Source: a bacterium
GTDB taxonomy: Bacteria; JAMOTN01
Length of the DNA stretch: 45,161 nt
Direction of reading: 5' to 3'
NCBI GenBank assembly: GCA_027062325.1
Contig: JAMOTN010000026.1
Coordinates: 1 to 45,161 of the forward strand
Shown: positions 1 through 45,161 of the stretch, piece by piece
Layout of the letters: each line of letters begins with the position of its first letter
Position numbering within the stretch: the first letter of the stretch is position 1
The notes under the pieces: model-generated
Seen by the model: only the letters and a program-made list of their open reading frames with translations
The model's database searches: none
Told to the model about the DNA's origin: nothing
Position numbers and translations under genes: made by a program

Positions 1-2
1 AT

Positions 3-47
3 GTAGTTATTCGAAGCTTAAAAGAGTGGCTAGGCGCAGGTACATGA
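3..47 (+). CDS. Possible 3' end of an upstream gene (14 codons visible)
   Basis: An open frame runs in from the left edge and stops at TGA 45-47, giving the tail VVIRSLKEWLGAGT. The composition looks like a protein C-terminus, and the frame lies on the same strand about 50 bases before the HIT gene, so it may be the end of a preceding operon gene. Only 14 codons are visible, so the family cannot be named and the frame may be chance. Confidence 0.3.
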   Translation, partial: VVIRSLKEWLGAGT

Positions 48-97
48 ATTAATAGGTTAAATTTTAAAAGGTATTTTGTAAAAGGGAGGTTGATCTA

Positions 98-436
98 ATG
101 CCGGAGTGCATATTCTGCAAAATAGCAGCAGGAGAGATAAAAGCTGATGTTGTTTATGAGGATGATTATGTATTGGCTTTTAAAGACATAAATCCCCAGG
201 CGCCAATTCATGTGTTGATAATACCTAAAAAACATATAGAGAGAGCAGATGATATACCTGTGGAGGAGTTGGATGTACTTAAAAAGATGTTTGCAGCAGT
301 TCCAAAGGTAAAGGAGAAACTGGATGTTGATGATGTGCGTTTAGTTTTCAATTGTGGTCCGAAGGCTGGTCAAACGGTTTACCACATGCATCTACATATA
401 TTAGGTGGAAGGGTATTTGGTTGGCCTCCGGGATAA
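98..436 (+). CDS. HIT family protein (histidine-triad nucleotide hydrolase)
   Basis: A small cytoplasmic protein of 112 residues, the usual length for the HINT branch of the histidine-triad family, which hydrolyses nucleoside phosphoramidates and related AMP-lysine or dinucleotide substrates. The triad is complete near the C-terminus: H96-M-H98-L-H100 within YHMHLHILGGR, with H98 the expected nucleophile. The N-terminus has the typical CxxC (CIFCKI) and the stretch YEDDYVLAFKDINPQAP that shapes the nucleotide pocket. A strong Shine-Dalgarno (GGGAGGT at about 85-91) lies the right distance before ATG 98. The physiological substrate cannot be inferred. It is first in a run of plus-strand genes reaching to ispA, with a 101-base gap before the next one. 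Confidence 0.95.
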   Translation: MPECIFCKIAAGEIKADVVYEDDYVLAFKDINPQAPIHVLIIPKKHIERADDIPVEELDVLKKMFAAVPKVKEKLDVDDVRLVFNCGPKAGQTVYHMHLHILGGRVFGWPPG

Positions 437-537
437 GGTTGAGGTGTGGGTGTTATTGGCTTTGTTGATTGTTGGTTAGAATAGATGTTGTGTCAAAATA
501 TGCATTTAAAGATGTGAGTGGGGTTATATAGGAGAAA

Positions 538-999
538 ATGGTTGGTGTGGAAAAACTTTATGCTTCTTTGAGGTGTCCATTTGGCAAGAGGCAAATTTTA
601 GAAGCAGAAAGGAAAGTTAAATTTGGAGTAACGGTTTGGTGGTTGGTGTGTCCTAGGCTTAAAAAGGCTGCCTCCTATCTGGAGGCGGCTTCTTTTTTGA
701 AGAAAATTGAGGGAGATTTAAAAGGTAATGGATTATGGTATGAGGTGCAGTATGAGGACTTTTTGTATGCGCGTCAAAGACACTTGCTTTTTGCGGGAAG
801 ACTTCCAGCGTATGGAGACAATTGGCTTTATGGTGGGGTTGGAGGGAGAACTGGAGGAGTAAAATGTTTACATGCTGAGTTGGCATTTTTTTTAGCAACT
901 GGCAATAGTGTGATTATAAGTTTAGAAACTGTGGCAGATTCTATTAGTGAGGCTTTTGAAAAGTTTAAAAATGTTTGTCAAAGGTGTGAAATTCACTGA
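538..999 (+). CDS. DUF501 family protein
   Basis: This 153-residue protein matches the DUF501 family: an early CPFG motif, then WWLVCPRLKKAASYLEA, a central arginine-rich RQRHLL, and a C-terminal GGVGGRTGGVKCLHAELAFF block whose Lys-Cys-Leu-His-Ala is the family hallmark. Function is unknown; in many bacteria the family sits among housekeeping genes. The ATG follows GGAG (531-534) with only 3 bases of spacing, and no better start exists. The stop codon shares a base with the ATG of the cyclase gene (TGATG), which suggests translational coupling. Codons 44-54 contain a terminator-like hairpin, described separately. Confidence 0.85.
   Translation: MVGVEKLYASLRCPFGKRQILEAERKVKFGVTVWWLVCPRLKKAASYLEAASFLKKIEGDLKGNGLWYEVQYEDFLYARQRHLLFAGRLPAYGDNWLYGGVGGRTGGVKCLHAELAFFLATGNSVIISLETVADSISEAFEKFKNVCQRCEIH
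667..698 (+). terminator. Intrinsic-terminator-like hairpin inside the DUF501 gene
   Basis: Bases 667-675 pair with 681-689 over nine base pairs (one G-U) around a five-base loop, TATCT. A T-rich tract follows at once, ending in six T (693-698). It has the full form of a Rho-independent terminator on the plus strand yet lies inside an intact reading frame, encoding AASYLEAASFL. It could attenuate transcription into the cyclase operon, or be a chance result of the repeated Ala-Ala-Ser codons. Confidence 0.4.
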
Positions 1000-2543
1000 T
1001 GAATAAGAGTTTATGGAGAGCTTATTTTGTATACGCAGTTGTTTTAGTTGCAGTTTTAATGCTTAGAATGATGCCGTTGTTTGTGTTTGCTTCAGTGTTG
1101 GGAGTGATATATTTTTCGACGGAGAGACAGGGAATACTTGCAGCTATAATTGCTTCCGCTGTGGCTTTCTTTTCAACAATGAGCGGTATGACAGGTGGAG
1201 TAAATCTGACTTTGTGGTATTACAGCTTTGTTTTGTTAGTTGGTATAGCTTTGGATCGATTTTTTTACGATAAGATGAGTAGAATGCTTTATGAATGTGA
1301 AAGAGAGTTAAGTGAGTTCAAGAAAAGAGCAGGGAGTGTTGTTTTAAAGAAGGTCAATACTACGATTGAAGATTTGGTTAGGAAGATAGATTCGTTGAAA
1401 AAAGATTTAAAGATTGAAAAGCTCACACGTGCTACTGTTGTAACCTATGTGGTGAGGTTGGCAGAGTCCAAAACAGTTGAAGAGGCATTTGAAGTTTTGA
1501 AAAAATTGGCTTTTTTGTTTGATGTAGAGGTAAAAGGTTTTGTTTGGAGAATTGTTATAGGATCTGAAAGAACTGAGGGCAGTGTTGGAGAGATTAGTGC
1601 AGGAGAGCTATGGAGCAGAAAGGATAAGGATGTCTCTGGTGATAGGATGATTGAAAGGGAAATAAAGATATTCTATGTTAAGAAAGGCGGAGGTGTAGAG
1701 AAGGCGGGAGTTGTTGGGAGTTCTAGGGTTGATGGGGTGAAGTTGAGAAAAAAAGATGGCTTTGATAAGTCTGTTATTTCAAACTTGTTTACTGTTGTAA
1801 GTTTTCAAATTTGGAAAGTATTGGAAACTCTTCAGGCTAAGAAAAAGATAAAGAAGCTAGAAGTTGTATCTAAGAGACAGCTTGAGTTGAGAAAAAAGTT
1901 GGAAACTATGTTTGCAAGCTACTTATCTCCCCAACTTATGGAAAAGGTTTTTAAAGAGGGATTGAGACTTGGGGGCGAGAAGAGAGAAGTTACAGTTATG
2001 TTTACTGATGTTAGAGGTTTTACTAAGTTGTCTGAGGCTTTGGATCCAACAGATGTTGTGGCAATTTTAAATTCTTACTTTCGAATAACGAGCGAGGCGA
2101 TAATTTCTTCTGATGGTTACCTTGATAAGTACATTGGGGATGCTGTTATGGGAGTGTTTGGTGCGCCTGTTGAAAGTGCGACTCATGCGAGAGATGCTTT
2201 TATAGCGGCAGTTAAGCTTTTAAAAAGTTTGAAAAAGCTGGCTATTCAAGTGAAAAATAAGTATGGAGTAGAGTTTGGTGTAGGAGTTGGAATAAACACG
2301 GGGATTGCGGTAGTAGGAAATATTGGATCTGAGAGAAAAATGGAGTACACGTGTATAGGGGATGCTGTAAATGTTGCTTCGCGTCTTCAGGGATTAGCTG
2401 GTGCTTTTGAAATTGTAATAAGTAGAGAAACTTATGAAAAACTGGGAGTTTTGCGTCAGAAGTACAATTTTTTGGCTGTTGGGAGTGTGAAAGTTAAGGG
2501 AAGAGATAAACCTGTTGAGATATACAGGTTGAAAATTGATTGA
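999..2543 (+). CDS. Membrane-anchored class III adenylate cyclase
   Basis: A 514-residue protein predicted to make cAMP from ATP. Residues 1-90 contain about three hydrophobic segments that anchor it in the inner membrane. Residues about 95-155 are charged and likely coiled coil, followed by a region to about 300 with no motif I recognise, possibly a degenerate GAF-like sensor. The catalytic domain fills 325-510. The metal-binding aspartates are D337 (FTDVRGFT) and D381 (YIGDAVMG). K377 just before the second, and D455 in IGDAVNVASRLQ, are the pair that select adenine over guanine. N458 and R462 are the usual transition-state residues. The active site therefore looks complete and ATP-specific. 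Its ATG overlaps the DUF501 stop. The input signal is unknown. Confidence 0.9.
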   Translation: MNKSLWRAYFVYAVVLVAVLMLRMMPLFVFASVLGVIYFSTERQGILAAIIASAVAFFSTMSGMTGGVNLTLWYYSFVLLVGIALDRFFYDKMSRMLYECERELSEFKKRAGSVVLKKVNTTIEDLVRKIDSLKKDLKIEKLTRATVVTYVVRLAESKTVEEAFEVLKKLAFLFDVEVKGFVWRIVIGSERTEGSVGEISAGELWSRKDKDVSGDRMIEREIKIFYVKKGGGVEKAGVVGSSRVDGVKLRKKDGFDKSVISNLFTVVSFQIWKVLETLQAKKKIKKLEVVSKRQLELRKKLETMFASYLSPQLMEKVFKEGLRLGGEKREVTVMFTDVRGFTKLSEALDPTDVVAILNSYFRITSEAIISSDGYLDKYIGDAVMGVFGAPVESATHARDAFIAAVKLLKSLKKLAIQVKNKYGVEFGVGVGINTGIAVVGNIGSERKMEYTCIGDAVNVASRLQGLAGAFEIVISRETYEKLGVLRQKYNFLAVGSVKVKGRDKPVEIYRLKID

Positions 2544-2564
2544 AAACTGTCGAAGGTGGAATTT

Positions 2565-3530
2565 ATGAAATTGATGCTTCATTTTGTGATGGCACTTTCA
2601 TTTTTATTTCTCGGATACTTTGTTAGGAAGTATGTATTTATGTGGGAGAGCAAAGCAGATATTGATCCTGAACGAATTTTTTCAAATAAAATAAATTTTA
2701 CTATAAGAAGTATGTTTTTGGAGAATTTTTCTAAATTTGTGAGTTCCTTGATGACTTTTGATAAATTCGGAGCGAACTTTTTTAATGGGGATGAGGTTCA
2801 TTTTGATTACCATAGAGTTACTTTAAAAGATGTTTTTAGGAAGGCGGTTTTGGCTTCTAGAAAAAGAGTAATATGGAATGATTGGATATTGTTTGGTTTT
2901 GAGGATAAAGTTGTAGTTGCTTTTAAAGATAGAAGTTACAATCTGTTTAGGGGAGATGATTGGGCAGTTACTTATAATAAGCTTTACATTATGAAGATGA
3001 GTACTGAAGGTTCTGGAGTTGTTGAAGTGTATAATAATGGCTTTGTGAAAGTAAACGTAATTCCATTTGTCAAAGTGAAGAAGCCGAGGTTGTTTTCGAA
3101 TTCCCAGAAAGTTTTTGTAGTTGGAGATAATAAAGTATTTGATGTAGTAGCGGGAAGTTATTATAACTTACCAAAAATTGGGGAGTTTTGGGCAGGTAAT
3201 GCGATTTATTTATTAAAAAGTGGGAGGGAGTACTACTATTCTTACAATGGAAGTAAATGGCGAAAGATTGAGGGAAAGTTGTCAGAATACAGAATATTTT
3301 TGACGTCTGAAAATTTGTGGTTCGGATTGAAGGAAAGAGTTCTATACTTTTTTGAAGGGAAAAAGAGTAAAAAAGTGGTTGAAGGTGTAAGGTACTTGGA
3401 TAATCTATTTGGAATTTTGATCTTTAGGGGAGACGATAGGAGTTACTATACTCTTTCGCCGGATGGAGTTTTAAGAAAGGCTGCAAAGATTGGTATCATA
3501 GACTTAAAAGGGAACATTTACAGATTGTAA
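2565..3530 (+). CDS. Unknown protein with one N-terminal membrane segment
   Basis: I do not recognise this protein (321 residues). A hydrophobic helix at about residues 3-22 (LMLHFVMALSFLFLGYFV) is followed by basic and aromatic residues, so it is probably an anchor or uncleaved signal. The rest is rich in Phe, Tyr, Trp and Gly, with many short beta-like stretches (YYYSYNGSKWRKIEG, LWFGLKERVLYFFEGKK), which suggests an extracytoplasmic beta-propeller-like fold. The frame extends upstream to GTG 2556, but AAGGTG (2553-2558) is placed for ATG 2565. It follows the cyclase by about 20 bases and is followed closely by xseB, so it belongs to the same operon. A link with the cyclase is only inference. 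Confidence 0.75.
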   Translation: MKLMLHFVMALSFLFLGYFVRKYVFMWESKADIDPERIFSNKINFTIRSMFLENFSKFVSSLMTFDKFGANFFNGDEVHFDYHRVTLKDVFRKAVLASRKRVIWNDWILFGFEDKVVVAFKDRSYNLFRGDDWAVTYNKLYIMKMSTEGSGVVEVYNNGFVKVNVIPFVKVKKPRLFSNSQKVFVVGDNKVFDVVAGSYYNLPKIGEFWAGNAIYLLKSGREYYYSYNGSKWRKIEGKLSEYRIFLTSENLWFGLKERVLYFFEGKKSKKVVEGVRYLDNLFGILIFRGDDRSYYTLSPDGVLRKAAKIGIIDLKGNIYRL

Positions 3531-3543
3531 GAGGTGAATGGGT

Positions 3544-3783
3544 GTGAGCGAAAATTTCGATTTTACTGCTAAGTTGGAAAGGCTACGTGAAATTGCTGAT
3601 AAGATAAGTGCTGCTGATATTGCCGTTGAGGAGATGATGCAGCTGGCAGAAGAAGGCCTAAAGCTTTACAAGGAGTGCAAGGTTTATTTGGAGAGGTATC
3701 AGCATAAGTTGAAGATAATAATAGAGGAAGCAGAGAACGTTGCGGAAGTTGAGGCTAATATAGAAGAATTTGTTAAGGAGTAG
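3544..3783 (+). CDS. xseB: Exodeoxyribonuclease VII small subunit
   Basis: A protein of about 80 residues forming a helical hairpin typical of XseB: FTAKLERLREIADKI, then the AVEEMMQLAEEGLKLYKEC block, which corresponds to the family's SLEEALKLYEEGVEL, and a second helix ending in acidic residues. XseB binds the large subunit XseA, which degrades single-stranded DNA to short oligonucleotides; xseA is not next to it here. Being directly before ispA supports the call, because xseB-ispA is a common pair. The frame could start at ATG 3538, but GAGGTG (3531-3536) lies only one base before that and seven bases before the in-frame GTG 3544, so the GTG is preferred. Confidence 0.85.
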   Translation: MSENFDFTAKLERLREIADKISAADIAVEEMMQLAEEGLKLYKECKVYLERYQHKLKIIIEEAENVAEVEANIEEFVKE

Positions 3784-3795
3784 GGAGTGGTGTTT

Positions 3796-4641
3796 GTGTT
3801 CAGTAAAAAACTTGAGGGTTATAGAGAAGAGATAGAGAATTTTATGAGGGGGTATCTTGAAAGCTTAGACATAGGAGACGACTTGAAAGAGACTATTTCA
3901 TACGCTGTATTTAGTGGAGGGAAACGTTTTAGGCCAGCCATAATTCTGCATATTGGAGCGTCTTTACAGGTACCAAGAAATAAATTGCTATGGCCTGCAG
4001 CAGGAGTTGAGTTTATCCACTCTTATTCCTTAGTTCATGATGATCTGCCTGCATTGGATAACGATGCAGAGCGCCGAGGAAAGCCTACACTTCACGTAAA
4101 GTTTGGAGAAGATATGGCGGTTTTAGCAGGTGATGCTCTTGCACTTTTGGCGCCTCAAATAGTCTTAGAATCGCATTTTTTAACAGAGAAAGAAAAGGTA
4201 AGAATTGCTCTTGAATTGACAAGACGTGGCGGTGCAGAAGGGATAGTTGAGGGACAAATTGCTGATATTAGACCAAAGGAGAGGACCAAAGAGTGGGTTG
4301 AGTACGTGTTTAGTAAGAAAACGGCTCCTCTATTTGAGTTTTGCATGTGGGTTTGTGGATATTTGGCTGGGAAGTTTGAGGCAGAACTTTTGAGATTTGG
4401 GAAACTTTTGGGATTGGCTTTTCAAGCAAGGGATGATCTTTTAGATGCGGCGGAGGGAAAGGTTGATACAACTGGGATTAGTGTTGTAGATGTGTTGGGA
4501 AAGGATGAGACAGAGAGGCTTATAAATAATTGGGATAAAGAAGCTAACAAAATAGCTGAAAGGATAGAAAAAGCAGGGATGGAGAGATTGTCCCGTGATC
4601 TTATGGAGGTATTCAATTTTGCTGTTCACAGAAATGTTTAA
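3796..4641 (+). CDS. ispA: Polyprenyl (farnesyl/geranylgeranyl) diphosphate synthase
   Basis: A trans-prenyltransferase that condenses isopentenyl diphosphate with allylic diphosphates to give C15 or C20 precursors of quinones and cell-wall lipid carriers. About 281 residues, normal for IspA. The first Asp-rich motif is D82-DLPALD-88, preceded by HSYSLVHDD, and the second is D213-DLLD-217. The GGKRFRP motif for isopentenyl diphosphate is near residue 35. The bulky residues before the first motif would control chain length, but I cannot tell C15 from C20. GTG codons at 3787, 3790 and 3796 are in frame; the last is best spaced from GGAG (3784-3787). Its last 29 bases overlap the end of the convergent flavodoxin-like gene. 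Confidence 0.92.
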   Translation: MFSKKLEGYREEIENFMRGYLESLDIGDDLKETISYAVFSGGKRFRPAIILHIGASLQVPRNKLLWPAAGVEFIHSYSLVHDDLPALDNDAERRGKPTLHVKFGEDMAVLAGDALALLAPQIVLESHFLTEKEKVRIALELTRRGGAEGIVEGQIADIRPKERTKEWVEYVFSKKTAPLFEFCMWVCGYLAGKFEAELLRFGKLLGLAFQARDDLLDAAEGKVDTTGISVVDVLGKDETERLINNWDKEANKIAERIEKAGMERLSRDLMEVFNFAVHRNV

Positions 4642-5062
4642 AGCCTAGAAGCCATTTTTTGAAACGAATATAGTCTTCAGAATACGGTTTATCTTTTGTC
4701 CAGTAAAGGAGTGGGAAATAGCCCACTTCTATGTAATGATCGTAATAATTTTCGTGTTTTACATGAGATTTGAAGAAGAATTTTGCTCTCTGAGCAACAC
4801 CTTTTGATATTGAAAATAAGGAGCATGTAGCTAAATTTTGTGTTGTGATGAAAGGTGTTTTAAGAAGCCACCACATATTTGATAGCATGTAAGTTCCTGT
4901 TACGATAAGGAGGTTTTGACAATTGATGCCTTGAATATTTGAGAAACTTATAGCTCTACATTCAAGAACTTCTGCTGCAAAATTGGCAAACTTACGTGCA
5001 TTCCCTGTGAGAGATAGAAATATTACTACGTTTTCCTCATTAATTTTTGAGATTTGAGACAT
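4613..5062 (-). CDS. Flavodoxin-fold protein of unknown role
   Basis: This 149-residue protein begins with a beta strand followed by FLSLTGNARKFANFAAE, which has the form of the FMN phosphate-binding loop (S/T-x-T-G-N) of flavodoxins and of NrdI. A second strand, LLIVTGTYMLSN, fits the next flavodoxin loop (ITGTY-like). The C-terminal half is rich in aromatic residues (YYDHYIEVGYFPLLYW) and I cannot place it. NrdI is an alternative, but no ribonucleotide reductase gene is near. ATG 5062 follows a weak GGGGG; a longer TTG start at 5074 is possible. It lies 26 bases after the 58-codon gene and probably shares its transcript. Confidence 0.6.
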   Translation of the reverse strand: MSQISKINEENVVIFLSLTGNARKFANFAAEVLECRAISFSNIQGINCQNLLIVTGTYMLSNMWWLLKTPFITTQNLATCSLFSISKGVAQRAKFFFKSHVKHENYYDHYIEVGYFPLLYWTKDKPYSEDYIRFKKWLLGFKHFCEQQN

Positions 5063-5088
5063 GGAAGCCCCCAATTTATTATTGTGAG

Positions 5089-5265
5089 TTAAAAGTTAAG
5101 GGTGTCAACTGCGTCTTTAACTCTGCTTACGAACTCTTCTGCGTTTATGAAATTACCATTGTGTTCAACTACAGGTTTTCCGTCTTTAAGTCTCAAAACA
5201 TAATTGTTGCTCCCCGAAATTCTATTCATCAACTGAACACTCTCATAAACTTTACTTATGGTCAT
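5089..5265 (-). CDS. Small protein of 58 residues, unknown function
   Basis: I do not recognise this product, but it looks like a real gene. It has a nearly perfect Shine-Dalgarno (AAGGAGGGGG on the minus strand, about 5270-5279), ATG at 5265, a stop at 5089 and a candidate promoter at 5309-5337. The protein starts MTISKVYESVQLMNRISG, continues with YVLRLKDGKPVVEHNGNFI, which reads as a beta hairpin, and ends with an acidic-basic helix, AEEFVSRVKDAVDTLNF. It is soluble, with no cysteine and no membrane segment. It is divergent from ppdK and is followed 26 bases later by the flavodoxin-like gene, so the two are likely one operon. Confidence 0.7.
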   Translation of the reverse strand: MTISKVYESVQLMNRISGSNNYVLRLKDGKPVVEHNGNFINAEEFVSRVKDAVDTLNF

Positions 5266-5308
5266 GTTAACCCCCTCCTTTTAACAATGGAGTGTTAGGT
5301 TGCCTTTT

Positions 5309-5337
5309 AATTTATCACGATAGAGATAAAAAGTCAA
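5309..5337 (-). promoter_or_regulatory. Sigma-70-type promoter for the 58-codon/flavodoxin-like operon
   Basis: Read on the minus strand, TTGACT (5337-5332) is followed after 17 bases by TAAATT (5314-5309). The -35 matches five of six consensus bases and the -10 four of six, at optimal spacing. A start near 5302 gives a leader of about 37 bases that contains the strong ribosome binding site. It lies back to back with the ppdK promoter; the two TTGACT boxes form an inverted repeat 16 bases apart. Confidence 0.55.
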
Positions 5338-5353
5338 GTTAGGGAGTGATTAT

Positions 5354-5386
5354 TTGACTGATTCCTAATGAGAGCTTTAATATAAT
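5354..5386 (+). promoter_or_regulatory. Sigma-70-type promoter for ppdK
   Basis: TTGACT (5354-5359) is followed 16 bases later by TTTAAT (5376-5381), within an AT-rich run that also holds a perfect TATAAT (5381-5386), though at a 21-base spacing. The resulting leader of about 50 bases ends in the ppdK ribosome binding site AAGGAGG (5426-5432). Confidence 0.55.
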
Positions 5387-5440
5387 AATGAAGTAGCCAT
5401 GTGGTGCAATATTGTAACCACGTATAAGGAGGCGAGGAAA

Positions 5441-8149
5441 ATGGCAAAGAAGAGGATCTACTTTTTTGGAGGTAAGGACAGAAAAGCAGATGGAAATGCT
5501 CAGATGAAGGATTTGTTAGGTGGTAAGGGAGCAAACCTTGCTGAGATGACAAACATTGGACTTCCTGTTCCTCCAGGATTTACCATCACGACAGAGGTAT
5601 GTAAAGAGTACTATGAATTTGGTGGAAAGTGGCCTGATGGTTTGGCTGATGAAGTAAAAGAAGCGGTTAAGAAGATTGAGGAATTGAGTGGAAAGAAGTT
5701 TGGAGATCCAAACAATCCGCTTCTTGTTTCTGTCAGAAGTGGGGCGAAGATCTCTATGCCTGGAATGATGGATACTATATTGAACCTGGGTATAAATGAT
5801 GAGATTGTTGAAGGACTTGCCAAGCTTACCAATAATGATCGCTTTGCATGGGATACCTATAGACGTTTTATCCAGATGTTTGGGGATGTTGTTATGAAGG
5901 TTCCTCATGAAAAGTTTGAGGAGATTATTCAAAAGCAGAAAGATAAGAAAGGTGTTAAGCAAGATGTTGAGCTTACAGCTGAGGATTGGAAAGAGGTTGT
6001 TGCTGAGTATAAAAAACTTATCAAGGAGGTTACAGGGCGAGAGTTTCCACAGGACCCTTGGGAACAGCTTGAGATGGCAATAAATGCAGTGTTTGAATCT
6101 TGGAATAACGAGCGTGCTAAGATTTACAGAAAACTTCATGGAATCCCTGATGATCTTGGAACAGCAGTCAACGTTGTTACCATGGTTTACGGAAACATGG
6201 GAGATGACTGTGGAACTGGAGTTGGATTTACTCGTAATCCTTCCACTGGAGAGAAAGAGTATTATGGTGAATATCTTCAGAATGCACAGGGTGAGGATGT
6301 TGTTGCTGGAATCAGAACCCCAAAGCCTGTTACAGAGTTGGCAAAAGATATTCCGCAGGCTTGGGAAGAGTTGAAAAAGGTTTACGAGATACTTGAGAAG
6401 CACTATCGTGATATGCAAGACTTTGAGTTCACAATTGAAAAGGGGCAGTTGTGGATGCTTCAAACTCGTACTGGAAAAAGAACTGCACAAGCAGCGGTAA
6501 AAATTGCTTACGATATGGTTCAAGAGGGCTTGATCACTAAGGAAGAGGCGGTAGAGAGAATCAGTCCAGAGCAGCTTAAGCAACTTCTTCATCCTCGTAT
6601 TGATCCAAATGAGAAGTACGAAGCAATTGCAAAGGGGCTTCCAGCAAGTCCAGGAGCGGCAGTTGGACGTGTTGTTTTCTCTGCAGATGATGCTGTTGAA
6701 TGGGTAGATCGTGGTGAAAAGGTTATATTGGTGCGTCCAGAGACTACCCCAGAGGATATTGCCGGAATGAATGCAGCTGAAGGTATCTTGACAAGCCGTG
6801 GTGGAATGACTAGCCACGCAGCAGTTGTTGCTCGCGGAATGGGTAAATGTTGTGTTGCAGGTTGCGAAGTTTTGAAGATAAATGAGGAAGAGAAGTATTT
6901 TACAGTTGAAGGAAAGGATGTAAAAGTGAAAGAGGGAGATTGGATCACTCTCAATGGATCTACAGGTGAAGTAATTCTTGGTGCATTGAAGACAATTCCG
7001 GGTGGACTTTCAAAAGAAGCTCAGGCAATTCTTTCTTGGGCAGACGAGATAAGGAAACTTGGAGTTCGTACCAATGCAGATACTCCAGAGGATGCTAGGA
7101 GAGCACGTGAGTTTGGGGCAGAGGGAATCGGACTTTGCCGTACAGAGCACATGTTCTTTGCAGAGGACAGGATTCCATGGGTTAGAAAGATGATTATGGC
7201 AAAGACTAAAGAAGAGAGAATGGAGGCTCTTGAAAAGCTTGAAATTATGCAGACAGAGGACTTCAAAGGTATATTCAAGGCTATGGAGGGATTGCCGGTT
7301 ACGGTACGTCTCCTTGATCCACCTCTTCATGAGTTCTTACCGCCAAGAGATGAGTTGCTTCGTGAGCTTACAGAGATGGAAGTTAAGGGACAGACAAATA
7401 CCCCTGAATATGAGGAGAAGAAAAAGATTTACGAGCGTGTAAACGAACTTTATGAGTTTAATCCGATGATGGGACACCGTGGGTGCCGCCTTGGTATTAC
7501 TCATCCAGAGATTTACGACATGCAGGTTCGTGCTATAATAAATGCTGCAATTGACCTTACCAAGCAGGGTGTGAAGGTATATCCGGAGATAATGATTCCT
7601 CTTGTGGGGCATGTGAATGAGTTAAAGTTCTTAGAAGAGCGTGTGAGAAAAATTGCAGATGAGCTTATAAGCAAGGCAGGAGTAGAGCTTCACTACCTTG
7701 TGGGTACTATGATTGAGATTCCACGTGCTGCAGTTACTGCTGATGAGATTGCGGAAGTTGCAGAGTTCTTCAGCTTTGGTACCAACGACTTGACTCAGAT
7801 GACGTTTGGGTTCTCCCGTGACGATGCTCAGGGTAAATTCTTGAACTATTATGTTGAAACAGGAATTCTTCCAGAGGATCCATTCCAGACTTTGGATCAA
7901 ACGGGTGTTGGAAAACTTGTTGAATTGGCTGCAAACTTGGGAAGAAAGACTCGCAGTAGTTTGAAACTTGGAATATGCGGTGAGCACGGTGGAGATCCTA
8001 AATCCATACACTTCTGCCACAAGATAGGTTTGAACTACGTATCATGTTCTCCATTCCGTGTACCTATAGCACGCCTTGCAGCAGCACAGGCTGTTTTGGC
8101 AGAGAAAAAAGAAGAGAGCAAAGAAAAGGTTCAGGAAGCAGGTAAGTAG
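5441..8149 (+). CDS. ppdK: Pyruvate, phosphate dikinase
   Basis: Interconverts pyruvate, ATP and phosphate with phosphoenolpyruvate, AMP and diphosphate; in anaerobes it works in glycolysis or gluconeogenesis. 902 residues, close to the 870-900 usual for bacterial enzymes. The N-terminal nucleotide-binding domain starts with the GGKGANLAEM loop and includes the VRSGAKISMPGMMDTILNLG segment. The swivelling phosphohistidine domain carries H459 in GGMTSHAAVVARGMGK. The C-terminal barrel has GTMIEIPRAA, FFSFGTNDLTQM and the proton-donor cysteine C846 in GICGEHGGDP. The frame extends to ATG 5399, but AAGGAGG is placed for ATG 5441. It is monocistronic, with its own promoter and a strong terminator. 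Confidence 0.98.
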   Translation: MAKKRIYFFGGKDRKADGNAQMKDLLGGKGANLAEMTNIGLPVPPGFTITTEVCKEYYEFGGKWPDGLADEVKEAVKKIEELSGKKFGDPNNPLLVSVRSGAKISMPGMMDTILNLGINDEIVEGLAKLTNNDRFAWDTYRRFIQMFGDVVMKVPHEKFEEIIQKQKDKKGVKQDVELTAEDWKEVVAEYKKLIKEVTGREFPQDPWEQLEMAINAVFESWNNERAKIYRKLHGIPDDLGTAVNVVTMVYGNMGDDCGTGVGFTRNPSTGEKEYYGEYLQNAQGEDVVAGIRTPKPVTELAKDIPQAWEELKKVYEILEKHYRDMQDFEFTIEKGQLWMLQTRTGKRTAQAAVKIAYDMVQEGLITKEEAVERISPEQLKQLLHPRIDPNEKYEAIAKGLPASPGAAVGRVVFSADDAVEWVDRGEKVILVRPETTPEDIAGMNAAEGILTSRGGMTSHAAVVARGMGKCCVAGCEVLKINEEEKYFTVEGKDVKVKEGDWITLNGSTGEVILGALKTIPGGLSKEAQAILSWADEIRKLGVRTNADTPEDARRAREFGAEGIGLCRTEHMFFAEDRIPWVRKMIMAKTKEERMEALEKLEIMQTEDFKGIFKAMEGLPVTVRLLDPPLHEFLPPRDELLRELTEMEVKGQTNTPEYEEKKKIYERVNELYEFNPMMGHRGCRLGITHPEIYDMQVRAIINAAIDLTKQGVKVYPEIMIPLVGHVNELKFLEERVRKIADELISKAGVELHYLVGTMIEIPRAAVTADEIAEVAEFFSFGTNDLTQMTFGFSRDDAQGKFLNYYVETGILPEDPFQTLDQTGVGKLVELAANLGRKTRSSLKLGICGEHGGDPKSIHFCHKIGLNYVSCSPFRVPIARLAAAQAVLAEKKEESKEKVQEAGK

Positions 8150-8180
8150 GTAAATTTTAAAATTGAGGCTTTGACTATAG

Positions 8181-8220
8181 GCGCCGGCTGCCCGCAATAT
8201 GCGAGGTAGTCGGCGCTTTT
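8181..8220 (+). terminator. Intrinsic terminator of ppdK
   Basis: GCGCCGGCTGCC (8181-8192) pairs with GGTAGTCGGCGC (8205-8216) over 12 pairs including two G-U. An inner CGC/GCG pair closes an AATAT loop, with one bulged A. TTTTATCTTT follows. This is the clearest intrinsic terminator in the window, 31 bases after the ppdK stop. Confidence 0.9.
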
Positions 8221-8331
8221 ATCTTTGGCTGGTTTTGTTAAGATGATGAACTGGATTTACAGAGAAGATTGTTACAAATGGGGGGTATTGCAAGGCTGTT
8301 GAGATTGTGGTAAAAGCGAGGAGGGAAAAAT

Positions 8332-9543
8332 TTGAAAATAGCCAAGTATCTTGTATTATCCTTTGGCTTTGTCATATTTGTTGGAACTCTTCTTTTGATG
8401 TTGCCAGCATGTGGTGGTTTTGATTTTGCTGATGCTCTGTTTACCTCTACGAGTGCAGTTTGTGTGACGGGGTTAATTGTTAGGGATACGGCACAATTAC
8501 CGTTTTTAGGGCAGCTTGTGATTTTGGTGCTGATCCAGCTTGGTGGGTTGGGAATACTAACAACTAGTGGTTTTTTACTGGCAGCGCTGGGGGGGAAAAT
8601 TGGTGTTGATTTAAGGCTTGGAGCAGCTGATGAGTTGAATATGGGAAGTAAAGTTGCGACGCGTGGACTTTTAATGAACATAGTTGGTTTGACTTTTGTT
8701 ATAGAGTTGATAGGTTTTTTGTTGTTGTTAACTTTTGGCATGAAGCCGTGGGATGCTTTATTTCATAGCATCTCTGCATTTTGTAATGCAGGTTTTTCGA
8801 CTTTTTCCAGCAGTTTAGAAAAGGTAAGGGGAAGTATTGTTTATACTATTGCTTTCCTAATAGTGCTTGGAAGTATAGGTTTTCCTGTAATAATGGCGCT
8901 TTTTTCGCGGCGAAAGTTGAGTCTTCATGTAAAGCTTACAATTTTGGGAAGCTTTGCGTTATATTTTGTATCTTTCGCTATATTTGCAGCTTACCTGCCT
9001 TTAAAAGATGCAATATTTCAAGCAATTACTCCAAGAACAGCAGGTTTTGATACAATCCCTCAGGATGATTTACCTCCATTTGTAAGATTTATAACTATGT
9101 TGCTTATGTTTATAGGAGGAGCTTCTGCTTCTACTGCGGGAGGGCTGAAGGTGACGACTTTGATCGTGGCGTTGCTGTTTTTCTTCTCGTTTATACGCGG
9201 AAGGCAAGAGGTATTGATAATGGGAAGAAAAATTCCTGAGGAGACTGTCAAGAAAAGCTTGGCAATATTCTTTGTTTCTGCGAGTATAATAGCTGTGGCG
9301 ATAGGAGTTCTTGTGGGGATTGAAAACTTTGAATTTGAAGAGATTGTTTTTGAGGTTATCTCAGCTTTTGGGACTGTTGGGTTGAGTATGGGTATAACTA
9401 TGAATCTTAGTACTATATCAAAGTTTGTTTTGACATTAGTAATGTTCATAGGAAGAGTTGGACCGCTCACCGTATCATTGTTCTTTTTGAAAAGAGCCAA
9501 AGTTTTGTACTCATATCCTCAAGAGGATGTTATGGTGGGGTGA
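8332..9543 (+). CDS. trkH: Trk/Ktr-type potassium uptake channel subunit
   Basis: The membrane channel of a Trk/Ktr potassium transporter, 403 residues, shorter than E. coli TrkH and nearer KtrB. All four pore loops of the repeated M1-P-M2 fold are visible with their selectivity-filter glycines: TSAVCVTGLIV, SAFCNAGFS, TPRTAGFDT and SAFGTVGLSMG. The GGASASTAGGLKV segment before the last repeat matches the flexible gating loop of the family. The start is TTG 8332 after GAGGAGGG (8318-8325). The regulatory partner follows after six bases, so the two are co-translated. Naming it ktrB would be equally fair. Confidence 0.93.
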   Translation: MKIAKYLVLSFGFVIFVGTLLLMLPACGGFDFADALFTSTSAVCVTGLIVRDTAQLPFLGQLVILVLIQLGGLGILTTSGFLLAALGGKIGVDLRLGAADELNMGSKVATRGLLMNIVGLTFVIELIGFLLLLTFGMKPWDALFHSISAFCNAGFSTFSSSLEKVRGSIVYTIAFLIVLGSIGFPVIMALFSRRKLSLHVKLTILGSFALYFVSFAIFAAYLPLKDAIFQAITPRTAGFDTIPQDDLPPFVRFITMLLMFIGGASASTAGGLKVTTLIVALLFFFSFIRGRQEVLIMGRKIPEETVKKSLAIFFVSASIIAVAIGVLVGIENFEFEEIVFEVISAFGTVGLSMGITMNLSTISKFVLTLVMFIGRVGPLTVSLFFLKRAKVLYSYPQEDVMVG

Positions 9544-9549
9544 TGTTTT

Positions 9550-11121
9550 TTGAAAAGAGCTCTTGTGTTCGGGCTTGGTAACTTTGGAATTAGTGTTGTT
9601 GAGGAGTTAACCAATTACGGGGTTGAGGTATTTGTTGTTGAGAATAAGCGTGAGATTCTGGATGAGATTTCAAATAAGTATCAGGTAGCTGGTTTTTTGC
9701 TTGATGCAACAGATGTTAATGCGGTTGAGGAGATTTTGAAGAAGATAATGCCCATCGATGTATGCTTCATAGCGATGGGAGAGAATATCGCTGCTAATGT
9801 AGTGTTGGCACTTTACTTAAAGGATAAGGAAGGAATAGGTAATATAATTGTCAAAGTTGGTGAAAATGAGGAGTTGTATCAGCATGTTTTTGCGGAGTAT
9901 TCTTGTAGTTTTGAGAGGCGAGATAATTTAAAGCCTGCTCATAACTTTGCAGTTTTTGGAGCTGGAAAATTTGGATACTCTTTTGCACGTGCTTATTCTT
10001 CGTTGGGTGGAGAAGTCATGGTGTTTGAAAAAAATCCTTCGGTGGTTGAGAGATTGCAGGATGAAGGGATTGCTGCGGTTGAGGTGGATTTAGCAGATGT
10101 TGATGCGATAAAGCAATTTTTCAAGCAATCAGAAAACTTGTTTGATGGGGCGGTAATTGCTCTTGGTGACAATGCAGAGTTGTCAACATACATAGCTTTG
10201 TTGCTTGCAGATTACGGAGTGGAAAAAATTGTTGTTAAGGCGGTTGATTCGTTTCACAAGATATTGCTGAATAGGATGGTGCTTTATGGGAGAGATTATA
10301 AATCTGCTTTTCTTGCTGCTTACTCAAAGCTTGTTTTAGATTTAAAACCAGTGGAAGATAGATTTGAGGCATGGTTAATAAAGATGCCAAGTTATGAGAG
10401 TTTCAATTTCAAAGTTTTGGAGGTTGAAGATAACCGAGTAAAGGTTAGCGCTACTATTGGTGAGATAGCACGATACGTGCACATGAATGCTCCAAATTTT
10501 GAGTTCGATTTTCAAGTTGTTGAACCAGAGAGGGATTTTTCGCGAATAATTGTAAAAAAGGTTTTATTTGGTTTGAAAGAGGTTGTAGAACTTTCAAATG
10601 AGATAGTTATGTTGCGGGTTGAAGTGGCACGTTCTATGGTGGGAAGGAGTATTGTAGATCTTGAGGTTGGAAGAATGTATGGGGTTAATGTTATTTCAAT
10701 TAATTCTCCTTCTGGTTTTAAGAGATACGATGCACCGCTGGAAGAAGGTGATGAGCTGCTTTTGGTTGGATTGTGGAACTCTCTAGTTAAATTTTTGGAA
10801 GAGTTTGGATTTACTCTACCTCAGAAGTTACTGTTTGTTAATCCTGAGCGTGAAGTTGCCACTAAGTTAGCCTTTAAGTTTGTTGGACTTCAGCAGTTGA
10901 TTAAGGTTGCAATAGATACAGATATTGAAGGAAAAACACTTGCTGAGTTGGATATGAGAAGAAGATACAATGTGAATGTGGTTGGAATAAGAAGAGCCGG
11001 AAGTGTTATGTTTGATGTAAATGCACGTACCGTATTGAAACGAGGAGATGAATTGCTGGTGTTTTCTGAGAATGAGGATAATGTGCATAGTTTGATAAGT
11101 GAACTTGGAAAAGAAAGGTAG
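9550..11121 (+). CDS. trkA: Trk potassium uptake regulatory subunit with RCK domains in N-N-C-C order
   Basis: The cytoplasmic nucleotide-sensing partner of the channel encoded just upstream. 523 residues. Two Rossmann domains come first, with GLGNFG at residues 8-13 and GAGKFG at 137-142; acidic residues at the second strand (VVEN and VFEK) favour NAD(H). Two RCK_C (TrkA-C) domains follow: ELSNEIVMLRVEVARSMVG to EEGDELLLVG, then LQQLIKVAIDTDIEGK to KRGDELLVFS. Classical TrkA is N-C-N-C, so this order is unusual. About 100 residues (240-345) between the halves match nothing I recognise. The start is TTG 9550; the ATG at 9543 is in another frame. Confidence 0.9.
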   Translation: MKRALVFGLGNFGISVVEELTNYGVEVFVVENKREILDEISNKYQVAGFLLDATDVNAVEEILKKIMPIDVCFIAMGENIAANVVLALYLKDKEGIGNIIVKVGENEELYQHVFAEYSCSFERRDNLKPAHNFAVFGAGKFGYSFARAYSSLGGEVMVFEKNPSVVERLQDEGIAAVEVDLADVDAIKQFFKQSENLFDGAVIALGDNAELSTYIALLLADYGVEKIVVKAVDSFHKILLNRMVLYGRDYKSAFLAAYSKLVLDLKPVEDRFEAWLIKMPSYESFNFKVLEVEDNRVKVSATIGEIARYVHMNAPNFEFDFQVVEPERDFSRIIVKKVLFGLKEVVELSNEIVMLRVEVARSMVGRSIVDLEVGRMYGVNVISINSPSGFKRYDAPLEEGDELLLVGLWNSLVKFLEEFGFTLPQKLLFVNPEREVATKLAFKFVGLQQLIKVAIDTDIEGKTLAELDMRRRYNVNVVGIRRAGSVMFDVNARTVLKRGDELLVFSENEDNVHSLISELGKER

Positions 11122-11130
11122 GTAGGAATT

Positions 11131-11919
11131 TTGAAGGAGTTATCCAAGACAAAAAGGAAAATTTTGAGTGGTTTGGATAGGTTTAAGGAGAGGTTGAAGA
11201 AGAAAGAGTTTAGGGCGTGCGGATATAAGGTTGTTTTAGAAATTGCCGCTGAGTTCAAAATTAAGTGGTTGGTGTTTGGAAAAGAATTTTTTAGGAATCA
11301 TACTGAGCGGGTAAATGATTTGTTGAAATTGCTTGGAAAAAAGAGTGCTTTTAAAAGTAATGTTGAAAATAATGTATTTTTGTCGGGGGATGCAGAAGTT
11401 GAAAAGTATGGTGTATGCGGAGTATTCATGTTGCCTGACTACATTTTTGAAGAGAGTAGTCGTGCTCTAGAGATTTTGAAGATGTGGAAAAGGGTTGTAT
11501 TTTTAAATGGGGTTCAGGATCCTGCAAATGTTGGGGGAATAATGAGGGTTGCAAGTGCTTTTGGGTTTGATGGAGTTGTAGCAGACTTTAACAGTGCTGA
11601 CTTCTTCTCTCCTAAGGTTTTGAGAGCAGCAGGTGGTTTTATCCCTGAAGTTATGCGAGTAAGAAGGTTAGAGGAGCTTTTAAATGGCTTTAAGGGGCAA
11701 GTTTATATACTTGATGTGGAGGCAATAAAAGAGATTGAGGATGTTGCTTTTGAGGAAAAATTTGGAGTGGTGTTGGGCTCTGAAGGAAGAGGAATAATTC
11801 TGGATAAAGAGCTTTTGAGAGTGGATTTTGTTTCTGTTAAAATACCTGTGAAAGTTGAGTCACTCAATGTGTACAGTGCATTTTCAATATTTTCTTACGT
11901 GAGTTCACTGGAGGGATGA
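11131..11919 (+). CDS. SpoU/TrmH family RNA 2'-O-methyltransferase
   Basis: A SPOUT-fold enzyme that methylates a ribose 2'-OH in rRNA or tRNA using S-adenosylmethionine. 262 residues: an N-terminal substrate-binding region (1-115) and the catalytic knot. Motif 1 is NGVQDPANVGGIMRVASAFG from residue 126, with the catalytic Arg; motif 2 is LGSEGRG (215-221); motif 3 is ESLNVYSAF (243-251). The target nucleotide cannot be deduced. The start is TTG 11131 with a weak GGTAGG before it, the third consecutive TTG-started gene. It lies nine bases after trkA and its stop overlaps the start region of pheS, so it belongs to the same transcript. Confidence 0.9.
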   Translation: MKELSKTKRKILSGLDRFKERLKKKEFRACGYKVVLEIAAEFKIKWLVFGKEFFRNHTERVNDLLKLLGKKSAFKSNVENNVFLSGDAEVEKYGVCGVFMLPDYIFEESSRALEILKMWKRVVFLNGVQDPANVGGIMRVASAFGFDGVVADFNSADFFSPKVLRAAGGFIPEVMRVRRLEELLNGFKGQVYILDVEAIKEIEDVAFEEKFGVVLGSEGRGIILDKELLRVDFVSVKIPVKVESLNVYSAFSIFSYVSSLEG

Positions 11920-11921
11920 TA

Positions 11922-12938
11922 ATGGAGAGGTTGTTGGAACTTATAGCTGAATTGGAAGAGGAGATAAGGGCGATTTCTACTGAGGATGAGCTGGAGAGTT
12001 TTCGAATTAGGTGGTTGGGAAGGGACGGAATAATATCGTCTCAGTTTAAGAGAATAAAAAAGATTGAGCCTGAAAAAAGGCGCGAATTTGGACAGAAATT
12101 GAATGAGATGAAGGAGAGGGCGCAGAGTTTTGTTGATGAAAAACGAGAGTTTTTTAAGAGAGAGAAGTTGAAAAAGAAACAGGATAGTTACTTTGATTTT
12201 GGGATCCCGGCTCAGATGAGGTTTGGGGGGAGACACCCTGTTTTGGAGATGGCAAGGCGTGTTGTGAGTATATTTTCTGAGATTGGTTTCAGAGTTGTTG
12301 AGGGACCTGAAATTGACACTGCATTTTACAACTTTGAGGCACTTAATATTCCAGAGGATCATCCAGCACGTGAGATGCATGATACTTTTTACCTTGATTA
12401 TGAGAATGGACTACTTTTGAGGACACATACTTCGAATGTTCAGGTAAGAGTACTTGAAAAGTATGGACTTCCAGTGAAAATTTTGGCACCGGGTAAGTGT
12501 TTCAGACGCGATGAGATAGATGCCACACATTTTCCAGTATTTCATCAGATAGAAGGATTGTGTGTTGGAGAAGGTGTGAGTTTTGCAGATTTGAAAGGGA
12601 CACTAGAGTACTTTGCAAAGCGTTTATTTGGAGTTGGAGTGCGTCTTCGTTCAAGTTATTTTCCCTTTACGGAGCCTTCGGTTGAAGTTGATTTTGAATG
12701 TGTATTTTGTGGTGGAAAGGGATGTCGAGTGTGTAAGGAAACGGGTTGGATAGAGGTTGCTGGGGCTGGAATGGTGCATCCTAGGGTTTTGGAAGCGAGT
12801 GGAGTAAATCCTGAAAGATATACAGGTTTTGCTTTTGGAATGGGGTTAGAAAGACTTGCAATGTTAAAATGGCAGATACCGGATATAAGGATGTTATTTG
12901 AAGGTGATTGGAGAATTTCTGAAAGTTTTTGGCCGTAA
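11922..12938 (+). CDS. pheS: Phenylalanyl-tRNA synthetase alpha subunit
   Basis: The catalytic alpha subunit of the alpha2-beta2 enzyme that charges tRNA-Phe. 338 residues. An N-terminal coiled coil for tRNA binding (1-100) precedes the class II core: GGRHPVLEMARR (motif 1 region), EGPEIDTAFYNFEALNIPEDHPAR, LLRTHTSNVQVR, and the motif 2 loop CFRRDEIDATHFPVFHQIEG. A CxxC...CxxC stretch (CVFCGGKGCRVCKETGW) and the motif 3 segment FGMGLERLAML follow. ATG 11916 directly abuts GGAGGG (11910-11915), so ATG 11922, six bases away, is preferred. pheT, usually next to pheS, is not present here; a DUF512 gene follows instead. Confidence 0.96.
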   Translation: MERLLELIAELEEEIRAISTEDELESFRIRWLGRDGIISSQFKRIKKIEPEKRREFGQKLNEMKERAQSFVDEKREFFKREKLKKKQDSYFDFGIPAQMRFGGRHPVLEMARRVVSIFSEIGFRVVEGPEIDTAFYNFEALNIPEDHPAREMHDTFYLDYENGLLLRTHTSNVQVRVLEKYGLPVKILAPGKCFRRDEIDATHFPVFHQIEGLCVGEGVSFADLKGTLEYFAKRLFGVGVRLRSSYFPFTEPSVEVDFECVFCGGKGCRVCKETGWIEVAGAGMVHPRVLEASGVNPERYTGFAFGMGLERLAMLKWQIPDIRMLFEGDWRISESFWP

Positions 12939-13065
12939 TGGGGAAGTGTATGGAATTTTTAATGGGAGTGCTTATAAATGTTGATTTTAAGGTTAGTGTG
13001 GTGGGAGTATAGTGTGTAGTTGCTATGAGTTTGCAAATAAAGCTAGAAAAAGGGAAAGTGTTGAT

Positions 13066-14355
13066 ATGGAAGCAAGGATTGCTTATGTCAGAGAGGATAG
13101 TATTTTTTACCGCAAGGGATTGAGGGATGGGGATGTAATAGTTAGGGTAAATGGACATGAGTTAAAGGATATATTTGAATGGCGCCAAGAGTTAGATCTT
13201 GGATGGTTGGAGATTGAGTTCTTTAGGGCTGGATCTGATGAAATAAGAAAGATAGAGATAGATTTTTGGTCTGATGGAGGGATGATTGACTATTCTGCCA
13301 TATATTTTGAAAGTCCGATATTTGATGGGGTGAGGACTTGTAGGAATAACTGCATATTTTGTTTTATAAAGGGATTACCACGTGGTTTGAGAAAGAGTCT
13401 TTATATTAGAGATGATGATTGGAGAATGTCGGTTTTTGAAGGTTCCTACATAACTTTTTCTAACTTCACAGATGAAGATTGGCATCGTTTGGAAGCACTG
13501 GCTCCCTTGGAATTGTATTACTCGGTTCACGCTATAAGTGATGATGTGAGAAGGGCAATGGGGATAAATGCGCCTTCACCACTCAAAGTTATTGAGAGAT
13601 TGCGGCGTATGGGAATAGAGGTGCACACCCAAATTGTAGTGGTGCCGGGATTTAACGATGAAGATGAGCTCAAAAGAAGTTTGGATTTTTTAGTGAAGAG
13701 TCGTGATGTGGTGAAGAGTATTGCAGTTGTACCTGTCGGTGTTACGAAGTATACACCGGGGGAGGTTAAAAAGCCTTCTAGGAAACAAGCAGAGAAAATT
13801 TTGAGTTATGTGGAGAGTCTGTCAAGGGATTGTTTGAAGGAGTTTGCTACGAGATTGGTTTGGCCAAGTGATGAGTGGTATTGGATAGCTTATCAAAGAA
13901 GTTGGATAAAAGAACTTCCAAGTTATGAGTTTTATGAGGAGTTTGTTCAGTTGGAGAATGGAGTTGGTAAAGCGAGGAAGTTCATAGAAGAGTTTGAAGA
14001 AGCATGGAGGGAAGATGGGAAGCCAGAGTTAAAGATTGATGCTACGATTTTGACAACTGAGATGAATAAGGAGTTGTTTAGTGAGATTTTCAATGGAGTA
14101 GTTGATGGCGTGCGTCTCAAGGTGGTGGAAAATAGTTTTTTTGGATTGAGTGTAGATGTTGCACCGTTATTGGTGGGTGAAGATCTTTTCAGAGCTGCAG
14201 GTGAGGAGAAGGGGTTGTGTTTGTTTACTGAGGAAGCTCTCAATGAAGAGGGATTGTTTTTAGATGGGTTAAGTATTCAAGATGCGCCTTCTAATTTGGT
14301 AGTGGCTCCAGCTCAAGGGGCAGAGTTTTACAAATTTTTAAGAGATCTTGATTAG
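13066..14355 (+). CDS. DUF512 family radical-SAM/PDZ iron-sulfur protein
   Basis: A member of the DUF512 family, widespread in Firmicutes, Thermotogota and relatives and of uncertain function. An N-terminal PDZ-like domain (YRKGLRDGDVIVRVNGHEL, from about residue 14) is followed by a radical-SAM-like core with C92-x3-C96-x2-C99 in CRNNCIFCFIKGLPRGLRKS. Next come YIRDDDWRMSVFEGSYITFSN, the family's SVHA motif and HTQIVVVPGFND, and a C-terminal DUF512 domain with NSFFG. Start uncertain: GTG 13012 has GGAG at five bases, ATG 13066 has AGGGA at ten. I chose ATG because it begins at the PDZ domain. The last 65 bases overlap the convergent methyltransferase gene. Confidence 0.88.
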   Translation: MEARIAYVREDSIFYRKGLRDGDVIVRVNGHELKDIFEWRQELDLGWLEIEFFRAGSDEIRKIEIDFWSDGGMIDYSAIYFESPIFDGVRTCRNNCIFCFIKGLPRGLRKSLYIRDDDWRMSVFEGSYITFSNFTDEDWHRLEALAPLELYYSVHAISDDVRRAMGINAPSPLKVIERLRRMGIEVHTQIVVVPGFNDEDELKRSLDFLVKSRDVVKSIAVVPVGVTKYTPGEVKKPSRKQAEKILSYVESLSRDCLKEFATRLVWPSDEWYWIAYQRSWIKELPSYEFYEEFVQLENGVGKARKFIEEFEEAWREDGKPELKIDATILTTEMNKELFSEIFNGVVDGVRLKVVENSFFGLSVDVAPLLVGEDLFRAAGEEKGLCLFTEEALNEEGLFLDGLSIQDAPSNLVVAPAQGAEFYKFLRDLD

Positions 14356-15241
14356 TTAGTTGTTTTACATTGATTACCAAATAGCCTATTACTGGATTTA
14401 AAGTTGAGTTAGTGTGAAATGCTTGTTCTCTTATAAAGAATAGTCTATTACTTGAGCTACAAGTATGAGCGATTTTTAGAAATTCCCTGTGTTTTTCAAG
14501 TTTCCAATTGGGGTTTGTTTCGATTACACTAACGGTAGTGGAGAGAGACGATAAAGTTAGAATTGCTTGAATAAATTTTTCATTTGTTATGAGGGCATTT
14601 GTATTTTCAAAGAGAAGCTCCGTTGTTAGTTCTTGAATGTCAACGTAAGGTGGGTTAGAGAATATTACGGTTAAGTCTCTAGGAGAGTAGTGGGGTATTA
14701 GGGTTGTAAGTTTGTTTTTAGAAAGAAAAATGGCGTCCATGAGTTTAAAAATGGAGAGGATATTTAAAGGAGTTTTGTGTTGCTCAGTGGGTTGAACATT
14801 ATGTATCTTTTTTAAATTTTCAAAAAAATTTTTCCTTGCGAGCTCAAGAGCTTGGGGGACGTTATCTATAAAAAGGGTGCAAATTTCTGCTAGTTTCTGA
14901 AGTGTTGCTGGTTTAAAAAGTTTTTTAAGGATCATTAGGTTGGCAAATCCAGTGCCGCAGCCCACATCTACGATGTTAATTCTGCTCAGAGGTTTAGTCA
15001 GAAGAGCTTTTTTTATAATTGATGCTGTAAACTCAGCAAGTATTTCTGTTACAGGGCGGGGTATAAGTGTGTGTGGAGATATATAAAGTTTTAAATCGTC
15101 AATTTCGACTTGACCAATTAACAGGTCAAAGGGTATATCATGTGCTAATGCTTTGAAAATGCGGTGATTTTCTAAAAAGTTACCAGAAATTATCGACTTT
15201 ACGATCTTCTTTTGCCAGGGAGATAGACTTATCTTTCCCAT
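14291..15241 (-). CDS. PrmC/HemK-like N5-glutamine methyltransferase, divergent
   Basis: A 316-residue class I methyltransferase resembling PrmC (HemK), which methylates the glutamine of the GGQ motif in release factors. It has ISPHTLIPRPVTEIL in place of the family's PRPETE, SAM-binding motif I VDVGCGTGFANL, and the catalytic NPPYV motif typical of glutamine or adenine N-methylation. Odd points: Glu to Val in PRPETE, a long insertion between motif I and NPPYV, and high Leu/Lys/Asn content. It may therefore be a paralogue or act on another substrate. No ribosome binding site precedes ATG 15241; it starts one base after the anti-sigma stop and must be translationally coupled. Its end overlaps the DUF512 gene. 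Confidence 0.75.
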   Translation of the reverse strand: MGKISLSPWQKKIVKSIISGNFLENHRIFKALAHDIPFDLLIGQVEIDDLKLYISPHTLIPRPVTEILAEFTASIIKKALLTKPLSRINIVDVGCGTGFANLMILKKLFKPATLQKLAEICTLFIDNVPQALELARKNFFENLKKIHNVQPTEQHKTPLNILSIFKLMDAIFLSKNKLTTLIPHYSPRDLTVIFSNPPYVDIQELTTELLFENTNALITNEKFIQAILTLSSLSTTVSVIETNPNWKLEKHREFLKIAHTCSSSNRLFFIREQAFHTNSTLNPVIGYLVINVKQLTNQDLLKICKTLPLELEPLPN

Positions 15242-15242
15242 T

Positions 15243-15959
15243 TTATCGTATTAAGTATTTTCCCTTTATCTCTTTATCATTCAGTATTACTTTTCCAACA
15301 GCAACATTTAACAATGCACCGTCATCTGTCATGTTCACTTCTATTTTGGCAAATTCTGGAGCGTAGATTTTTTTAGGGCCTATCATGAGTTTGAAGTTTG
15401 CTCCTTCTATGGTTGTAGAACCACCCAGCCATGTGATCTCCTTTTTGGGAGATAGCTTTATCTCTCCAAGGAGCTGATTTATAAACAGATCTTTGTATAT
15501 TATAGATACTCTGTCAGTAGCTTTTATAGTGAAGGGAGGCGCAAGTTTAGTGTAGCCTGTTGTTTCTAGTACTCTACCTGCTACTTTTATAGTATATGGA
15601 GTTTTGGAAAATACAGTTGCTTTTTCTTTCTTTAATAACATTATCAGAAGAGGAAGAAGGAAGACTATAAGTATTGCGACAGCTTGCCACCAGCTGATAG
15701 TTCTTTTTATGGTGAGGTTTACAGCTTTGACTTCGGTTTTGAGTGGAAGTTTTTTCATCTTTTCAAGGTCACGCCAGAAAGCGCGGCAATCTTTACAAGA
15801 GACAGTGTGTCTGTAAAGAAATTCCTCTTCTTCTGGAGCTAGCTCTTCTCCATCTACCAATGCAGATATTAGTTCACGTGCCTTTTCACAATCTGACTCA
15901 ATAAACTCTGTAGATTCTGTAGTTACGTTTTCATTATCTAATCTTTTATCCTCACTCAT
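15243..15959 (-). CDS. Transmembrane anti-sigma factor with ZAS zinc finger
   Basis: Probably binds and holds the ECF sigma factor encoded just upstream. 238 residues. The N-terminal cytoplasmic part has the zinc-binding anti-sigma pattern C24, H51-x3-C55-x2-C58 (HTVSCKDC). One membrane helix lies at about 91-109. The periplasmic part has repeated beta strands (YTIKVAGRVLETTG to LLNVAVGKVILNDKE) that recall FecR-type sensor domains. The frame extends to GTG 15968, but AAGGTGAGG is placed for ATG 15959. It lies 45 bases after the sigma gene. The inducing signal is unknown. Confidence 0.85.
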   Translation of the reverse strand: MSEDKRLDNENVTTESTEFIESDCEKARELISALVDGEELAPEEEEFLYRHTVSCKDCRAFWRDLEKMKKLPLKTEVKAVNLTIKRTISWWQAVAILIVFLLPLLIMLLKKEKATVFSKTPYTIKVAGRVLETTGYTKLAPPFTIKATDRVSIIYKDLFINQLLGEIKLSPKKEITWLGGSTTIEGANFKLMIGPKKIYAPEFAKIEVNMTDDGALLNVAVGKVILNDKEIKGKYLIR

Positions 15960-16004
15960 GTTCCTCACCTTCTTAATATTCTACATGATAGGCAGGAGAA
16001 GTTT

Positions 16005-16589
16005 TTAATCGATCTCAGCGATGATATTTTTCAGTTTTTCTCGAAGAAGTTTTCTGGCTTGATACACTCTTCCCCTTATTTGAGAGGGGGAGACTCCCAA
16101 AATTTCTGCAGCTTCACTGTACGATAGGCCTTCCATAACAACTAGAACGAATGCACTACGTTTATCTTCGTCGAGAGAATTTATAGCTTCCTCGATTTTA
16201 GTTCTCTTTTCTTCTTCAGTTAGTTTTCCTTGAACTGGATTTCCTTGATGGTAGTTTTTAAATGTAGATGCCTTTTGTTGGATAAGTTTTGCTTCATTTT
16301 TGAATTGCCGTTTATTTTTGCGGTAAAGATTTATTGCTTCATTGACTGCTATGCGAGTTAGCCATGCTTTGAAGTTACTTGGGAACTCAAAATTTGGGGA
16401 AAATGTTATTCGCCAAAGTTTTTCACAAAAGAGTTGGAATGCATCTTTACTATCAGCTTCGTTGCGTAAGATATTGTATGCCAGTGATAGAAACCAGCTT
16501 GATGATGATTTTATAAACTCTTCAAAAAACTCTTCCTTCTTGGTTTTGGTAAATTGAAGGTACAGTTCCTTTAATTTATTCCAATCCAT
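16005..16589 (-). CDS. ECF (group 4) RNA polymerase sigma factor
   Basis: A 194-residue sigma-70-family factor with only regions 2 and 4, the mark of ECF sigma factors that direct envelope or stress regulons. Region 2: SSSWFLSLAYNILRNEADSK, then DAFQLFCEKLWR and FKAWLTRIAVNEAINLYRK. Region 4: EEAINSLDEDKRSAFVLV followed by the helix-turn-helix LSYSEAAEILGVSPSQIRGR and VYQARKLLREKLK. It is encoded between an outer-membrane beta-barrel gene and its probable anti-sigma factor. AGGAG lies 12 bases before the ATG. I found no convincing self-recognition promoter in front of this operon. Confidence 0.93.
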   Translation of the reverse strand: MDWNKLKELYLQFTKTKKEEFFEEFIKSSSSWFLSLAYNILRNEADSKDAFQLFCEKLWRITFSPNFEFPSNFKAWLTRIAVNEAINLYRKNKRQFKNEAKLIQQKASTFKNYHQGNPVQGKLTEEEKRTKIEEAINSLDEDKRSAFVLVVMEGLSYSEAAEILGVSPSQIRGRVYQARKLLREKLKNIIAEID

Positions 16590-16633
16590 TGTTTAAAAGG
16601 CTCCTGGTGAGTTGTCAGTTGAAGGATAATTGA

Positions 16634-17791
16634 TTAAAACTTGTATTCGATTCCTCCTATCCATTGAAAGTCATAGCCAAACTCTTGATCGTTGGTTATT
16701 GTTATAGGAAATGCACAAGAAATTGACAAGTCATCTCTTATTCTGGTTTTAAAACTTGGAATGACTTCCAACTTGTCTCCATAGTTTCCCCAGTTCTCTC
16801 CATAAATTTCTAAACCAAGTGTAAGAGTTGGGGTCTTGGTGTATTCAACGCCAAATCCATATATAAACTTGTCGTCGATGTTCAAAGTGCTGCCATCTGC
16901 AAGTGTTGGATCTCCCGTGAATACGTATCTTGCATTGAACATTACCTTTGAAGCTTTGAAGTTTTGCTCATATGCTGCGTATATTTCAAAGTCGGGTTCA
17001 CCTGTCACTCCATTTACTGCTAGCTTGTCTTCGTCCCCTGTAGCAAATTTTATTCCAAGACCTAGTGCAATTTTTGCATCCCTGGAGGAGTTTTGAGAAG
17101 CAAGGGTGTACTTTGTTCGTAAGAAGACGTCTCCAAGCCCGGATTCATCACCATTTGGAACTAGTCTTGGTGTGTCTATCTTCCACTTTTCGTAAGGGAA
17201 TGAGATGGACACTTCAAAGTTTTCAAAGGGAGATGTGGTGAATATGTAGTAGATATGCATTTGATCAGCTTTCTCATCTGTAGAGAGGTCGACATCGTCA
17301 CCTTTGTAGGTGTCTATTTTATTGTAGGCAATAAATGATGAGAGCATGTAAGTTTTTGTTGGTACGCATGAAGCAGATAAAATTTTGGATAGACCACTTC
17401 CTGCTACAATTGTGCTTCCTATGATATGGGTTGATTTTTCACTACTTATTATCTCTTCTGCACTTTTTCTTTTGGCTCTTTTTTCTGAGACTTTGCCGGT
17501 TACAACTCCGTCTTCATCTTCAAATAGTTCTTGAAGATAAGGAGCGACTTCATCTACCTGCTCCTGGAGTTCTTTTTTCTGGACGTCTTCCTTCTTGGGG
17601 AGCTTTATATCAGGATAAAGTTCACTTGCTTTTTTTAATTTCTTAACGGTTTCATTCTGTTGATTGTTGGCTCGGACCTCCTTAATTATTTCTGGGGAAA
17701 AGCCTTCTAGAGGATCAACACTTGCTCCCATCAGAGTTATTGTGAATATCAACATACTAATTGCCAAAATTTTAATAGAACTCCTTATCAT
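16634..17791 (-). CDS. Outer-membrane beta-barrel protein
   Basis: A 385-residue exported protein. An N-terminal signal peptide (IKILAISMLIFTITLMGAS) is followed by about 100 charged residues that look helical (EVRANNQQNETVKKLKKAS to EEIISSEKS). The C-terminal 260 residues are amphipathic beta strands: FEVSISFPYEKWKI, AKIALGLGIKFATGDEDK, KFIYGFGVEYTKTPTLTLGLE and a terminal GGIEYKF. The final Phe is the signal read by the BAM machinery, which supports an outer membrane. The closest pattern I know is the transporter-like family represented by Phenol_MetA_deg. GAGGAGG is eight bases before ATG 17791; a GTG at 17800 abuts it and is less likely. It heads the operon with the sigma/anti-sigma pair. 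Confidence 0.75.
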   Translation of the reverse strand: MIRSSIKILAISMLIFTITLMGASVDPLEGFSPEIIKEVRANNQQNETVKKLKKASELYPDIKLPKKEDVQKKELQEQVDEVAPYLQELFEDEDGVVTGKVSEKRAKRKSAEEIISSEKSTHIIGSTIVAGSGLSKILSASCVPTKTYMLSSFIAYNKIDTYKGDDVDLSTDEKADQMHIYYIFTTSPFENFEVSISFPYEKWKIDTPRLVPNGDESGLGDVFLRTKYTLASQNSSRDAKIALGLGIKFATGDEDKLAVNGVTGEPDFEIYAAYEQNFKASKVMFNARYVFTGDPTLADGSTLNIDDKFIYGFGVEYTKTPTLTLGLEIYGENWGNYGDKLEVIPSFKTRIRDDLSISCAFPITITNDQEFGYDFQWIGGIEYKF

Positions 17792-17880
17792 AACTAGCAC
17801 CTCCTCAAATCTTTTTCGGCTCTCTTTAGGTTTTTTCTTATACTTTAAATAAAGGAGGATAAGAAGAGGAGCTGAGTGAA

Positions 17881-20034
17881 GTGAAAAAAAGTTTAAGAAG
17901 AATAAAGAGTTATCGCGGTTTTGCTGCGATAGTTTTAGCTATAATTGTTGTATTGCTTGTCTCGGTTTGGTTTATGACTTATAACCAATTGGTTAGAGAT
18001 AAATATTACCTGTACAAGAGAGAAGCAGAGCGTTTCAGAGCTTTCATGTTTGTAAAAGCTGTAAATGTTGCGTTTTGGGATGGAGTTAGGTCTGTTATTG
18101 CTCAGGGAAATGATGATTTTCGCGAATTTTTGAAGGTGTTTAAAGGAGATTACAGCTGGCTTGAGAACAAGTATAGGGCAACGTTGATTACATTGGCAGA
18201 AGCTATGGGGGAAGGAGATAAGGTAAGTTTGAAGGATTTTTCGGTTGATACTAAGAGTTCTCAAATTGGAGCTGATAAAAAGATAGGTATTTCTTCAAAG
18301 GAGATGTATGGAGAGATAATACTTCATGTGAAAGTTAAGTTTGGAAGTACCAAGGTCACGGTGAGTGAGAAAAAATATTTTAGGTTTATCAATATATTAC
18401 CACCTGTTGGGAAGTTTACGTTGTTTGTTAAAAATGCGTTGGGGAGTACAGGAGGAGAATTTTTTGATTTTAACAATGTCAAGTTGAAAAAATGTGATTC
18501 TTCAAACTGTGGAGTTATTGATTCAGGAAGCATTTTGACATGTTTTAATGCTTCTTCGCCAGATGTATACTTTGATGAGGAGCCATGGCATGAGACTGGA
18601 TGGATATATCTTGGGGAGAGAAATGGACGATTCACCAATGTTATTTTGAATATGGGAGATGATTTAGAATATGGAGAAATTGGATTTTGGTACCTTCTAG
18701 ATATTTTGAAGGCTAGAAAGCATGGTAAATATGCTGTAGAGAAGTTGATAAAGACATTTAGGAGTAAAAGTGAGTTTAACAGTTTTGAAGAGAGGAGTAT
18801 AACGCTACCTAAAAATGAGTTACCACCTGCCTGGAGGAACGTTGCTGGATTTGATGTAAGTGTGTACATGAATTTTGTTGGTTTTTCTAAAGAAAGTAGA
18901 AGAATAGAAGAGTCTAGCTTGTTTAAAAAGATGCTTGGAAGGAGTGCCCCTTCTAGTAAAGATGATTATGAGGTTTCCTCTTCAATACTGTTATTTGGGA
19001 ATCCTTTAAATCCAACACCTACTAGATTGTTCGGTAGTTATAAGATGAGATTTTTCAGATTTTCGTTTGTGAGTGCTACTCCACGTGGAGGTGGTATGAG
19101 TGGCGCTGCAGGCATTTCTTATGACGAAAGCAAGAAGTTAATAGATGTTGGTTTAAAGGCTTTGAAAAATTTTAATTTTGATTCCTTCAAAAGTGCATTG
19201 AGTAGAGATTGGTTTGAAAAGTTGAGGAGTGCTTGTTTGAAGGTTGACTACAATAATCTCTGGTATCAAATAGTTCCTGTTTTAAGAGGAACAGTTAAAA
19301 ATAAATACGTTGTAGGTTGGGGAGATAAAATTAAAAAGAGTGTTAAGTTGCCACCATCGGGGCCTAGTGCTATGCGTTATCAAGTAAAACATGGAAGTGA
19401 GGTTGTATTGGATGTTGATGTTAGAAATTTTGATTTTATAAGGGCCTATAAAAAGAAGGTAGTTTGGAAGATAAAGGATTTAAATGGAAATGGAAGAGTT
19501 GATGATGAGTTTGCGCTATTTTGTCTTAAAGAAGATGAAAAAGGTCATCTAGTTTTGAAACTTTGGGGAGGAATAGTTGAATTTGAGCCAACTGGAAGAC
19601 GCCCGCTTGTTTTACCTAAAGGATGGCGGCCGTTTGTTGGTAAGAACGATACAGATGTTATGACTTATGGGGGAGTACTGGTGGCTCCTCGAGTTGTGGT
19701 TTACGATACGTTGCAGGATTCAAATCTTATAAAAGCGCCCTTCGCTATCCAAGCTGATAAGATTCTTTTCAAAGATGTGACGTTTTTGCCGGCTTATGTT
19801 TTAGCTGACAAGCTTTATTTTAATCCTAAAAAATTTGTCTCAGTTTATGGAGGGGTGGCTTGTACTCGTATGATTGAGGCTGGGGAGAGAGATAATCCTT
19901 CTAAACTCATGAAAATTCCAAATATGTCTATCTATTGGAATAGGATTTACAACATAGAAAATGAGCAAATATACAATAGTGGTATGAGGTTGTTTTTTAG
20001 CAAAACTACTTACACTTGGATAGGGGATAAATAA
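17881..20034 (+). CDS. Large PilX/GspK-like pilin-type protein
   Basis: A 717-residue protein starting MKKSLRRIKSYRGFAAIVL. The basic leader ending in Gly, then Phe and a 20-residue hydrophobic helix, is a class III prepilin-peptidase site. The fifth mature residue is Val, not Glu, as in PilX and GspK, which cap pseudopili or pili. Most of the long extracytoplasmic part is unrecognised. It includes DLNGNGRVDDE at residues 533-543, which resembles a calcium-binding loop, and a few scattered cysteines. The start is GTG 17881, nine bases after AGGAG. Two classical prepilin genes follow on the same strand, so the three probably form one minor-pilin or pseudopilin complex. No secretion ATPase or pilin peptidase is nearby. 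Confidence 0.65.
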   Translation: MKKSLRRIKSYRGFAAIVLAIIVVLLVSVWFMTYNQLVRDKYYLYKREAERFRAFMFVKAVNVAFWDGVRSVIAQGNDDFREFLKVFKGDYSWLENKYRATLITLAEAMGEGDKVSLKDFSVDTKSSQIGADKKIGISSKEMYGEIILHVKVKFGSTKVTVSEKKYFRFINILPPVGKFTLFVKNALGSTGGEFFDFNNVKLKKCDSSNCGVIDSGSILTCFNASSPDVYFDEEPWHETGWIYLGERNGRFTNVILNMGDDLEYGEIGFWYLLDILKARKHGKYAVEKLIKTFRSKSEFNSFEERSITLPKNELPPAWRNVAGFDVSVYMNFVGFSKESRRIEESSLFKKMLGRSAPSSKDDYEVSSSILLFGNPLNPTPTRLFGSYKMRFFRFSFVSATPRGGGMSGAAGISYDESKKLIDVGLKALKNFNFDSFKSALSRDWFEKLRSACLKVDYNNLWYQIVPVLRGTVKNKYVVGWGDKIKKSVKLPPSGPSAMRYQVKHGSEVVLDVDVRNFDFIRAYKKKVVWKIKDLNGNGRVDDEFALFCLKEDEKGHLVLKLWGGIVEFEPTGRRPLVLPKGWRPFVGKNDTDVMTYGGVLVAPRVVVYDTLQDSNLIKAPFAIQADKILFKDVTFLPAYVLADKLYFNPKKFVSVYGGVACTRMIEAGERDNPSKLMKIPNMSIYWNRIYNIENEQIYNSGMRLFFSKTTYTWIGDK

Positions 20035-20063
20035 AAGCTAAAGGCTAATAAGAGGTGTTGGAA

Positions 20064-20537
20064 ATGTTGGATGCTGAAAAACGAGCGTTTACTATACCTG
20101 AGGTTGTAATTGCTATACTTGCTATAGCTTTAGTGGTGTTGCCTGCCCAGTATCTGTTTTCTACTACTACAAAGCTTACAGTAAAACCAAAGTATCAGTC
20201 TATTGCGCTTTTGATGTTGGCTGATATTCAGGAGTTATTGATGATAAGTACAACTGTTGCTTACAAAGGTAAGATGTTGAGTGATGATTATTTTTCTAGT
20301 GGAGTTGAGCTGAGTTTGGAAGAGTTTAAAAAGGCTTTTGATGTAAAGTTTCCGGATTTTTCAATGTATCCTGCTCCACCAGGAGGGTATAAGATAAAAT
20401 TCACCCTTCTCAAAGCTGAGTCCTTCGGAGTTGTTGTACCGTGTATAGTTGTTGAAATATCTTGGCAGGAGGGTAAAAAATGCAAAGAAGTAAAGACAGT
20501 TGTTCCAGCCGTGGTTTCACCTTGGCAGAAGTTATAA
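20064..20537 (+). CDS. Type IV prepilin-like protein (PilV/GspI-like)
   Basis: 157 residues. The short leader MLDAEKRA ends at the cleavage site A|FTIPE, with Ala rather than Gly before the cut. It is followed by the conserved Glu5 and a hydrophobic helix (VVIAILAIALVVLPAQYLF) that packs in the pilus core. The C-terminal domain is short, with one cysteine-containing strand pair (VVPCIVVEISWQEGKKC). Best fit is a minor pilin of the PilV or GspI kind. The frame runs back to GTG 20055, but AGAGGTG (20051-20057) is placed for ATG 20064. Its last 58 bases overlap the next pilin gene. Confidence 0.75.
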   Translation: MLDAEKRAFTIPEVVIAILAIALVVLPAQYLFSTTTKLTVKPKYQSIALLMLADIQELLMISTTVAYKGKMLSDDYFSSGVELSLEEFKKAFDVKFPDFSMYPAPPGGYKIKFTLLKAESFGVVVPCIVVEISWQEGKKCKEVKTVVPAVVSPWQKL

Positions 20538-21061
20538 TTGCTCTTGCGATTTTGAGTGTGGTTTTTGCTATAGCTTCAAAGTTTATGTTTGGTAAGAGGG
20601 GGGTTTATAAGGGAATAGAAGAGGGAGAGGCTAGAATGAAAGTTTATGCTGATGTTGGTAGAATTTTGTTCATACTAAAGCGTGATTTTATGAGTGTTTC
20701 TGGTGAACCTAAATTTGATGATAAGGAGCAGATTTTAGAGTTACCGATAGGGTTATCTGAGAAGGTTGTGTATCAATTTGGAGATAAAGTGAAGAGAGAA
20801 GTTGTTGGAGGGAAAGTTAGTTACTTTCCAGTTAAGTTGAGTATTTCTGATTTTAAAGTTAAAAAAGAGGGATTGGCTTTTCAGATAGTGAAGCCCGGTG
20901 GTAGGCGAGCTCCTTATAAAGGGGCTTTTATGTACAGGATATATGCCACTTTTTCTGTTGATGTTAAGGGAAAAAATGTTAAGGTGCCGTTTGTATCTAC
21001 TCCTTATACATTGAATACGATGGTTACGGATTGTTTCAATACTGGGGGAAATGGCAGTTAG
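20480..21061 (+). CDS. Type IV prepilin-like protein (PilW/GspJ-like)
   Basis: 193 residues with a canonical class III leader: MQRSKDSCSSRG|FTLAEVIIALAIL, including Gly before the cut and Glu5. The body is mostly beta strands with a short loop region rich in Pro and Gly (IVKPGGRRAPYKGAF) and ends with a cysteine (VTDCFNTGG). Size and position after the PilV/GspI-like gene suggest a PilW/GspJ-type minor pilin. AGGAGGG is five bases before ATG 20480, inside the preceding gene, so both frames are real despite the 58-base overlap. It converges on flgI with a 38-base gap. Confidence 0.8.
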   Translation: MQRSKDSCSSRGFTLAEVIIALAILSVVFAIASKFMFGKRGVYKGIEEGEARMKVYADVGRILFILKRDFMSVSGEPKFDDKEQILELPIGLSEKVVYQFGDKVKREVVGGKVSYFPVKLSISDFKVKKEGLAFQIVKPGGRRAPYKGAFMYRIYATFSVDVKGKNVKVPFVSTPYTLNTMVTDCFNTGGNGS

Positions 21062-21064
21062 AAT

Positions 21065-21098
21065 ATGCGTAAATTTAGAGATCTGAATTTATAAGCAT
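21065..21098. terminator. Weak bidirectional stem-loop between convergent genes
   Basis: ATGC (21065-21068) and TAAATT (21070-21075) pair with AATTTA (21086-21091) and GCAT (21095-21098), with small asymmetric bulges. On the plus strand GGTTTTTAATTTT follows shortly after. It may end both transcripts, but the stem is AT-rich and weak. Confidence 0.3.
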
Positions 21099-21099
21099 G

Positions 21100-22104
21100 T
21101 TATATGGTTTTTAATTTTGCTTTGAGTACACCTGCTGCTTTAAGAGCCTGTAGTATAGCAATAATATCACGGGCTTTTAGGTTTAAGTTATTCAGAAGCT
21201 TTACCAAATCAGAGACTGTAGTTGATTTCATCTCAAAGGCACTGTTTGTTTTGTTTCCAATTCTAACAGTTATTTGATTGTGAGTTACAACTGCAGGAAG
21301 AATTTTTACATCTCCTCCCATTACTACAGTTGCAGTTTTTTCGTTTATAACTACCGTTGGAATAGGACTGATATCTACAGTTTCTGAAAGAAGGGAAGCT
21401 ACGAATGCTACTGGATTATCCAAATAGAAGTCAGGAATCTTTACTTTGATACTACCTGCGTCCAATGGATGAGCAATGTCAAGGCCAAATTTTGCATTTA
21501 TCTTGTCGCATATCTTTTGCACAGTTTCAAAGTCTTTGTCCTCCACTGAGAATGTTATACTGTCTTTGTTTGCAAGTTTTACTGGAACTTCTTTTTGGAC
21601 GATTGCACCTTGAGGAACGCGAGCACTGGTTTCGTGATTTTTTTGACCACCACCGGCTAATCCTGCATTGAAACCGCCTATTGATACGGGACCTTGAGCA
21701 ACTGCGTAAACTTTTCCGTCAGCGCCGAGTAAAGGTGTCATTAAAAGATAGCCCCCTTGAAGGCTTTTTGCATCTGCAATTGATGAAACTTCAACATCTA
21801 TTTTGTCACCACGTTTTGCAAAAGGAGGTAAGGTTGCGGTTACAACTACGGCAGCACAGTTTTTGGCCTGTAACATTGAAGTATCTACAGTTATACCAAG
21901 TTTCCTTAGCATGTTTACAACACTTTGAGAGGCTACAGTGGAACGATCTCCTGTTCCAGCAAGGCCCACTACTATTCCATAACCTATAAGTTGATTCTCT
22001 ATGACGTCCACAGGTCGCAATATTTCCTTTAAAGAGACCTCTTCTGCTGAAATTGTGAATGCGAGTAAGGTAAGAAAAACGGATAATAATTTTCTGCGCC
22101 CCAT
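21100..22104 (-). CDS. flgI: Flagellar P-ring protein FlgI
   Basis: Forms the P-ring, the peptidoglycan-level bushing around the flagellar rod. 334 residues with a Sec signal peptide (MGRRKLLSVFLTLLAFTISA). The signature follows: VENQLIGYGIVVGLAGTGD, NMLRKLGITVD, NCAAVVVTATLPPFAKRGD, SLQGGYLLMTPLLGADGKVYAVAQGP, IGGFNAG, and near the C-terminus VVMGGDVKILPAVVTH. A purine-rich ribosome binding site (GAGGGGAGAGGA) precedes ATG 22104. It is last in flgA-flgH-flgI, the standard set for the outer rings, and implies an outer membrane. Confidence 0.98.
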   Translation of the reverse strand: MGRRKLLSVFLTLLAFTISAEEVSLKEILRPVDVIENQLIGYGIVVGLAGTGDRSTVASQSVVNMLRKLGITVDTSMLQAKNCAAVVVTATLPPFAKRGDKIDVEVSSIADAKSLQGGYLLMTPLLGADGKVYAVAQGPVSIGGFNAGLAGGGQKNHETSARVPQGAIVQKEVPVKLANKDSITFSVEDKDFETVQKICDKINAKFGLDIAHPLDAGSIKVKIPDFYLDNPVAFVASLLSETVDISPIPTVVINEKTATVVMGGDVKILPAVVTHNQITVRIGNKTNSAFEMKSTTVSDLVKLLNNLNLKARDIIAILQALKAAGVLKAKLKTI

Positions 22105-22162
22105 ATCCTCTCCCCTCTCTCTAATTTCCCCTCTACTAGTTACAAAAATTTAATCGACACTT

Positions 22163-22726
22163 TTACAACAAGAATTGCAATATTTTACTTACAAGACCTT
22201 TTTTCTGAGTTGAAGATATAGAACCTGATCCCTTTATTATCACCTGTGAGTTAGCAAGATACTTTGAATCTACTATGTTGTCGCTGGATATGTCTTGTGG
22301 ACGAACTTCTCCACGTATTATTAAAAGCTGCTTTTCGCCGTTTATAACTATCTCTTTCTTACCTTCAACCAATAGATTTCCGTTTGGGAGTTTGGAGACG
22401 ATAACTGCAGATAGGTATGCACTTACACTGTTGGAGTCATTCATTTTACCGTCGCCCTTCCACTTTGTTGTGCCTTTGTGAGAACCAAGAGGAATAAATT
22501 TTAGAAAGCCTTTTCCAGTTTCGATGGAATGATCCTCTTCTTCTTTGGCTTCAATTTTTGAAGTTTTCGAAATACTTGATTGTTCGTTTATACGAATCAG
22601 CACTATATCTCCCACGCGCCTTGCTGTTGAATTTGAAAACAAATTTTGATTTTCATCGTTCCAAAGAGAGGCTGCGTATAAATTTAGGTTTATAAGAGTC
22701 AGAATGATAACAATAAGCTTATCCAT
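22163..22726 (-). CDS. flgH: Flagellar L-ring protein FlgH, without a lipobox cysteine
   Basis: Builds the L-ring in the outer membrane. 187 residues. The FlgH core is clear: RRVGDIVLIRINEQSSISKTSKI, then LSAVIVSKLPNGNLLVEGKKEIVINGEKQ, and RGEVRPQDISSDNIVDSKYLANSQV. FlgH is normally a lipoprotein, but here the signal peptide is followed by LYAASLWNDE and the protein contains no cysteine at all, so it cannot be lipidated in the usual way. Its first eight bases overlap the end of flgA, and the ribosome binding site lies within flgA. Confidence 0.95.
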   Translation of the reverse strand: MDKLIVIILTLINLNLYAASLWNDENQNLFSNSTARRVGDIVLIRINEQSSISKTSKIEAKEEEDHSIETGKGFLKFIPLGSHKGTTKWKGDGKMNDSNSVSAYLSAVIVSKLPNGNLLVEGKKEIVINGEKQLLIIRGEVRPQDISSDNIVDSKYLANSQVIIKGSGSISSTQKKGLVSKILQFLL

Positions 22727-23615
22727 TTTGAATCACCGCCTTTCCGTCGACAATTTTTGCAGAGTACACTCGATTTTGAAATCTAACACGGATGTTGGGA
22801 CCATTTTGAGAAACAACTGTAGCAGGTACTTCTACTTCCACATTTCCACTTTTGAATGTGACTTTGATGATGCTTCCCTTATCAAAGTGATATGGGAATT
22901 CCAAATAAGATTTGTATATCTTCGCTCCTTTTGGAATGGAAGTTGCAGCTACCATACTATTTAGCTCATTTTCAGAAGCAAGGAGTCGAGCAGTTGCATA
23001 AGGAATTGATGCGGTAGTTATTTTATAGCTAATTTTTTCACCTTTTCTTATGTTCCTTGTTGCTGTAGGGACTTTAAATGATGCTCTGACCAATATTCCA
23101 AATGGAATGTTTACGCTGTGTCCATAATCGTTGCCTATTAAATTTGCAGATATGAAGCCAGTTTTATTCTGTGAGATAAGCTTTACGTCAAAGTTGAGAT
23201 TTTTAGGTACGATTTTGTTCCAGTTTACGTTTAGATTTACCTCAAATGTTGCTAGATTGCGGATGTTTGAAAAACGAGCTGCAAGAGCTTGATGAACTTT
23301 TCTAAAAACTTTGTCTTTGAGTTTTGCAAGTTTGATACCGCTCCTAGTTACGAGTATATTTGGAAAATTTATTCCAAAATTAGATTTGAAGTAATAGGAG
23401 GAGAAGTAGCGTTGAGAACCAACATTGAGTTCACAGAGTATGCTATCTGGAATTGAGAGTTTCTTACCGAGTTTCGAAGCGATGTCGTAAAGAGATATTA
23501 ATCGTTTTTCAAAGGTTAGGGTTTTATAGTTTAAATCAGTAGATGCGTGTGTAACTATTGATAAAATAACCAGAATTATAGTCATGCATATAGATAATAG
23601 AGTTCTGAACTCCAT
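22719..23615 (-). CDS. flgA: Flagellar P-ring assembly chaperone FlgA
   Basis: A periplasmic chaperone needed for FlgI to polymerise into the P-ring. 298 residues, with a signal peptide (LLSICMTIILVILSIVTHA). The C-terminal two-thirds hold the SAF/FlgA domain: ATRNIRKGEKISYKI, AATSIPKGAKIYKSYLE, then IIKVTFKSGNVEVEVPATVV and the closing VRFQNRVYSAKIVDGKAVI. The N-terminal part is divergent. It is first in the flgAHI operon, with a G-rich ribosome binding site (GGAGGGGGAG) and a sigma-28-like promoter directly upstream. Confidence 0.95.
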   Translation of the reverse strand: MEFRTLLSICMTIILVILSIVTHASTDLNYKTLTFEKRLISLYDIASKLGKKLSIPDSILCELNVGSQRYFSSYYFKSNFGINFPNILVTRSGIKLAKLKDKVFRKVHQALAARFSNIRNLATFEVNLNVNWNKIVPKNLNFDVKLISQNKTGFISANLIGNDYGHSVNIPFGILVRASFKVPTATRNIRKGEKISYKITTASIPYATARLLASENELNSMVAATSIPKGAKIYKSYLEFPYHFDKGSIIKVTFKSGNVEVEVPATVVSQNGPNIRVRFQNRVYSAKIVDGKAVIQNG

Positions 23616-23642
23616 GACCCCACTCCCCCTCCAGTAAATAAA

Positions 23643-23666
23643 GTCGGCAAATTTTGATATGATTTA
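23643..23666 (-). promoter_or_regulatory. Sigma-28-type flagellar promoter of flgAHI
   Basis: On the minus strand, TAAA (23666-23663) is followed after 14 bases by GCCGAC (23648-23643), that is TAAA-N15-CCGA. Known flagellar sigma consensus sequences are TAAA-N15-GCCGATAA in enterics and TAAA-N14-16-CCGATAT in Bacillus. The distance to the flgA ATG (28 bases) leaves a short leader with the ribosome binding site. Confidence 0.65.
23655..23663 (+). promoter_or_regulatory. Extended -10 promoter of the giant TPR gene
   Basis: TG (23655-23656) plus one base precedes TATGAT (23658-23663), an extended -10 element that can work without a good -35, and none is seen. Transcription would begin near 23670, after the upstream ATG at 23668, which supports a start at 23737. 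It lies within the flgA promoter on the other strand. Confidence 0.5.
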
Positions 23667-23736
23667 AATGTTAAAATTTGGGGTAGAGTGTATAGTTTTG
23701 TGTGTAATTTTAAACATAGGGAGAGGGGATAAATTT

Positions 23737-26700
23737 ATGGGTGATATGCGAAAGGCACTTGTGCTTTACAAGGAAGCTAAAGAGCTAAAAGAAAAAGGAG
23801 AGTATGAAAAGGCTAAAAGTCTGGTTGAACAGGTTAATGTTTTTTACGAACCTTTGATTTGTTTAAAAAAGGATATATATCATTCTTTGACTATGTATAG
23901 TGAATACATAGCAACTTTAGAGGAACTCATAGATGCTTCGAAGGATCGCGAGGTTTATTTAACTGAGTGGGCTGAATTTTTTGTGACTGTGCTTCGAGAA
24001 GATTTTGAAGTTGTTCCCCTATTTGTGAAAGAGTTAAAAAAAGAGTTGGATACCTCTTCTAAACTCGGGCCTATGCTCAGATTATTCGGAGTTTACGCCT
24101 TTATCCTGCCTCGACTGGATCCTGATAGAGCTGTTGAATCTTTGTCTCACGCTAGAATGCTTGCTAAGAAAATACAGGGGGAGTTTCCATCTGATTGGAT
24201 TGGTTGGTGGGCTGAGAAGGTTGTTATGGAGAAGTTGTTTGATCTTGGATTCGCGACGGCTGATGAAATAGTTGCAGTTTTGGAAGAGGCAAAAGGATCT
24301 TTTAAAAAGGTTAAGATGGAGCTTATAAACATATACTGGAAGACTTCTAGCATAGATAAATTGAAAGATATGGCTGCTGGATTGAAGGATGAAATGCGCA
24401 TTTTAGCTGAGGGTTTGATTGCCATACATGAGAAACGTTGGGGGGAGGCTGTGGAAAGATTTTCCTCAATTGAAGTTCCGGCTTTTGCTAAGTATGATTA
24501 CTTTGTGGCACTTTATAGGAGTGGTTTTTGGCAAGAAGCAAAAAGAGTTAGTGGTGAGGTTAAGTGGAGTAGGGATAGTATACACGAGTATGTGGAGTTT
24601 GCTTCTGAGTATGGAGAGGAGGCTAAGAAAGAGTTACTGGCTAGATATTCTGGATGGATAAATAGTAATCCTTACTATATGTACAGGTTGGGTGAAGAAC
24701 TTCCATATTTAAATTCTCTTGTATATAAAAAGGAGTTCAAAGTTGCATCTTTTTTGGCTCAACAAGCTGGTTTTTCAAGTGAATGGGTGAGGTTACCTCA
24801 GGTTTTGGAAAGTGCGATAAGAAGTAAGGATGTAAGTTTGTTGTTTAATGAGTTTTCTGATATTGAAAGAGATTGGCAGTGCTTAGTTTTAGCTTTAAAA
24901 GTTTTGAAAGCGGAGTTTGCGGATCTGATCCTTTCGCGTATTCAAGATTGGGATAAGGTTAATTGGAGACTTAAAGAAGAGATAGCGGCGACTAAATTAG
25001 AACATGGTGATATTGTTTTGCTAGATGAATTGTTAAAAGATAAACCAGCTAGTAAGTGGGGATTGCTTGCAAAAGCAATAGCTACTGGTAACTTGACTTA
25101 CTTTGAGGAGGCAGAGGAATATGCTAATCCTCAAGATACTGAGTTTTACAAAGTAGCCCTTAAGTGGCTAAAGAGCATTGATCTAGAAAGGGCTGTTGAT
25201 ATAGCTGAGAGAATTTACTTGGCTTCTAAGGTTGATATAGAATTTGTGAGGTTGTTTGCACAACTTTTAAAAGAGGCAAAGCTTTGGGAAAAAATAGAGA
25301 TCTACTTTGCGGATAATCACGATGTATACATACGTATGTTTTATGCAGTTGCTTTGATGAACATGAACAAAATGGATGAGCTTAAAAAGATACTGGAAGA
25401 GTTGCCGACAACTCAGCCAATATATTGGTACATAAAAGCAGAAATTGAAAAAGTAGAGGAGCTAAAATTAGAAAACTACTGGAAGGCTTACAACCTTGGT
25501 CTTAGAGATGAAGAGTTTATTTTGAAATTTACCTACGTGCTTTACAATAACGGCTTTTATCAGGAAGCAGTGAAGATTTTAGAAGAGTCATTGGATGTTG
25601 AGAACAATGTGAAGGCGTTGAAAATATATGCACTGTGCATTTATGCCATCGGTGATAAAGACAAATTTAAATACTATGCCTCTAAGGTTGCGGAAAAAAT
25701 AAAGGAGAAAGAAGTTTTAAAATTGCTACTCAAGGTATATTTAGAAGACGAGGCTTATCAGGTTGCGCTCGATTATGCTAATAAGCTTTCCACTATTCCT
25801 GAGCTTGATGTTGAGGCTTATCTTTTGATAGCCAAAGCTTATTGGTTATCTGAGAAGCTAGAAGAGGCGGAAAAATGGATAGATGTTGCTCTTGAAAAGG
25901 GATGTGAAAGTGATGAGTGTCTAGAGGTGGCAGCAGATATTAAGTATAGGTTGAGTAAATATGAAGAGGCAAGCATTATTTATGAGGAGTTGAGTAATCG
26001 TCATCCGGAGGTAACTGCCTATTTAAAGAGGTATGCAGAGTGTATGTTGGCTCTTGGAAAAGAGGAAGAGGCACTCAGATATTTAGAGGCTGCTTTCGAT
26101 ATAGATCCCGCAGATATTGATGTTGTAAGTGTGCTTACAGAGCTTTTGGAAGGAAAAGGAAATTGGCAACGACTTGTTGAGATAATGACTGAGGTTGTTG
26201 GAATATACCCTGAGGATATTGACTTTCGCAATAAATTGGCGGAGGCTTTGGAAAATACTGGCCAGCTTGATAAGGCTATTTCTCAATGGAGATGGTTGTG
26301 GGAAAAGACTTCTCAACTTAAGTATCTTGTACGCTTAGGAAAAGCTTACCTTAAAGGAGCCAAATTTGATGAGGCTCTTGAGTGCTTCAATCAGGTTTTA
26401 GAAAGGGAGCCTAATAACTTGGAAGTATTGGCAGAGATGGGGAAAATGGAGCTTCACCGGGGGAATATTACCAAAGCAAAGGAGTATTTTAAAAAGGTGC
26501 TTGATTTAGATCCAACTAACACCGTCGCAATGTATGAGCTTGCGAAGATTTACAAGACCATAGGAATGATTGATGAAGCGGTGGAGATTCTTGAACGTTT
26601 GAGAGGTAAAGTTTCTGGAAGTGATAAGGTGGATGTTTTAAAAGAGCTTGCAAATCTTTATAGATTAAATGGGAAGTATGATGAGGCAGTTGCAGTATTG

Positions 26701-29700
26701 CGTGAGTTAGCTGAAGAGCATCCAGAGGAAGAGATTCTATTTTTGCTTGGAAAAACCTATCTTGAAATGGAGGAGTATGATAAAGCACTTGAGTATTTGC
26801 AAAAAGTTACTTCTCTCAATATGAGGGCAAATTACTTGTTTGAATTGGGAAGAGCTTACTATCATCTTAAAAAATACGATGAGGCGGCAGAGGTTTTGCT
26901 ACAGGTTCTAGCTGTGGATCCAGATTACTACGATGTGTATGCCTTGCTTGGAAAGGTGTATGAAGCGAAAGGAAACATGGAGGAAGCAGAGAGAATATAT
27001 GAGAAGGCTTTAAAAGTTGATGAGGATTATCAGCTCTTAGTTGCTTGCGCGCGGGTTAAGAGACGTCTTGGAAAGTTGGAAGAGGCTAAAAATTATTACT
27101 TGAAGGCTTTTTGGCAGAATCCTGCTAATCAAGAGGTAATGTTTGATCTATTGAAAGTTTTGGATGAAATGAAAGATTGGGATACGGCTTTGAAAGTTGT
27201 TGAACAGGCTATAGAAACGTTGCCTCGCAGTCCGTTGCTCCGCTATCTTGCGGGTGTTTATTCGCTGCGCTTAGGGGATACGAAGGGGGCTTATCAGTAC
27301 TTGAAAGAGGCGGTTAATTTAAATCCAGAGTATGTGGATGCGCTTTACGAGTTAGGACGCATAGCTTTAGAAGAGGGAAGACTCGTTGTGGCAAAGGAGT
27401 ATGTTGAAAGAATTCTTAAGATATTTCCAAGTAGTGGAAAAGCTCATTGGTTAAAAGCTCAGATTTTAGAAAAAGAGGGTAACAAGATTGCTCTGATAGA
27501 AGAATTAAAACAGGTTGTGAGATTGGAGCCTTCTATAATAGAAGCAAAGAAAAAGCTTGGATTTCTATATGAGGAGAGTGGTTTGCTGTCTGAAGCTGCT
27601 AGGTTATTGGAGGAGTACTGGCAACTTAGTCAAGACAGAGATGTTGCTTTGAAGTTGGCAGAGATTCATCAAAAACTTGGTAATTATGAGAGGGCGGAGT
27701 ATTATTTAGAGGTTGCCAAGAATTTTGATGAGGAGAGCGAAGAGTACAATTACAAGATGGCAAAAATGTACTTTGAGCGTCAGGATTACTCAGTAGCGTA
27801 TGAGTATGCTACAAAAGTTTGGCAGATAGCAGGAGATGAAGGCATAGTTAATAAGGGATTCTTTGGTGAGATTTTGAGAATATTAATGGTTAGTGCGTAT
27901 GCACTTGCAAAGTTTGATGAAGTTTATCAGCTTGGTAAGAGGTTTTTTGATCAAATAGTGGATAATAGGGATTTGTTGTTAAGGTACATGGAATCAGCTT
28001 ACAAGGTTGGAGATAATTCTGAGTTTTCGAGGGCTGCTATCCACTACTTTGAAAAATTTGAGGATGAAGAAAGAGCTTTGGATGTTGCAATGCGATTAAT
28101 AGAGCTGAATATGTTTGAACAGGCTTCTCAGGTGCTCAAAGAGTACAATTCGTCGCAAGCGAGAGTTTTGAGAATATATGCTCTTTGGAAAATGGGAGAG
28201 AGACAAGAGGCAAAGCATGAGATGATGTCTCTTCAAAAGGTTGTTTACTTGGATAAAATAGCTGAAATCATTGTTGAAAGTGAAGATCCGGAGCTTTACA
28301 AACGTTTTGCTAAGGTGTTTGAAGTGGCAAAAAATGCTGAAGTTTTGGAGTTAATTGCTCCGTTTGCTGAAAGAATGGGAGATGTTAAGAGGGCTTATAT
28401 TATGTATAAAAAGTTGGCTGAACATAAGCCATTTTACCTTGTAAAAGCCATAGAGACTGCAGAGCGCCTGGGTTTGGATGATGATGTAGTTCTATTGAAG
28501 AAAAAATTGATGGACGTGTCAACTGATGATCCATCTGTAAAGCTAGAGTTGGCGTCTCTCTATATAAACTCTGGAAAGGAAGATGAGGCAGCCTCCATTT
28601 TAAACACTGTTGAGTTTGATGGCTTGTCTGTGGAAGAAAAGCTGCGTTTGGCAAAAATGTTAGTTAAGTTAAAACTCTATGAAAAAGCTTTGGAAGTTGT
28701 TGATAGTATTTCGGATGATGAATACGAAGTGGTTAAAGAAAAATTGTCTTTGTTAAAGAGTGTGGATATTGAATTAGCAGTTGAATATGCACAAAAGATG
28801 CTGGAAAAATATCCAGATTTGGCTGAAGAGCTGGTAATTCTCTACATTGAGTTGGGAGATGTGAGGAGTGCTTTAGAATATGCTGAGTTTGTTAAGAATG
28901 AGGAAATAAATACTTTACTTGAAGCTATAAGAGGAGTGGAAGAGGATCCTGTTTCGGCTGCGGAGGTTTTGAAAAAGTACTACAGGGGAAATAATCTGTT
29001 GAGTTATTACTATGCTCTTTCACTGTACAAGCAGGGGAAGTATGACGAGGCAATTGAAGTTTTGGAAAAGTTGCCGGAGAAGGATAAGCGCGTTTCTTTA
29101 CTCCTTGCGCGTGTATATGCTGCTAAAGAAGATAAGGTTCAATCCTACAAGTGGCTTGATTATCACAGAGATGAGACAGATCCTGAGTGGCTGATAGTGG
29201 CGGGGGAGGTTCACAGCAAGTTTGGAGATTTGACCGAGGCTGCTAATTACTTCTCCCAAGTGGAAGAATTTGTGGAAGGAAAGGTTGAGTTGTATGAGTC
29301 TATAGCAATTGCGTTGTGGAACGTTGGGCAGTTTGACAAGGCGTTTGGTTACCTTAAGGTGGCAATGCGAGAGGAAAAGCTGACTCATACCGGTATGAGA
29401 TATCTTTTAATAGCGGCTTTGGCAGAAGTTGATAATTACCTATTTGAAAGTGTTGCGGAGAAGCTAATAGAGGGGAATTGGGAAGATAAACTTTTAGTTG
29501 CAAAGTTGAGTGCAGTCAAAGGTGAATATGAGTCGGCAATGGAACTTTTGGAAGAAGTTTTGAGACTTCAAAATAGAAATGTGAATGTGGCTATAGATGC
29601 TGCTTTTGTATATATGGGAGTTGGCATGCTTGATAGGGCTCAAGAGATAGTGGATTCGTGGCTTGGGGTTGAAGAGAACGAAAAGCTTATGGTATTAAAA

Positions 29701-32103
29701 GCTTTAATAGCAGCAAAGAGAGGAGATATTGCTCAGGCTAAGGCTTATGCTGATAAGATGATTGAGAAGTTCAAAAATATAACCGCTTATATGATGCTTC
29801 CAGAGATTTATTACGAGATGGGGATGTACGATCAGGCGGTAGCTGAGCTGAAAAAGTTAGAGCAAGAGTCTTCTGATGATAGAATAAAGCTTGCACTTGC
29901 TAAAACATACGTAAGACTTGCAGAGAAAATGGGAGAAGAGATGTTTATTGAGGAGGCTGAGAAAAAACTTGCTGAAGTTGTCAATAAAGATCATATGCTT
30001 TACAGCTTTATAAAAGCTGAGATTGCATTCTACAAAAATGACATAGAAGAAGCTGTGCGTTCCTACAAAATAGCGGTTTACAAACAGCCATTTAGCTTTG
30101 AATGTTATACCAAGTACATGGAAGTGCGTAATATATGGTTTGAGAAGAAAGTTGAGGAAAGGCTTAATTCTGCTCGAGTATTTTTAGATAAGGGTCTTGT
30201 TGAGAGCGCAAAACTTGAGTTGGAAGAGGTTTTGAAGATTGATCCTAATAACTTTACAGCAAATCTTGAGTTAGCCAAGATCTTGATAAAGGAGAATGCT
30301 CTTGAGGAAGCACTTGAACACTTAGAAAGGTGTGTTAGTTCAAATCCTGCAGCTGTTGAGGTTCGTCTTGAGTATGCGAAATTGCTGTTTAAACAAGGGA
30401 AGTTTGACAAGTCGCTTGAAGAAGTGGAAGAAGTGCTTGGACTTGATCCTACGAATGCTCAAGCGCGTCTTTTACAAGCTAAGTGCTATGAAGAGCTTGG
30501 GAGACTTGATGAAGCAGTTGAGGCTTATGAAAGTGCTGTAAGGCTTGATGGTACCCTTGTTGAGGCAGCTTTGAAAGTGGCGCGTTATTACTCGGAAAAA
30601 GGAGAAATTGAGGAAGCAAGAAAGTATTACAACATTGTATTGGCTAATGAACCGAATAACAGGGAGGCTCTAGATTGGTTGGCAAAGGTTCAGCGTTCTG
30701 AAATAGAAGAGAAGCTTACAGAGCACTTTGAAGCTGCTAGAAAATTTGAGGAAGAGGGAGAGTTGAGTAAAGCACTTTTAGAATACGAAGCAGTTGTTGA
30801 TATAGATCCGACAAATATTGAAGCACGTGAGAAGATGGCTACCATATTTGAGCAGCAGGAAGAGTACAATCAGGCAGCTTTCGAGTACGAAAGAGCTTTT
30901 GAAAATAGCGAAGGTGAGAAGAAGGTTTACTTTGCAAAGAAGATTGTTACTTCCTCTAGTAGAGCATTTGATCATGCAAGGGCAAGCCAATATTTGAAGT
31001 GGTTGTATCAAAATACGGATCTAGATTTTGCTTTCAGAGCGGCTTGGATATCAGAAATTGTAAAAGCAGCTTTTGCTGCTCCAAAAGTTGCTGCTCCAAA
31101 TTACGATGATTTGATTTCATTGTTAAAAGAAAAGGTTTCTTCTGATTCGAGCTACAATTATGATTTAGGGTATCTAATGGCCTATCTACCTACCTATACT
31201 GTTTCTGAAGATGAGATTAGAAGCAAAGGAATACATCATCTTAGGATGGTTGAAGATAAAAGAGAAGCAAAGCTTGCCCTTGCTGATGCTCTGCGTCGTG
31301 AAGAAAACTTTGATGAAGCTTTACAGATATTGGAAGAGATGTCTGAAGAAGAGGAAATATTGGTTTTAAAAGCGCATGTACTTGAAACTATGGGAGAATT
31401 CGTAAAGGCTCAGGAAGTTTATGAAAAGTTATACACTGAATATGTAGATCCAGCTTATCTTGAGAAGAAAACTAAGCTTTTAAAATACACAGTTGATCAA
31501 AATGAAAGAGAAAAGCTATTCAGACAGCAGAAGGCAAAGCTGGGAATGAAAGTTAAGAAAAATATGGAAGATCCGCTTATTCTTTTAGAATACTGTTTAA
31601 CCCTTCTTGCTCTAGCTCCTCTTATCCTTGATGAGGAGGATGTGTCCACGATAGAAGGTTATTTAAAGCAAGCAATATCTTTGGAGCCTGAGCTTAAAGA
31701 GGCATACTTTGCTTTGCGAGATTTGTATCAGCGTGAGGCTTTGAGTGGACGCAGAAAATACGAAGATGCCATGAGTATTATGTTAAAAATTGCTGAAAAG
31801 TTCAAAAATGATGCTAGAGTTAAACTTGAGCTTGGAAATACTTACAACGAGAATATAGAAAGAAATGCCAAAAACGAAGCTATAGATGCTTACAGAGAAG
31901 CTTTAAAGATAGAGCCTAACTACATAGATGCTCGTTTTAAGTTGGCAGGAGTTTACAGAATAAAGGGAATGGTTGAGGAGGCTAAGGAAGAGTATGAAAA
32001 GGTCTTAGAGATTGATCCGGCTTCTCGTTTAGCAAAAGAGGCACGCAATGCAATTGTGCACATTGAGAAGTCGCTGTCTGGTATGGATGACATAGAGTTG
32101 TAG
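23737..32103 (+). CDS. Giant tetratricopeptide-repeat protein (2788 residues)
   Basis: The largest gene in the window. The whole protein appears to be a helical TPR array: A/G/Y-rich helix pairs with the usual spacing of about 34 residues. The best repeats are at about 870-1000 (YFKKVLDLDPTNTVAMYELA), 1045-1095, 2146-2318 (LEEVLKIDPNNFTANLELA) and near the C-terminus. The part from about 1400 to 2080 is more degenerate. It has no signal peptide, membrane helix or enzymatic motif that I can see and is acidic, so it is probably a cytoplasmic scaffold. The frame extends to ATG 23668, but GGAGAGGGG is placed for ATG 23737. Function unknown; it is divergent from flgAHI and precedes rimO. Confidence 0.88.
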   Translation: MGDMRKALVLYKEAKELKEKGEYEKAKSLVEQVNVFYEPLICLKKDIYHSLTMYSEYIATLEELIDASKDREVYLTEWAEFFVTVLREDFEVVPLFVKELKKELDTSSKLGPMLRLFGVYAFILPRLDPDRAVESLSHARMLAKKIQGEFPSDWIGWWAEKVVMEKLFDLGFATADEIVAVLEEAKGSFKKVKMELINIYWKTSSIDKLKDMAAGLKDEMRILAEGLIAIHEKRWGEAVERFSSIEVPAFAKYDYFVALYRSGFWQEAKRVSGEVKWSRDSIHEYVEFASEYGEEAKKELLARYSGWINSNPYYMYRLGEELPYLNSLVYKKEFKVASFLAQQAGFSSEWVRLPQVLESAIRSKDVSLLFNEFSDIERDWQCLVLALKVLKAEFADLILSRIQDWDKVNWRLKEEIAATKLEHGDIVLLDELLKDKPASKWGLLAKAIATGNLTYFEEAEEYANPQDTEFYKVALKWLKSIDLERAVDIAERIYLASKVDIEFVRLFAQLLKEAKLWEKIEIYFADNHDVYIRMFYAVALMNMNKMDELKKILEELPTTQPIYWYIKAEIEKVEELKLENYWKAYNLGLRDEEFILKFTYVLYNNGFYQEAVKILEESLDVENNVKALKIYALCIYAIGDKDKFKYYASKVAEKIKEKEVLKLLLKVYLEDEAYQVALDYANKLSTIPELDVEAYLLIAKAYWLSEKLEEAEKWIDVALEKGCESDECLEVAADIKYRLSKYEEASIIYEELSNRHPEVTAYLKRYAECMLALGKEEEALRYLEAAFDIDPADIDVVSVLTELLEGKGNWQRLVEIMTEVVGIYPEDIDFRNKLAEALENTGQLDKAISQWRWLWEKTSQLKYLVRLGKAYLKGAKFDEALECFNQVLEREPNNLEVLAEMGKMELHRGNITKAKEYFKKVLDLDPTNTVAMYELAKIYKTIGMIDEAVEILERLRGKVSGSDKVDVLKELANLYRLNGKYDEAVAVLRELAEEHPEEEILFLLGKTYLEMEEYDKALEYLQKVTSLNMRANYLFELGRAYYHLKKYDEAAEVLLQVLAVDPDYYDVYALLGKVYEAKGNMEEAERIYEKALKVDEDYQLLVACARVKRRLGKLEEAKNYYLKAFWQNPANQEVMFDLLKVLDEMKDWDTALKVVEQAIETLPRSPLLRYLAGVYSLRLGDTKGAYQYLKEAVNLNPEYVDALYELGRIALEEGRLVVAKEYVERILKIFPSSGKAHWLKAQILEKEGNKIALIEELKQVVRLEPSIIEAKKKLGFLYEESGLLSEAARLLEEYWQLSQDRDVALKLAEIHQKLGNYERAEYYLEVAKNFDEESEEYNYKMAKMYFERQDYSVAYEYATKVWQIAGDEGIVNKGFFGEILRILMVSAYALAKFDEVYQLGKRFFDQIVDNRDLLLRYMESAYKVGDNSEFSRAAIHYFEKFEDEERALDVAMRLIELNMFEQASQVLKEYNSSQARVLRIYALWKMGERQEAKHEMMSLQKVVYLDKIAEIIVESEDPELYKRFAKVFEVAKNAEVLELIAPFAERMGDVKRAYIMYKKLAEHKPFYLVKAIETAERLGLDDDVVLLKKKLMDVSTDDPSVKLELASLYINSGKEDEAASILNTVEFDGLSVEEKLRLAKMLVKLKLYEKALEVVDSISDDEYEVVKEKLSLLKSVDIELAVEYAQKMLEKYPDLAEELVILYIELGDVRSALEYAEFVKNEEINTLLEAIRGVEEDPVSAAEVLKKYYRGNNLLSYYYALSLYKQGKYDEAIEVLEKLPEKDKRVSLLLARVYAAKEDKVQSYKWLDYHRDETDPEWLIVAGEVHSKFGDLTEAANYFSQVEEFVEGKVELYESIAIALWNVGQFDKAFGYLKVAMREEKLTHTGMRYLLIAALAEVDNYLFESVAEKLIEGNWEDKLLVAKLSAVKGEYESAMELLEEVLRLQNRNVNVAIDAAFVYMGVGMLDRAQEIVDSWLGVEENEKLMVLKALIAAKRGDIAQAKAYADKMIEKFKNITAYMMLPEIYYEMGMYDQAVAELKKLEQESSDDRIKLALAKTYVRLAEKMGEEMFIEEAEKKLAEVVNKDHMLYSFIKAEIAFYKNDIEEAVRSYKIAVYKQPFSFECYTKYMEVRNIWFEKKVEERLNSARVFLDKGLVESAKLELEEVLKIDPNNFTANLELAKILIKENALEEALEHLERCVSSNPAAVEVRLEYAKLLFKQGKFDKSLEEVEEVLGLDPTNAQARLLQAKCYEELGRLDEAVEAYESAVRLDGTLVEAALKVARYYSEKGEIEEARKYYNIVLANEPNNREALDWLAKVQRSEIEEKLTEHFEAARKFEEEGELSKALLEYEAVVDIDPTNIEAREKMATIFEQQEEYNQAAFEYERAFENSEGEKKVYFAKKIVTSSSRAFDHARASQYLKWLYQNTDLDFAFRAAWISEIVKAAFAAPKVAAPNYDDLISLLKEKVSSDSSYNYDLGYLMAYLPTYTVSEDEIRSKGIHHLRMVEDKREAKLALADALRREENFDEALQILEEMSEEEEILVLKAHVLETMGEFVKAQEVYEKLYTEYVDPAYLEKKTKLLKYTVDQNEREKLFRQQKAKLGMKVKKNMEDPLILLEYCLTLLALAPLILDEEDVSTIEGYLKQAISLEPELKEAYFALRDLYQREALSGRRKYEDAMSIMLKIAEKFKNDARVKLELGNTYNENIERNAKNEAIDAYREALKIEPNYIDARFKLAGVYRIKGMVEEAKEEYEKVLEIDPASRLAKEARNAIVHIEKSLSGMDDIEL

Positions 32104-32131
32104 TAAATTAAATAGGTGGTGTTACATACTG

Positions 32132-33472
32132 ATGGCAGCTGTGAAACTGTTTCCAGTACCCCTAGGATGTCCTAGAGTAAGGAGGGAGTTTGAAGAGATA
32201 CTTGCGGGGATTGAAGCAGCAGGAGTTGAGATAACCTTTTCTCCGGAGGAAGCAGATGTTGCTTTAATGAGTAGCTGTACATTTATAACACCTGCTTTTT
32301 TAGAAAGTAAGGAGTATATGGAATGGCTTCTTAATTTTGAGAATTTAAAAAAAGTGTTTGTAGTGGGGTGTGTTGTGAGAAGAGCTTATGAAGAACTTAA
32401 AGACTATTACTATGATGAATGGATAAGTGGTAGGTTGAGATTCATAGATGTTGCTCCTGTTGATGAAGTTGTGAAGAGTGTTTTAAATGAACAGGAACTA
32501 TTGCTGGATAAGCCGTCTTCTACGATGACTATCCATAGATTTTCTCTTGATCCTCTTACCGCTCACGTAAGAATTGCGGAGGGATGTTCTAATCGTTGCA
32601 GTTACTGTATAATTCCGCATTTGAGAGGGAATGTGGTTTTTAGAAAAGCAGATGAAATTCTAAAAGATGTTGAATTACGGTTAAATGAGGGAGTAAGGGA
32701 GATAAACTTGGTGGCTCAAGATACTACAGCTTGGAGAGGGGAAAAAGGTGGTCAGGATATTGTTTGGTTGTTAAACAAACTTGAAGATGAGTTTTCAAAT
32801 TTTGTAGAGGATAAGGTGTGGTTTAGAGTTCTTTACATGTATCCAGCTAAAGTAAACGATGAATTGATAGATTTTTTGTTGAAGTCTAAATTATTTGTTC
32901 CATACTTTGACATTCCCTTTCAGCACACGAACAGTCGGATTTTGAAGGAGATGAAAAGACGCTATTCGCGTGATGATGTATTTGAATTAGTTAGTAGAAT
33001 AAGAAGAACTGCTTCAGCACATGGAAAACGGGCATTTTTAAGGAGTGCTTTTATAGTCGGGTGGCCAACTGAAACTGAGGAAGATTTTAAAAAATTTCTA
33101 GAAGATTTAAAGCTTTTAAAATTAGATAGAGCCGGATTTTTCTATTACGATCCGGATCCGTGGGCTGAGAGTTTTAAATTGGGAGACTTAGAAATTGAGG
33201 TAAAACTAGAGAGGCAGCGTAAGGCTTATGCTGTTCAAGAGTGGCTTATGGCTCAAGTTAATGAAAAGTTTGTGGGGGAAGATGGAGAGGTGTTGTTAGT
33301 AGCTTATGATACTGATAATGATTGCTTTTTGGCACGGGGATGGTTTGAACCAGATGATACAGAGGAGTACATAATAGTGGAGGCAGATGATAGTGAGTAT
33401 GAGATAGGTGACTTTGTAGTTGGAAGGTTTGATAAGATTGATGAAAGTGGAAGATTGGTCATGGTTGTGTGA
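32132..33472 (+). CDS. rimO: Ribosomal protein S12 methylthiotransferase RimO
   Basis: A radical-SAM enzyme that adds a methylthio group to an aspartate of ribosomal protein S12. 446 residues. The N-terminal domain has the three cysteines for the auxiliary cluster: C13 (LGCP), C49 (SSCTFI) and C79 (VVGC). The SAM cluster is C152-x3-C156-x2-C159 in EGCSNRCSYCIIPHLRG, followed by VAQDTTAW and FDIPFQHTNSRILKEMKRRYS. A C-terminal TRAM domain covers about 375-446. RimO is preferred over MiaB or MtaB because of the short acidic TRAM, LGCP, and adjacency to pgsA. The usual KNxVDSE after LGCP is replaced by RVRREFEE. AGGTGG lies 12 bases before the ATG. Confidence 0.9.
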   Translation: MAAVKLFPVPLGCPRVRREFEEILAGIEAAGVEITFSPEEADVALMSSCTFITPAFLESKEYMEWLLNFENLKKVFVVGCVVRRAYEELKDYYYDEWISGRLRFIDVAPVDEVVKSVLNEQELLLDKPSSTMTIHRFSLDPLTAHVRIAEGCSNRCSYCIIPHLRGNVVFRKADEILKDVELRLNEGVREINLVAQDTTAWRGEKGGQDIVWLLNKLEDEFSNFVEDKVWFRVLYMYPAKVNDELIDFLLKSKLFVPYFDIPFQHTNSRILKEMKRRYSRDDVFELVSRIRRTASAHGKRAFLRSAFIVGWPTETEEDFKKFLEDLKLLKLDRAGFFYYDPDPWAESFKLGDLEIEVKLERQRKAYAVQEWLMAQVNEKFVGEDGEVLLVAYDTDNDCFLARGWFEPDDTEEYIIVEADDSEYEIGDFVVGRFDKIDESGRLVMVV

Positions 33473-33510
33473 TTGTTTGTTTTTAAATGAAAGGAGGGAA
33501 TTTTCAGTGT

Positions 33511-34047
33511 ATGAAGCTTTTTAGCAAAGTGGCGGATATTCTAACATTTTCACGATTTGTGGGTGGATTTATTGTAGTGATTGTTTTTCCATATGCTCCT
33601 AAAGTAGCGTTTTGGCTATATGTTGCTTTTGCACTTACGGATTGGTTTGATGGATATTTTGCAAGAAAATACGGTGTTACGTTCTGGGGAAAGTTGTTTG
33701 ATCCTGTTGCTGACAAGGTTTTGCTTGTTCCAATATTTATGAAGTTTGAAGTTCCATGGTGGTTTGTGACGATATGGTTTGCCCGGGAACTTGTAGTTAT
33801 GGGATTGCGAGTTGAGATGGTCAAAAGGGGCGTTGACATAGCTGCTAAGTGGTTAGGAAAATGGAAGACTGTGTTTTTATCGCTTTATGCAGGAGGAGTT
33901 GTCTTTTTAGCAGCAAAAGTTGGAAATTCTACCTTTTGGTTTTACTTGATTAAAAGTTTTTTCTGGATTTCACTAATTCTAGTTGTGGCAAGTTTAGTGG
34001 ATTACGTTATAGCTTACAGCTCTGTTACTAGGGAGGAACATAGCTAA
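33511..34047 (+). CDS. pgsA: CDP-diacylglycerol-glycerol-3-phosphate phosphatidyltransferase
   Basis: An integral membrane enzyme making phosphatidylglycerol phosphate, the committed step to phosphatidylglycerol. 178 residues with about five hydrophobic segments. The CDP-alcohol phosphotransferase motif is complete: D44, then D47-G48-x2-A51-R52-x8-G60-x3-D64-x3-D68, in DWFDGYFARKYGVTFWGKL and the following FDPVAD. The frame extends to ATG 33487, but AAAGGAGGG lies just inside that start and 13 bases before ATG 33511, so the latter is preferred. Adjacency to rimO is a common arrangement. Confidence 0.93.
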   Translation: MKLFSKVADILTFSRFVGGFIVVIVFPYAPKVAFWLYVAFALTDWFDGYFARKYGVTFWGKLFDPVADKVLLVPIFMKFEVPWWFVTIWFARELVVMGLRVEMVKRGVDIAAKWLGKWKTVFLSLYAGGVVFLAAKVGNSTFWFYLIKSFFWISLILVVASLVDYVIAYSSVTREEHS

Positions 34048-34080
34048 AAATTCAATGATGAATTAAACAATGGGTATAAA

Positions 34081-34707
34081 TTACCAACTTATCCCCCCAG
34101 TTTTGATTATCATTATTCCTTTATAAAGCAACCAGGCAGAAATTAAGAATACAAGAATATCTCCAGCTTTCATAACGTATTTGTTAGATAGGAACTTTTT
34201 GATCTCGGGTTTGACTTTTATGAGTGCAAGAAGTGCAAAAAATGGGGCAAGAAGTCCGACCGTGTAGGCTAGCATCATAACTACAGCTTTGAAAAGCTTT
34301 TGCTGCATTGCAATTGAGAGTATACTTGACAGAACTGGTCCTACACATCCTGTCCATACCATTGCCATGCCAAGACCTAATCCAAAGCCTTCGAAAAAGG
34401 AAGAAGCGGTTTTTGTATTTGTGCTGGTTTGAACTTTAAAGATTTTATGCTTGAAGATCACTGTAAGTGGCAAAACTATTCCAAGGATTACCAGTATCCA
34501 TCCCTGCCATTTGATTAGAAAAGCACCGATTGCAGAAGAGGCGGCCCCTAGCAGGACGTATACTAGTGAAAAAGCTATTACAAAACCAATGTATCCGGCG
34601 ACAGAAGCTGTAGCAAATAACCATGAGTAGACAGGAAGTAGTGGAAGAATACATGGTGAAAGTAGGGATGAGATGCCCCCTGCAAGGGCAATTAGTATTT
34701 CTTTCAC
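34081..34707 (-). CDS. CcdA/DsbD-type thiol-disulfide transport protein
   Basis: A membrane protein of about 208 residues and six hydrophobic segments that carries electrons from cytoplasmic thioredoxin to extracytoplasmic thiol proteins, as in cytochrome c maturation. The two redox cysteines are in place: C19 in SLLSPCILPLLPVY and C121 in WTGCVGPVLSS. They form the twofold-related pair typical of CcdA. No cytochrome c biogenesis or thioredoxin-like gene lies beside it, so its client is unknown. GTG codons at 34716 and 34707 are both in frame; the second is eight bases from AAGGAG and is preferred. Confidence 0.88.
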   Translation of the reverse strand: MKEILIALAGGISSLLSPCILPLLPVYSWLFATASVAGYIGFVIAFSLVYVLLGAASSAIGAFLIKWQGWILVILGIVLPLTVIFKHKIFKVQTSTNTKTASSFFEGFGLGLGMAMVWTGCVGPVLSSILSIAMQQKLFKAVVMMLAYTVGLLAPFFALLALIKVKPEIKKFLSNKYVMKAGDILVFLISAWLLYKGIMIIKTGGISW

Positions 34708-34870
34708 AACTACCACTCCTTTACTTAAGGGAACGGGTTCTAAAAAAATGATACCAAACCATTTGTAAGCTCCTCTACTTTAAAAATGAAACATTTATCG
34801 TGCGTTAGGTTAAAATTAAATGTAGAAAGGTAGTGGGTGTATTTACTTTTTGTGGGTAGGGGGTAGAAAA

Positions 34871-36607
34871 ATGATTCGATTTGTTGGAAGTGCGTTAAGA
34901 ATATTATTAATACTAGCAATTTCGACAAGTTTACTAATTGGAGCTGCTTCTCTGAAAAATATCAGCCTTGGGGATTTTAGATTTTCCCCAAATAAAGTTC
35001 ATTTAGGGCCAAATTACTTTGATGATGGAATACTCTTTGTTCTATACGCGCCACGAGCAAAGAGGGTTTCATTGGTTGGGGATTTCAATGATTGGGATGC
35101 TGTAGAGGGATTAATGGAGAAGAGTGGTGGATGGTGGTATAAGAAGGTTTATTTTCCTCAAATGAATAAAAATCCTGTTTCTTATCGTTACTACTTTGTG
35201 GTTGATGGGAAGGTTATTGGAGATCCTGCTGCAAGACAGGTGGATTGGAATGAGAAGGGGCCTTGTGGAGTTGTTTGGTGGCCCCAGAAAGTTTTTAAGT
35301 GGGAAGATGCTGATTTTCAAACTGATCATGCAAAATGGGTGATCTACGAGATACACGTTGCTGATTTTACCAAGGAAGGGACATTTAAGGCCCTTATAAA
35401 GAAGATACCGTATTTGAAAAAATTGGGAATTACAGCGGTTGAGTTGATGCCCATATTTGAGTTTCCAATGGATTACAGCTGGGGATACAATCCAGCTTAT
35501 TATTTTGCACCAGAGAAAGCTTATGGTACTCCTGATGATTTGAAAAGTTTCATAAATGAAGCCCACAAGAATGGAATAGCAGTTGTGTTGGATATGGTCT
35601 TCAATCACACTGGGCCAGAATCACCTCTCGCTAAGCTTGAAGATTGGTGGGCACCGTGTGATAAGCGTATATGGTTTGGATGCTCACCAAATCCATGGGG
35701 ATTTCCAGATTTTGATTGTTCGAAACCTGCTACTCGGCGCTTTATAGCTGAAGTTTTGGAGTATTGGGTGAAGGAGTATCACATAGATGGTATAAGGTTT
35801 GATTATATACGGGGAGTTGGTTGGGATGGTATGTGCTGGATAATGGCTCAGGCAAGAAGGATTTCTAGGAAGTATGGGCGTAATCTTTTCCTGATAGGGG
35901 AGTATCTACCTGAGGATGCAGGGGCTGTTTGGAATAGCGAAATGGATGCTGAATGGCACGATGTATTTCATGATAGAATAAAAGCTCTTTTGAGAGAGGG
36001 TGTATTTGAAGGAAATGCTCCTGATGTTGGAGCAATGGCTAGTGCTATATACGGTGATCACTATCCAAATGGTTACTGCGTTGTTAATTATGCTGAAAAT
36101 CATGATGAGGAGAGAATACTTTATGAGTGCTATACTAATGGTCTATCTCACTACTTGGCGTTAAAGAAAAGTTTTTTGGCAGCAGTGGTTGTATTAACTG
36201 CTAGAGGTGTTCCAATGCTTTGGATGGGGCAGGAGTTTGGAGTTGATAAGCCTAAAACGATTGATCAAAATAAACTTAATTGGAGTTTACTTAAGAAAAA
36301 TCGTAATTTATTTGACCACTATAAGAAACTTGTACATTTGAGAGTAAATAATCCGGCTTTAAGAGATCTTTACAATCTTGAATTTTGGAAGGTTGACAAA
36401 GATGCTAAGGTTTTGATGTGGAGAAGATGGCACGGTGTCAGTGAAGTGCTTGTGGCTGTAAATTTTGGAAGAAGAGGATATTATTTAAAGTTTGATTTGC
36501 CTCAGGGAAAGTGGAAGGATTATATTTACAATGTAGAACATAAAGGTGGAGGAGAGTTTACCTATTATTTACCTCCATATGGTTATATGGTATTGGTAAA
36601 AGAGTAA
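34871..36607 (+). CDS. Exported GH13 alpha-glucan enzyme (branching-enzyme/amylase-like)
   Basis: A 578-residue alpha-amylase-superfamily protein. A signal peptide (FVGSALRILLILAISTSLLIGAAS) precedes a CBM48-like beta domain (about 45-125: FVLYAPRAKRVSLVGDFNDW). The (beta/alpha)8 catalytic barrel has all four GH13 regions: D241-MVFNH, GIRFD with nucleophile D311, LIGEY with acid E344, and ENHD with D412. The layout resembles GlgB and TreZ, but those are cytoplasmic; export suggests it acts on external or periplasmic alpha-glucan. I cannot choose between hydrolysis and transfer. The frame runs back to GTG 34850, but AGGGGGT fits ATG 34871 and leaves an intact signal peptide. Confidence 0.88.
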   Translation: MIRFVGSALRILLILAISTSLLIGAASLKNISLGDFRFSPNKVHLGPNYFDDGILFVLYAPRAKRVSLVGDFNDWDAVEGLMEKSGGWWYKKVYFPQMNKNPVSYRYYFVVDGKVIGDPAARQVDWNEKGPCGVVWWPQKVFKWEDADFQTDHAKWVIYEIHVADFTKEGTFKALIKKIPYLKKLGITAVELMPIFEFPMDYSWGYNPAYYFAPEKAYGTPDDLKSFINEAHKNGIAVVLDMVFNHTGPESPLAKLEDWWAPCDKRIWFGCSPNPWGFPDFDCSKPATRRFIAEVLEYWVKEYHIDGIRFDYIRGVGWDGMCWIMAQARRISRKYGRNLFLIGEYLPEDAGAVWNSEMDAEWHDVFHDRIKALLREGVFEGNAPDVGAMASAIYGDHYPNGYCVVNYAENHDEERILYECYTNGLSHYLALKKSFLAAVVVLTARGVPMLWMGQEFGVDKPKTIDQNKLNWSLLKKNRNLFDHYKKLVHLRVNNPALRDLYNLEFWKVDKDAKVLMWRRWHGVSEVLVAVNFGRRGYYLKFDLPQGKWKDYIYNVEHKGGGEFTYYLPPYGYMVLVKE

Positions 36608-36616
36608 AGTTTGTTG

Positions 36617-37306
36617 TTATTCCAGTTTGAATAGAAATACTGTGAAATCGTTAACTTCTTCCTTTATGCTGGATGAACTGTCGGAATCTACAATTTTAAA
36701 TCCCCAATACTTCACAAATTTTGCGCTTTGGCTTTCAAAAAGATTTATCAGTTCTTCGGAAGTGGAAAATTCCTCAATGTGTGAGAAAAATTCTATGTAA
36801 TTACGTTGCTGAGAGTAAATTTGGCCCAAAGGAGTTTCTCCAGGAACAGTTCCTACTATAATAAAAGAGCTGGTATTTTCAGAGTGCAGTTTGAGTGTTT
36901 TTAAAATGTTGGCTTTTTCATATTTTGTTAAGTAGCAAAAAGATGTGATGAATACAAACGTATTAAATATTCCCGGCTTGAAATTTACTGAATTCATATC
37001 AGCAAGCCAAACGATACAACCGCGTTTTTTAGCAATTTTTAAAGCTTCAAGGCTTATATCCATGCCGAACTTTAAGTTTATCTTTTCCTCTGGATTGTGA
37101 AGGTAACTTGCAAAGCGTCCGGTTCCTATTCCAAATTCTATTGCATTAACATAACCTGTCTCTTTTTTGATGAGATGCAGGGCTTTTTTTACACATTCAA
37201 TCTCGAGGTCGTAAATCCATTTATTAGCTTTATACCACTCATCGTAGGGAGTGATTAGTTTGTTATAAGTGGCGGCAATTTTCTCTACTCGTTCTAAATT
37301 TTTCAC
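36617..37306 (-). CDS. Class I SAM-dependent methyltransferase
   Basis: A cytoplasmic Rossmann-fold methyltransferase of 229 residues. Motif I is AIEFGIGTGRFASYL near residue 55; the acidic residue ending the next strand is in FGMDISLEAL; motif III-like WLADMNSVNF and motif IV-like FVFITSFCYL follow. The C-terminal part (GTVPGETPLGQIYSQQ) recalls methyltransferase_11/25 proteins that act on small molecules, but the substrate is unknown. The start is GTG 37306, nine bases after AAAGGAG. It is a single gene, ending nine bases from the convergent GH13 gene and divergent from uvrC. Confidence 0.85.
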   Translation of the reverse strand: MKNLERVEKIAATYNKLITPYDEWYKANKWIYDLEIECVKKALHLIKKETGYVNAIEFGIGTGRFASYLHNPEEKINLKFGMDISLEALKIAKKRGCIVWLADMNSVNFKPGIFNTFVFITSFCYLTKYEKANILKTLKLHSENTSSFIIVGTVPGETPLGQIYSQQRNYIEFFSHIEEFSTSEELINLFESQSAKFVKYWGFKIVDSDSSSSIKEEVNDFTVFLFKLE

Positions 37307-37321
37307 ATTTTCCCACTCCTT

Positions 37322-37351
37322 TTGTCTCTTTTAGTTCATTATATTTAAAAT
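37322..37351 (+). promoter_or_regulatory. Candidate sigma-70 promoter of uvrC
   Basis: TTGTCT (37322-37327) is followed after 18 bases by TAAAAT (37346-37351), a good -10 inside an AT-rich stretch. A leader of about 45 bases leads to GTG 37403. Confidence 0.4.
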
Positions 37352-37402
37352 ACTACTTGAGGAGAAGTGAGGTCAAAAATATAGTTATAAGGTGATGAGA
37401 CT

Positions 37403-39208
37403 GTGCGAATTTCTATTGGTGAAGTTGAGAGAAATTTTAAAGTGATACCAAATTTATCCGGGGTTTACGTCTTTTTAGATGTTGAGTTGGAGCCAATTTA
37501 CGTTGGAAAGGCAAAAAATTTAAGAAATAGATTGCGATCTCATCTTAAAAGATCAAGTTACAAATCTGGTTTAATTGTGGCACAAGCACGTTGGATAGAG
37601 ATTTATACAACCTCGACGGAGGCTGAGGCTTTGCTACTTGAGGCACGTCTTATAAAAGAGTGGCGCCCCAAGCACAACGTTCAGTTTAAAGATGATAAGA
37701 GTTATCCATACATAGTGATTACTGATGAAGAGTATCCTGCGCTGTTATATGTTAGAAATCCCAAAGGAAAACTAAAATATAAGCTTGGTCCTATTCATTC
37801 AGCAAATTTGGCAAGGGTTTTGTACGATTGGTTGGCTTCTGAGTACCGATTGAGAAGGTGTGCTAGATTGAGAAAAAGGTTGTGTTTGTATGGTCAGCTT
37901 GGATATTGTTCTGGAGTGTGTGAAATGGTTGATACTGATTATAGTGAGCGTGTAGCGGAAGCTATAAGAGTTTTAATGGGGGATGAGAGACTGGTTGAGA
38001 TGTGGAGAGATAAAGCTTTGCGGAAGATGAAGGAGGCAAGTGGATGCTTTGAGTATGAAAAGGCTTCTTATTGGCGAGATGTTGCCAAAGCTCTTAATAT
38101 GCTTGAGGTGAAGTATGGATTTTCAGGAAAAATTGCTGCTCTTTTTATAAAAAGAGAAGAGGTTAAAGGACTGGGGGAATTTGTCTTTACTATGTTGGTT
38201 TTTGGAGATAGAGGAAGAGTTGTTTACTCAAAGTTTGAGGTGTTGCCGGATGTAGAGGTTGCCCTTTCATGGTTTTTTCAATCACTTTATATGTATGGCT
38301 TTCCGGAAAAGATATATCTTCCTTTAGAGCTTTTGGAAGAATATAGACTAAAAGAAAATACGGATGTGCCTTTGAAATTACTGAGTTTGGAAAAATTGGA
38401 TAGGAAACTGGTTGAATGGGCTTACAAAGTCATTGAAAACCGAAGGCAGGATTCTCAGCTGATTGAGAGTCAGAGAAAACGTGTTGAGGGTTTGGAAAAA
38501 TTGAGTGTTCTTTTTGGTCGTTGGCCGTCCATAATTGAGTGCTATGATATATCAACTCTTTATGGAAGTTTTAATGTTGCCTCTCGCGTTGTTATGGTTG
38601 CAGGAAGATTAGAAAAGTCTAGGTACAGACGTTATAGGTTGAATGTGGTTGGTCAAGATGACTTTGCAAGTATGCGTGAGGTTATGAGAAGGAGGTTTAA
38701 GTTGGATAAAGATGGAGTTAGAAGTGCGAGGTTAGAGTTGCCTGATGTTGTTATTTTAGATGGAGGAGAGCCGCAATTAAGGGCTGCTTTAAGCGTTTTA
38801 AGAAAATTTTTTAGGGGAGATGAATTTGTGCTGGCTGGAATTGCCAAGCAAGAAGAAGAACTACTTGTAGTTGAAGATTGGGCTAAGTTTGTTGTGAGGA
38901 GGATCAGGATATCATTGGATCAGGAATGGGGAAGGATGCTAATACTTTTGAGGGATGAAGCACACAGGTTTGCAGTGTCGTATCACAGAAGTTTGAGAGA
39001 AAGGCAGGTGCTTGAAGGGGTATTAAGAGAGATTCCCCACATAGGTGAAAAAACAGCCAGAAAGCTTGTGAGTAACTTTGCTTCTCTTGATGAGATAGCT
39101 AGGGCAGATCGAGCTGAGTTGAAAAAATTGGGATTAAACAAGAAAATGATAGATTCTCTAAAAAAACATTTAGCTGGTTTGGTTGGGGGTATATGTGAGG
39201 ACAAGTAA
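37403..39208 (+). CDS. uvrC: Excinuclease ABC subunit C
   Basis: The nuclease of UvrABC nucleotide excision repair that cuts on both sides of a lesion. 601 residues, full length. The GIY-YIG domain is at the N-terminus (G20-VY, Y33-VG, then KAKNLRNRLRSHL). The UVR helix that contacts UvrB lies around 205-230 (ASGCFEYEKASYWRDVA). The RNase H-like second nuclease has IIECYDISTLYGSFNVASRV, DDFASMREVMRRRF and PDVVILDGGEPQL. A C-terminal helix-hairpin-helix pair is seen in IPHIGEKTARKLVSNF and KLGLNKKMIDSL. The start is GTG 37403 after AAGGTGATGAG. Its stop is two bases from the convergent surE. Confidence 0.97.
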   Translation: MRISIGEVERNFKVIPNLSGVYVFLDVELEPIYVGKAKNLRNRLRSHLKRSSYKSGLIVAQARWIEIYTTSTEAEALLLEARLIKEWRPKHNVQFKDDKSYPYIVITDEEYPALLYVRNPKGKLKYKLGPIHSANLARVLYDWLASEYRLRRCARLRKRLCLYGQLGYCSGVCEMVDTDYSERVAEAIRVLMGDERLVEMWRDKALRKMKEASGCFEYEKASYWRDVAKALNMLEVKYGFSGKIAALFIKREEVKGLGEFVFTMLVFGDRGRVVYSKFEVLPDVEVALSWFFQSLYMYGFPEKIYLPLELLEEYRLKENTDVPLKLLSLEKLDRKLVEWAYKVIENRRQDSQLIESQRKRVEGLEKLSVLFGRWPSIIECYDISTLYGSFNVASRVVMVAGRLEKSRYRRYRLNVVGQDDFASMREVMRRRFKLDKDGVRSARLELPDVVILDGGEPQLRAALSVLRKFFRGDEFVLAGIAKQEEELLVVEDWAKFVVRRIRISLDQEWGRMLILLRDEAHRFAVSYHRSLRERQVLEGVLREIPHIGEKTARKLVSNFASLDEIARADRAELKKLGLNKKMIDSLKKHLAGLVGGICEDK

Positions 39209-39210
39209 AA

Positions 39211-40023
39211 TTAGTAAGGTGAGTCTCTGCTTATAAAGCTTTCGAGATTTACAGTTATGTTGTTAAGTTCTTTTAGAGTAGTGTAATCAGTCATGTCAAC
39301 TGTTAGTGGGGTTATTGAAATATATCCATTTTTAACGGCAATTTCATCGGAGTTTGGAGCAGTTAGAATATTTGTTTTCTCACCAGTTAACCAGTAGTAT
39401 TTTATACCATGAGGAGAGAAGCACGGTTTGAACTTGTCAAACCAGAAAAATGGATTTTGAAAAGTGAACTTTACTCCTTTTATCTCCTCAAGAGGTAGTG
39501 GAGGAATATTGACATTGAAAAGTTTGGAAGATATAGTTGGTTTTTCATCTATAAGTTGAAATATGAAATGCAATGTTGCTTCAAGTGATGGTAAAATCCA
39601 TGACAATACTTCTTCTGTAGGTTTATAGTCTGTCACAGATACGGCAATTCCAAACTTTCCCATTATTGCTGCTTCTGCCGCTGCTGCCACGGTGCCTGAG
39701 TATAGGATGTCTGTTCCCAAATTTGGCCCAGCATTTATTCCAGAGAGAACTATATTGCAGTCGGGAAACGCTTCATATAAGCCGAACTTGGCAGCATCAG
39801 CCGGAGTGCCGTAGACTGCAAAAGCTTTTTTAGCTTCTGGTATACTGAACTCTTCCACTTTTATTGGTTGGAGTAAAGTTACAGCTTGACTGCTTGCGCT
39901 TTTTTGATAGCGAGGAGCACTTACAAATACCTCTCCAAATTTTGAAGCAGCGTGTACCAGAAAACGAAGGCCTATTGCTTCTATTCCATCATCGTTTGAT
40001 ACGAGTATCTTTAATTGTCTCAC
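39211..40023 (-). CDS. surE: 5'/3'-nucleotidase SurE
   Basis: A metal-dependent phosphatase that removes phosphate from nucleoside 5'- and 3'-monophosphates. 270 residues, normal length. The N-terminal ILVSNDDGI holds the metal-binding Asp pair (D11, D12); SAPRYQKSASSQAVTL, IVLSGINAGPNLGTDILYSGTVAAA and the later VNIPP complete the active site. The start is GTG 40023, seven bases after GGAGG. It is the last gene of the minus-strand run from flagellin, 26 bases after the ureohydrolase. Confidence 0.96.
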   Translation of the reverse strand: MRQLKILVSNDDGIEAIGLRFLVHAASKFGEVFVSAPRYQKSASSQAVTLLQPIKVEEFSIPEAKKAFAVYGTPADAAKFGLYEAFPDCNIVLSGINAGPNLGTDILYSGTVAAAAEAAIMGKFGIAVSVTDYKPTEEVLSWILPSLEATLHFIFQLIDEKPTISSKLFNVNIPPLPLEEIKGVKFTFQNPFFWFDKFKPCFSPHGIKYYWLTGEKTNILTAPNSDEIAVKNGYISITPLTVDMTDYTTLKELNNITVNLESFISRDSPY

Positions 40024-40049
40024 AGTAAAGCCTCCATTTCTTACTTGGT

Positions 40050-40862
40050 TTACTTAAGCTTTGAGATTCTAGCAGAGAACCAACCTAGAATTAATTCTCT
40101 TACAACTTTTGCAGCTAGTATAGCGGATACTTTATCTTCGACAAGAGGGGAAAATTCAACCACGTCTATAGCAACAACTTTATTCCATGGTATGCTTTTG
40201 ACAAATCTTGCGAAGTCATCCCAAAATATGCCGCCCGGTTCAGGAGTTCCTGTACCGGGAAATACTGCGGGATCGAATACATCTAGGTCCACTGAAATGT
40301 ATATTGGAAGATCAGATGGAATTGAATCGGCAAAATCGAATAAAGTTTTGTAAGTTTTAACAAATTCCCATTCTTCACGTGAGAAGCTTCTTATTCCAAG
40401 TTGAAACAACTCTGCCCCCTCTTCGAATACACGGCGCATTACTGTGGCATGATTATATTTGGTGTTTTCAAATGAATCTCTCAAATCTGCATGGGCGTCA
40501 AGGTGTATTACGCGAAGCTTACCAAACTTTTTTAGACAGGCTCTGACCGCTCCCAATGTTACTGTGTGTTCTCCACCAATCATGAGAAAAGTTTGCTCAT
40601 TTGAAAGAATTGAAGAAGCAGTTTCTTCCACTTCCTCGAGCATCTTATTTGTGTCGCAAGATACCTCTATTTCTCCGCTGTCTCTGAATGGAACTTCCTC
40701 TAATGATGAAACCCATAGTGGTGAAAACTCTTCCAACATTATACTTGCTTCTCTTATGCGATTACCTGCAAATTTTGAACCAGGAAAACCTGAGCTTGTT
40801 GAGTCGAAAGGGACTGAAAATAAAACGAGTGGTCCTTCATTTTTTGAAGCTAAGAACTTCAA
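40050..40862 (-). CDS. speB: Agmatinase/arginase family ureohydrolase
   Basis: Releases urea from agmatine, giving putrescine, or from a related guanidino substrate. 270 residues. All six binuclear manganese ligands are present: H99 (GGEHT), D122, H124 and D126 (HLDAHADLR), D192 and D194 (SVDLDVFDP). The GTGTPEPGG loop fits agmatinases. Agmatinase is the likeliest activity, but guanidinobutyrase or another ureohydrolase cannot be excluded. The start is TTG 40862, nine bases after AAGGAG. Co-direction with the flagellar genes and the 41-base gap suggest it is read from the same transcript. Confidence 0.88.
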   Translation of the reverse strand: MKFLASKNEGPLVLFSVPFDSTSSGFPGSKFAGNRIREASIMLEEFSPLWVSSLEEVPFRDSGEIEVSCDTNKMLEEVEETASSILSNEQTFLMIGGEHTVTLGAVRACLKKFGKLRVIHLDAHADLRDSFENTKYNHATVMRRVFEEGAELFQLGIRSFSREEWEFVKTYKTLFDFADSIPSDLPIYISVDLDVFDPAVFPGTGTPEPGGIFWDDFARFVKSIPWNKVVAIDVVEFSPLVEDKVSAILAAKVVRELILGWFSARISKLK

Positions 40863-40903
40863 ACTTTAACACTCCTTCCAAGAGTATACTTAGGAAAGTT
40901 CCT

Positions 40904-41224
40904 TTAAACTTCTATATCCACTAGTAATGAATAGATTCTTTCACGATTGAACTTATGAACGCCTTTTACTTCTTCTGAAGAATTGAGCATCTCTTCTTTA
41001 AGTCTTGCGATAAGAGCATCTGCCTCTTTGAGGGTTTGTATATCTGTTTGAGTTGCATCTGCATTTACTTTTGAAAGTTCTATATCTACAGAGTCAGTTT
41101 CATTTGGGGAAGCGGCATCAACATTTTTATTTTGCTGTTCCTTCTTTCTCAAGTTAAGGTGCCTTTGGTTTTGTGTAGTTTCAATTGTATTTACATTGTA
41201 GTTTGGATTGAATTTTATCTCCAC
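40904..41224 (-). CDS. Small protein in the flagellar operon, unknown function
   Basis: I do not recognise this 106-residue protein with confidence. The first half is disordered and rich in Asn, Gln, Lys (TTQNQRHLNLRKKEQQNKN). A SVDIELSKV stretch, like those common in flagellar proteins, leads into a helical C-terminus (LKEADALIARLKEEML, then HKFNRERIYSLLVDIEV). The disordered N-terminus plus C-terminal helices recall the anti-sigma-28 factor FlgM, and a sigma-28 regulon is indicated here, but the FlgM sequence pattern is not convincing. The start is GTG 41224, six bases after GAGGGGGG. It follows the FliT/FlgN-like gene by 14 bases. Confidence 0.75.
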   Translation of the reverse strand: MEIKFNPNYNVNTIETTQNQRHLNLRKKEQQNKNVDAASPNETDSVDIELSKVNADATQTDIQTLKEADALIARLKEEMLNSSEEVKGVHKFNRERIYSLLVDIEV

Positions 41225-41238
41225 TTCTATCCCCCCTC

Positions 41239-41589
41239 TTAAAATTCCTTATCAAAAAAGGTTGTTCCAATTCTATAATTCGGTAAGTGTTGTGCAAATT
41301 TTAAGCGTTTGTTTAGGTTTTTGAGTTCTTTTTCTAGATTTTTCTTCTCTTCAGAGAGTCTTTTGTACTCTGCTTCTACTATAGATTTAATCCTTAAAAG
41401 TTCGTTATAAATAAGTGATAGGAGGTTAGAGACTTCAGAATCCTCCTCAAACTTGGAGTTTTCGAGTATAGGAATGATTTTTTTGTCAAGTTCAGTTATC
41501 TTGGGAATTTTTTTATCAAGTTCTTCGGTGGATGAAATGGATTTTAATATGGATAGCTTTTTTCTTAAAAGAGCTATTAACTCGTGCAT
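41239..41589 (-). CDS. FliT/FlgN-like flagellar export chaperone (tentative)
   Basis: A 116-residue, almost fully helical protein: a first helical half (ELIALLRKKLSILKSISSTE), a second helix (SNLLSLIYNELLRIKSIVEA) and a strongly charged coiled coil (YKRLSEEKKNLEKELKNLNK). It ends LPNYRIGTTFFDKEF, similar in style to the FxD-containing tails of FliT and FlgN. Size, fold and position directly after fliS suggest a substrate chaperone for the flagellar secretion system. Sequence in this group is poorly conserved, so the family call is inference. GGAGGT precedes ATG 41589. Confidence 0.65.
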   Translation of the reverse strand: MHELIALLRKKLSILKSISSTEELDKKIPKITELDKKIIPILENSKFEEDSEVSNLLSLIYNELLRIKSIVEAEYKRLSEEKKNLEKELKNLNKRLKFAQHLPNYRIGTTFFDKEF

Positions 41590-41602
41590 TTATGTACCTC
41601 CA

Positions 41603-42022
41603 TTAAATGGTTAGTTGTGTTGAAGTTGGTTGGGTTGGCTTTGAATTTGTAGTTGCTGCTTTGGTGCGTTCACGTTTTTCAACTTCTACCCATGCTTCTT
41701 TTAAACTTTTCATTAATTCAATGACTTCTTCAACTGCCTTTATATCGTCGTTAATATTTGCTTCAATCAAGCGGTTTTTCATATATATGTATAACATTTT
41801 CAAATTTTTAGCAATATCTCCACCTTTCTCTTCATCAAGAGATATTAAAAGCTCTGTTATTATGTCTTGAGCTCTTACAAGTAGTTCGTTTTGTTTTTCA
41901 ACATTTCCTTTTTCCATTTCTTTTATAGCAGCTCTCATGAATTTAATTGCTCCATCATAGAGCATAATAACAAGTTGAAGAGGAGTGGCTGTTTGGATTC
42001 TCATTTTCAAGTACTCGTTCAT
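41603..42022 (-). CDS. fliS: Flagellar secretion chaperone FliS
   Basis: Binds the C-terminus of flagellin in the cytoplasm and keeps it unfolded until export. 139 residues. The four-helix fold is clear: YLKMRIQTATPLQLVIMLYDGAIKFMRAA (the LxxMLYDGAI core is diagnostic), the second helix VEKQNELLVRAQDIITELL, LDEEKGGDIAKNLKMLYIYM and a final helix. The C-terminal 20 residues are a Thr/Ser/Pro-rich tail not usual for the family. GAGGTGA precedes ATG 42022. It follows fliD by 14 bases. Confidence 0.96.
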   Translation of the reverse strand: MNEYLKMRIQTATPLQLVIMLYDGAIKFMRAAIKEMEKGNVEKQNELLVRAQDIITELLISLDEEKGGDIAKNLKMLYIYMKNRLIEANINDDIKAVEEVIELMKSLKEAWVEVEKRERTKAATTNSKPTQPTSTQLTI

Positions 42023-42036
42023 AAAATCACCTCACA

Positions 42037-43788
42037 TTACTTTTTAGTAGATGTTTGAAGTGATGCAAATTGAGCTTGTAGCCAATTGAGCTGAGAATTT
42101 AGATCACTTAATTGAGAGTCAACTGCTGAGTATTTTAAGATAAGGCTTTCTCTGTATTCATCTAAATGTTTCTGGAAGTCATCGATTTTGATTGCTACGT
42201 CTTCAAGAGCCTCATCAGCGTATTTTATACGTTGTGTCAGTACACCTGTTCCTGCATCTGTTAAGCCCTGAAGGTAGTCACGAAGTCTTATTGCTACACC
42301 TTGCTGAGTTGTTAAATCGCCATCTTGCAAGTTGAAGAATTCATAAACTTGGTCTGGATTATTTCGTAGTGCTTCGCGCAGCTTGGATTCATCTAGCTCT
42401 ATTTTTGGAATATACGTTCCCTCTTGCCAGTCAGTGCTTCCTACGTCTATTTTAGATGTGGAAAGACCAATTTGATCAGCGCTTGATATACCGATTCCAA
42501 CTGCTACTCTGTCAAATATAAGGCGATTTATGTTATCAGCAATCATCATTATTGTGTTGTCATTATGAAGAGGAGAATCTTTGTCCTTATAAAGTTTATA
42601 AATTTTTTCTATTATTTCGTTGTAACCATCGACCATTTTCTTCACGGCGTCGACTGCTTTATCAATGTCTCGGTCCACAGTTATTGTTGTAGTACCGGTT
42701 TGATTGACATTGATTTTTACTCCACCGTATTCGAATTCATTGGTGTTTGAATAGAGTACTGTTGATCCGTTTATGGTTATTTGAGCATTTTGTCCAAGTT
42801 CTTGAGTTGCACCTATTATGTTTGTGGCTGTTAAAAAGTTACTACTTACCTCTTCAAAGTTTATTTCGTAAGCACCGGGCACTGTGGATTCCATGACGAC
42901 TGCGTCTTTTACGGGATCGTACCATGCCCTTACTCCGGCTTCAGAATTGTTTATTTTAGAAAGAACATCTTCAAGTGTATCGGTATAAGGATTAATAAAA
43001 ATTGATACGCCATTTATCTTAATTTCTCCCTCAGTTATTGCAGTGGCAAAGTTAGTGTCAGCTAATTCTTCCTTAGGATTTATAGCTCCCAAGTGATACA
43101 TTCCTTCTACGTAGTTAGTATCATCTGAATCCAGCTGTTGATAAGCGCCGAGAAGTCCTGTTACTTCCAAAAAATTACTTGTATCGGTTGAAGCTCCTAC
43201 GACAATTCGGGCACTATCTCCAGTAGTTGCGTTTTTAAGAGTGATTTTATCTGTTGTATCATCATAGGAAGCAATGACTCCAGCTCCTGAGTTGTTGATT
43301 TTATCAATAACATCATTTAACGTGTCTGTATTTGGATCAATAGAGATTTCTACGCCATTTATGGTAAATGTTCCTGCTGTTATCTTATCACGATACTTTT
43401 GAGTGGCTATTACAGCAGTTGGATCTATTGTTCCTCCAATTTGTGTGCTACTTTCAACCTTCGTAGGTGTTGCAAGTTGATTCACTTCAACGGTAAAGGA
43501 GCCTAAAACAGGTGTACTTGAGTCTATTGAGGCACTAGCTATATCTTCATTTGATGAAGTTGCTTTGAATGAACTGAACGTTTTATTAAGTGTCAAATCA
43601 AATAAATCCAATCTAAAGCTTGTCAACATGCTATTTAGATTTTGAAGCTCAATTTTTTGATCTGTATAGAGCTTTTGTTTTTCTGTTAAATCAGTAAGTT
43701 TTTGGGCTTCCAATGATACAAGAGCATCTATAATACTATTGAAGTCTATACCACTTGTAAAAACATTGAAATTAACCTTATTTGCCAT
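42037..43788 (-). CDS. fliD: Flagellar filament capping protein FliD
   Basis: Caps the growing filament and guides flagellin folding. 583 residues. FliD_N begins GIDFNSIIDALVSLEAQKL with a coiled coil. The middle holds two tandem flagellin-hook-IN modules with near-identical wording: INGVEISIDPNTDTLNDVID and INGVSIFINPYTDTLEDVLS, each followed by KINNS. FliD_C (QEGTYIPKIELDESKLREAL to the final coiled coil SQLNWLQAQFASLQTS) closes the protein. The frame extends to GTG 43797, but the GGTGG repeats form the ribosome binding site of ATG 43788. Confidence 0.96.
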   Translation of the reverse strand: MANKVNFNVFTSGIDFNSIIDALVSLEAQKLTDLTEKQKLYTDQKIELQNLNSMLTSFRLDLFDLTLNKTFSSFKATSSNEDIASASIDSSTPVLGSFTVEVNQLATPTKVESSTQIGGTIDPTAVIATQKYRDKITAGTFTINGVEISIDPNTDTLNDVIDKINNSGAGVIASYDDTTDKITLKNATTGDSARIVVGASTDTSNFLEVTGLLGAYQQLDSDDTNYVEGMYHLGAINPKEELADTNFATAITEGEIKINGVSIFINPYTDTLEDVLSKINNSEAGVRAWYDPVKDAVVMESTVPGAYEINFEEVSSNFLTATNIIGATQELGQNAQITINGSTVLYSNTNEFEYGGVKINVNQTGTTTITVDRDIDKAVDAVKKMVDGYNEIIEKIYKLYKDKDSPLHNDNTIMMIADNINRLIFDRVAVGIGISSADQIGLSTSKIDVGSTDWQEGTYIPKIELDESKLREALRNNPDQVYEFFNLQDGDLTTQQGVAIRLRDYLQGLTDAGTGVLTQRIKYADEALEDVAIKIDDFQKHLDEYRESLILKYSAVDSQLSDLNSQLNWLQAQFASLQTSTKK

Positions 43789-43839
43789 AACCACCACCCC
43801 AATACGGGCAAAGCTTTCCTACTAGGTACTACTGTTCTA

Positions 43840-44214
43840 CTAAATAATATCGTCAACAATTAATCCCAAAGCTTCACGCATCCTCTTGTAGAATTTAAGA
43901 AGCATCTCTGGAGGATGCTCTCTTATAACTTTTCCAGTTTTTCTATCGATAACTTTTACAACTAATTTATCAGTAGAGTCATCTATTTCAACTTTTACAG
44001 ATAAGTTTAAAGCCTTAAGTGTTTTGTTAAGGGTTTGCTTAGCCTCTTCAAGTTCTTTTCTTAGTTTATCAGCATTTACTTGAATGTAATCTTTGTTTTG
44101 TACATTTTCTTTCTTGATATTATTCTTGGGTATTAATTTTTCGGTTGATAAATGAGTGTTTTTAGAGCTGTTAACTGTAGGGGGATTAGTTACTTTAACG
44201 TTTTTAACCTCCAT
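43840..44214 (-). CDS. flaG: FlaG family flagellar protein
   Basis: FlaG proteins affect filament length; their mechanism is not settled. 124 residues. The N-terminal half is disordered and Asn/Lys-rich. The C-terminal FlaG domain reads LNLSVKVEIDDSTDKLVVKV, IDRKTGKVIREHPPEMLL, then a helix ending GLIVDDII, close to the family pattern (viD..TGevIReIPpe). ATG 44229 is in frame, but GGGGTGGGG lies after it and serves ATG 44214. The gap to flagellin is 120 bases and holds a promoter and hairpin. Confidence 0.92.
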   Translation of the reverse strand: MEVKNVKVTNPPTVNSSKNTHLSTEKLIPKNNIKKENVQNKDYIQVNADKLRKELEEAKQTLNKTLKALNLSVKVEIDDSTDKLVVKVIDRKTGKVIREHPPEMLLKFYKRMREALGLIVDDII

Positions 44215-44235
44215 GTTCCCCACCCCCATTAATTG

Positions 44236-44258
44236 AGGGGGCCCATCATGGGCCCCCT
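44236..44258. repeat. GC-rich perfect palindrome between flagellin and flaG
   Basis: An 11-base inverted repeat around a single central C (AGGGGGCCCAT and ATGGGCCCCCT) can form a nine-pair GC stem with an ATCAT loop; TTGA/TCAA just outside can extend it. It is unlike the AT-rich surroundings. On the minus strand it follows the flagellin stop, but no U-tract follows, so it is not a standard intrinsic terminator. Confidence 0.75.
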
Positions 44259-44277
44259 ACCTCAATCCAATTATTTT

Positions 44278-44300
44278 TCGGAAAGTAATTAAAATTTTTA
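44278..44300 (-). promoter_or_regulatory. Sigma-28-type promoter of flaG-fliD-fliS
   Basis: On the minus strand TAAA (44300-44297) is followed after 15 bases by CCGAAAAA (from 44281), the same TAAA-N15-CCGA form as before flgA. It lies in the flagellin-flaG gap, so the downstream genes can be transcribed apart from flagellin. Transcription would start just before the palindrome, placing it in the flaG leader. Confidence 0.6.
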
Positions 44301-44334
44301 ATAGATAAATTAAATTTAGTTAAATTTTAATCAT

Positions 44335-45161
44335 TTAACCTAATAGCTGAAGAGCAACTTGCTGTCTAGCATTTGCTTGAGCAAGCATTGCCATACCGGA
44401 CTGTTGTAAAATTTGCCACTTGACAAGCTCTGTGGATTCTTTTGCTATGTCTGCATCTCTGATCATGGAGTCTGCTGCAACGGTGTTTTCTTCTTCAATT
44501 TGCAAGTACTGAACACTGTGCTCAAGTCTGTTGACGTAAGCTCCAACTTTGCTGCGTTCGCGAGATACAGTTTTGATTGCTTCATCGATTTTTGAGATAG
44601 CTTCTTCAGCGGATTCTGATGAAGTTAGATCTAAGTCAGCTATATCAAGAGAAGCTGCATCCATCCTCTTAATAGAAATATTGATAGTTTGATCCTTATT
44701 TGGACCAACGTGTAATTTAAAGTCTCTTCCTTCGCCAACAAAAATTTGAGCATGAGCGCTTAATGGAGCTTTTACGTCAAGGACAAGACCATTCCAAGCT
44801 TTGCCAATATCATTTATTCTAACTACTGTTCCGTCTCCCTCATAAGTTTCAGAAGAGCTACCTCCAACTGACCTGATTGCTATCTTAACGTTCTCCCCAA
44901 TAAATGATCCAAGATCTGAGTTTGTAACTCCAAATGCGTCGCTGTCTTGAGCGGTGCTTTCGATGACGAGTTTAGCAGCTTTACCGTAGTCTTCTGTGCG
45001 CAAATACAATGCTTGGGTACCAGTAGCGATGTCCACTTTGGAAGCATAGATGCCTATGTTCATTTGGTTAATTTTTGCGATAACGTCATCAAGGCTCTCG
45101 CCTTCTTCCTTTTTAACAAGATAACCATTAATTTTAATAGTAGCAGCGATAGATGCTTTAA
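44335..45161 (-). CDS. fliC: Flagellin, 5' end beyond the window
   Basis: The filament subunit. The frame is open to the right edge of the window (275 codons visible), so the N-terminal D0/D1 domain is missing; the Met at 45063 is internal. The visible part starts in a hook-IN module (IKINGYLVKKEEGESLDDVI), continues through the variable surface region with a second strand set (GKAWNGLVLDVKAPLSAHA), and ends in Flagellin_C: RSKVGAYVNRLEHSVQYLQI, ADSMIRDADIAKESTELVKW and the terminal NARQQVALQLLG. It is first in the chaperone/cap operon; the promoter lies outside. Confidence 0.95.
   Translation of the reverse strand, partial: KASIAATIKINGYLVKKEEGESLDDVIAKINQMNIGIYASKVDIATGTQALYLRTEDYGKAAKLVIESTAQDSDAFGVTNSDLGSFIGENVKIAIRSVGGSSSETYEGDGTVVRINDIGKAWNGLVLDVKAPLSAHAQIFVGEGRDFKLHVGPNKDQTINISIKRMDAASLDIADLDLTSSESAEEAISKIDEAIKTVSRERSKVGAYVNRLEHSVQYLQIEEENTVAADSMIRDADIAKESTELVKWQILQQSGMAMLAQANARQQVALQLLG

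Follow-up and report, generated by a model that had tools for sequence, protein, structure and literature searches.

Closest described systems

What a type 4 filament binds is decided by its tip. Minor pilins have been described as building a tip complex with a cap subunit that lacks Glu5 (PMC10191384), and the absence of Glu5 from GspK, as from PilX, is described in PMC7541494. The GspI-GspJ-GspK and PilV-PilW-PilX sets each combine one such K-type subunit with one I-type and one J-type subunit encoded together. Besides, pilins carrying bulky additions have been reported: ComZ of Thermus thermophilus is presented as a GspK-like pilin much enlarged by a beta-solenoid of ~380 residues, with an adjoining partner pilin, DNA binding and an argued position at the tip (PMC6561018), and PilB and PilC of Streptococcus sanguinis are modular pilins in which a bulky module is grafted onto a pilin module (PMC8179133). 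For the calcium loop of PilY1, a tip adhesin of the PilY1/PilC type, the consensus given is Dx[DN]xDGxxD (PMC8833165).

In the window analysed here (the whole stretch of 45,161 nucleotides, contig JAMOTN010000026.1), three adjacent genes encode a giant pilin, K717, and two prepilins, I160 and J193, between two unrelated neighbours:

16634..17800, reverse strand: divergent neighbour outside the trio, probable outer-membrane barrel (Phenol_MetA_deg match)
17881..20034, forward strand: K717, 717 aa, GTG start, a giant pilin without Glu5 (GspK/PilX-like cap)
17881..17919, forward strand: class III-type leader of K717, MKKSLRRIKSYRG, predicted cleavage after G13
From F14, forward strand: predicted mature K717, from sequence and a foreign-profile match, with no Pfam or NCBIfam family
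17920..18450, forward strand: pilin-like N-domain of K717 (residues 14-190), with the junction ILPPVGKFTLFVKNA at its C-terminal end
18451..20031, forward strand: grafted head of K717, residues about 191-717 (~500 aa), with no known family
19477..19509, forward strand: DLNGNGRVDDE, residues 533-543 of K717, possible calcium loop D-x-N-x-N-G-x-x-D
20055..20537, forward strand: I160, Glu5 prepilin of I/PilV type, 160 aa, GTG start
20480..21061, forward strand: J193, 193 aa, ATG start, a prepilin with Glu5 assigned to the J/PilW type from its position
21100..22104, reverse strand: flgI, flagellar P-ring protein, convergent neighbour outside the trio (Pfam match)

The trio resembles the GspI-GspJ-GspK and PilV-PilW-PilX sets in its composition, whereas K717, at 717 aa, far exceeds the usual pilin size and matches no GspK/PilX family model, the K gene comes first, and the set includes no H/FimU subunit. 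With ComZ it shares the build of a GspK-like pilin greatly enlarged by an additional domain, and a neighbouring partner, although K717 matches solved chains by sequence no better than chance and a solenoid in its head is only putative. As in the modular pilins of S. sanguinis, a bulky part is joined to a pilin module, although the head of K717 fits no known module and K717, probably for lack of Glu5, gives no match to the N_methyl model. A possible tip role and a loop close to the consensus are shared with PilY1, from which K717 differs in being itself a pilin, in having no match to the PilY1 domain PF05567 and in one loop residue.

Leaders, Glu5 and family models

In K717 cleavage is predicted from the sequence between G13 and F14; a hydrophobic N-terminal helix follows the class III leader (MKKSLRRIKSYRG followed by F), and Val18 occupies mature position +5, so that Glu5 is missing. 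The sequence-only reading had described a 717-residue PilX/GspK-like protein lacking Glu5 beside two normal prepilins, and both descriptions agree with the genes: I160 (predicted cleavage between A11 and F12) and J193 (between G12 and F13) carry Glu16 and Glu17, respectively, at position +5. J193 scores above the Pfam N_methyl cut-off (31.8 against 21.2 bits) and I160 slightly under that of the NCBIfam model IV_pilin_GFxxxE (15.1 against 16.3). Their typing as I and J is weak, being drawn from low model scores, both under the model cut-offs (I160 against PilV, E 0.00078; J193 against GspJ, E 0.0099), and from position.

K717 as a whole matched nothing in Pfam up to E 0.1 and nothing in NCBIfam up to E 1, the GspK model included; in pieces it gave chance-level Pfam matches only (best 0.06), residues 1-170 matched neither PilX_N (PF14341) nor T2SSK (PF03934) at E up to 10, and PHROG returned a single match at E 0.25. 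Direct homologs of the full-length protein were found in none of 58 other genomes, nor in GTDB contigs (by peptide patterns), viral contigs or plasmids, and phmmer at default settings found no paralog in its own genome. AlphaFold models made with no alignment had a pLDDT of 31 and, for the C-terminal model, 35; in the former, residues 4-46, predicted as helical from residue 7, were nearly the sole part reaching 50.

Homology and gene order in a second phylum

The N-domain of K717 is homologous to that of giant Glu5-less pilins in another phylum. A profile built from foreign relatives (19 of 30 loci, leaving out fragments, weaker relatives and loci with the wrong longest frame) ranked K690, K826 and K717 first to third among 334 ORFs, with E-values of 1.2e-6, 0.0018 and 0.003, the next ORF standing at 1.3; after removal of the membrane helix, K717 came first at 0.0011 and the next ORF at 0.09. 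Moreover, a profile from nine foreign N-domains found K717 at E 1.2e-6, with the first match other than Glu5-less pilins at 0.21 and the best of 3330 shuffled decoys at 0.04. The helix-free version of the nine-sequence profile gave K717 at 1.5e-6, but also a sigma factor at 0.0011 and a decoy at 0.0063. These statistics are not wholly independent of K717, since the giants of genomes G118 and G256 were found by a profile that included it. The junction ILPPVGKFTLFVKNA is common to K717 and giants of the other phylum, and looser forms occur in giants that are less closely related, namely K826, those designated C44 and C81, and those of G256. With the giant-K family defined by a match to the N-domain profile, the junction PP..(K/F/Y)FTLFVK(N/D) and a length >600 aa, K717 shows all three features.

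Wider searches delimit this family. Profile A4 matched in 97 of 386 genomes, which might have suggested giant-K members in all of them; this was rejected, as most of the matches listed span only the first ~60 positions, corresponding to the generic Glu5-less helix, and whole-domain matches among those listed come from the source genome and from G118, G256 and G323, of one phylum. Profile A3 gave matches at E <= 0.05 in 15 of 290 genomes, the source genome included, most of them weak and covering part of the domain.

The order of the genes is conserved as well. An 846-aa homolog (K846) was matched in 36 of 39 genomes of the other phylum, in 13 of the 36 by the N-terminal part only; the family has 19 further near full-length members, and viral contigs gave no match to K846. 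After exclusion of L113, where K was lost to a longer spurious frame, 20 of 21 loci were considered for gene order, and 18 of them extend past K (L084 and L105 end just after it). A Glu5 prepilin lies directly 3' of K in all 18, and a second prepilin follows in 17. At mature position +5 the foreign K proteins have L, M, I or V in all 19 loci parsed (L108 left out) and never Glu (0/19). A giant K followed by I and J thus recurs in a phylum other than that of the source genome, and the proposal that the trio is specific to its lineage had to be abandoned. An I-family profile from the other phylum placed I160 fifth among the ORFs of the source genome (E 8.9e-8); J193 was not among the best 12 for the foreign J family (soluble part, E 1.2), and neither is a one-to-one best match to its foreign counterpart. 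A search of GTDB contigs for the same neighbourhood, with FlgI as the probe, yielded no confirmed relative.

Pilus machinery elsewhere in the genome

The pilus genes whose presence the tip proposal calls for, and among which a missing prepilin peptidase had been named as one refuting outcome, are encoded elsewhere in the source genome (84% complete): one prepilin peptidase (Peptidase_A24), seven T2SSE matches for PilB/T-type ATPases (six above cut-off), three PilC-type proteins with six T2SSF domain matches, three secretins and, counted over the whole genome, 24 N_methyl matches. The absence of machinery from the neighbourhood was correctly noted, J193 being the only protein on the contig of the window to match any of the N_methyl, T2SSE, Peptidase_A24, T2SSF and Secretin models. 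Describing the trio as an orphan and closed set holds for the window; it fails for the genome, where a second K-(x)-I-J set and further giants occur, the former ~6 kb from a pilM-to-secretin cluster, and for the foreign loci, 13 of 21 of which have pilB and pilC hits near K.

A probable tip complex and its alternatives

A Glu5-less K/PilX-type protein with I and J prepilins is the composition described for minor-pilin tip complexes (PMC10191384, PMC7541494), which supports the tip complex put forward from the sequence. It is probable, in our judgement, that the trio forms the tip of a type 4 filament, with K717 as a GspK/PilX-like cap bearing a grafted, outward head. From the genes we infer the following course. 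The prepilin peptidase of the genome would cut the K717 leader, after which the N-terminal helix and small pilin domain of K717 would dock onto I160 and J193. K717, having no Glu5, would accept no subunit above it, so that the K-I-J complex would initiate assembly, end at the filament tip and cap it, and the head of ~500 residues might be displayed outward as a receptor or adhesin, like that of ComZ or the modular pilins.

The trio could instead be the GspI-GspJ-GspK tip of a type II secretion (T2SS) pseudopilus, the K head binding or gating secreted proteins and not outside surfaces. Several ATPase, platform and secretin genes leave room for a T2SS-like system in this genome, and GspK-type caps are described as binding calcium and topping the pseudopilus (PMC6211770); yet K717 lacks any T2SSK/GspK family match, the second K-(x)-I-J set lies near the pilM-to-secretin cluster, and the foreign trios are often close to pilB and pilC, genes that alone do not separate a pilus from a T2SS. 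We regard this alternative as unlikely.

Somewhat less likely still is a head built like that of ComZ, with a beta-solenoid added to a GspK-like pilin and serving a competence pilus as its DNA receptor. The architecture reported for ComZ, the computed pI of 9.4 of mature K717 and three strands at 17-20-residue spacing (residues 621-666 of the C-terminal model) point in this direction, but the pLDDT is about 50 across these strands and 35 overall, and the sequence comparison of K717 with solved chains gave one chance-level hit (chance-level matches only were also obtained for K826 and the C44 giant). That the proteins are processed prepilin-like proteins kept in the envelope or forming no tip, a decayed or repurposed set, is very improbable: the window has no machinery and two other giants have no adjoining I or J, but the three frames are intact and closely packed (20 nt between the K717 and I160 ORFs, an overlap of 58 nt between I160 and J193), and the order conserved in another phylum speaks for a common function maintained by selection. 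A promoter and terminator scan gave signals not above those of shuffles.

Head and putative calcium loop

The homology to the foreign giants was traced in the N-domain. Profiles of their middle, C-terminal and tail parts did not find the K717 head, and of the pairwise C-terminal comparisons one reached a z of 6.2 and four others -0.8 to 3.5; head homology, suggested by tails that look alike by eye, was discarded as the profiles gave it no support.

The motif DLNGNGRVDDE lies at residues 533-543, as first reported, and its likeness to calcium loops of pilus tip proteins stands in part, with one substitution from the PilY1 consensus. In its strict form, D.[DN].[DN]G..[DN], the pattern occurred in one of 333 ORFs scanned, K717 itself, and in 0.2% of 5000 K717 shuffles; a looser pattern occurred in 15% of shuffles. 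However, the complete pattern is present in none of 36 other pilins compared, which rules out the loop as a family feature; three of them (L088, L103 and K874, with DINGDGETT) carry the first half, D.[DN].[DN]G, and the solitary C81 giant, examined apart, also lacks the pattern. Calcium binding by the K717 loop may be considered a possible but weak prediction from the sequence.

Giant caps and filament tips

Three further giant Glu5-less pilins, of 826, 656 and 866 aa, are encoded in the genome, two of the other giants being solitary. The similarity between K717 and K826 is mostly in the helix, that of the soluble parts being equalled by 17 of 1000 shuffles. PF05567 was found neither in the source genome (0/1) nor in the other phylum (0/39), but the control of the first search gave a match in a single genome, below cut-off, and that of the second gave none, so that these results fall short of demonstrating its absence. 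More tentatively, giant Glu5-less caps may constitute an unrecognised family in at least two phyla, in which the tip receptor would sit on the cap and not on a separate PilY1, with interchangeable tips in each cell; several giants, three PilC-type proteins and one prepilin peptidase in one cell could allow such exchange. The concept of exchangeable tips is itself not new, having been proposed for Myxococcus xanthus (PMC7541494). Giant caps bear on whether a pilin cap can replace PilY1, and the conserved K-I-J operon, in deep lineages, offers targets for how filaments acquire new binding heads. Such caps will probably be overlooked by annotation pipelines, since none of the giants tested (K717, K826, the C44 giant and K846) matched a model in Pfam or NCBIfam. 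Smaller Glu5-less caps are also present in the genome, beside its four giants.

Genomic context of the trio

The trio lies on contig C26, represented by the window, of a draft genome of 1.65 Mb and 83.9% completeness, and consists of three packed genes encoding K717 (a 717-residue giant pilin lacking Glu5) and its I-type and J-type prepilin neighbours, I160 and J193:

17881-21061, + strand: K717, I160 and J193

K717 is followed after 20 nt by I160, which J193 overlaps by 58 nt. The leader of K717 is of the class III type; cleavage is predicted after G13, which puts Val at mature position +5. As read from the sequence, I160 would be cut after A11 and J193 after G12, both with Glu at +5. None of the neighbouring genes is related to the trio: a barrel-like protein is encoded divergently, flgI lies on the opposite strand, and an ECF sigma factor is present together with its zinc-finger partner. 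The window also encodes, at 23668-32103, a 2811-aa protein that by eye appears to carry tetratricopeptide-type repeats throughout.

The sequence-only reading described the trio as an orphan set and, indeed, no pilus machinery was found within the window. The term holds by position only, because the source genome contains machinery outside the window, including one prepilin peptidase, on whose presence that reading depended, seven T2SSE matches (six above the cut-off), three T2SSF proteins, three secretins, and 24 N_methyl matches. The count of T2SSE ATPases is uncertain by one, since the contig ends of C22 and C64 hold different parts of such an ATPase, possibly one gene divided by an assembly break.

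Giant pilins in another phylum

A three-sequence profile of the N-domains of the giants, including K717 (A3), was run on 290 genomes and detected giant frames in G118 and G256, two genomes of one other phylum. The 58 genomes provided as relatives of the source genome shared only the domain with it, and none was a phylum-level relative. On contig C57 of G118, pilC, pilB (confirmed by Pfam), a TPR gene, and x228 share a strand, and the opposite one carries a lipoprotein-like gene, the 846-aa giant K846, I147, and J210. Used alone as query, K846 had matches (E <= 0.001) in 36 of the 39 genomes of this phylum: in 20 genomes (the query's own included) one frame spanned 90% or more of the query, three more matched in pieces, and 13 over the N-terminal part only. 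The giant K was recovered in 20 of the 21 loci examined, and 18 loci extended past it; the first gene after K was a same-strand Glu5 prepilin in all 18, and the second in 17. Position +5 of K was L, M, I, or V in the 19 loci parsed (19/19). Matches to both pilB and pilC were present in 13/21 loci, the remaining contigs either ending too early or lacking them. Locus L071 (G256:C25, 2629-10654) encodes three successive giant Glu5-less pilins (672, 689, and 743 aa), an apparent tandem expansion; a 450-aa gene separates the first from the second, and a 398-aa gene precedes the group.

Kinship of K717 with the giants

Direct comparisons of K717 within its own genome are weak, and profiles perform better: phmmer at default found no paralog there, and the score against the giant K826 was carried mostly by the helix. 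Among 334 source-genome ORFs, a profile of 19 K846 relatives ranked the giants K690 (1.2e-6), K826 (0.0018), and K717 (0.003) ahead of the next ORF (1.3), although these and the following homology figures are not fully independent, because G118 and G256 were first picked by a profile containing K717. The region of K717 matched, residues 137-205, lies outside the membrane helix, and K717 was the top match of the helix-free version (0.0011; next 0.09). A profile of nine foreign N-domains retrieved K690 (4.7e-9), K717 (1.2e-6), K826 (8.4e-5), and the small pilin K188 (0.003), followed by an ORF at 0.21, with 3330 shuffled-ORF decoys reaching 0.04. Without the helix, this profile gave 1.5e-6 for K717 and 1.1e-4 for K690, with a sigma factor at 0.0011 and a decoy at 0.0063, and did not support K826 (0.28). 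K717 and K846 share a junction, ILPPVGKFTLFVKNA in the former and YVPPFNFFTLFVKDA in the latter. Conserved gene order is separate support for the kinship of K717 with the foreign giants; I160 and J193 are of the same general types as the foreign I and J partners and are not their one-to-one best matches.

Other large and Glu5-less pilins of the source genome

All Glu5-less pilins found in the source genome were missed by the N_methyl model, and the search was therefore made by context and profile:

C23: K826, then a protein of 259 aa and two prepilins, I-type (163 aa) and J-type (205 aa)
C44: K690, solitary giant; 656 aa with the chosen start, 690 aa with the first possible start codon
C81, 1363-4433 (L147): solitary Glu5-less giant, 866 aa, with a small lipoprotein-like gene ahead
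C16: K188, small Glu5-less pilin
C66: K189, small Glu5-less pilin
C56: likely small Glu5-less pilin

The K826 set lies about 6 kb from a gene row reading as pilM, pilN, pilO, pilP, and secretin, of which pilM and the secretin were confirmed by Pfam and the others assigned from gene position and length alone. The C81 giant, a later addition, scored only 0.052 with the profile of 19 K846 relatives and 1.8e-11 with A4, a profile that itself contains source-genome sequences; a lipoprotein-like gene also precedes giants in the other phylum. At L018 (C63, 738-3268), a 138-aa I-type prepilin precedes an oversized 700-aa prepilin that retains Glu5 and is of J type by position. L027 (C43, 3403-6733) has a 208-aa prepilin and, downstream of it, a candidate adhesin that carries DUF2341 and a legume-lectin domain (PF18483, E 3e-34); truncated where the contig ends, it is at least 900 aa long.

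The head of K717 and its possible role

Searches of Pfam, NCBIfam, PHROGs, and solved chains gave no meaningful match for the head (residues about 191-717), and profiles did not link it to the heads of the giants from the other phylum; K826, K690, and K846 had no family match either. Pairwise C-terminal comparisons of K717 with five relatives gave z-scores of 3.5, -0.8, 2.8, 3.2, and 6.2, which may hint at kinship of the heads. AlphaFold without relatives gave a pLDDT of 31 for full-length K717 and of 35 for its residues 480-717; the latter, low-confidence model places three strands in residues 621-666 (pLDDT about 50).

Type 4 filaments are reported to be started and tipped by a minor-pilin complex with a Glu5-less capping subunit (PMC10191384), of which ComZ is an example bearing a very large extra domain (PMC6561018), and modular pilins are described as common (PMC8179133). 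The K717-I160-J193 set agrees with this scheme in its parts and in the missing Glu5. Most likely, the head of K717 would form the binding end of a filament, whether pilus or pseudopilus. Our literature search, which reached few subscription journals, found no description of the giant-cap family.

The calcium-type loop

The sequence DLNGNGRVD of K717 agrees with the reported PilY1 calcium-loop consensus Dx[DN]xDGxxD (PMC8833165) save for Asn instead of Asp at the fifth place, and the strict loop pattern is rare by chance (0.2% of K717 shuffles). Calcium binding by this loop is plausible by analogy, since GspK-type caps are reported to bind calcium (PMC6211770). The loop was rejected as a feature of the giant family, the full pattern occurring in none of the 36 other pilins compared and its first half in three. 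In the K-I-J set of L069 (G118:C134, 2898-6604), the giant K bears an EF-hand-like loop, DINGDGETTRAE.

Follow-up and report, generated by a model that had tools for sequence, protein, structure and literature searches.

A giant TPR-solenoid protein encoded ahead of rimO-like and pgsA-like genes, with a conserved family of relatives in a second bacterial phylum

Among the described systems that come closest to the protein considered here, SgmX of Myxococcus is a large cytoplasmic bacterial TPR protein (PMC7519303, PMC7668184). Long TPR scaffolds that form part of large complexes are represented in eukaryotes by the giants IFT139/TTC21, SKI3/TTC37 and Ctr9, and PflA and PflB provide the TPR scaffold of a bacterial machine, the flagellar motor of Campylobacter. 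Here we describe a gene for a giant TPR-solenoid protein, located at 23737..32103 (+) in the window, by which we mean the whole stretch of 45,161 nucleotides that was analysed (contig JAMOTN010000026.1 of assembly GCA_027062325.1). Its assignment is based on the open frame, the ribosome-binding site, codon usage, the TPR families matched, and homology to a family.

The frame is unbroken, bearing out the single 8.4-kb reading frame of the original prediction, and its product counts 2788 residues (323.6 kDa). A strong ribosome-binding site, the Shine-Dalgarno sequence GGGAGAGGGG at 23719..23728 (+), precedes the ATG at 23737. The longest alternative frame would begin at 23668 and encode 2811 residues, with no Shine-Dalgarno sequence ahead of it; judging from the sequence, 23737 is the supported start and 23668 an unlikely one. 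No signal peptide is found from 23737, in line with what had been predicted, and that statement would fail only for the start at 23668, the use of which would add a short hydrophobic stretch to the N-terminus. The relative synonymous codon usage of the gene follows that of 13 neighbouring genes (r = 0.97) and is thus native. Throughout the window, the coding strand has a very strong skew of G over C, up to 0.55 per kilobase, which tracks gene direction.

Such a length could be explained by an assembly artefact, or by a neutral or recent expansion of repeats, considering that the assembly of the window genome (about 84% complete) is fragmented into 81 contigs and that TPR arrays can grow by duplication. 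However, tandem repeats were looked for at the DNA level and none were found, the gene contains no N's, and GC content by codon position is even along it, with no shift, all of which makes a frameshift-joined artefact, named in the original prediction as a finding that would refute it, or a collapsed repeat, unlikely. Moreover, the mean identity between the TPRs of the protein is 19%, and the relatives in a second phylum presented below have a similar length, the same neighbours and the marks of strong purifying selection, so that an expansion or artefact is already contradicted and deserves practically no credence.

The product is an alpha-solenoid in which 40 or more TPRs can be recognised. 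Of the 36 Pfam families matched, all 25 that are listed belong to the TPR or TPR-like solenoids. A TPR matrix, for which three other proteins of the window genome served as training set, finds 40 repeats, where 0.08 would be expected in shuffled sequences, or 46 repeats (1 expected) when the cut-off is relaxed; the repeats cover 55% of the protein. The predicted run of TPRs from end to end is therefore sound as regards the solenoid character, but it is unproven for the N-terminal fifth, given that residues 41-529 contain no TPR according to the matrix and stay without a Pfam hit at a threshold as loose as E = 1. The whole stretch of residues 1-617 (23737..25587, +) is without convincing homologues, and its low-confidence model consists of helices only. 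AlphaFold was run without an alignment on residues 1-700 and 1300-2160, and it produced helices and no strands in both parts, with a mean pLDDT of 61 for the first (mostly below 50 between residues 36 and 190) and 77 for the second. Neither the Pfam matches nor these two models include a catalytic domain, which agrees with the lack of catalytic motifs noted originally. Foldseek returns generic TPR matches only, such as the giants IFT139, Ctr9 and Ski3.

The window genome, which is the single representative of its phylum in the comparison set, encodes many large solenoid proteins. Another large TPR solenoid, of at least 518 residues with its N-terminus cut by the contig end, lies at the end of contig C25 (L041 1321-2877), adjoining a glutamate-dehydrogenase-like gene; considered as a paralogue of the central part of the giant protein (28-31% identity), it was set aside, since it has no family C-terminus. 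On contig C20 (L055 5027-11081), a P-loop ATPase-like frame is followed by an 825-residue TPR protein and then by another frame, at least 1189 residues long, with no obvious repeats. A placement of the host in Thermotogota was considered and set aside: its UvrC has at most 36% identity with that of any of 386 genomes, and its FtsZ is closer to the Bacillus-type protein than to that of T. maritima. Two different ftsZ genes stand in tandem on contig C46 (about 3529-5865; L060 409-2745), the first of which is without a long C-terminal tail.

Naming the protein by standard means would be misleading. With 401 bits against a cut-off of 312 for PrsT of XrtA/PEP-CTERM systems (TIGR02917), and 304 bits against a cut-off of 200 for the magnetosome protein MamA (NF040959), it formally qualifies as either of them. 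These scores, however, are sums over 8-10 separate stretches. PrsT is matched in eight partial stretches, the best of which covers 230 of 899 model positions, there is no single full-length match, and from 23737 the protein has neither a signal peptide nor a lipoprotein signal. MamA is expected to be a protein of about 200 residues, not of 2788, and none of the annotated neighbours in the window is a magnetosome gene. Length and gene order fit neither identity, and the chance that one of them is right is vanishingly small. Because repeat scores add up past the cut-offs while the architecture contradicts the name, NCBIfam would misname the giant protein, and its equivalog cut-offs constitute an annotation trap for long TPR arrays such as this one. 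SgmX (NF052243) was rejected on its score, as the model requires 1800 bits and reaches 53.

Searches with the whole protein, its N-terminal part or its central part gave generic TPR matches or nothing: residues 1-617 found no match in 290 genomes save one marginal, and a scan of genome contigs with the whole protein gave one match, to a generic TPR. The C-terminal 401 residues, on the contrary, gave E-values near 1e-37 (127-131 bits) in two genomes, the next TPR match scoring 49 bits. The family was thus exposed by the C-terminal search only, whole-protein searches being swamped by the TPR background. A profile of three rows then gave strong matches (290-705 bits) in 35 of the 40 genomes of a second phylum, and several of the five without one are incomplete or fragmented. 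When a 12-row profile was run on 386 genomes from about 260 families, the window genome scored 433 bits and three second-phylum members 567-604 bits; outside the second phylum and the window genome, the maximum was 127 bits, the next best score. Since the 12-row profile included the window sequence, it was rebuilt without it, and the window-free profile still gives the giant protein 200.6 bits at residues 2417-2780, while no other stretch of this protein or of its paralogues exceeds 45 bits. This conserved C-terminal family region (30985..32076, +), which is also apparent in alignments, ends in V-H-I-E.

Collinearity was assessed by running profiles of successive family segments against the giant protein. 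Two blocks are collinear: residues 649-1365 (25681..27831, +), which comprise canonical TPRs and correspond to family columns of about 875-1675, and residues 1983-2788 (29683..32100, +), which correspond to the C-terminal third of the family; for residues 1-648 and 1366-1982, collinearity is not certain. The C-terminal region of about 400 residues, the collinear array, and the presence of rimO and pgsA downstream are the features of family membership found in the window protein. These sequence comparisons show that the gene product belongs, as a divergent member, to a conserved group of giant TPR solenoids of about 2800-3150 residues, encoded in one frame or in two consecutive ones. Among the families listed, none in Pfam or NCBIfam is dedicated to this group, and no description of it was found in the literature outside subscription papers. 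The original prediction of a very large, undescribed cytoplasmic TPR scaffold is supported in this respect, and of the well-studied homologous family that could have overturned it only one half holds: relatives of comparable size are conserved, yet the papers searched give no account of them.

The length of the family is nearly constant, with totals of 2999-3154 residues in 12 members, whether these are encoded in one frame (3112-3124 residues), in two consecutive frames of about 1615 and 1535 or of 1722 and 1312 residues, or as 523 plus 2476 residues. Identity is spread along the full length, at 31-50% per 200 columns and higher at the very end, peaking in the last 120 or so residues and in columns of about 1380-1560 of the family alignment. 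In three close pairs of second-phylum relatives, dN/dS lies at 0.038-0.056, and each 400-residue segment for which it was computable also has a low value, although dS approaches saturation in two of these pairs. As judged from these sequences, strong purifying selection acts on the family over its whole length, a conclusion that concerns the relatives and not the window protein. The conservation of TPR groove positions was tested as a sign of peptide binding, with a negative result, as these positions are not conserved above other exposed ones. This speaks against ligands being bound throughout the array and favours a structural protein with a few docking points, for which the conserved C-terminus is the best candidate.

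Most members open with M-x4-C-P-F ... C-x4-C ... C, a module of four cysteines (Cys4) that, from its sequence, is likely a metal-binding head. It is a common feature of the family, not required by its definition, and it is absent from the window protein, nor was any found elsewhere in the window genome at its 84% completeness. In two other genomes (G114 and G101), a large TPR protein of 1262-1295 residues adjoins a separate Cys4-TPR protein of 493-534 residues (L139 3362-10948 and L142 5845-11246), which suggests that the large TPR and Cys4 parts work together. A ClpA/B-like AAA protein follows the pair in L139.

The original prediction tentatively linked the giant protein to motility, stating that its promoter overlaps that of flgAHI. 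The gene is indeed divergent from flgA (22719..23615, -), the two start codons being 121 bp apart, and Campylobacter flagellar-motor TPR scaffolds appear among the weak fold matches, so that a motility scaffold working with the flagellar ring genes and sharing their promoter region has to be considered. However, no promoter-like site was found in the 121 bp between the start codons, and none of the open reading frames in 22 family loci of the second phylum matches FlgA, FlgH, FlgI or FliD of the window. The recurrent neighbours are instead ftsK, rimO, pgsA, pgpA, cinA and recA. In addition, no signal peptide is present at the supported start, while the Campylobacter scaffold is periplasmic, and the fold matches are generic, with TM-scores of about 0.2. 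A PflA/PflB-like flagellar scaffold was rejected on the missing signal peptide and flagellar matches. The flagellar neighbour is thus local to the window genome, neither part of the claim is supported, and we consider the motility role very improbable; the search for homologues of similar length, proposed originally as a check, did uncover a conserved family, yet one whose 22 loci hold no match to the flagellar proteins of the window. Elsewhere in the window, at 17881-21061, frames of 717 and 160 residues with almost no family matches lie ahead of a pilin-like gene, and the cluster may serve a type IV pilus or secretion.

Downstream, the situation is the opposite. A rimO-like radical SAM methylthiotransferase gene (32132..33472, +), identified by TIGR01125 and synteny, begins 28 bp downstream of the giant gene; the best full-length match of its product is TIGR01125 RimO, with 294.5 bits, short of that model's cut-off of 357, while the cut-off of the MiaB/RimO subfamily is exceeded. 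A pgsA-like CDP-alcohol phosphatidyltransferase gene (33487..34047, +) comes next, and the order giant TPR-rimO-pgsA is common to both phyla. In the second phylum the usual order is ftsK-giant TPR-rimO-pgsA-pgpA-(cinA-recA), the giant being replaced by frames A and B in two-frame members, with cinA and recA present in loci long enough that retain them. In G256, where the contig end truncates the protein to at least 1815 residues, rimO is the next gene, and pgpA-like, cinA-like and prmC-like genes come after it. On the simplest reading of these gene orders, the rimO-pgsA neighbour would be ancestral and the flagellar one secondary.

As rimO is the most constant downstream neighbour (about 16 of the 22 loci, sometimes with one or two genes between) and lies so close in the window, the gene pair could be functional, with the superhelix bringing RimO to ribosomal protein S12 or to the nascent ribosome. 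We regard such a ribosome-associated or RimO-assisting factor as unlikely: no rimO lies near the giant gene in the f263 genomes (G412, G413, G414), in G394 or in G386, and rimO also adjoins pgsA and ftsK, so that its position may be inherited. Nor is RimO known to need a protein of this kind in those bacteria in which its action has been examined. Somewhat less doubtful, yet still a minority view, is a division-site or envelope scaffold that would organise FtsK and phosphatidylglycerol synthesis. The gene ftsK is directly upstream in all 12 two-frame loci (frames of about 1300-1542 and 1612-1722 residues), most of which have pgsA or pgpA downstream. However, single-frame members have no ftsK within the flanks examined, that of the window genome is on another contig (C3), and gene order alone is weak evidence.

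The explanation we favour, and hold to be probable, is that the giant protein is a constitutive cytosolic scaffold with likely docking through the C-terminal region or Cys4, serving housekeeping rather than motility, since the family is conserved, constrained and near-universal in the second phylum. It would form a long superhelix of about 70-80 helix pairs, in which length and the conserved C-terminal region would be what matters; partners would dock most likely at that region and, in most members, at the N-terminal Cys4 module. We infer the scaffold role from the fold class, and the neighbours ftsK, rimO and pgsA point to the envelope, division or the ribosome more than to motility, bearing in mind that gene order by itself weighs little. 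The groove result, the lack of Cys4 in the window protein, the location of its ftsK elsewhere, and residues 1-617 without convincing homologues count against this constitutive scaffold. More tentatively, and with somewhat better odds against it than for it, the family may be an undescribed core component of two phyla: a cytosolic TPR superhelix of about 320 kDa and near-fixed length, acting as a septal or cell-wide organising scaffold, ancestrally in the order ftsK-[giant]-rimO-pgsA, and with a metal-binding head in most members. What seemed a lineage oddity is instead near-universal in a phylum, almost constant in length and constrained, pointing to an apparently unassigned core function, and the C-terminal region, the Cys4 module and the ftsK/rimO/pgsA setting offer handles for finding its partners.

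Compared with known systems, the giant protein resembles SgmX in being a large cytoplasmic TPR protein, although SgmX acts on type IV pili. IFT139, SKI3 and Ctr9 are the best fold matches to its central part, but at 13-15% identity and TM-scores of at most 0.3 the likeness is one of repeat fold and not a shown homology. PflA and PflB reach TM-scores of 0.17-0.18 and, contrary to the giant family, whose loci have no flagellar context, belong to a flagellar machine. The large TPR proteins of G114 and G101 likewise have no obvious signal sequence, but they fall below the threshold of the C-terminal family profile, have other neighbours, and keep Cys4 in a separate protein, whereas it is fused in the second-phylum giants. 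With respect to these giants (G256, G118, G383), the window protein is shorter, at 2788 residues, is without Cys4, has unrelated first 600 or so residues, and has a flagellar operon upstream in place of ftsK; even so, both have the C-terminal region and two collinear TPR blocks, are encoded ahead of rimO and pgsA, and fall into a size class of about 3000 residues.
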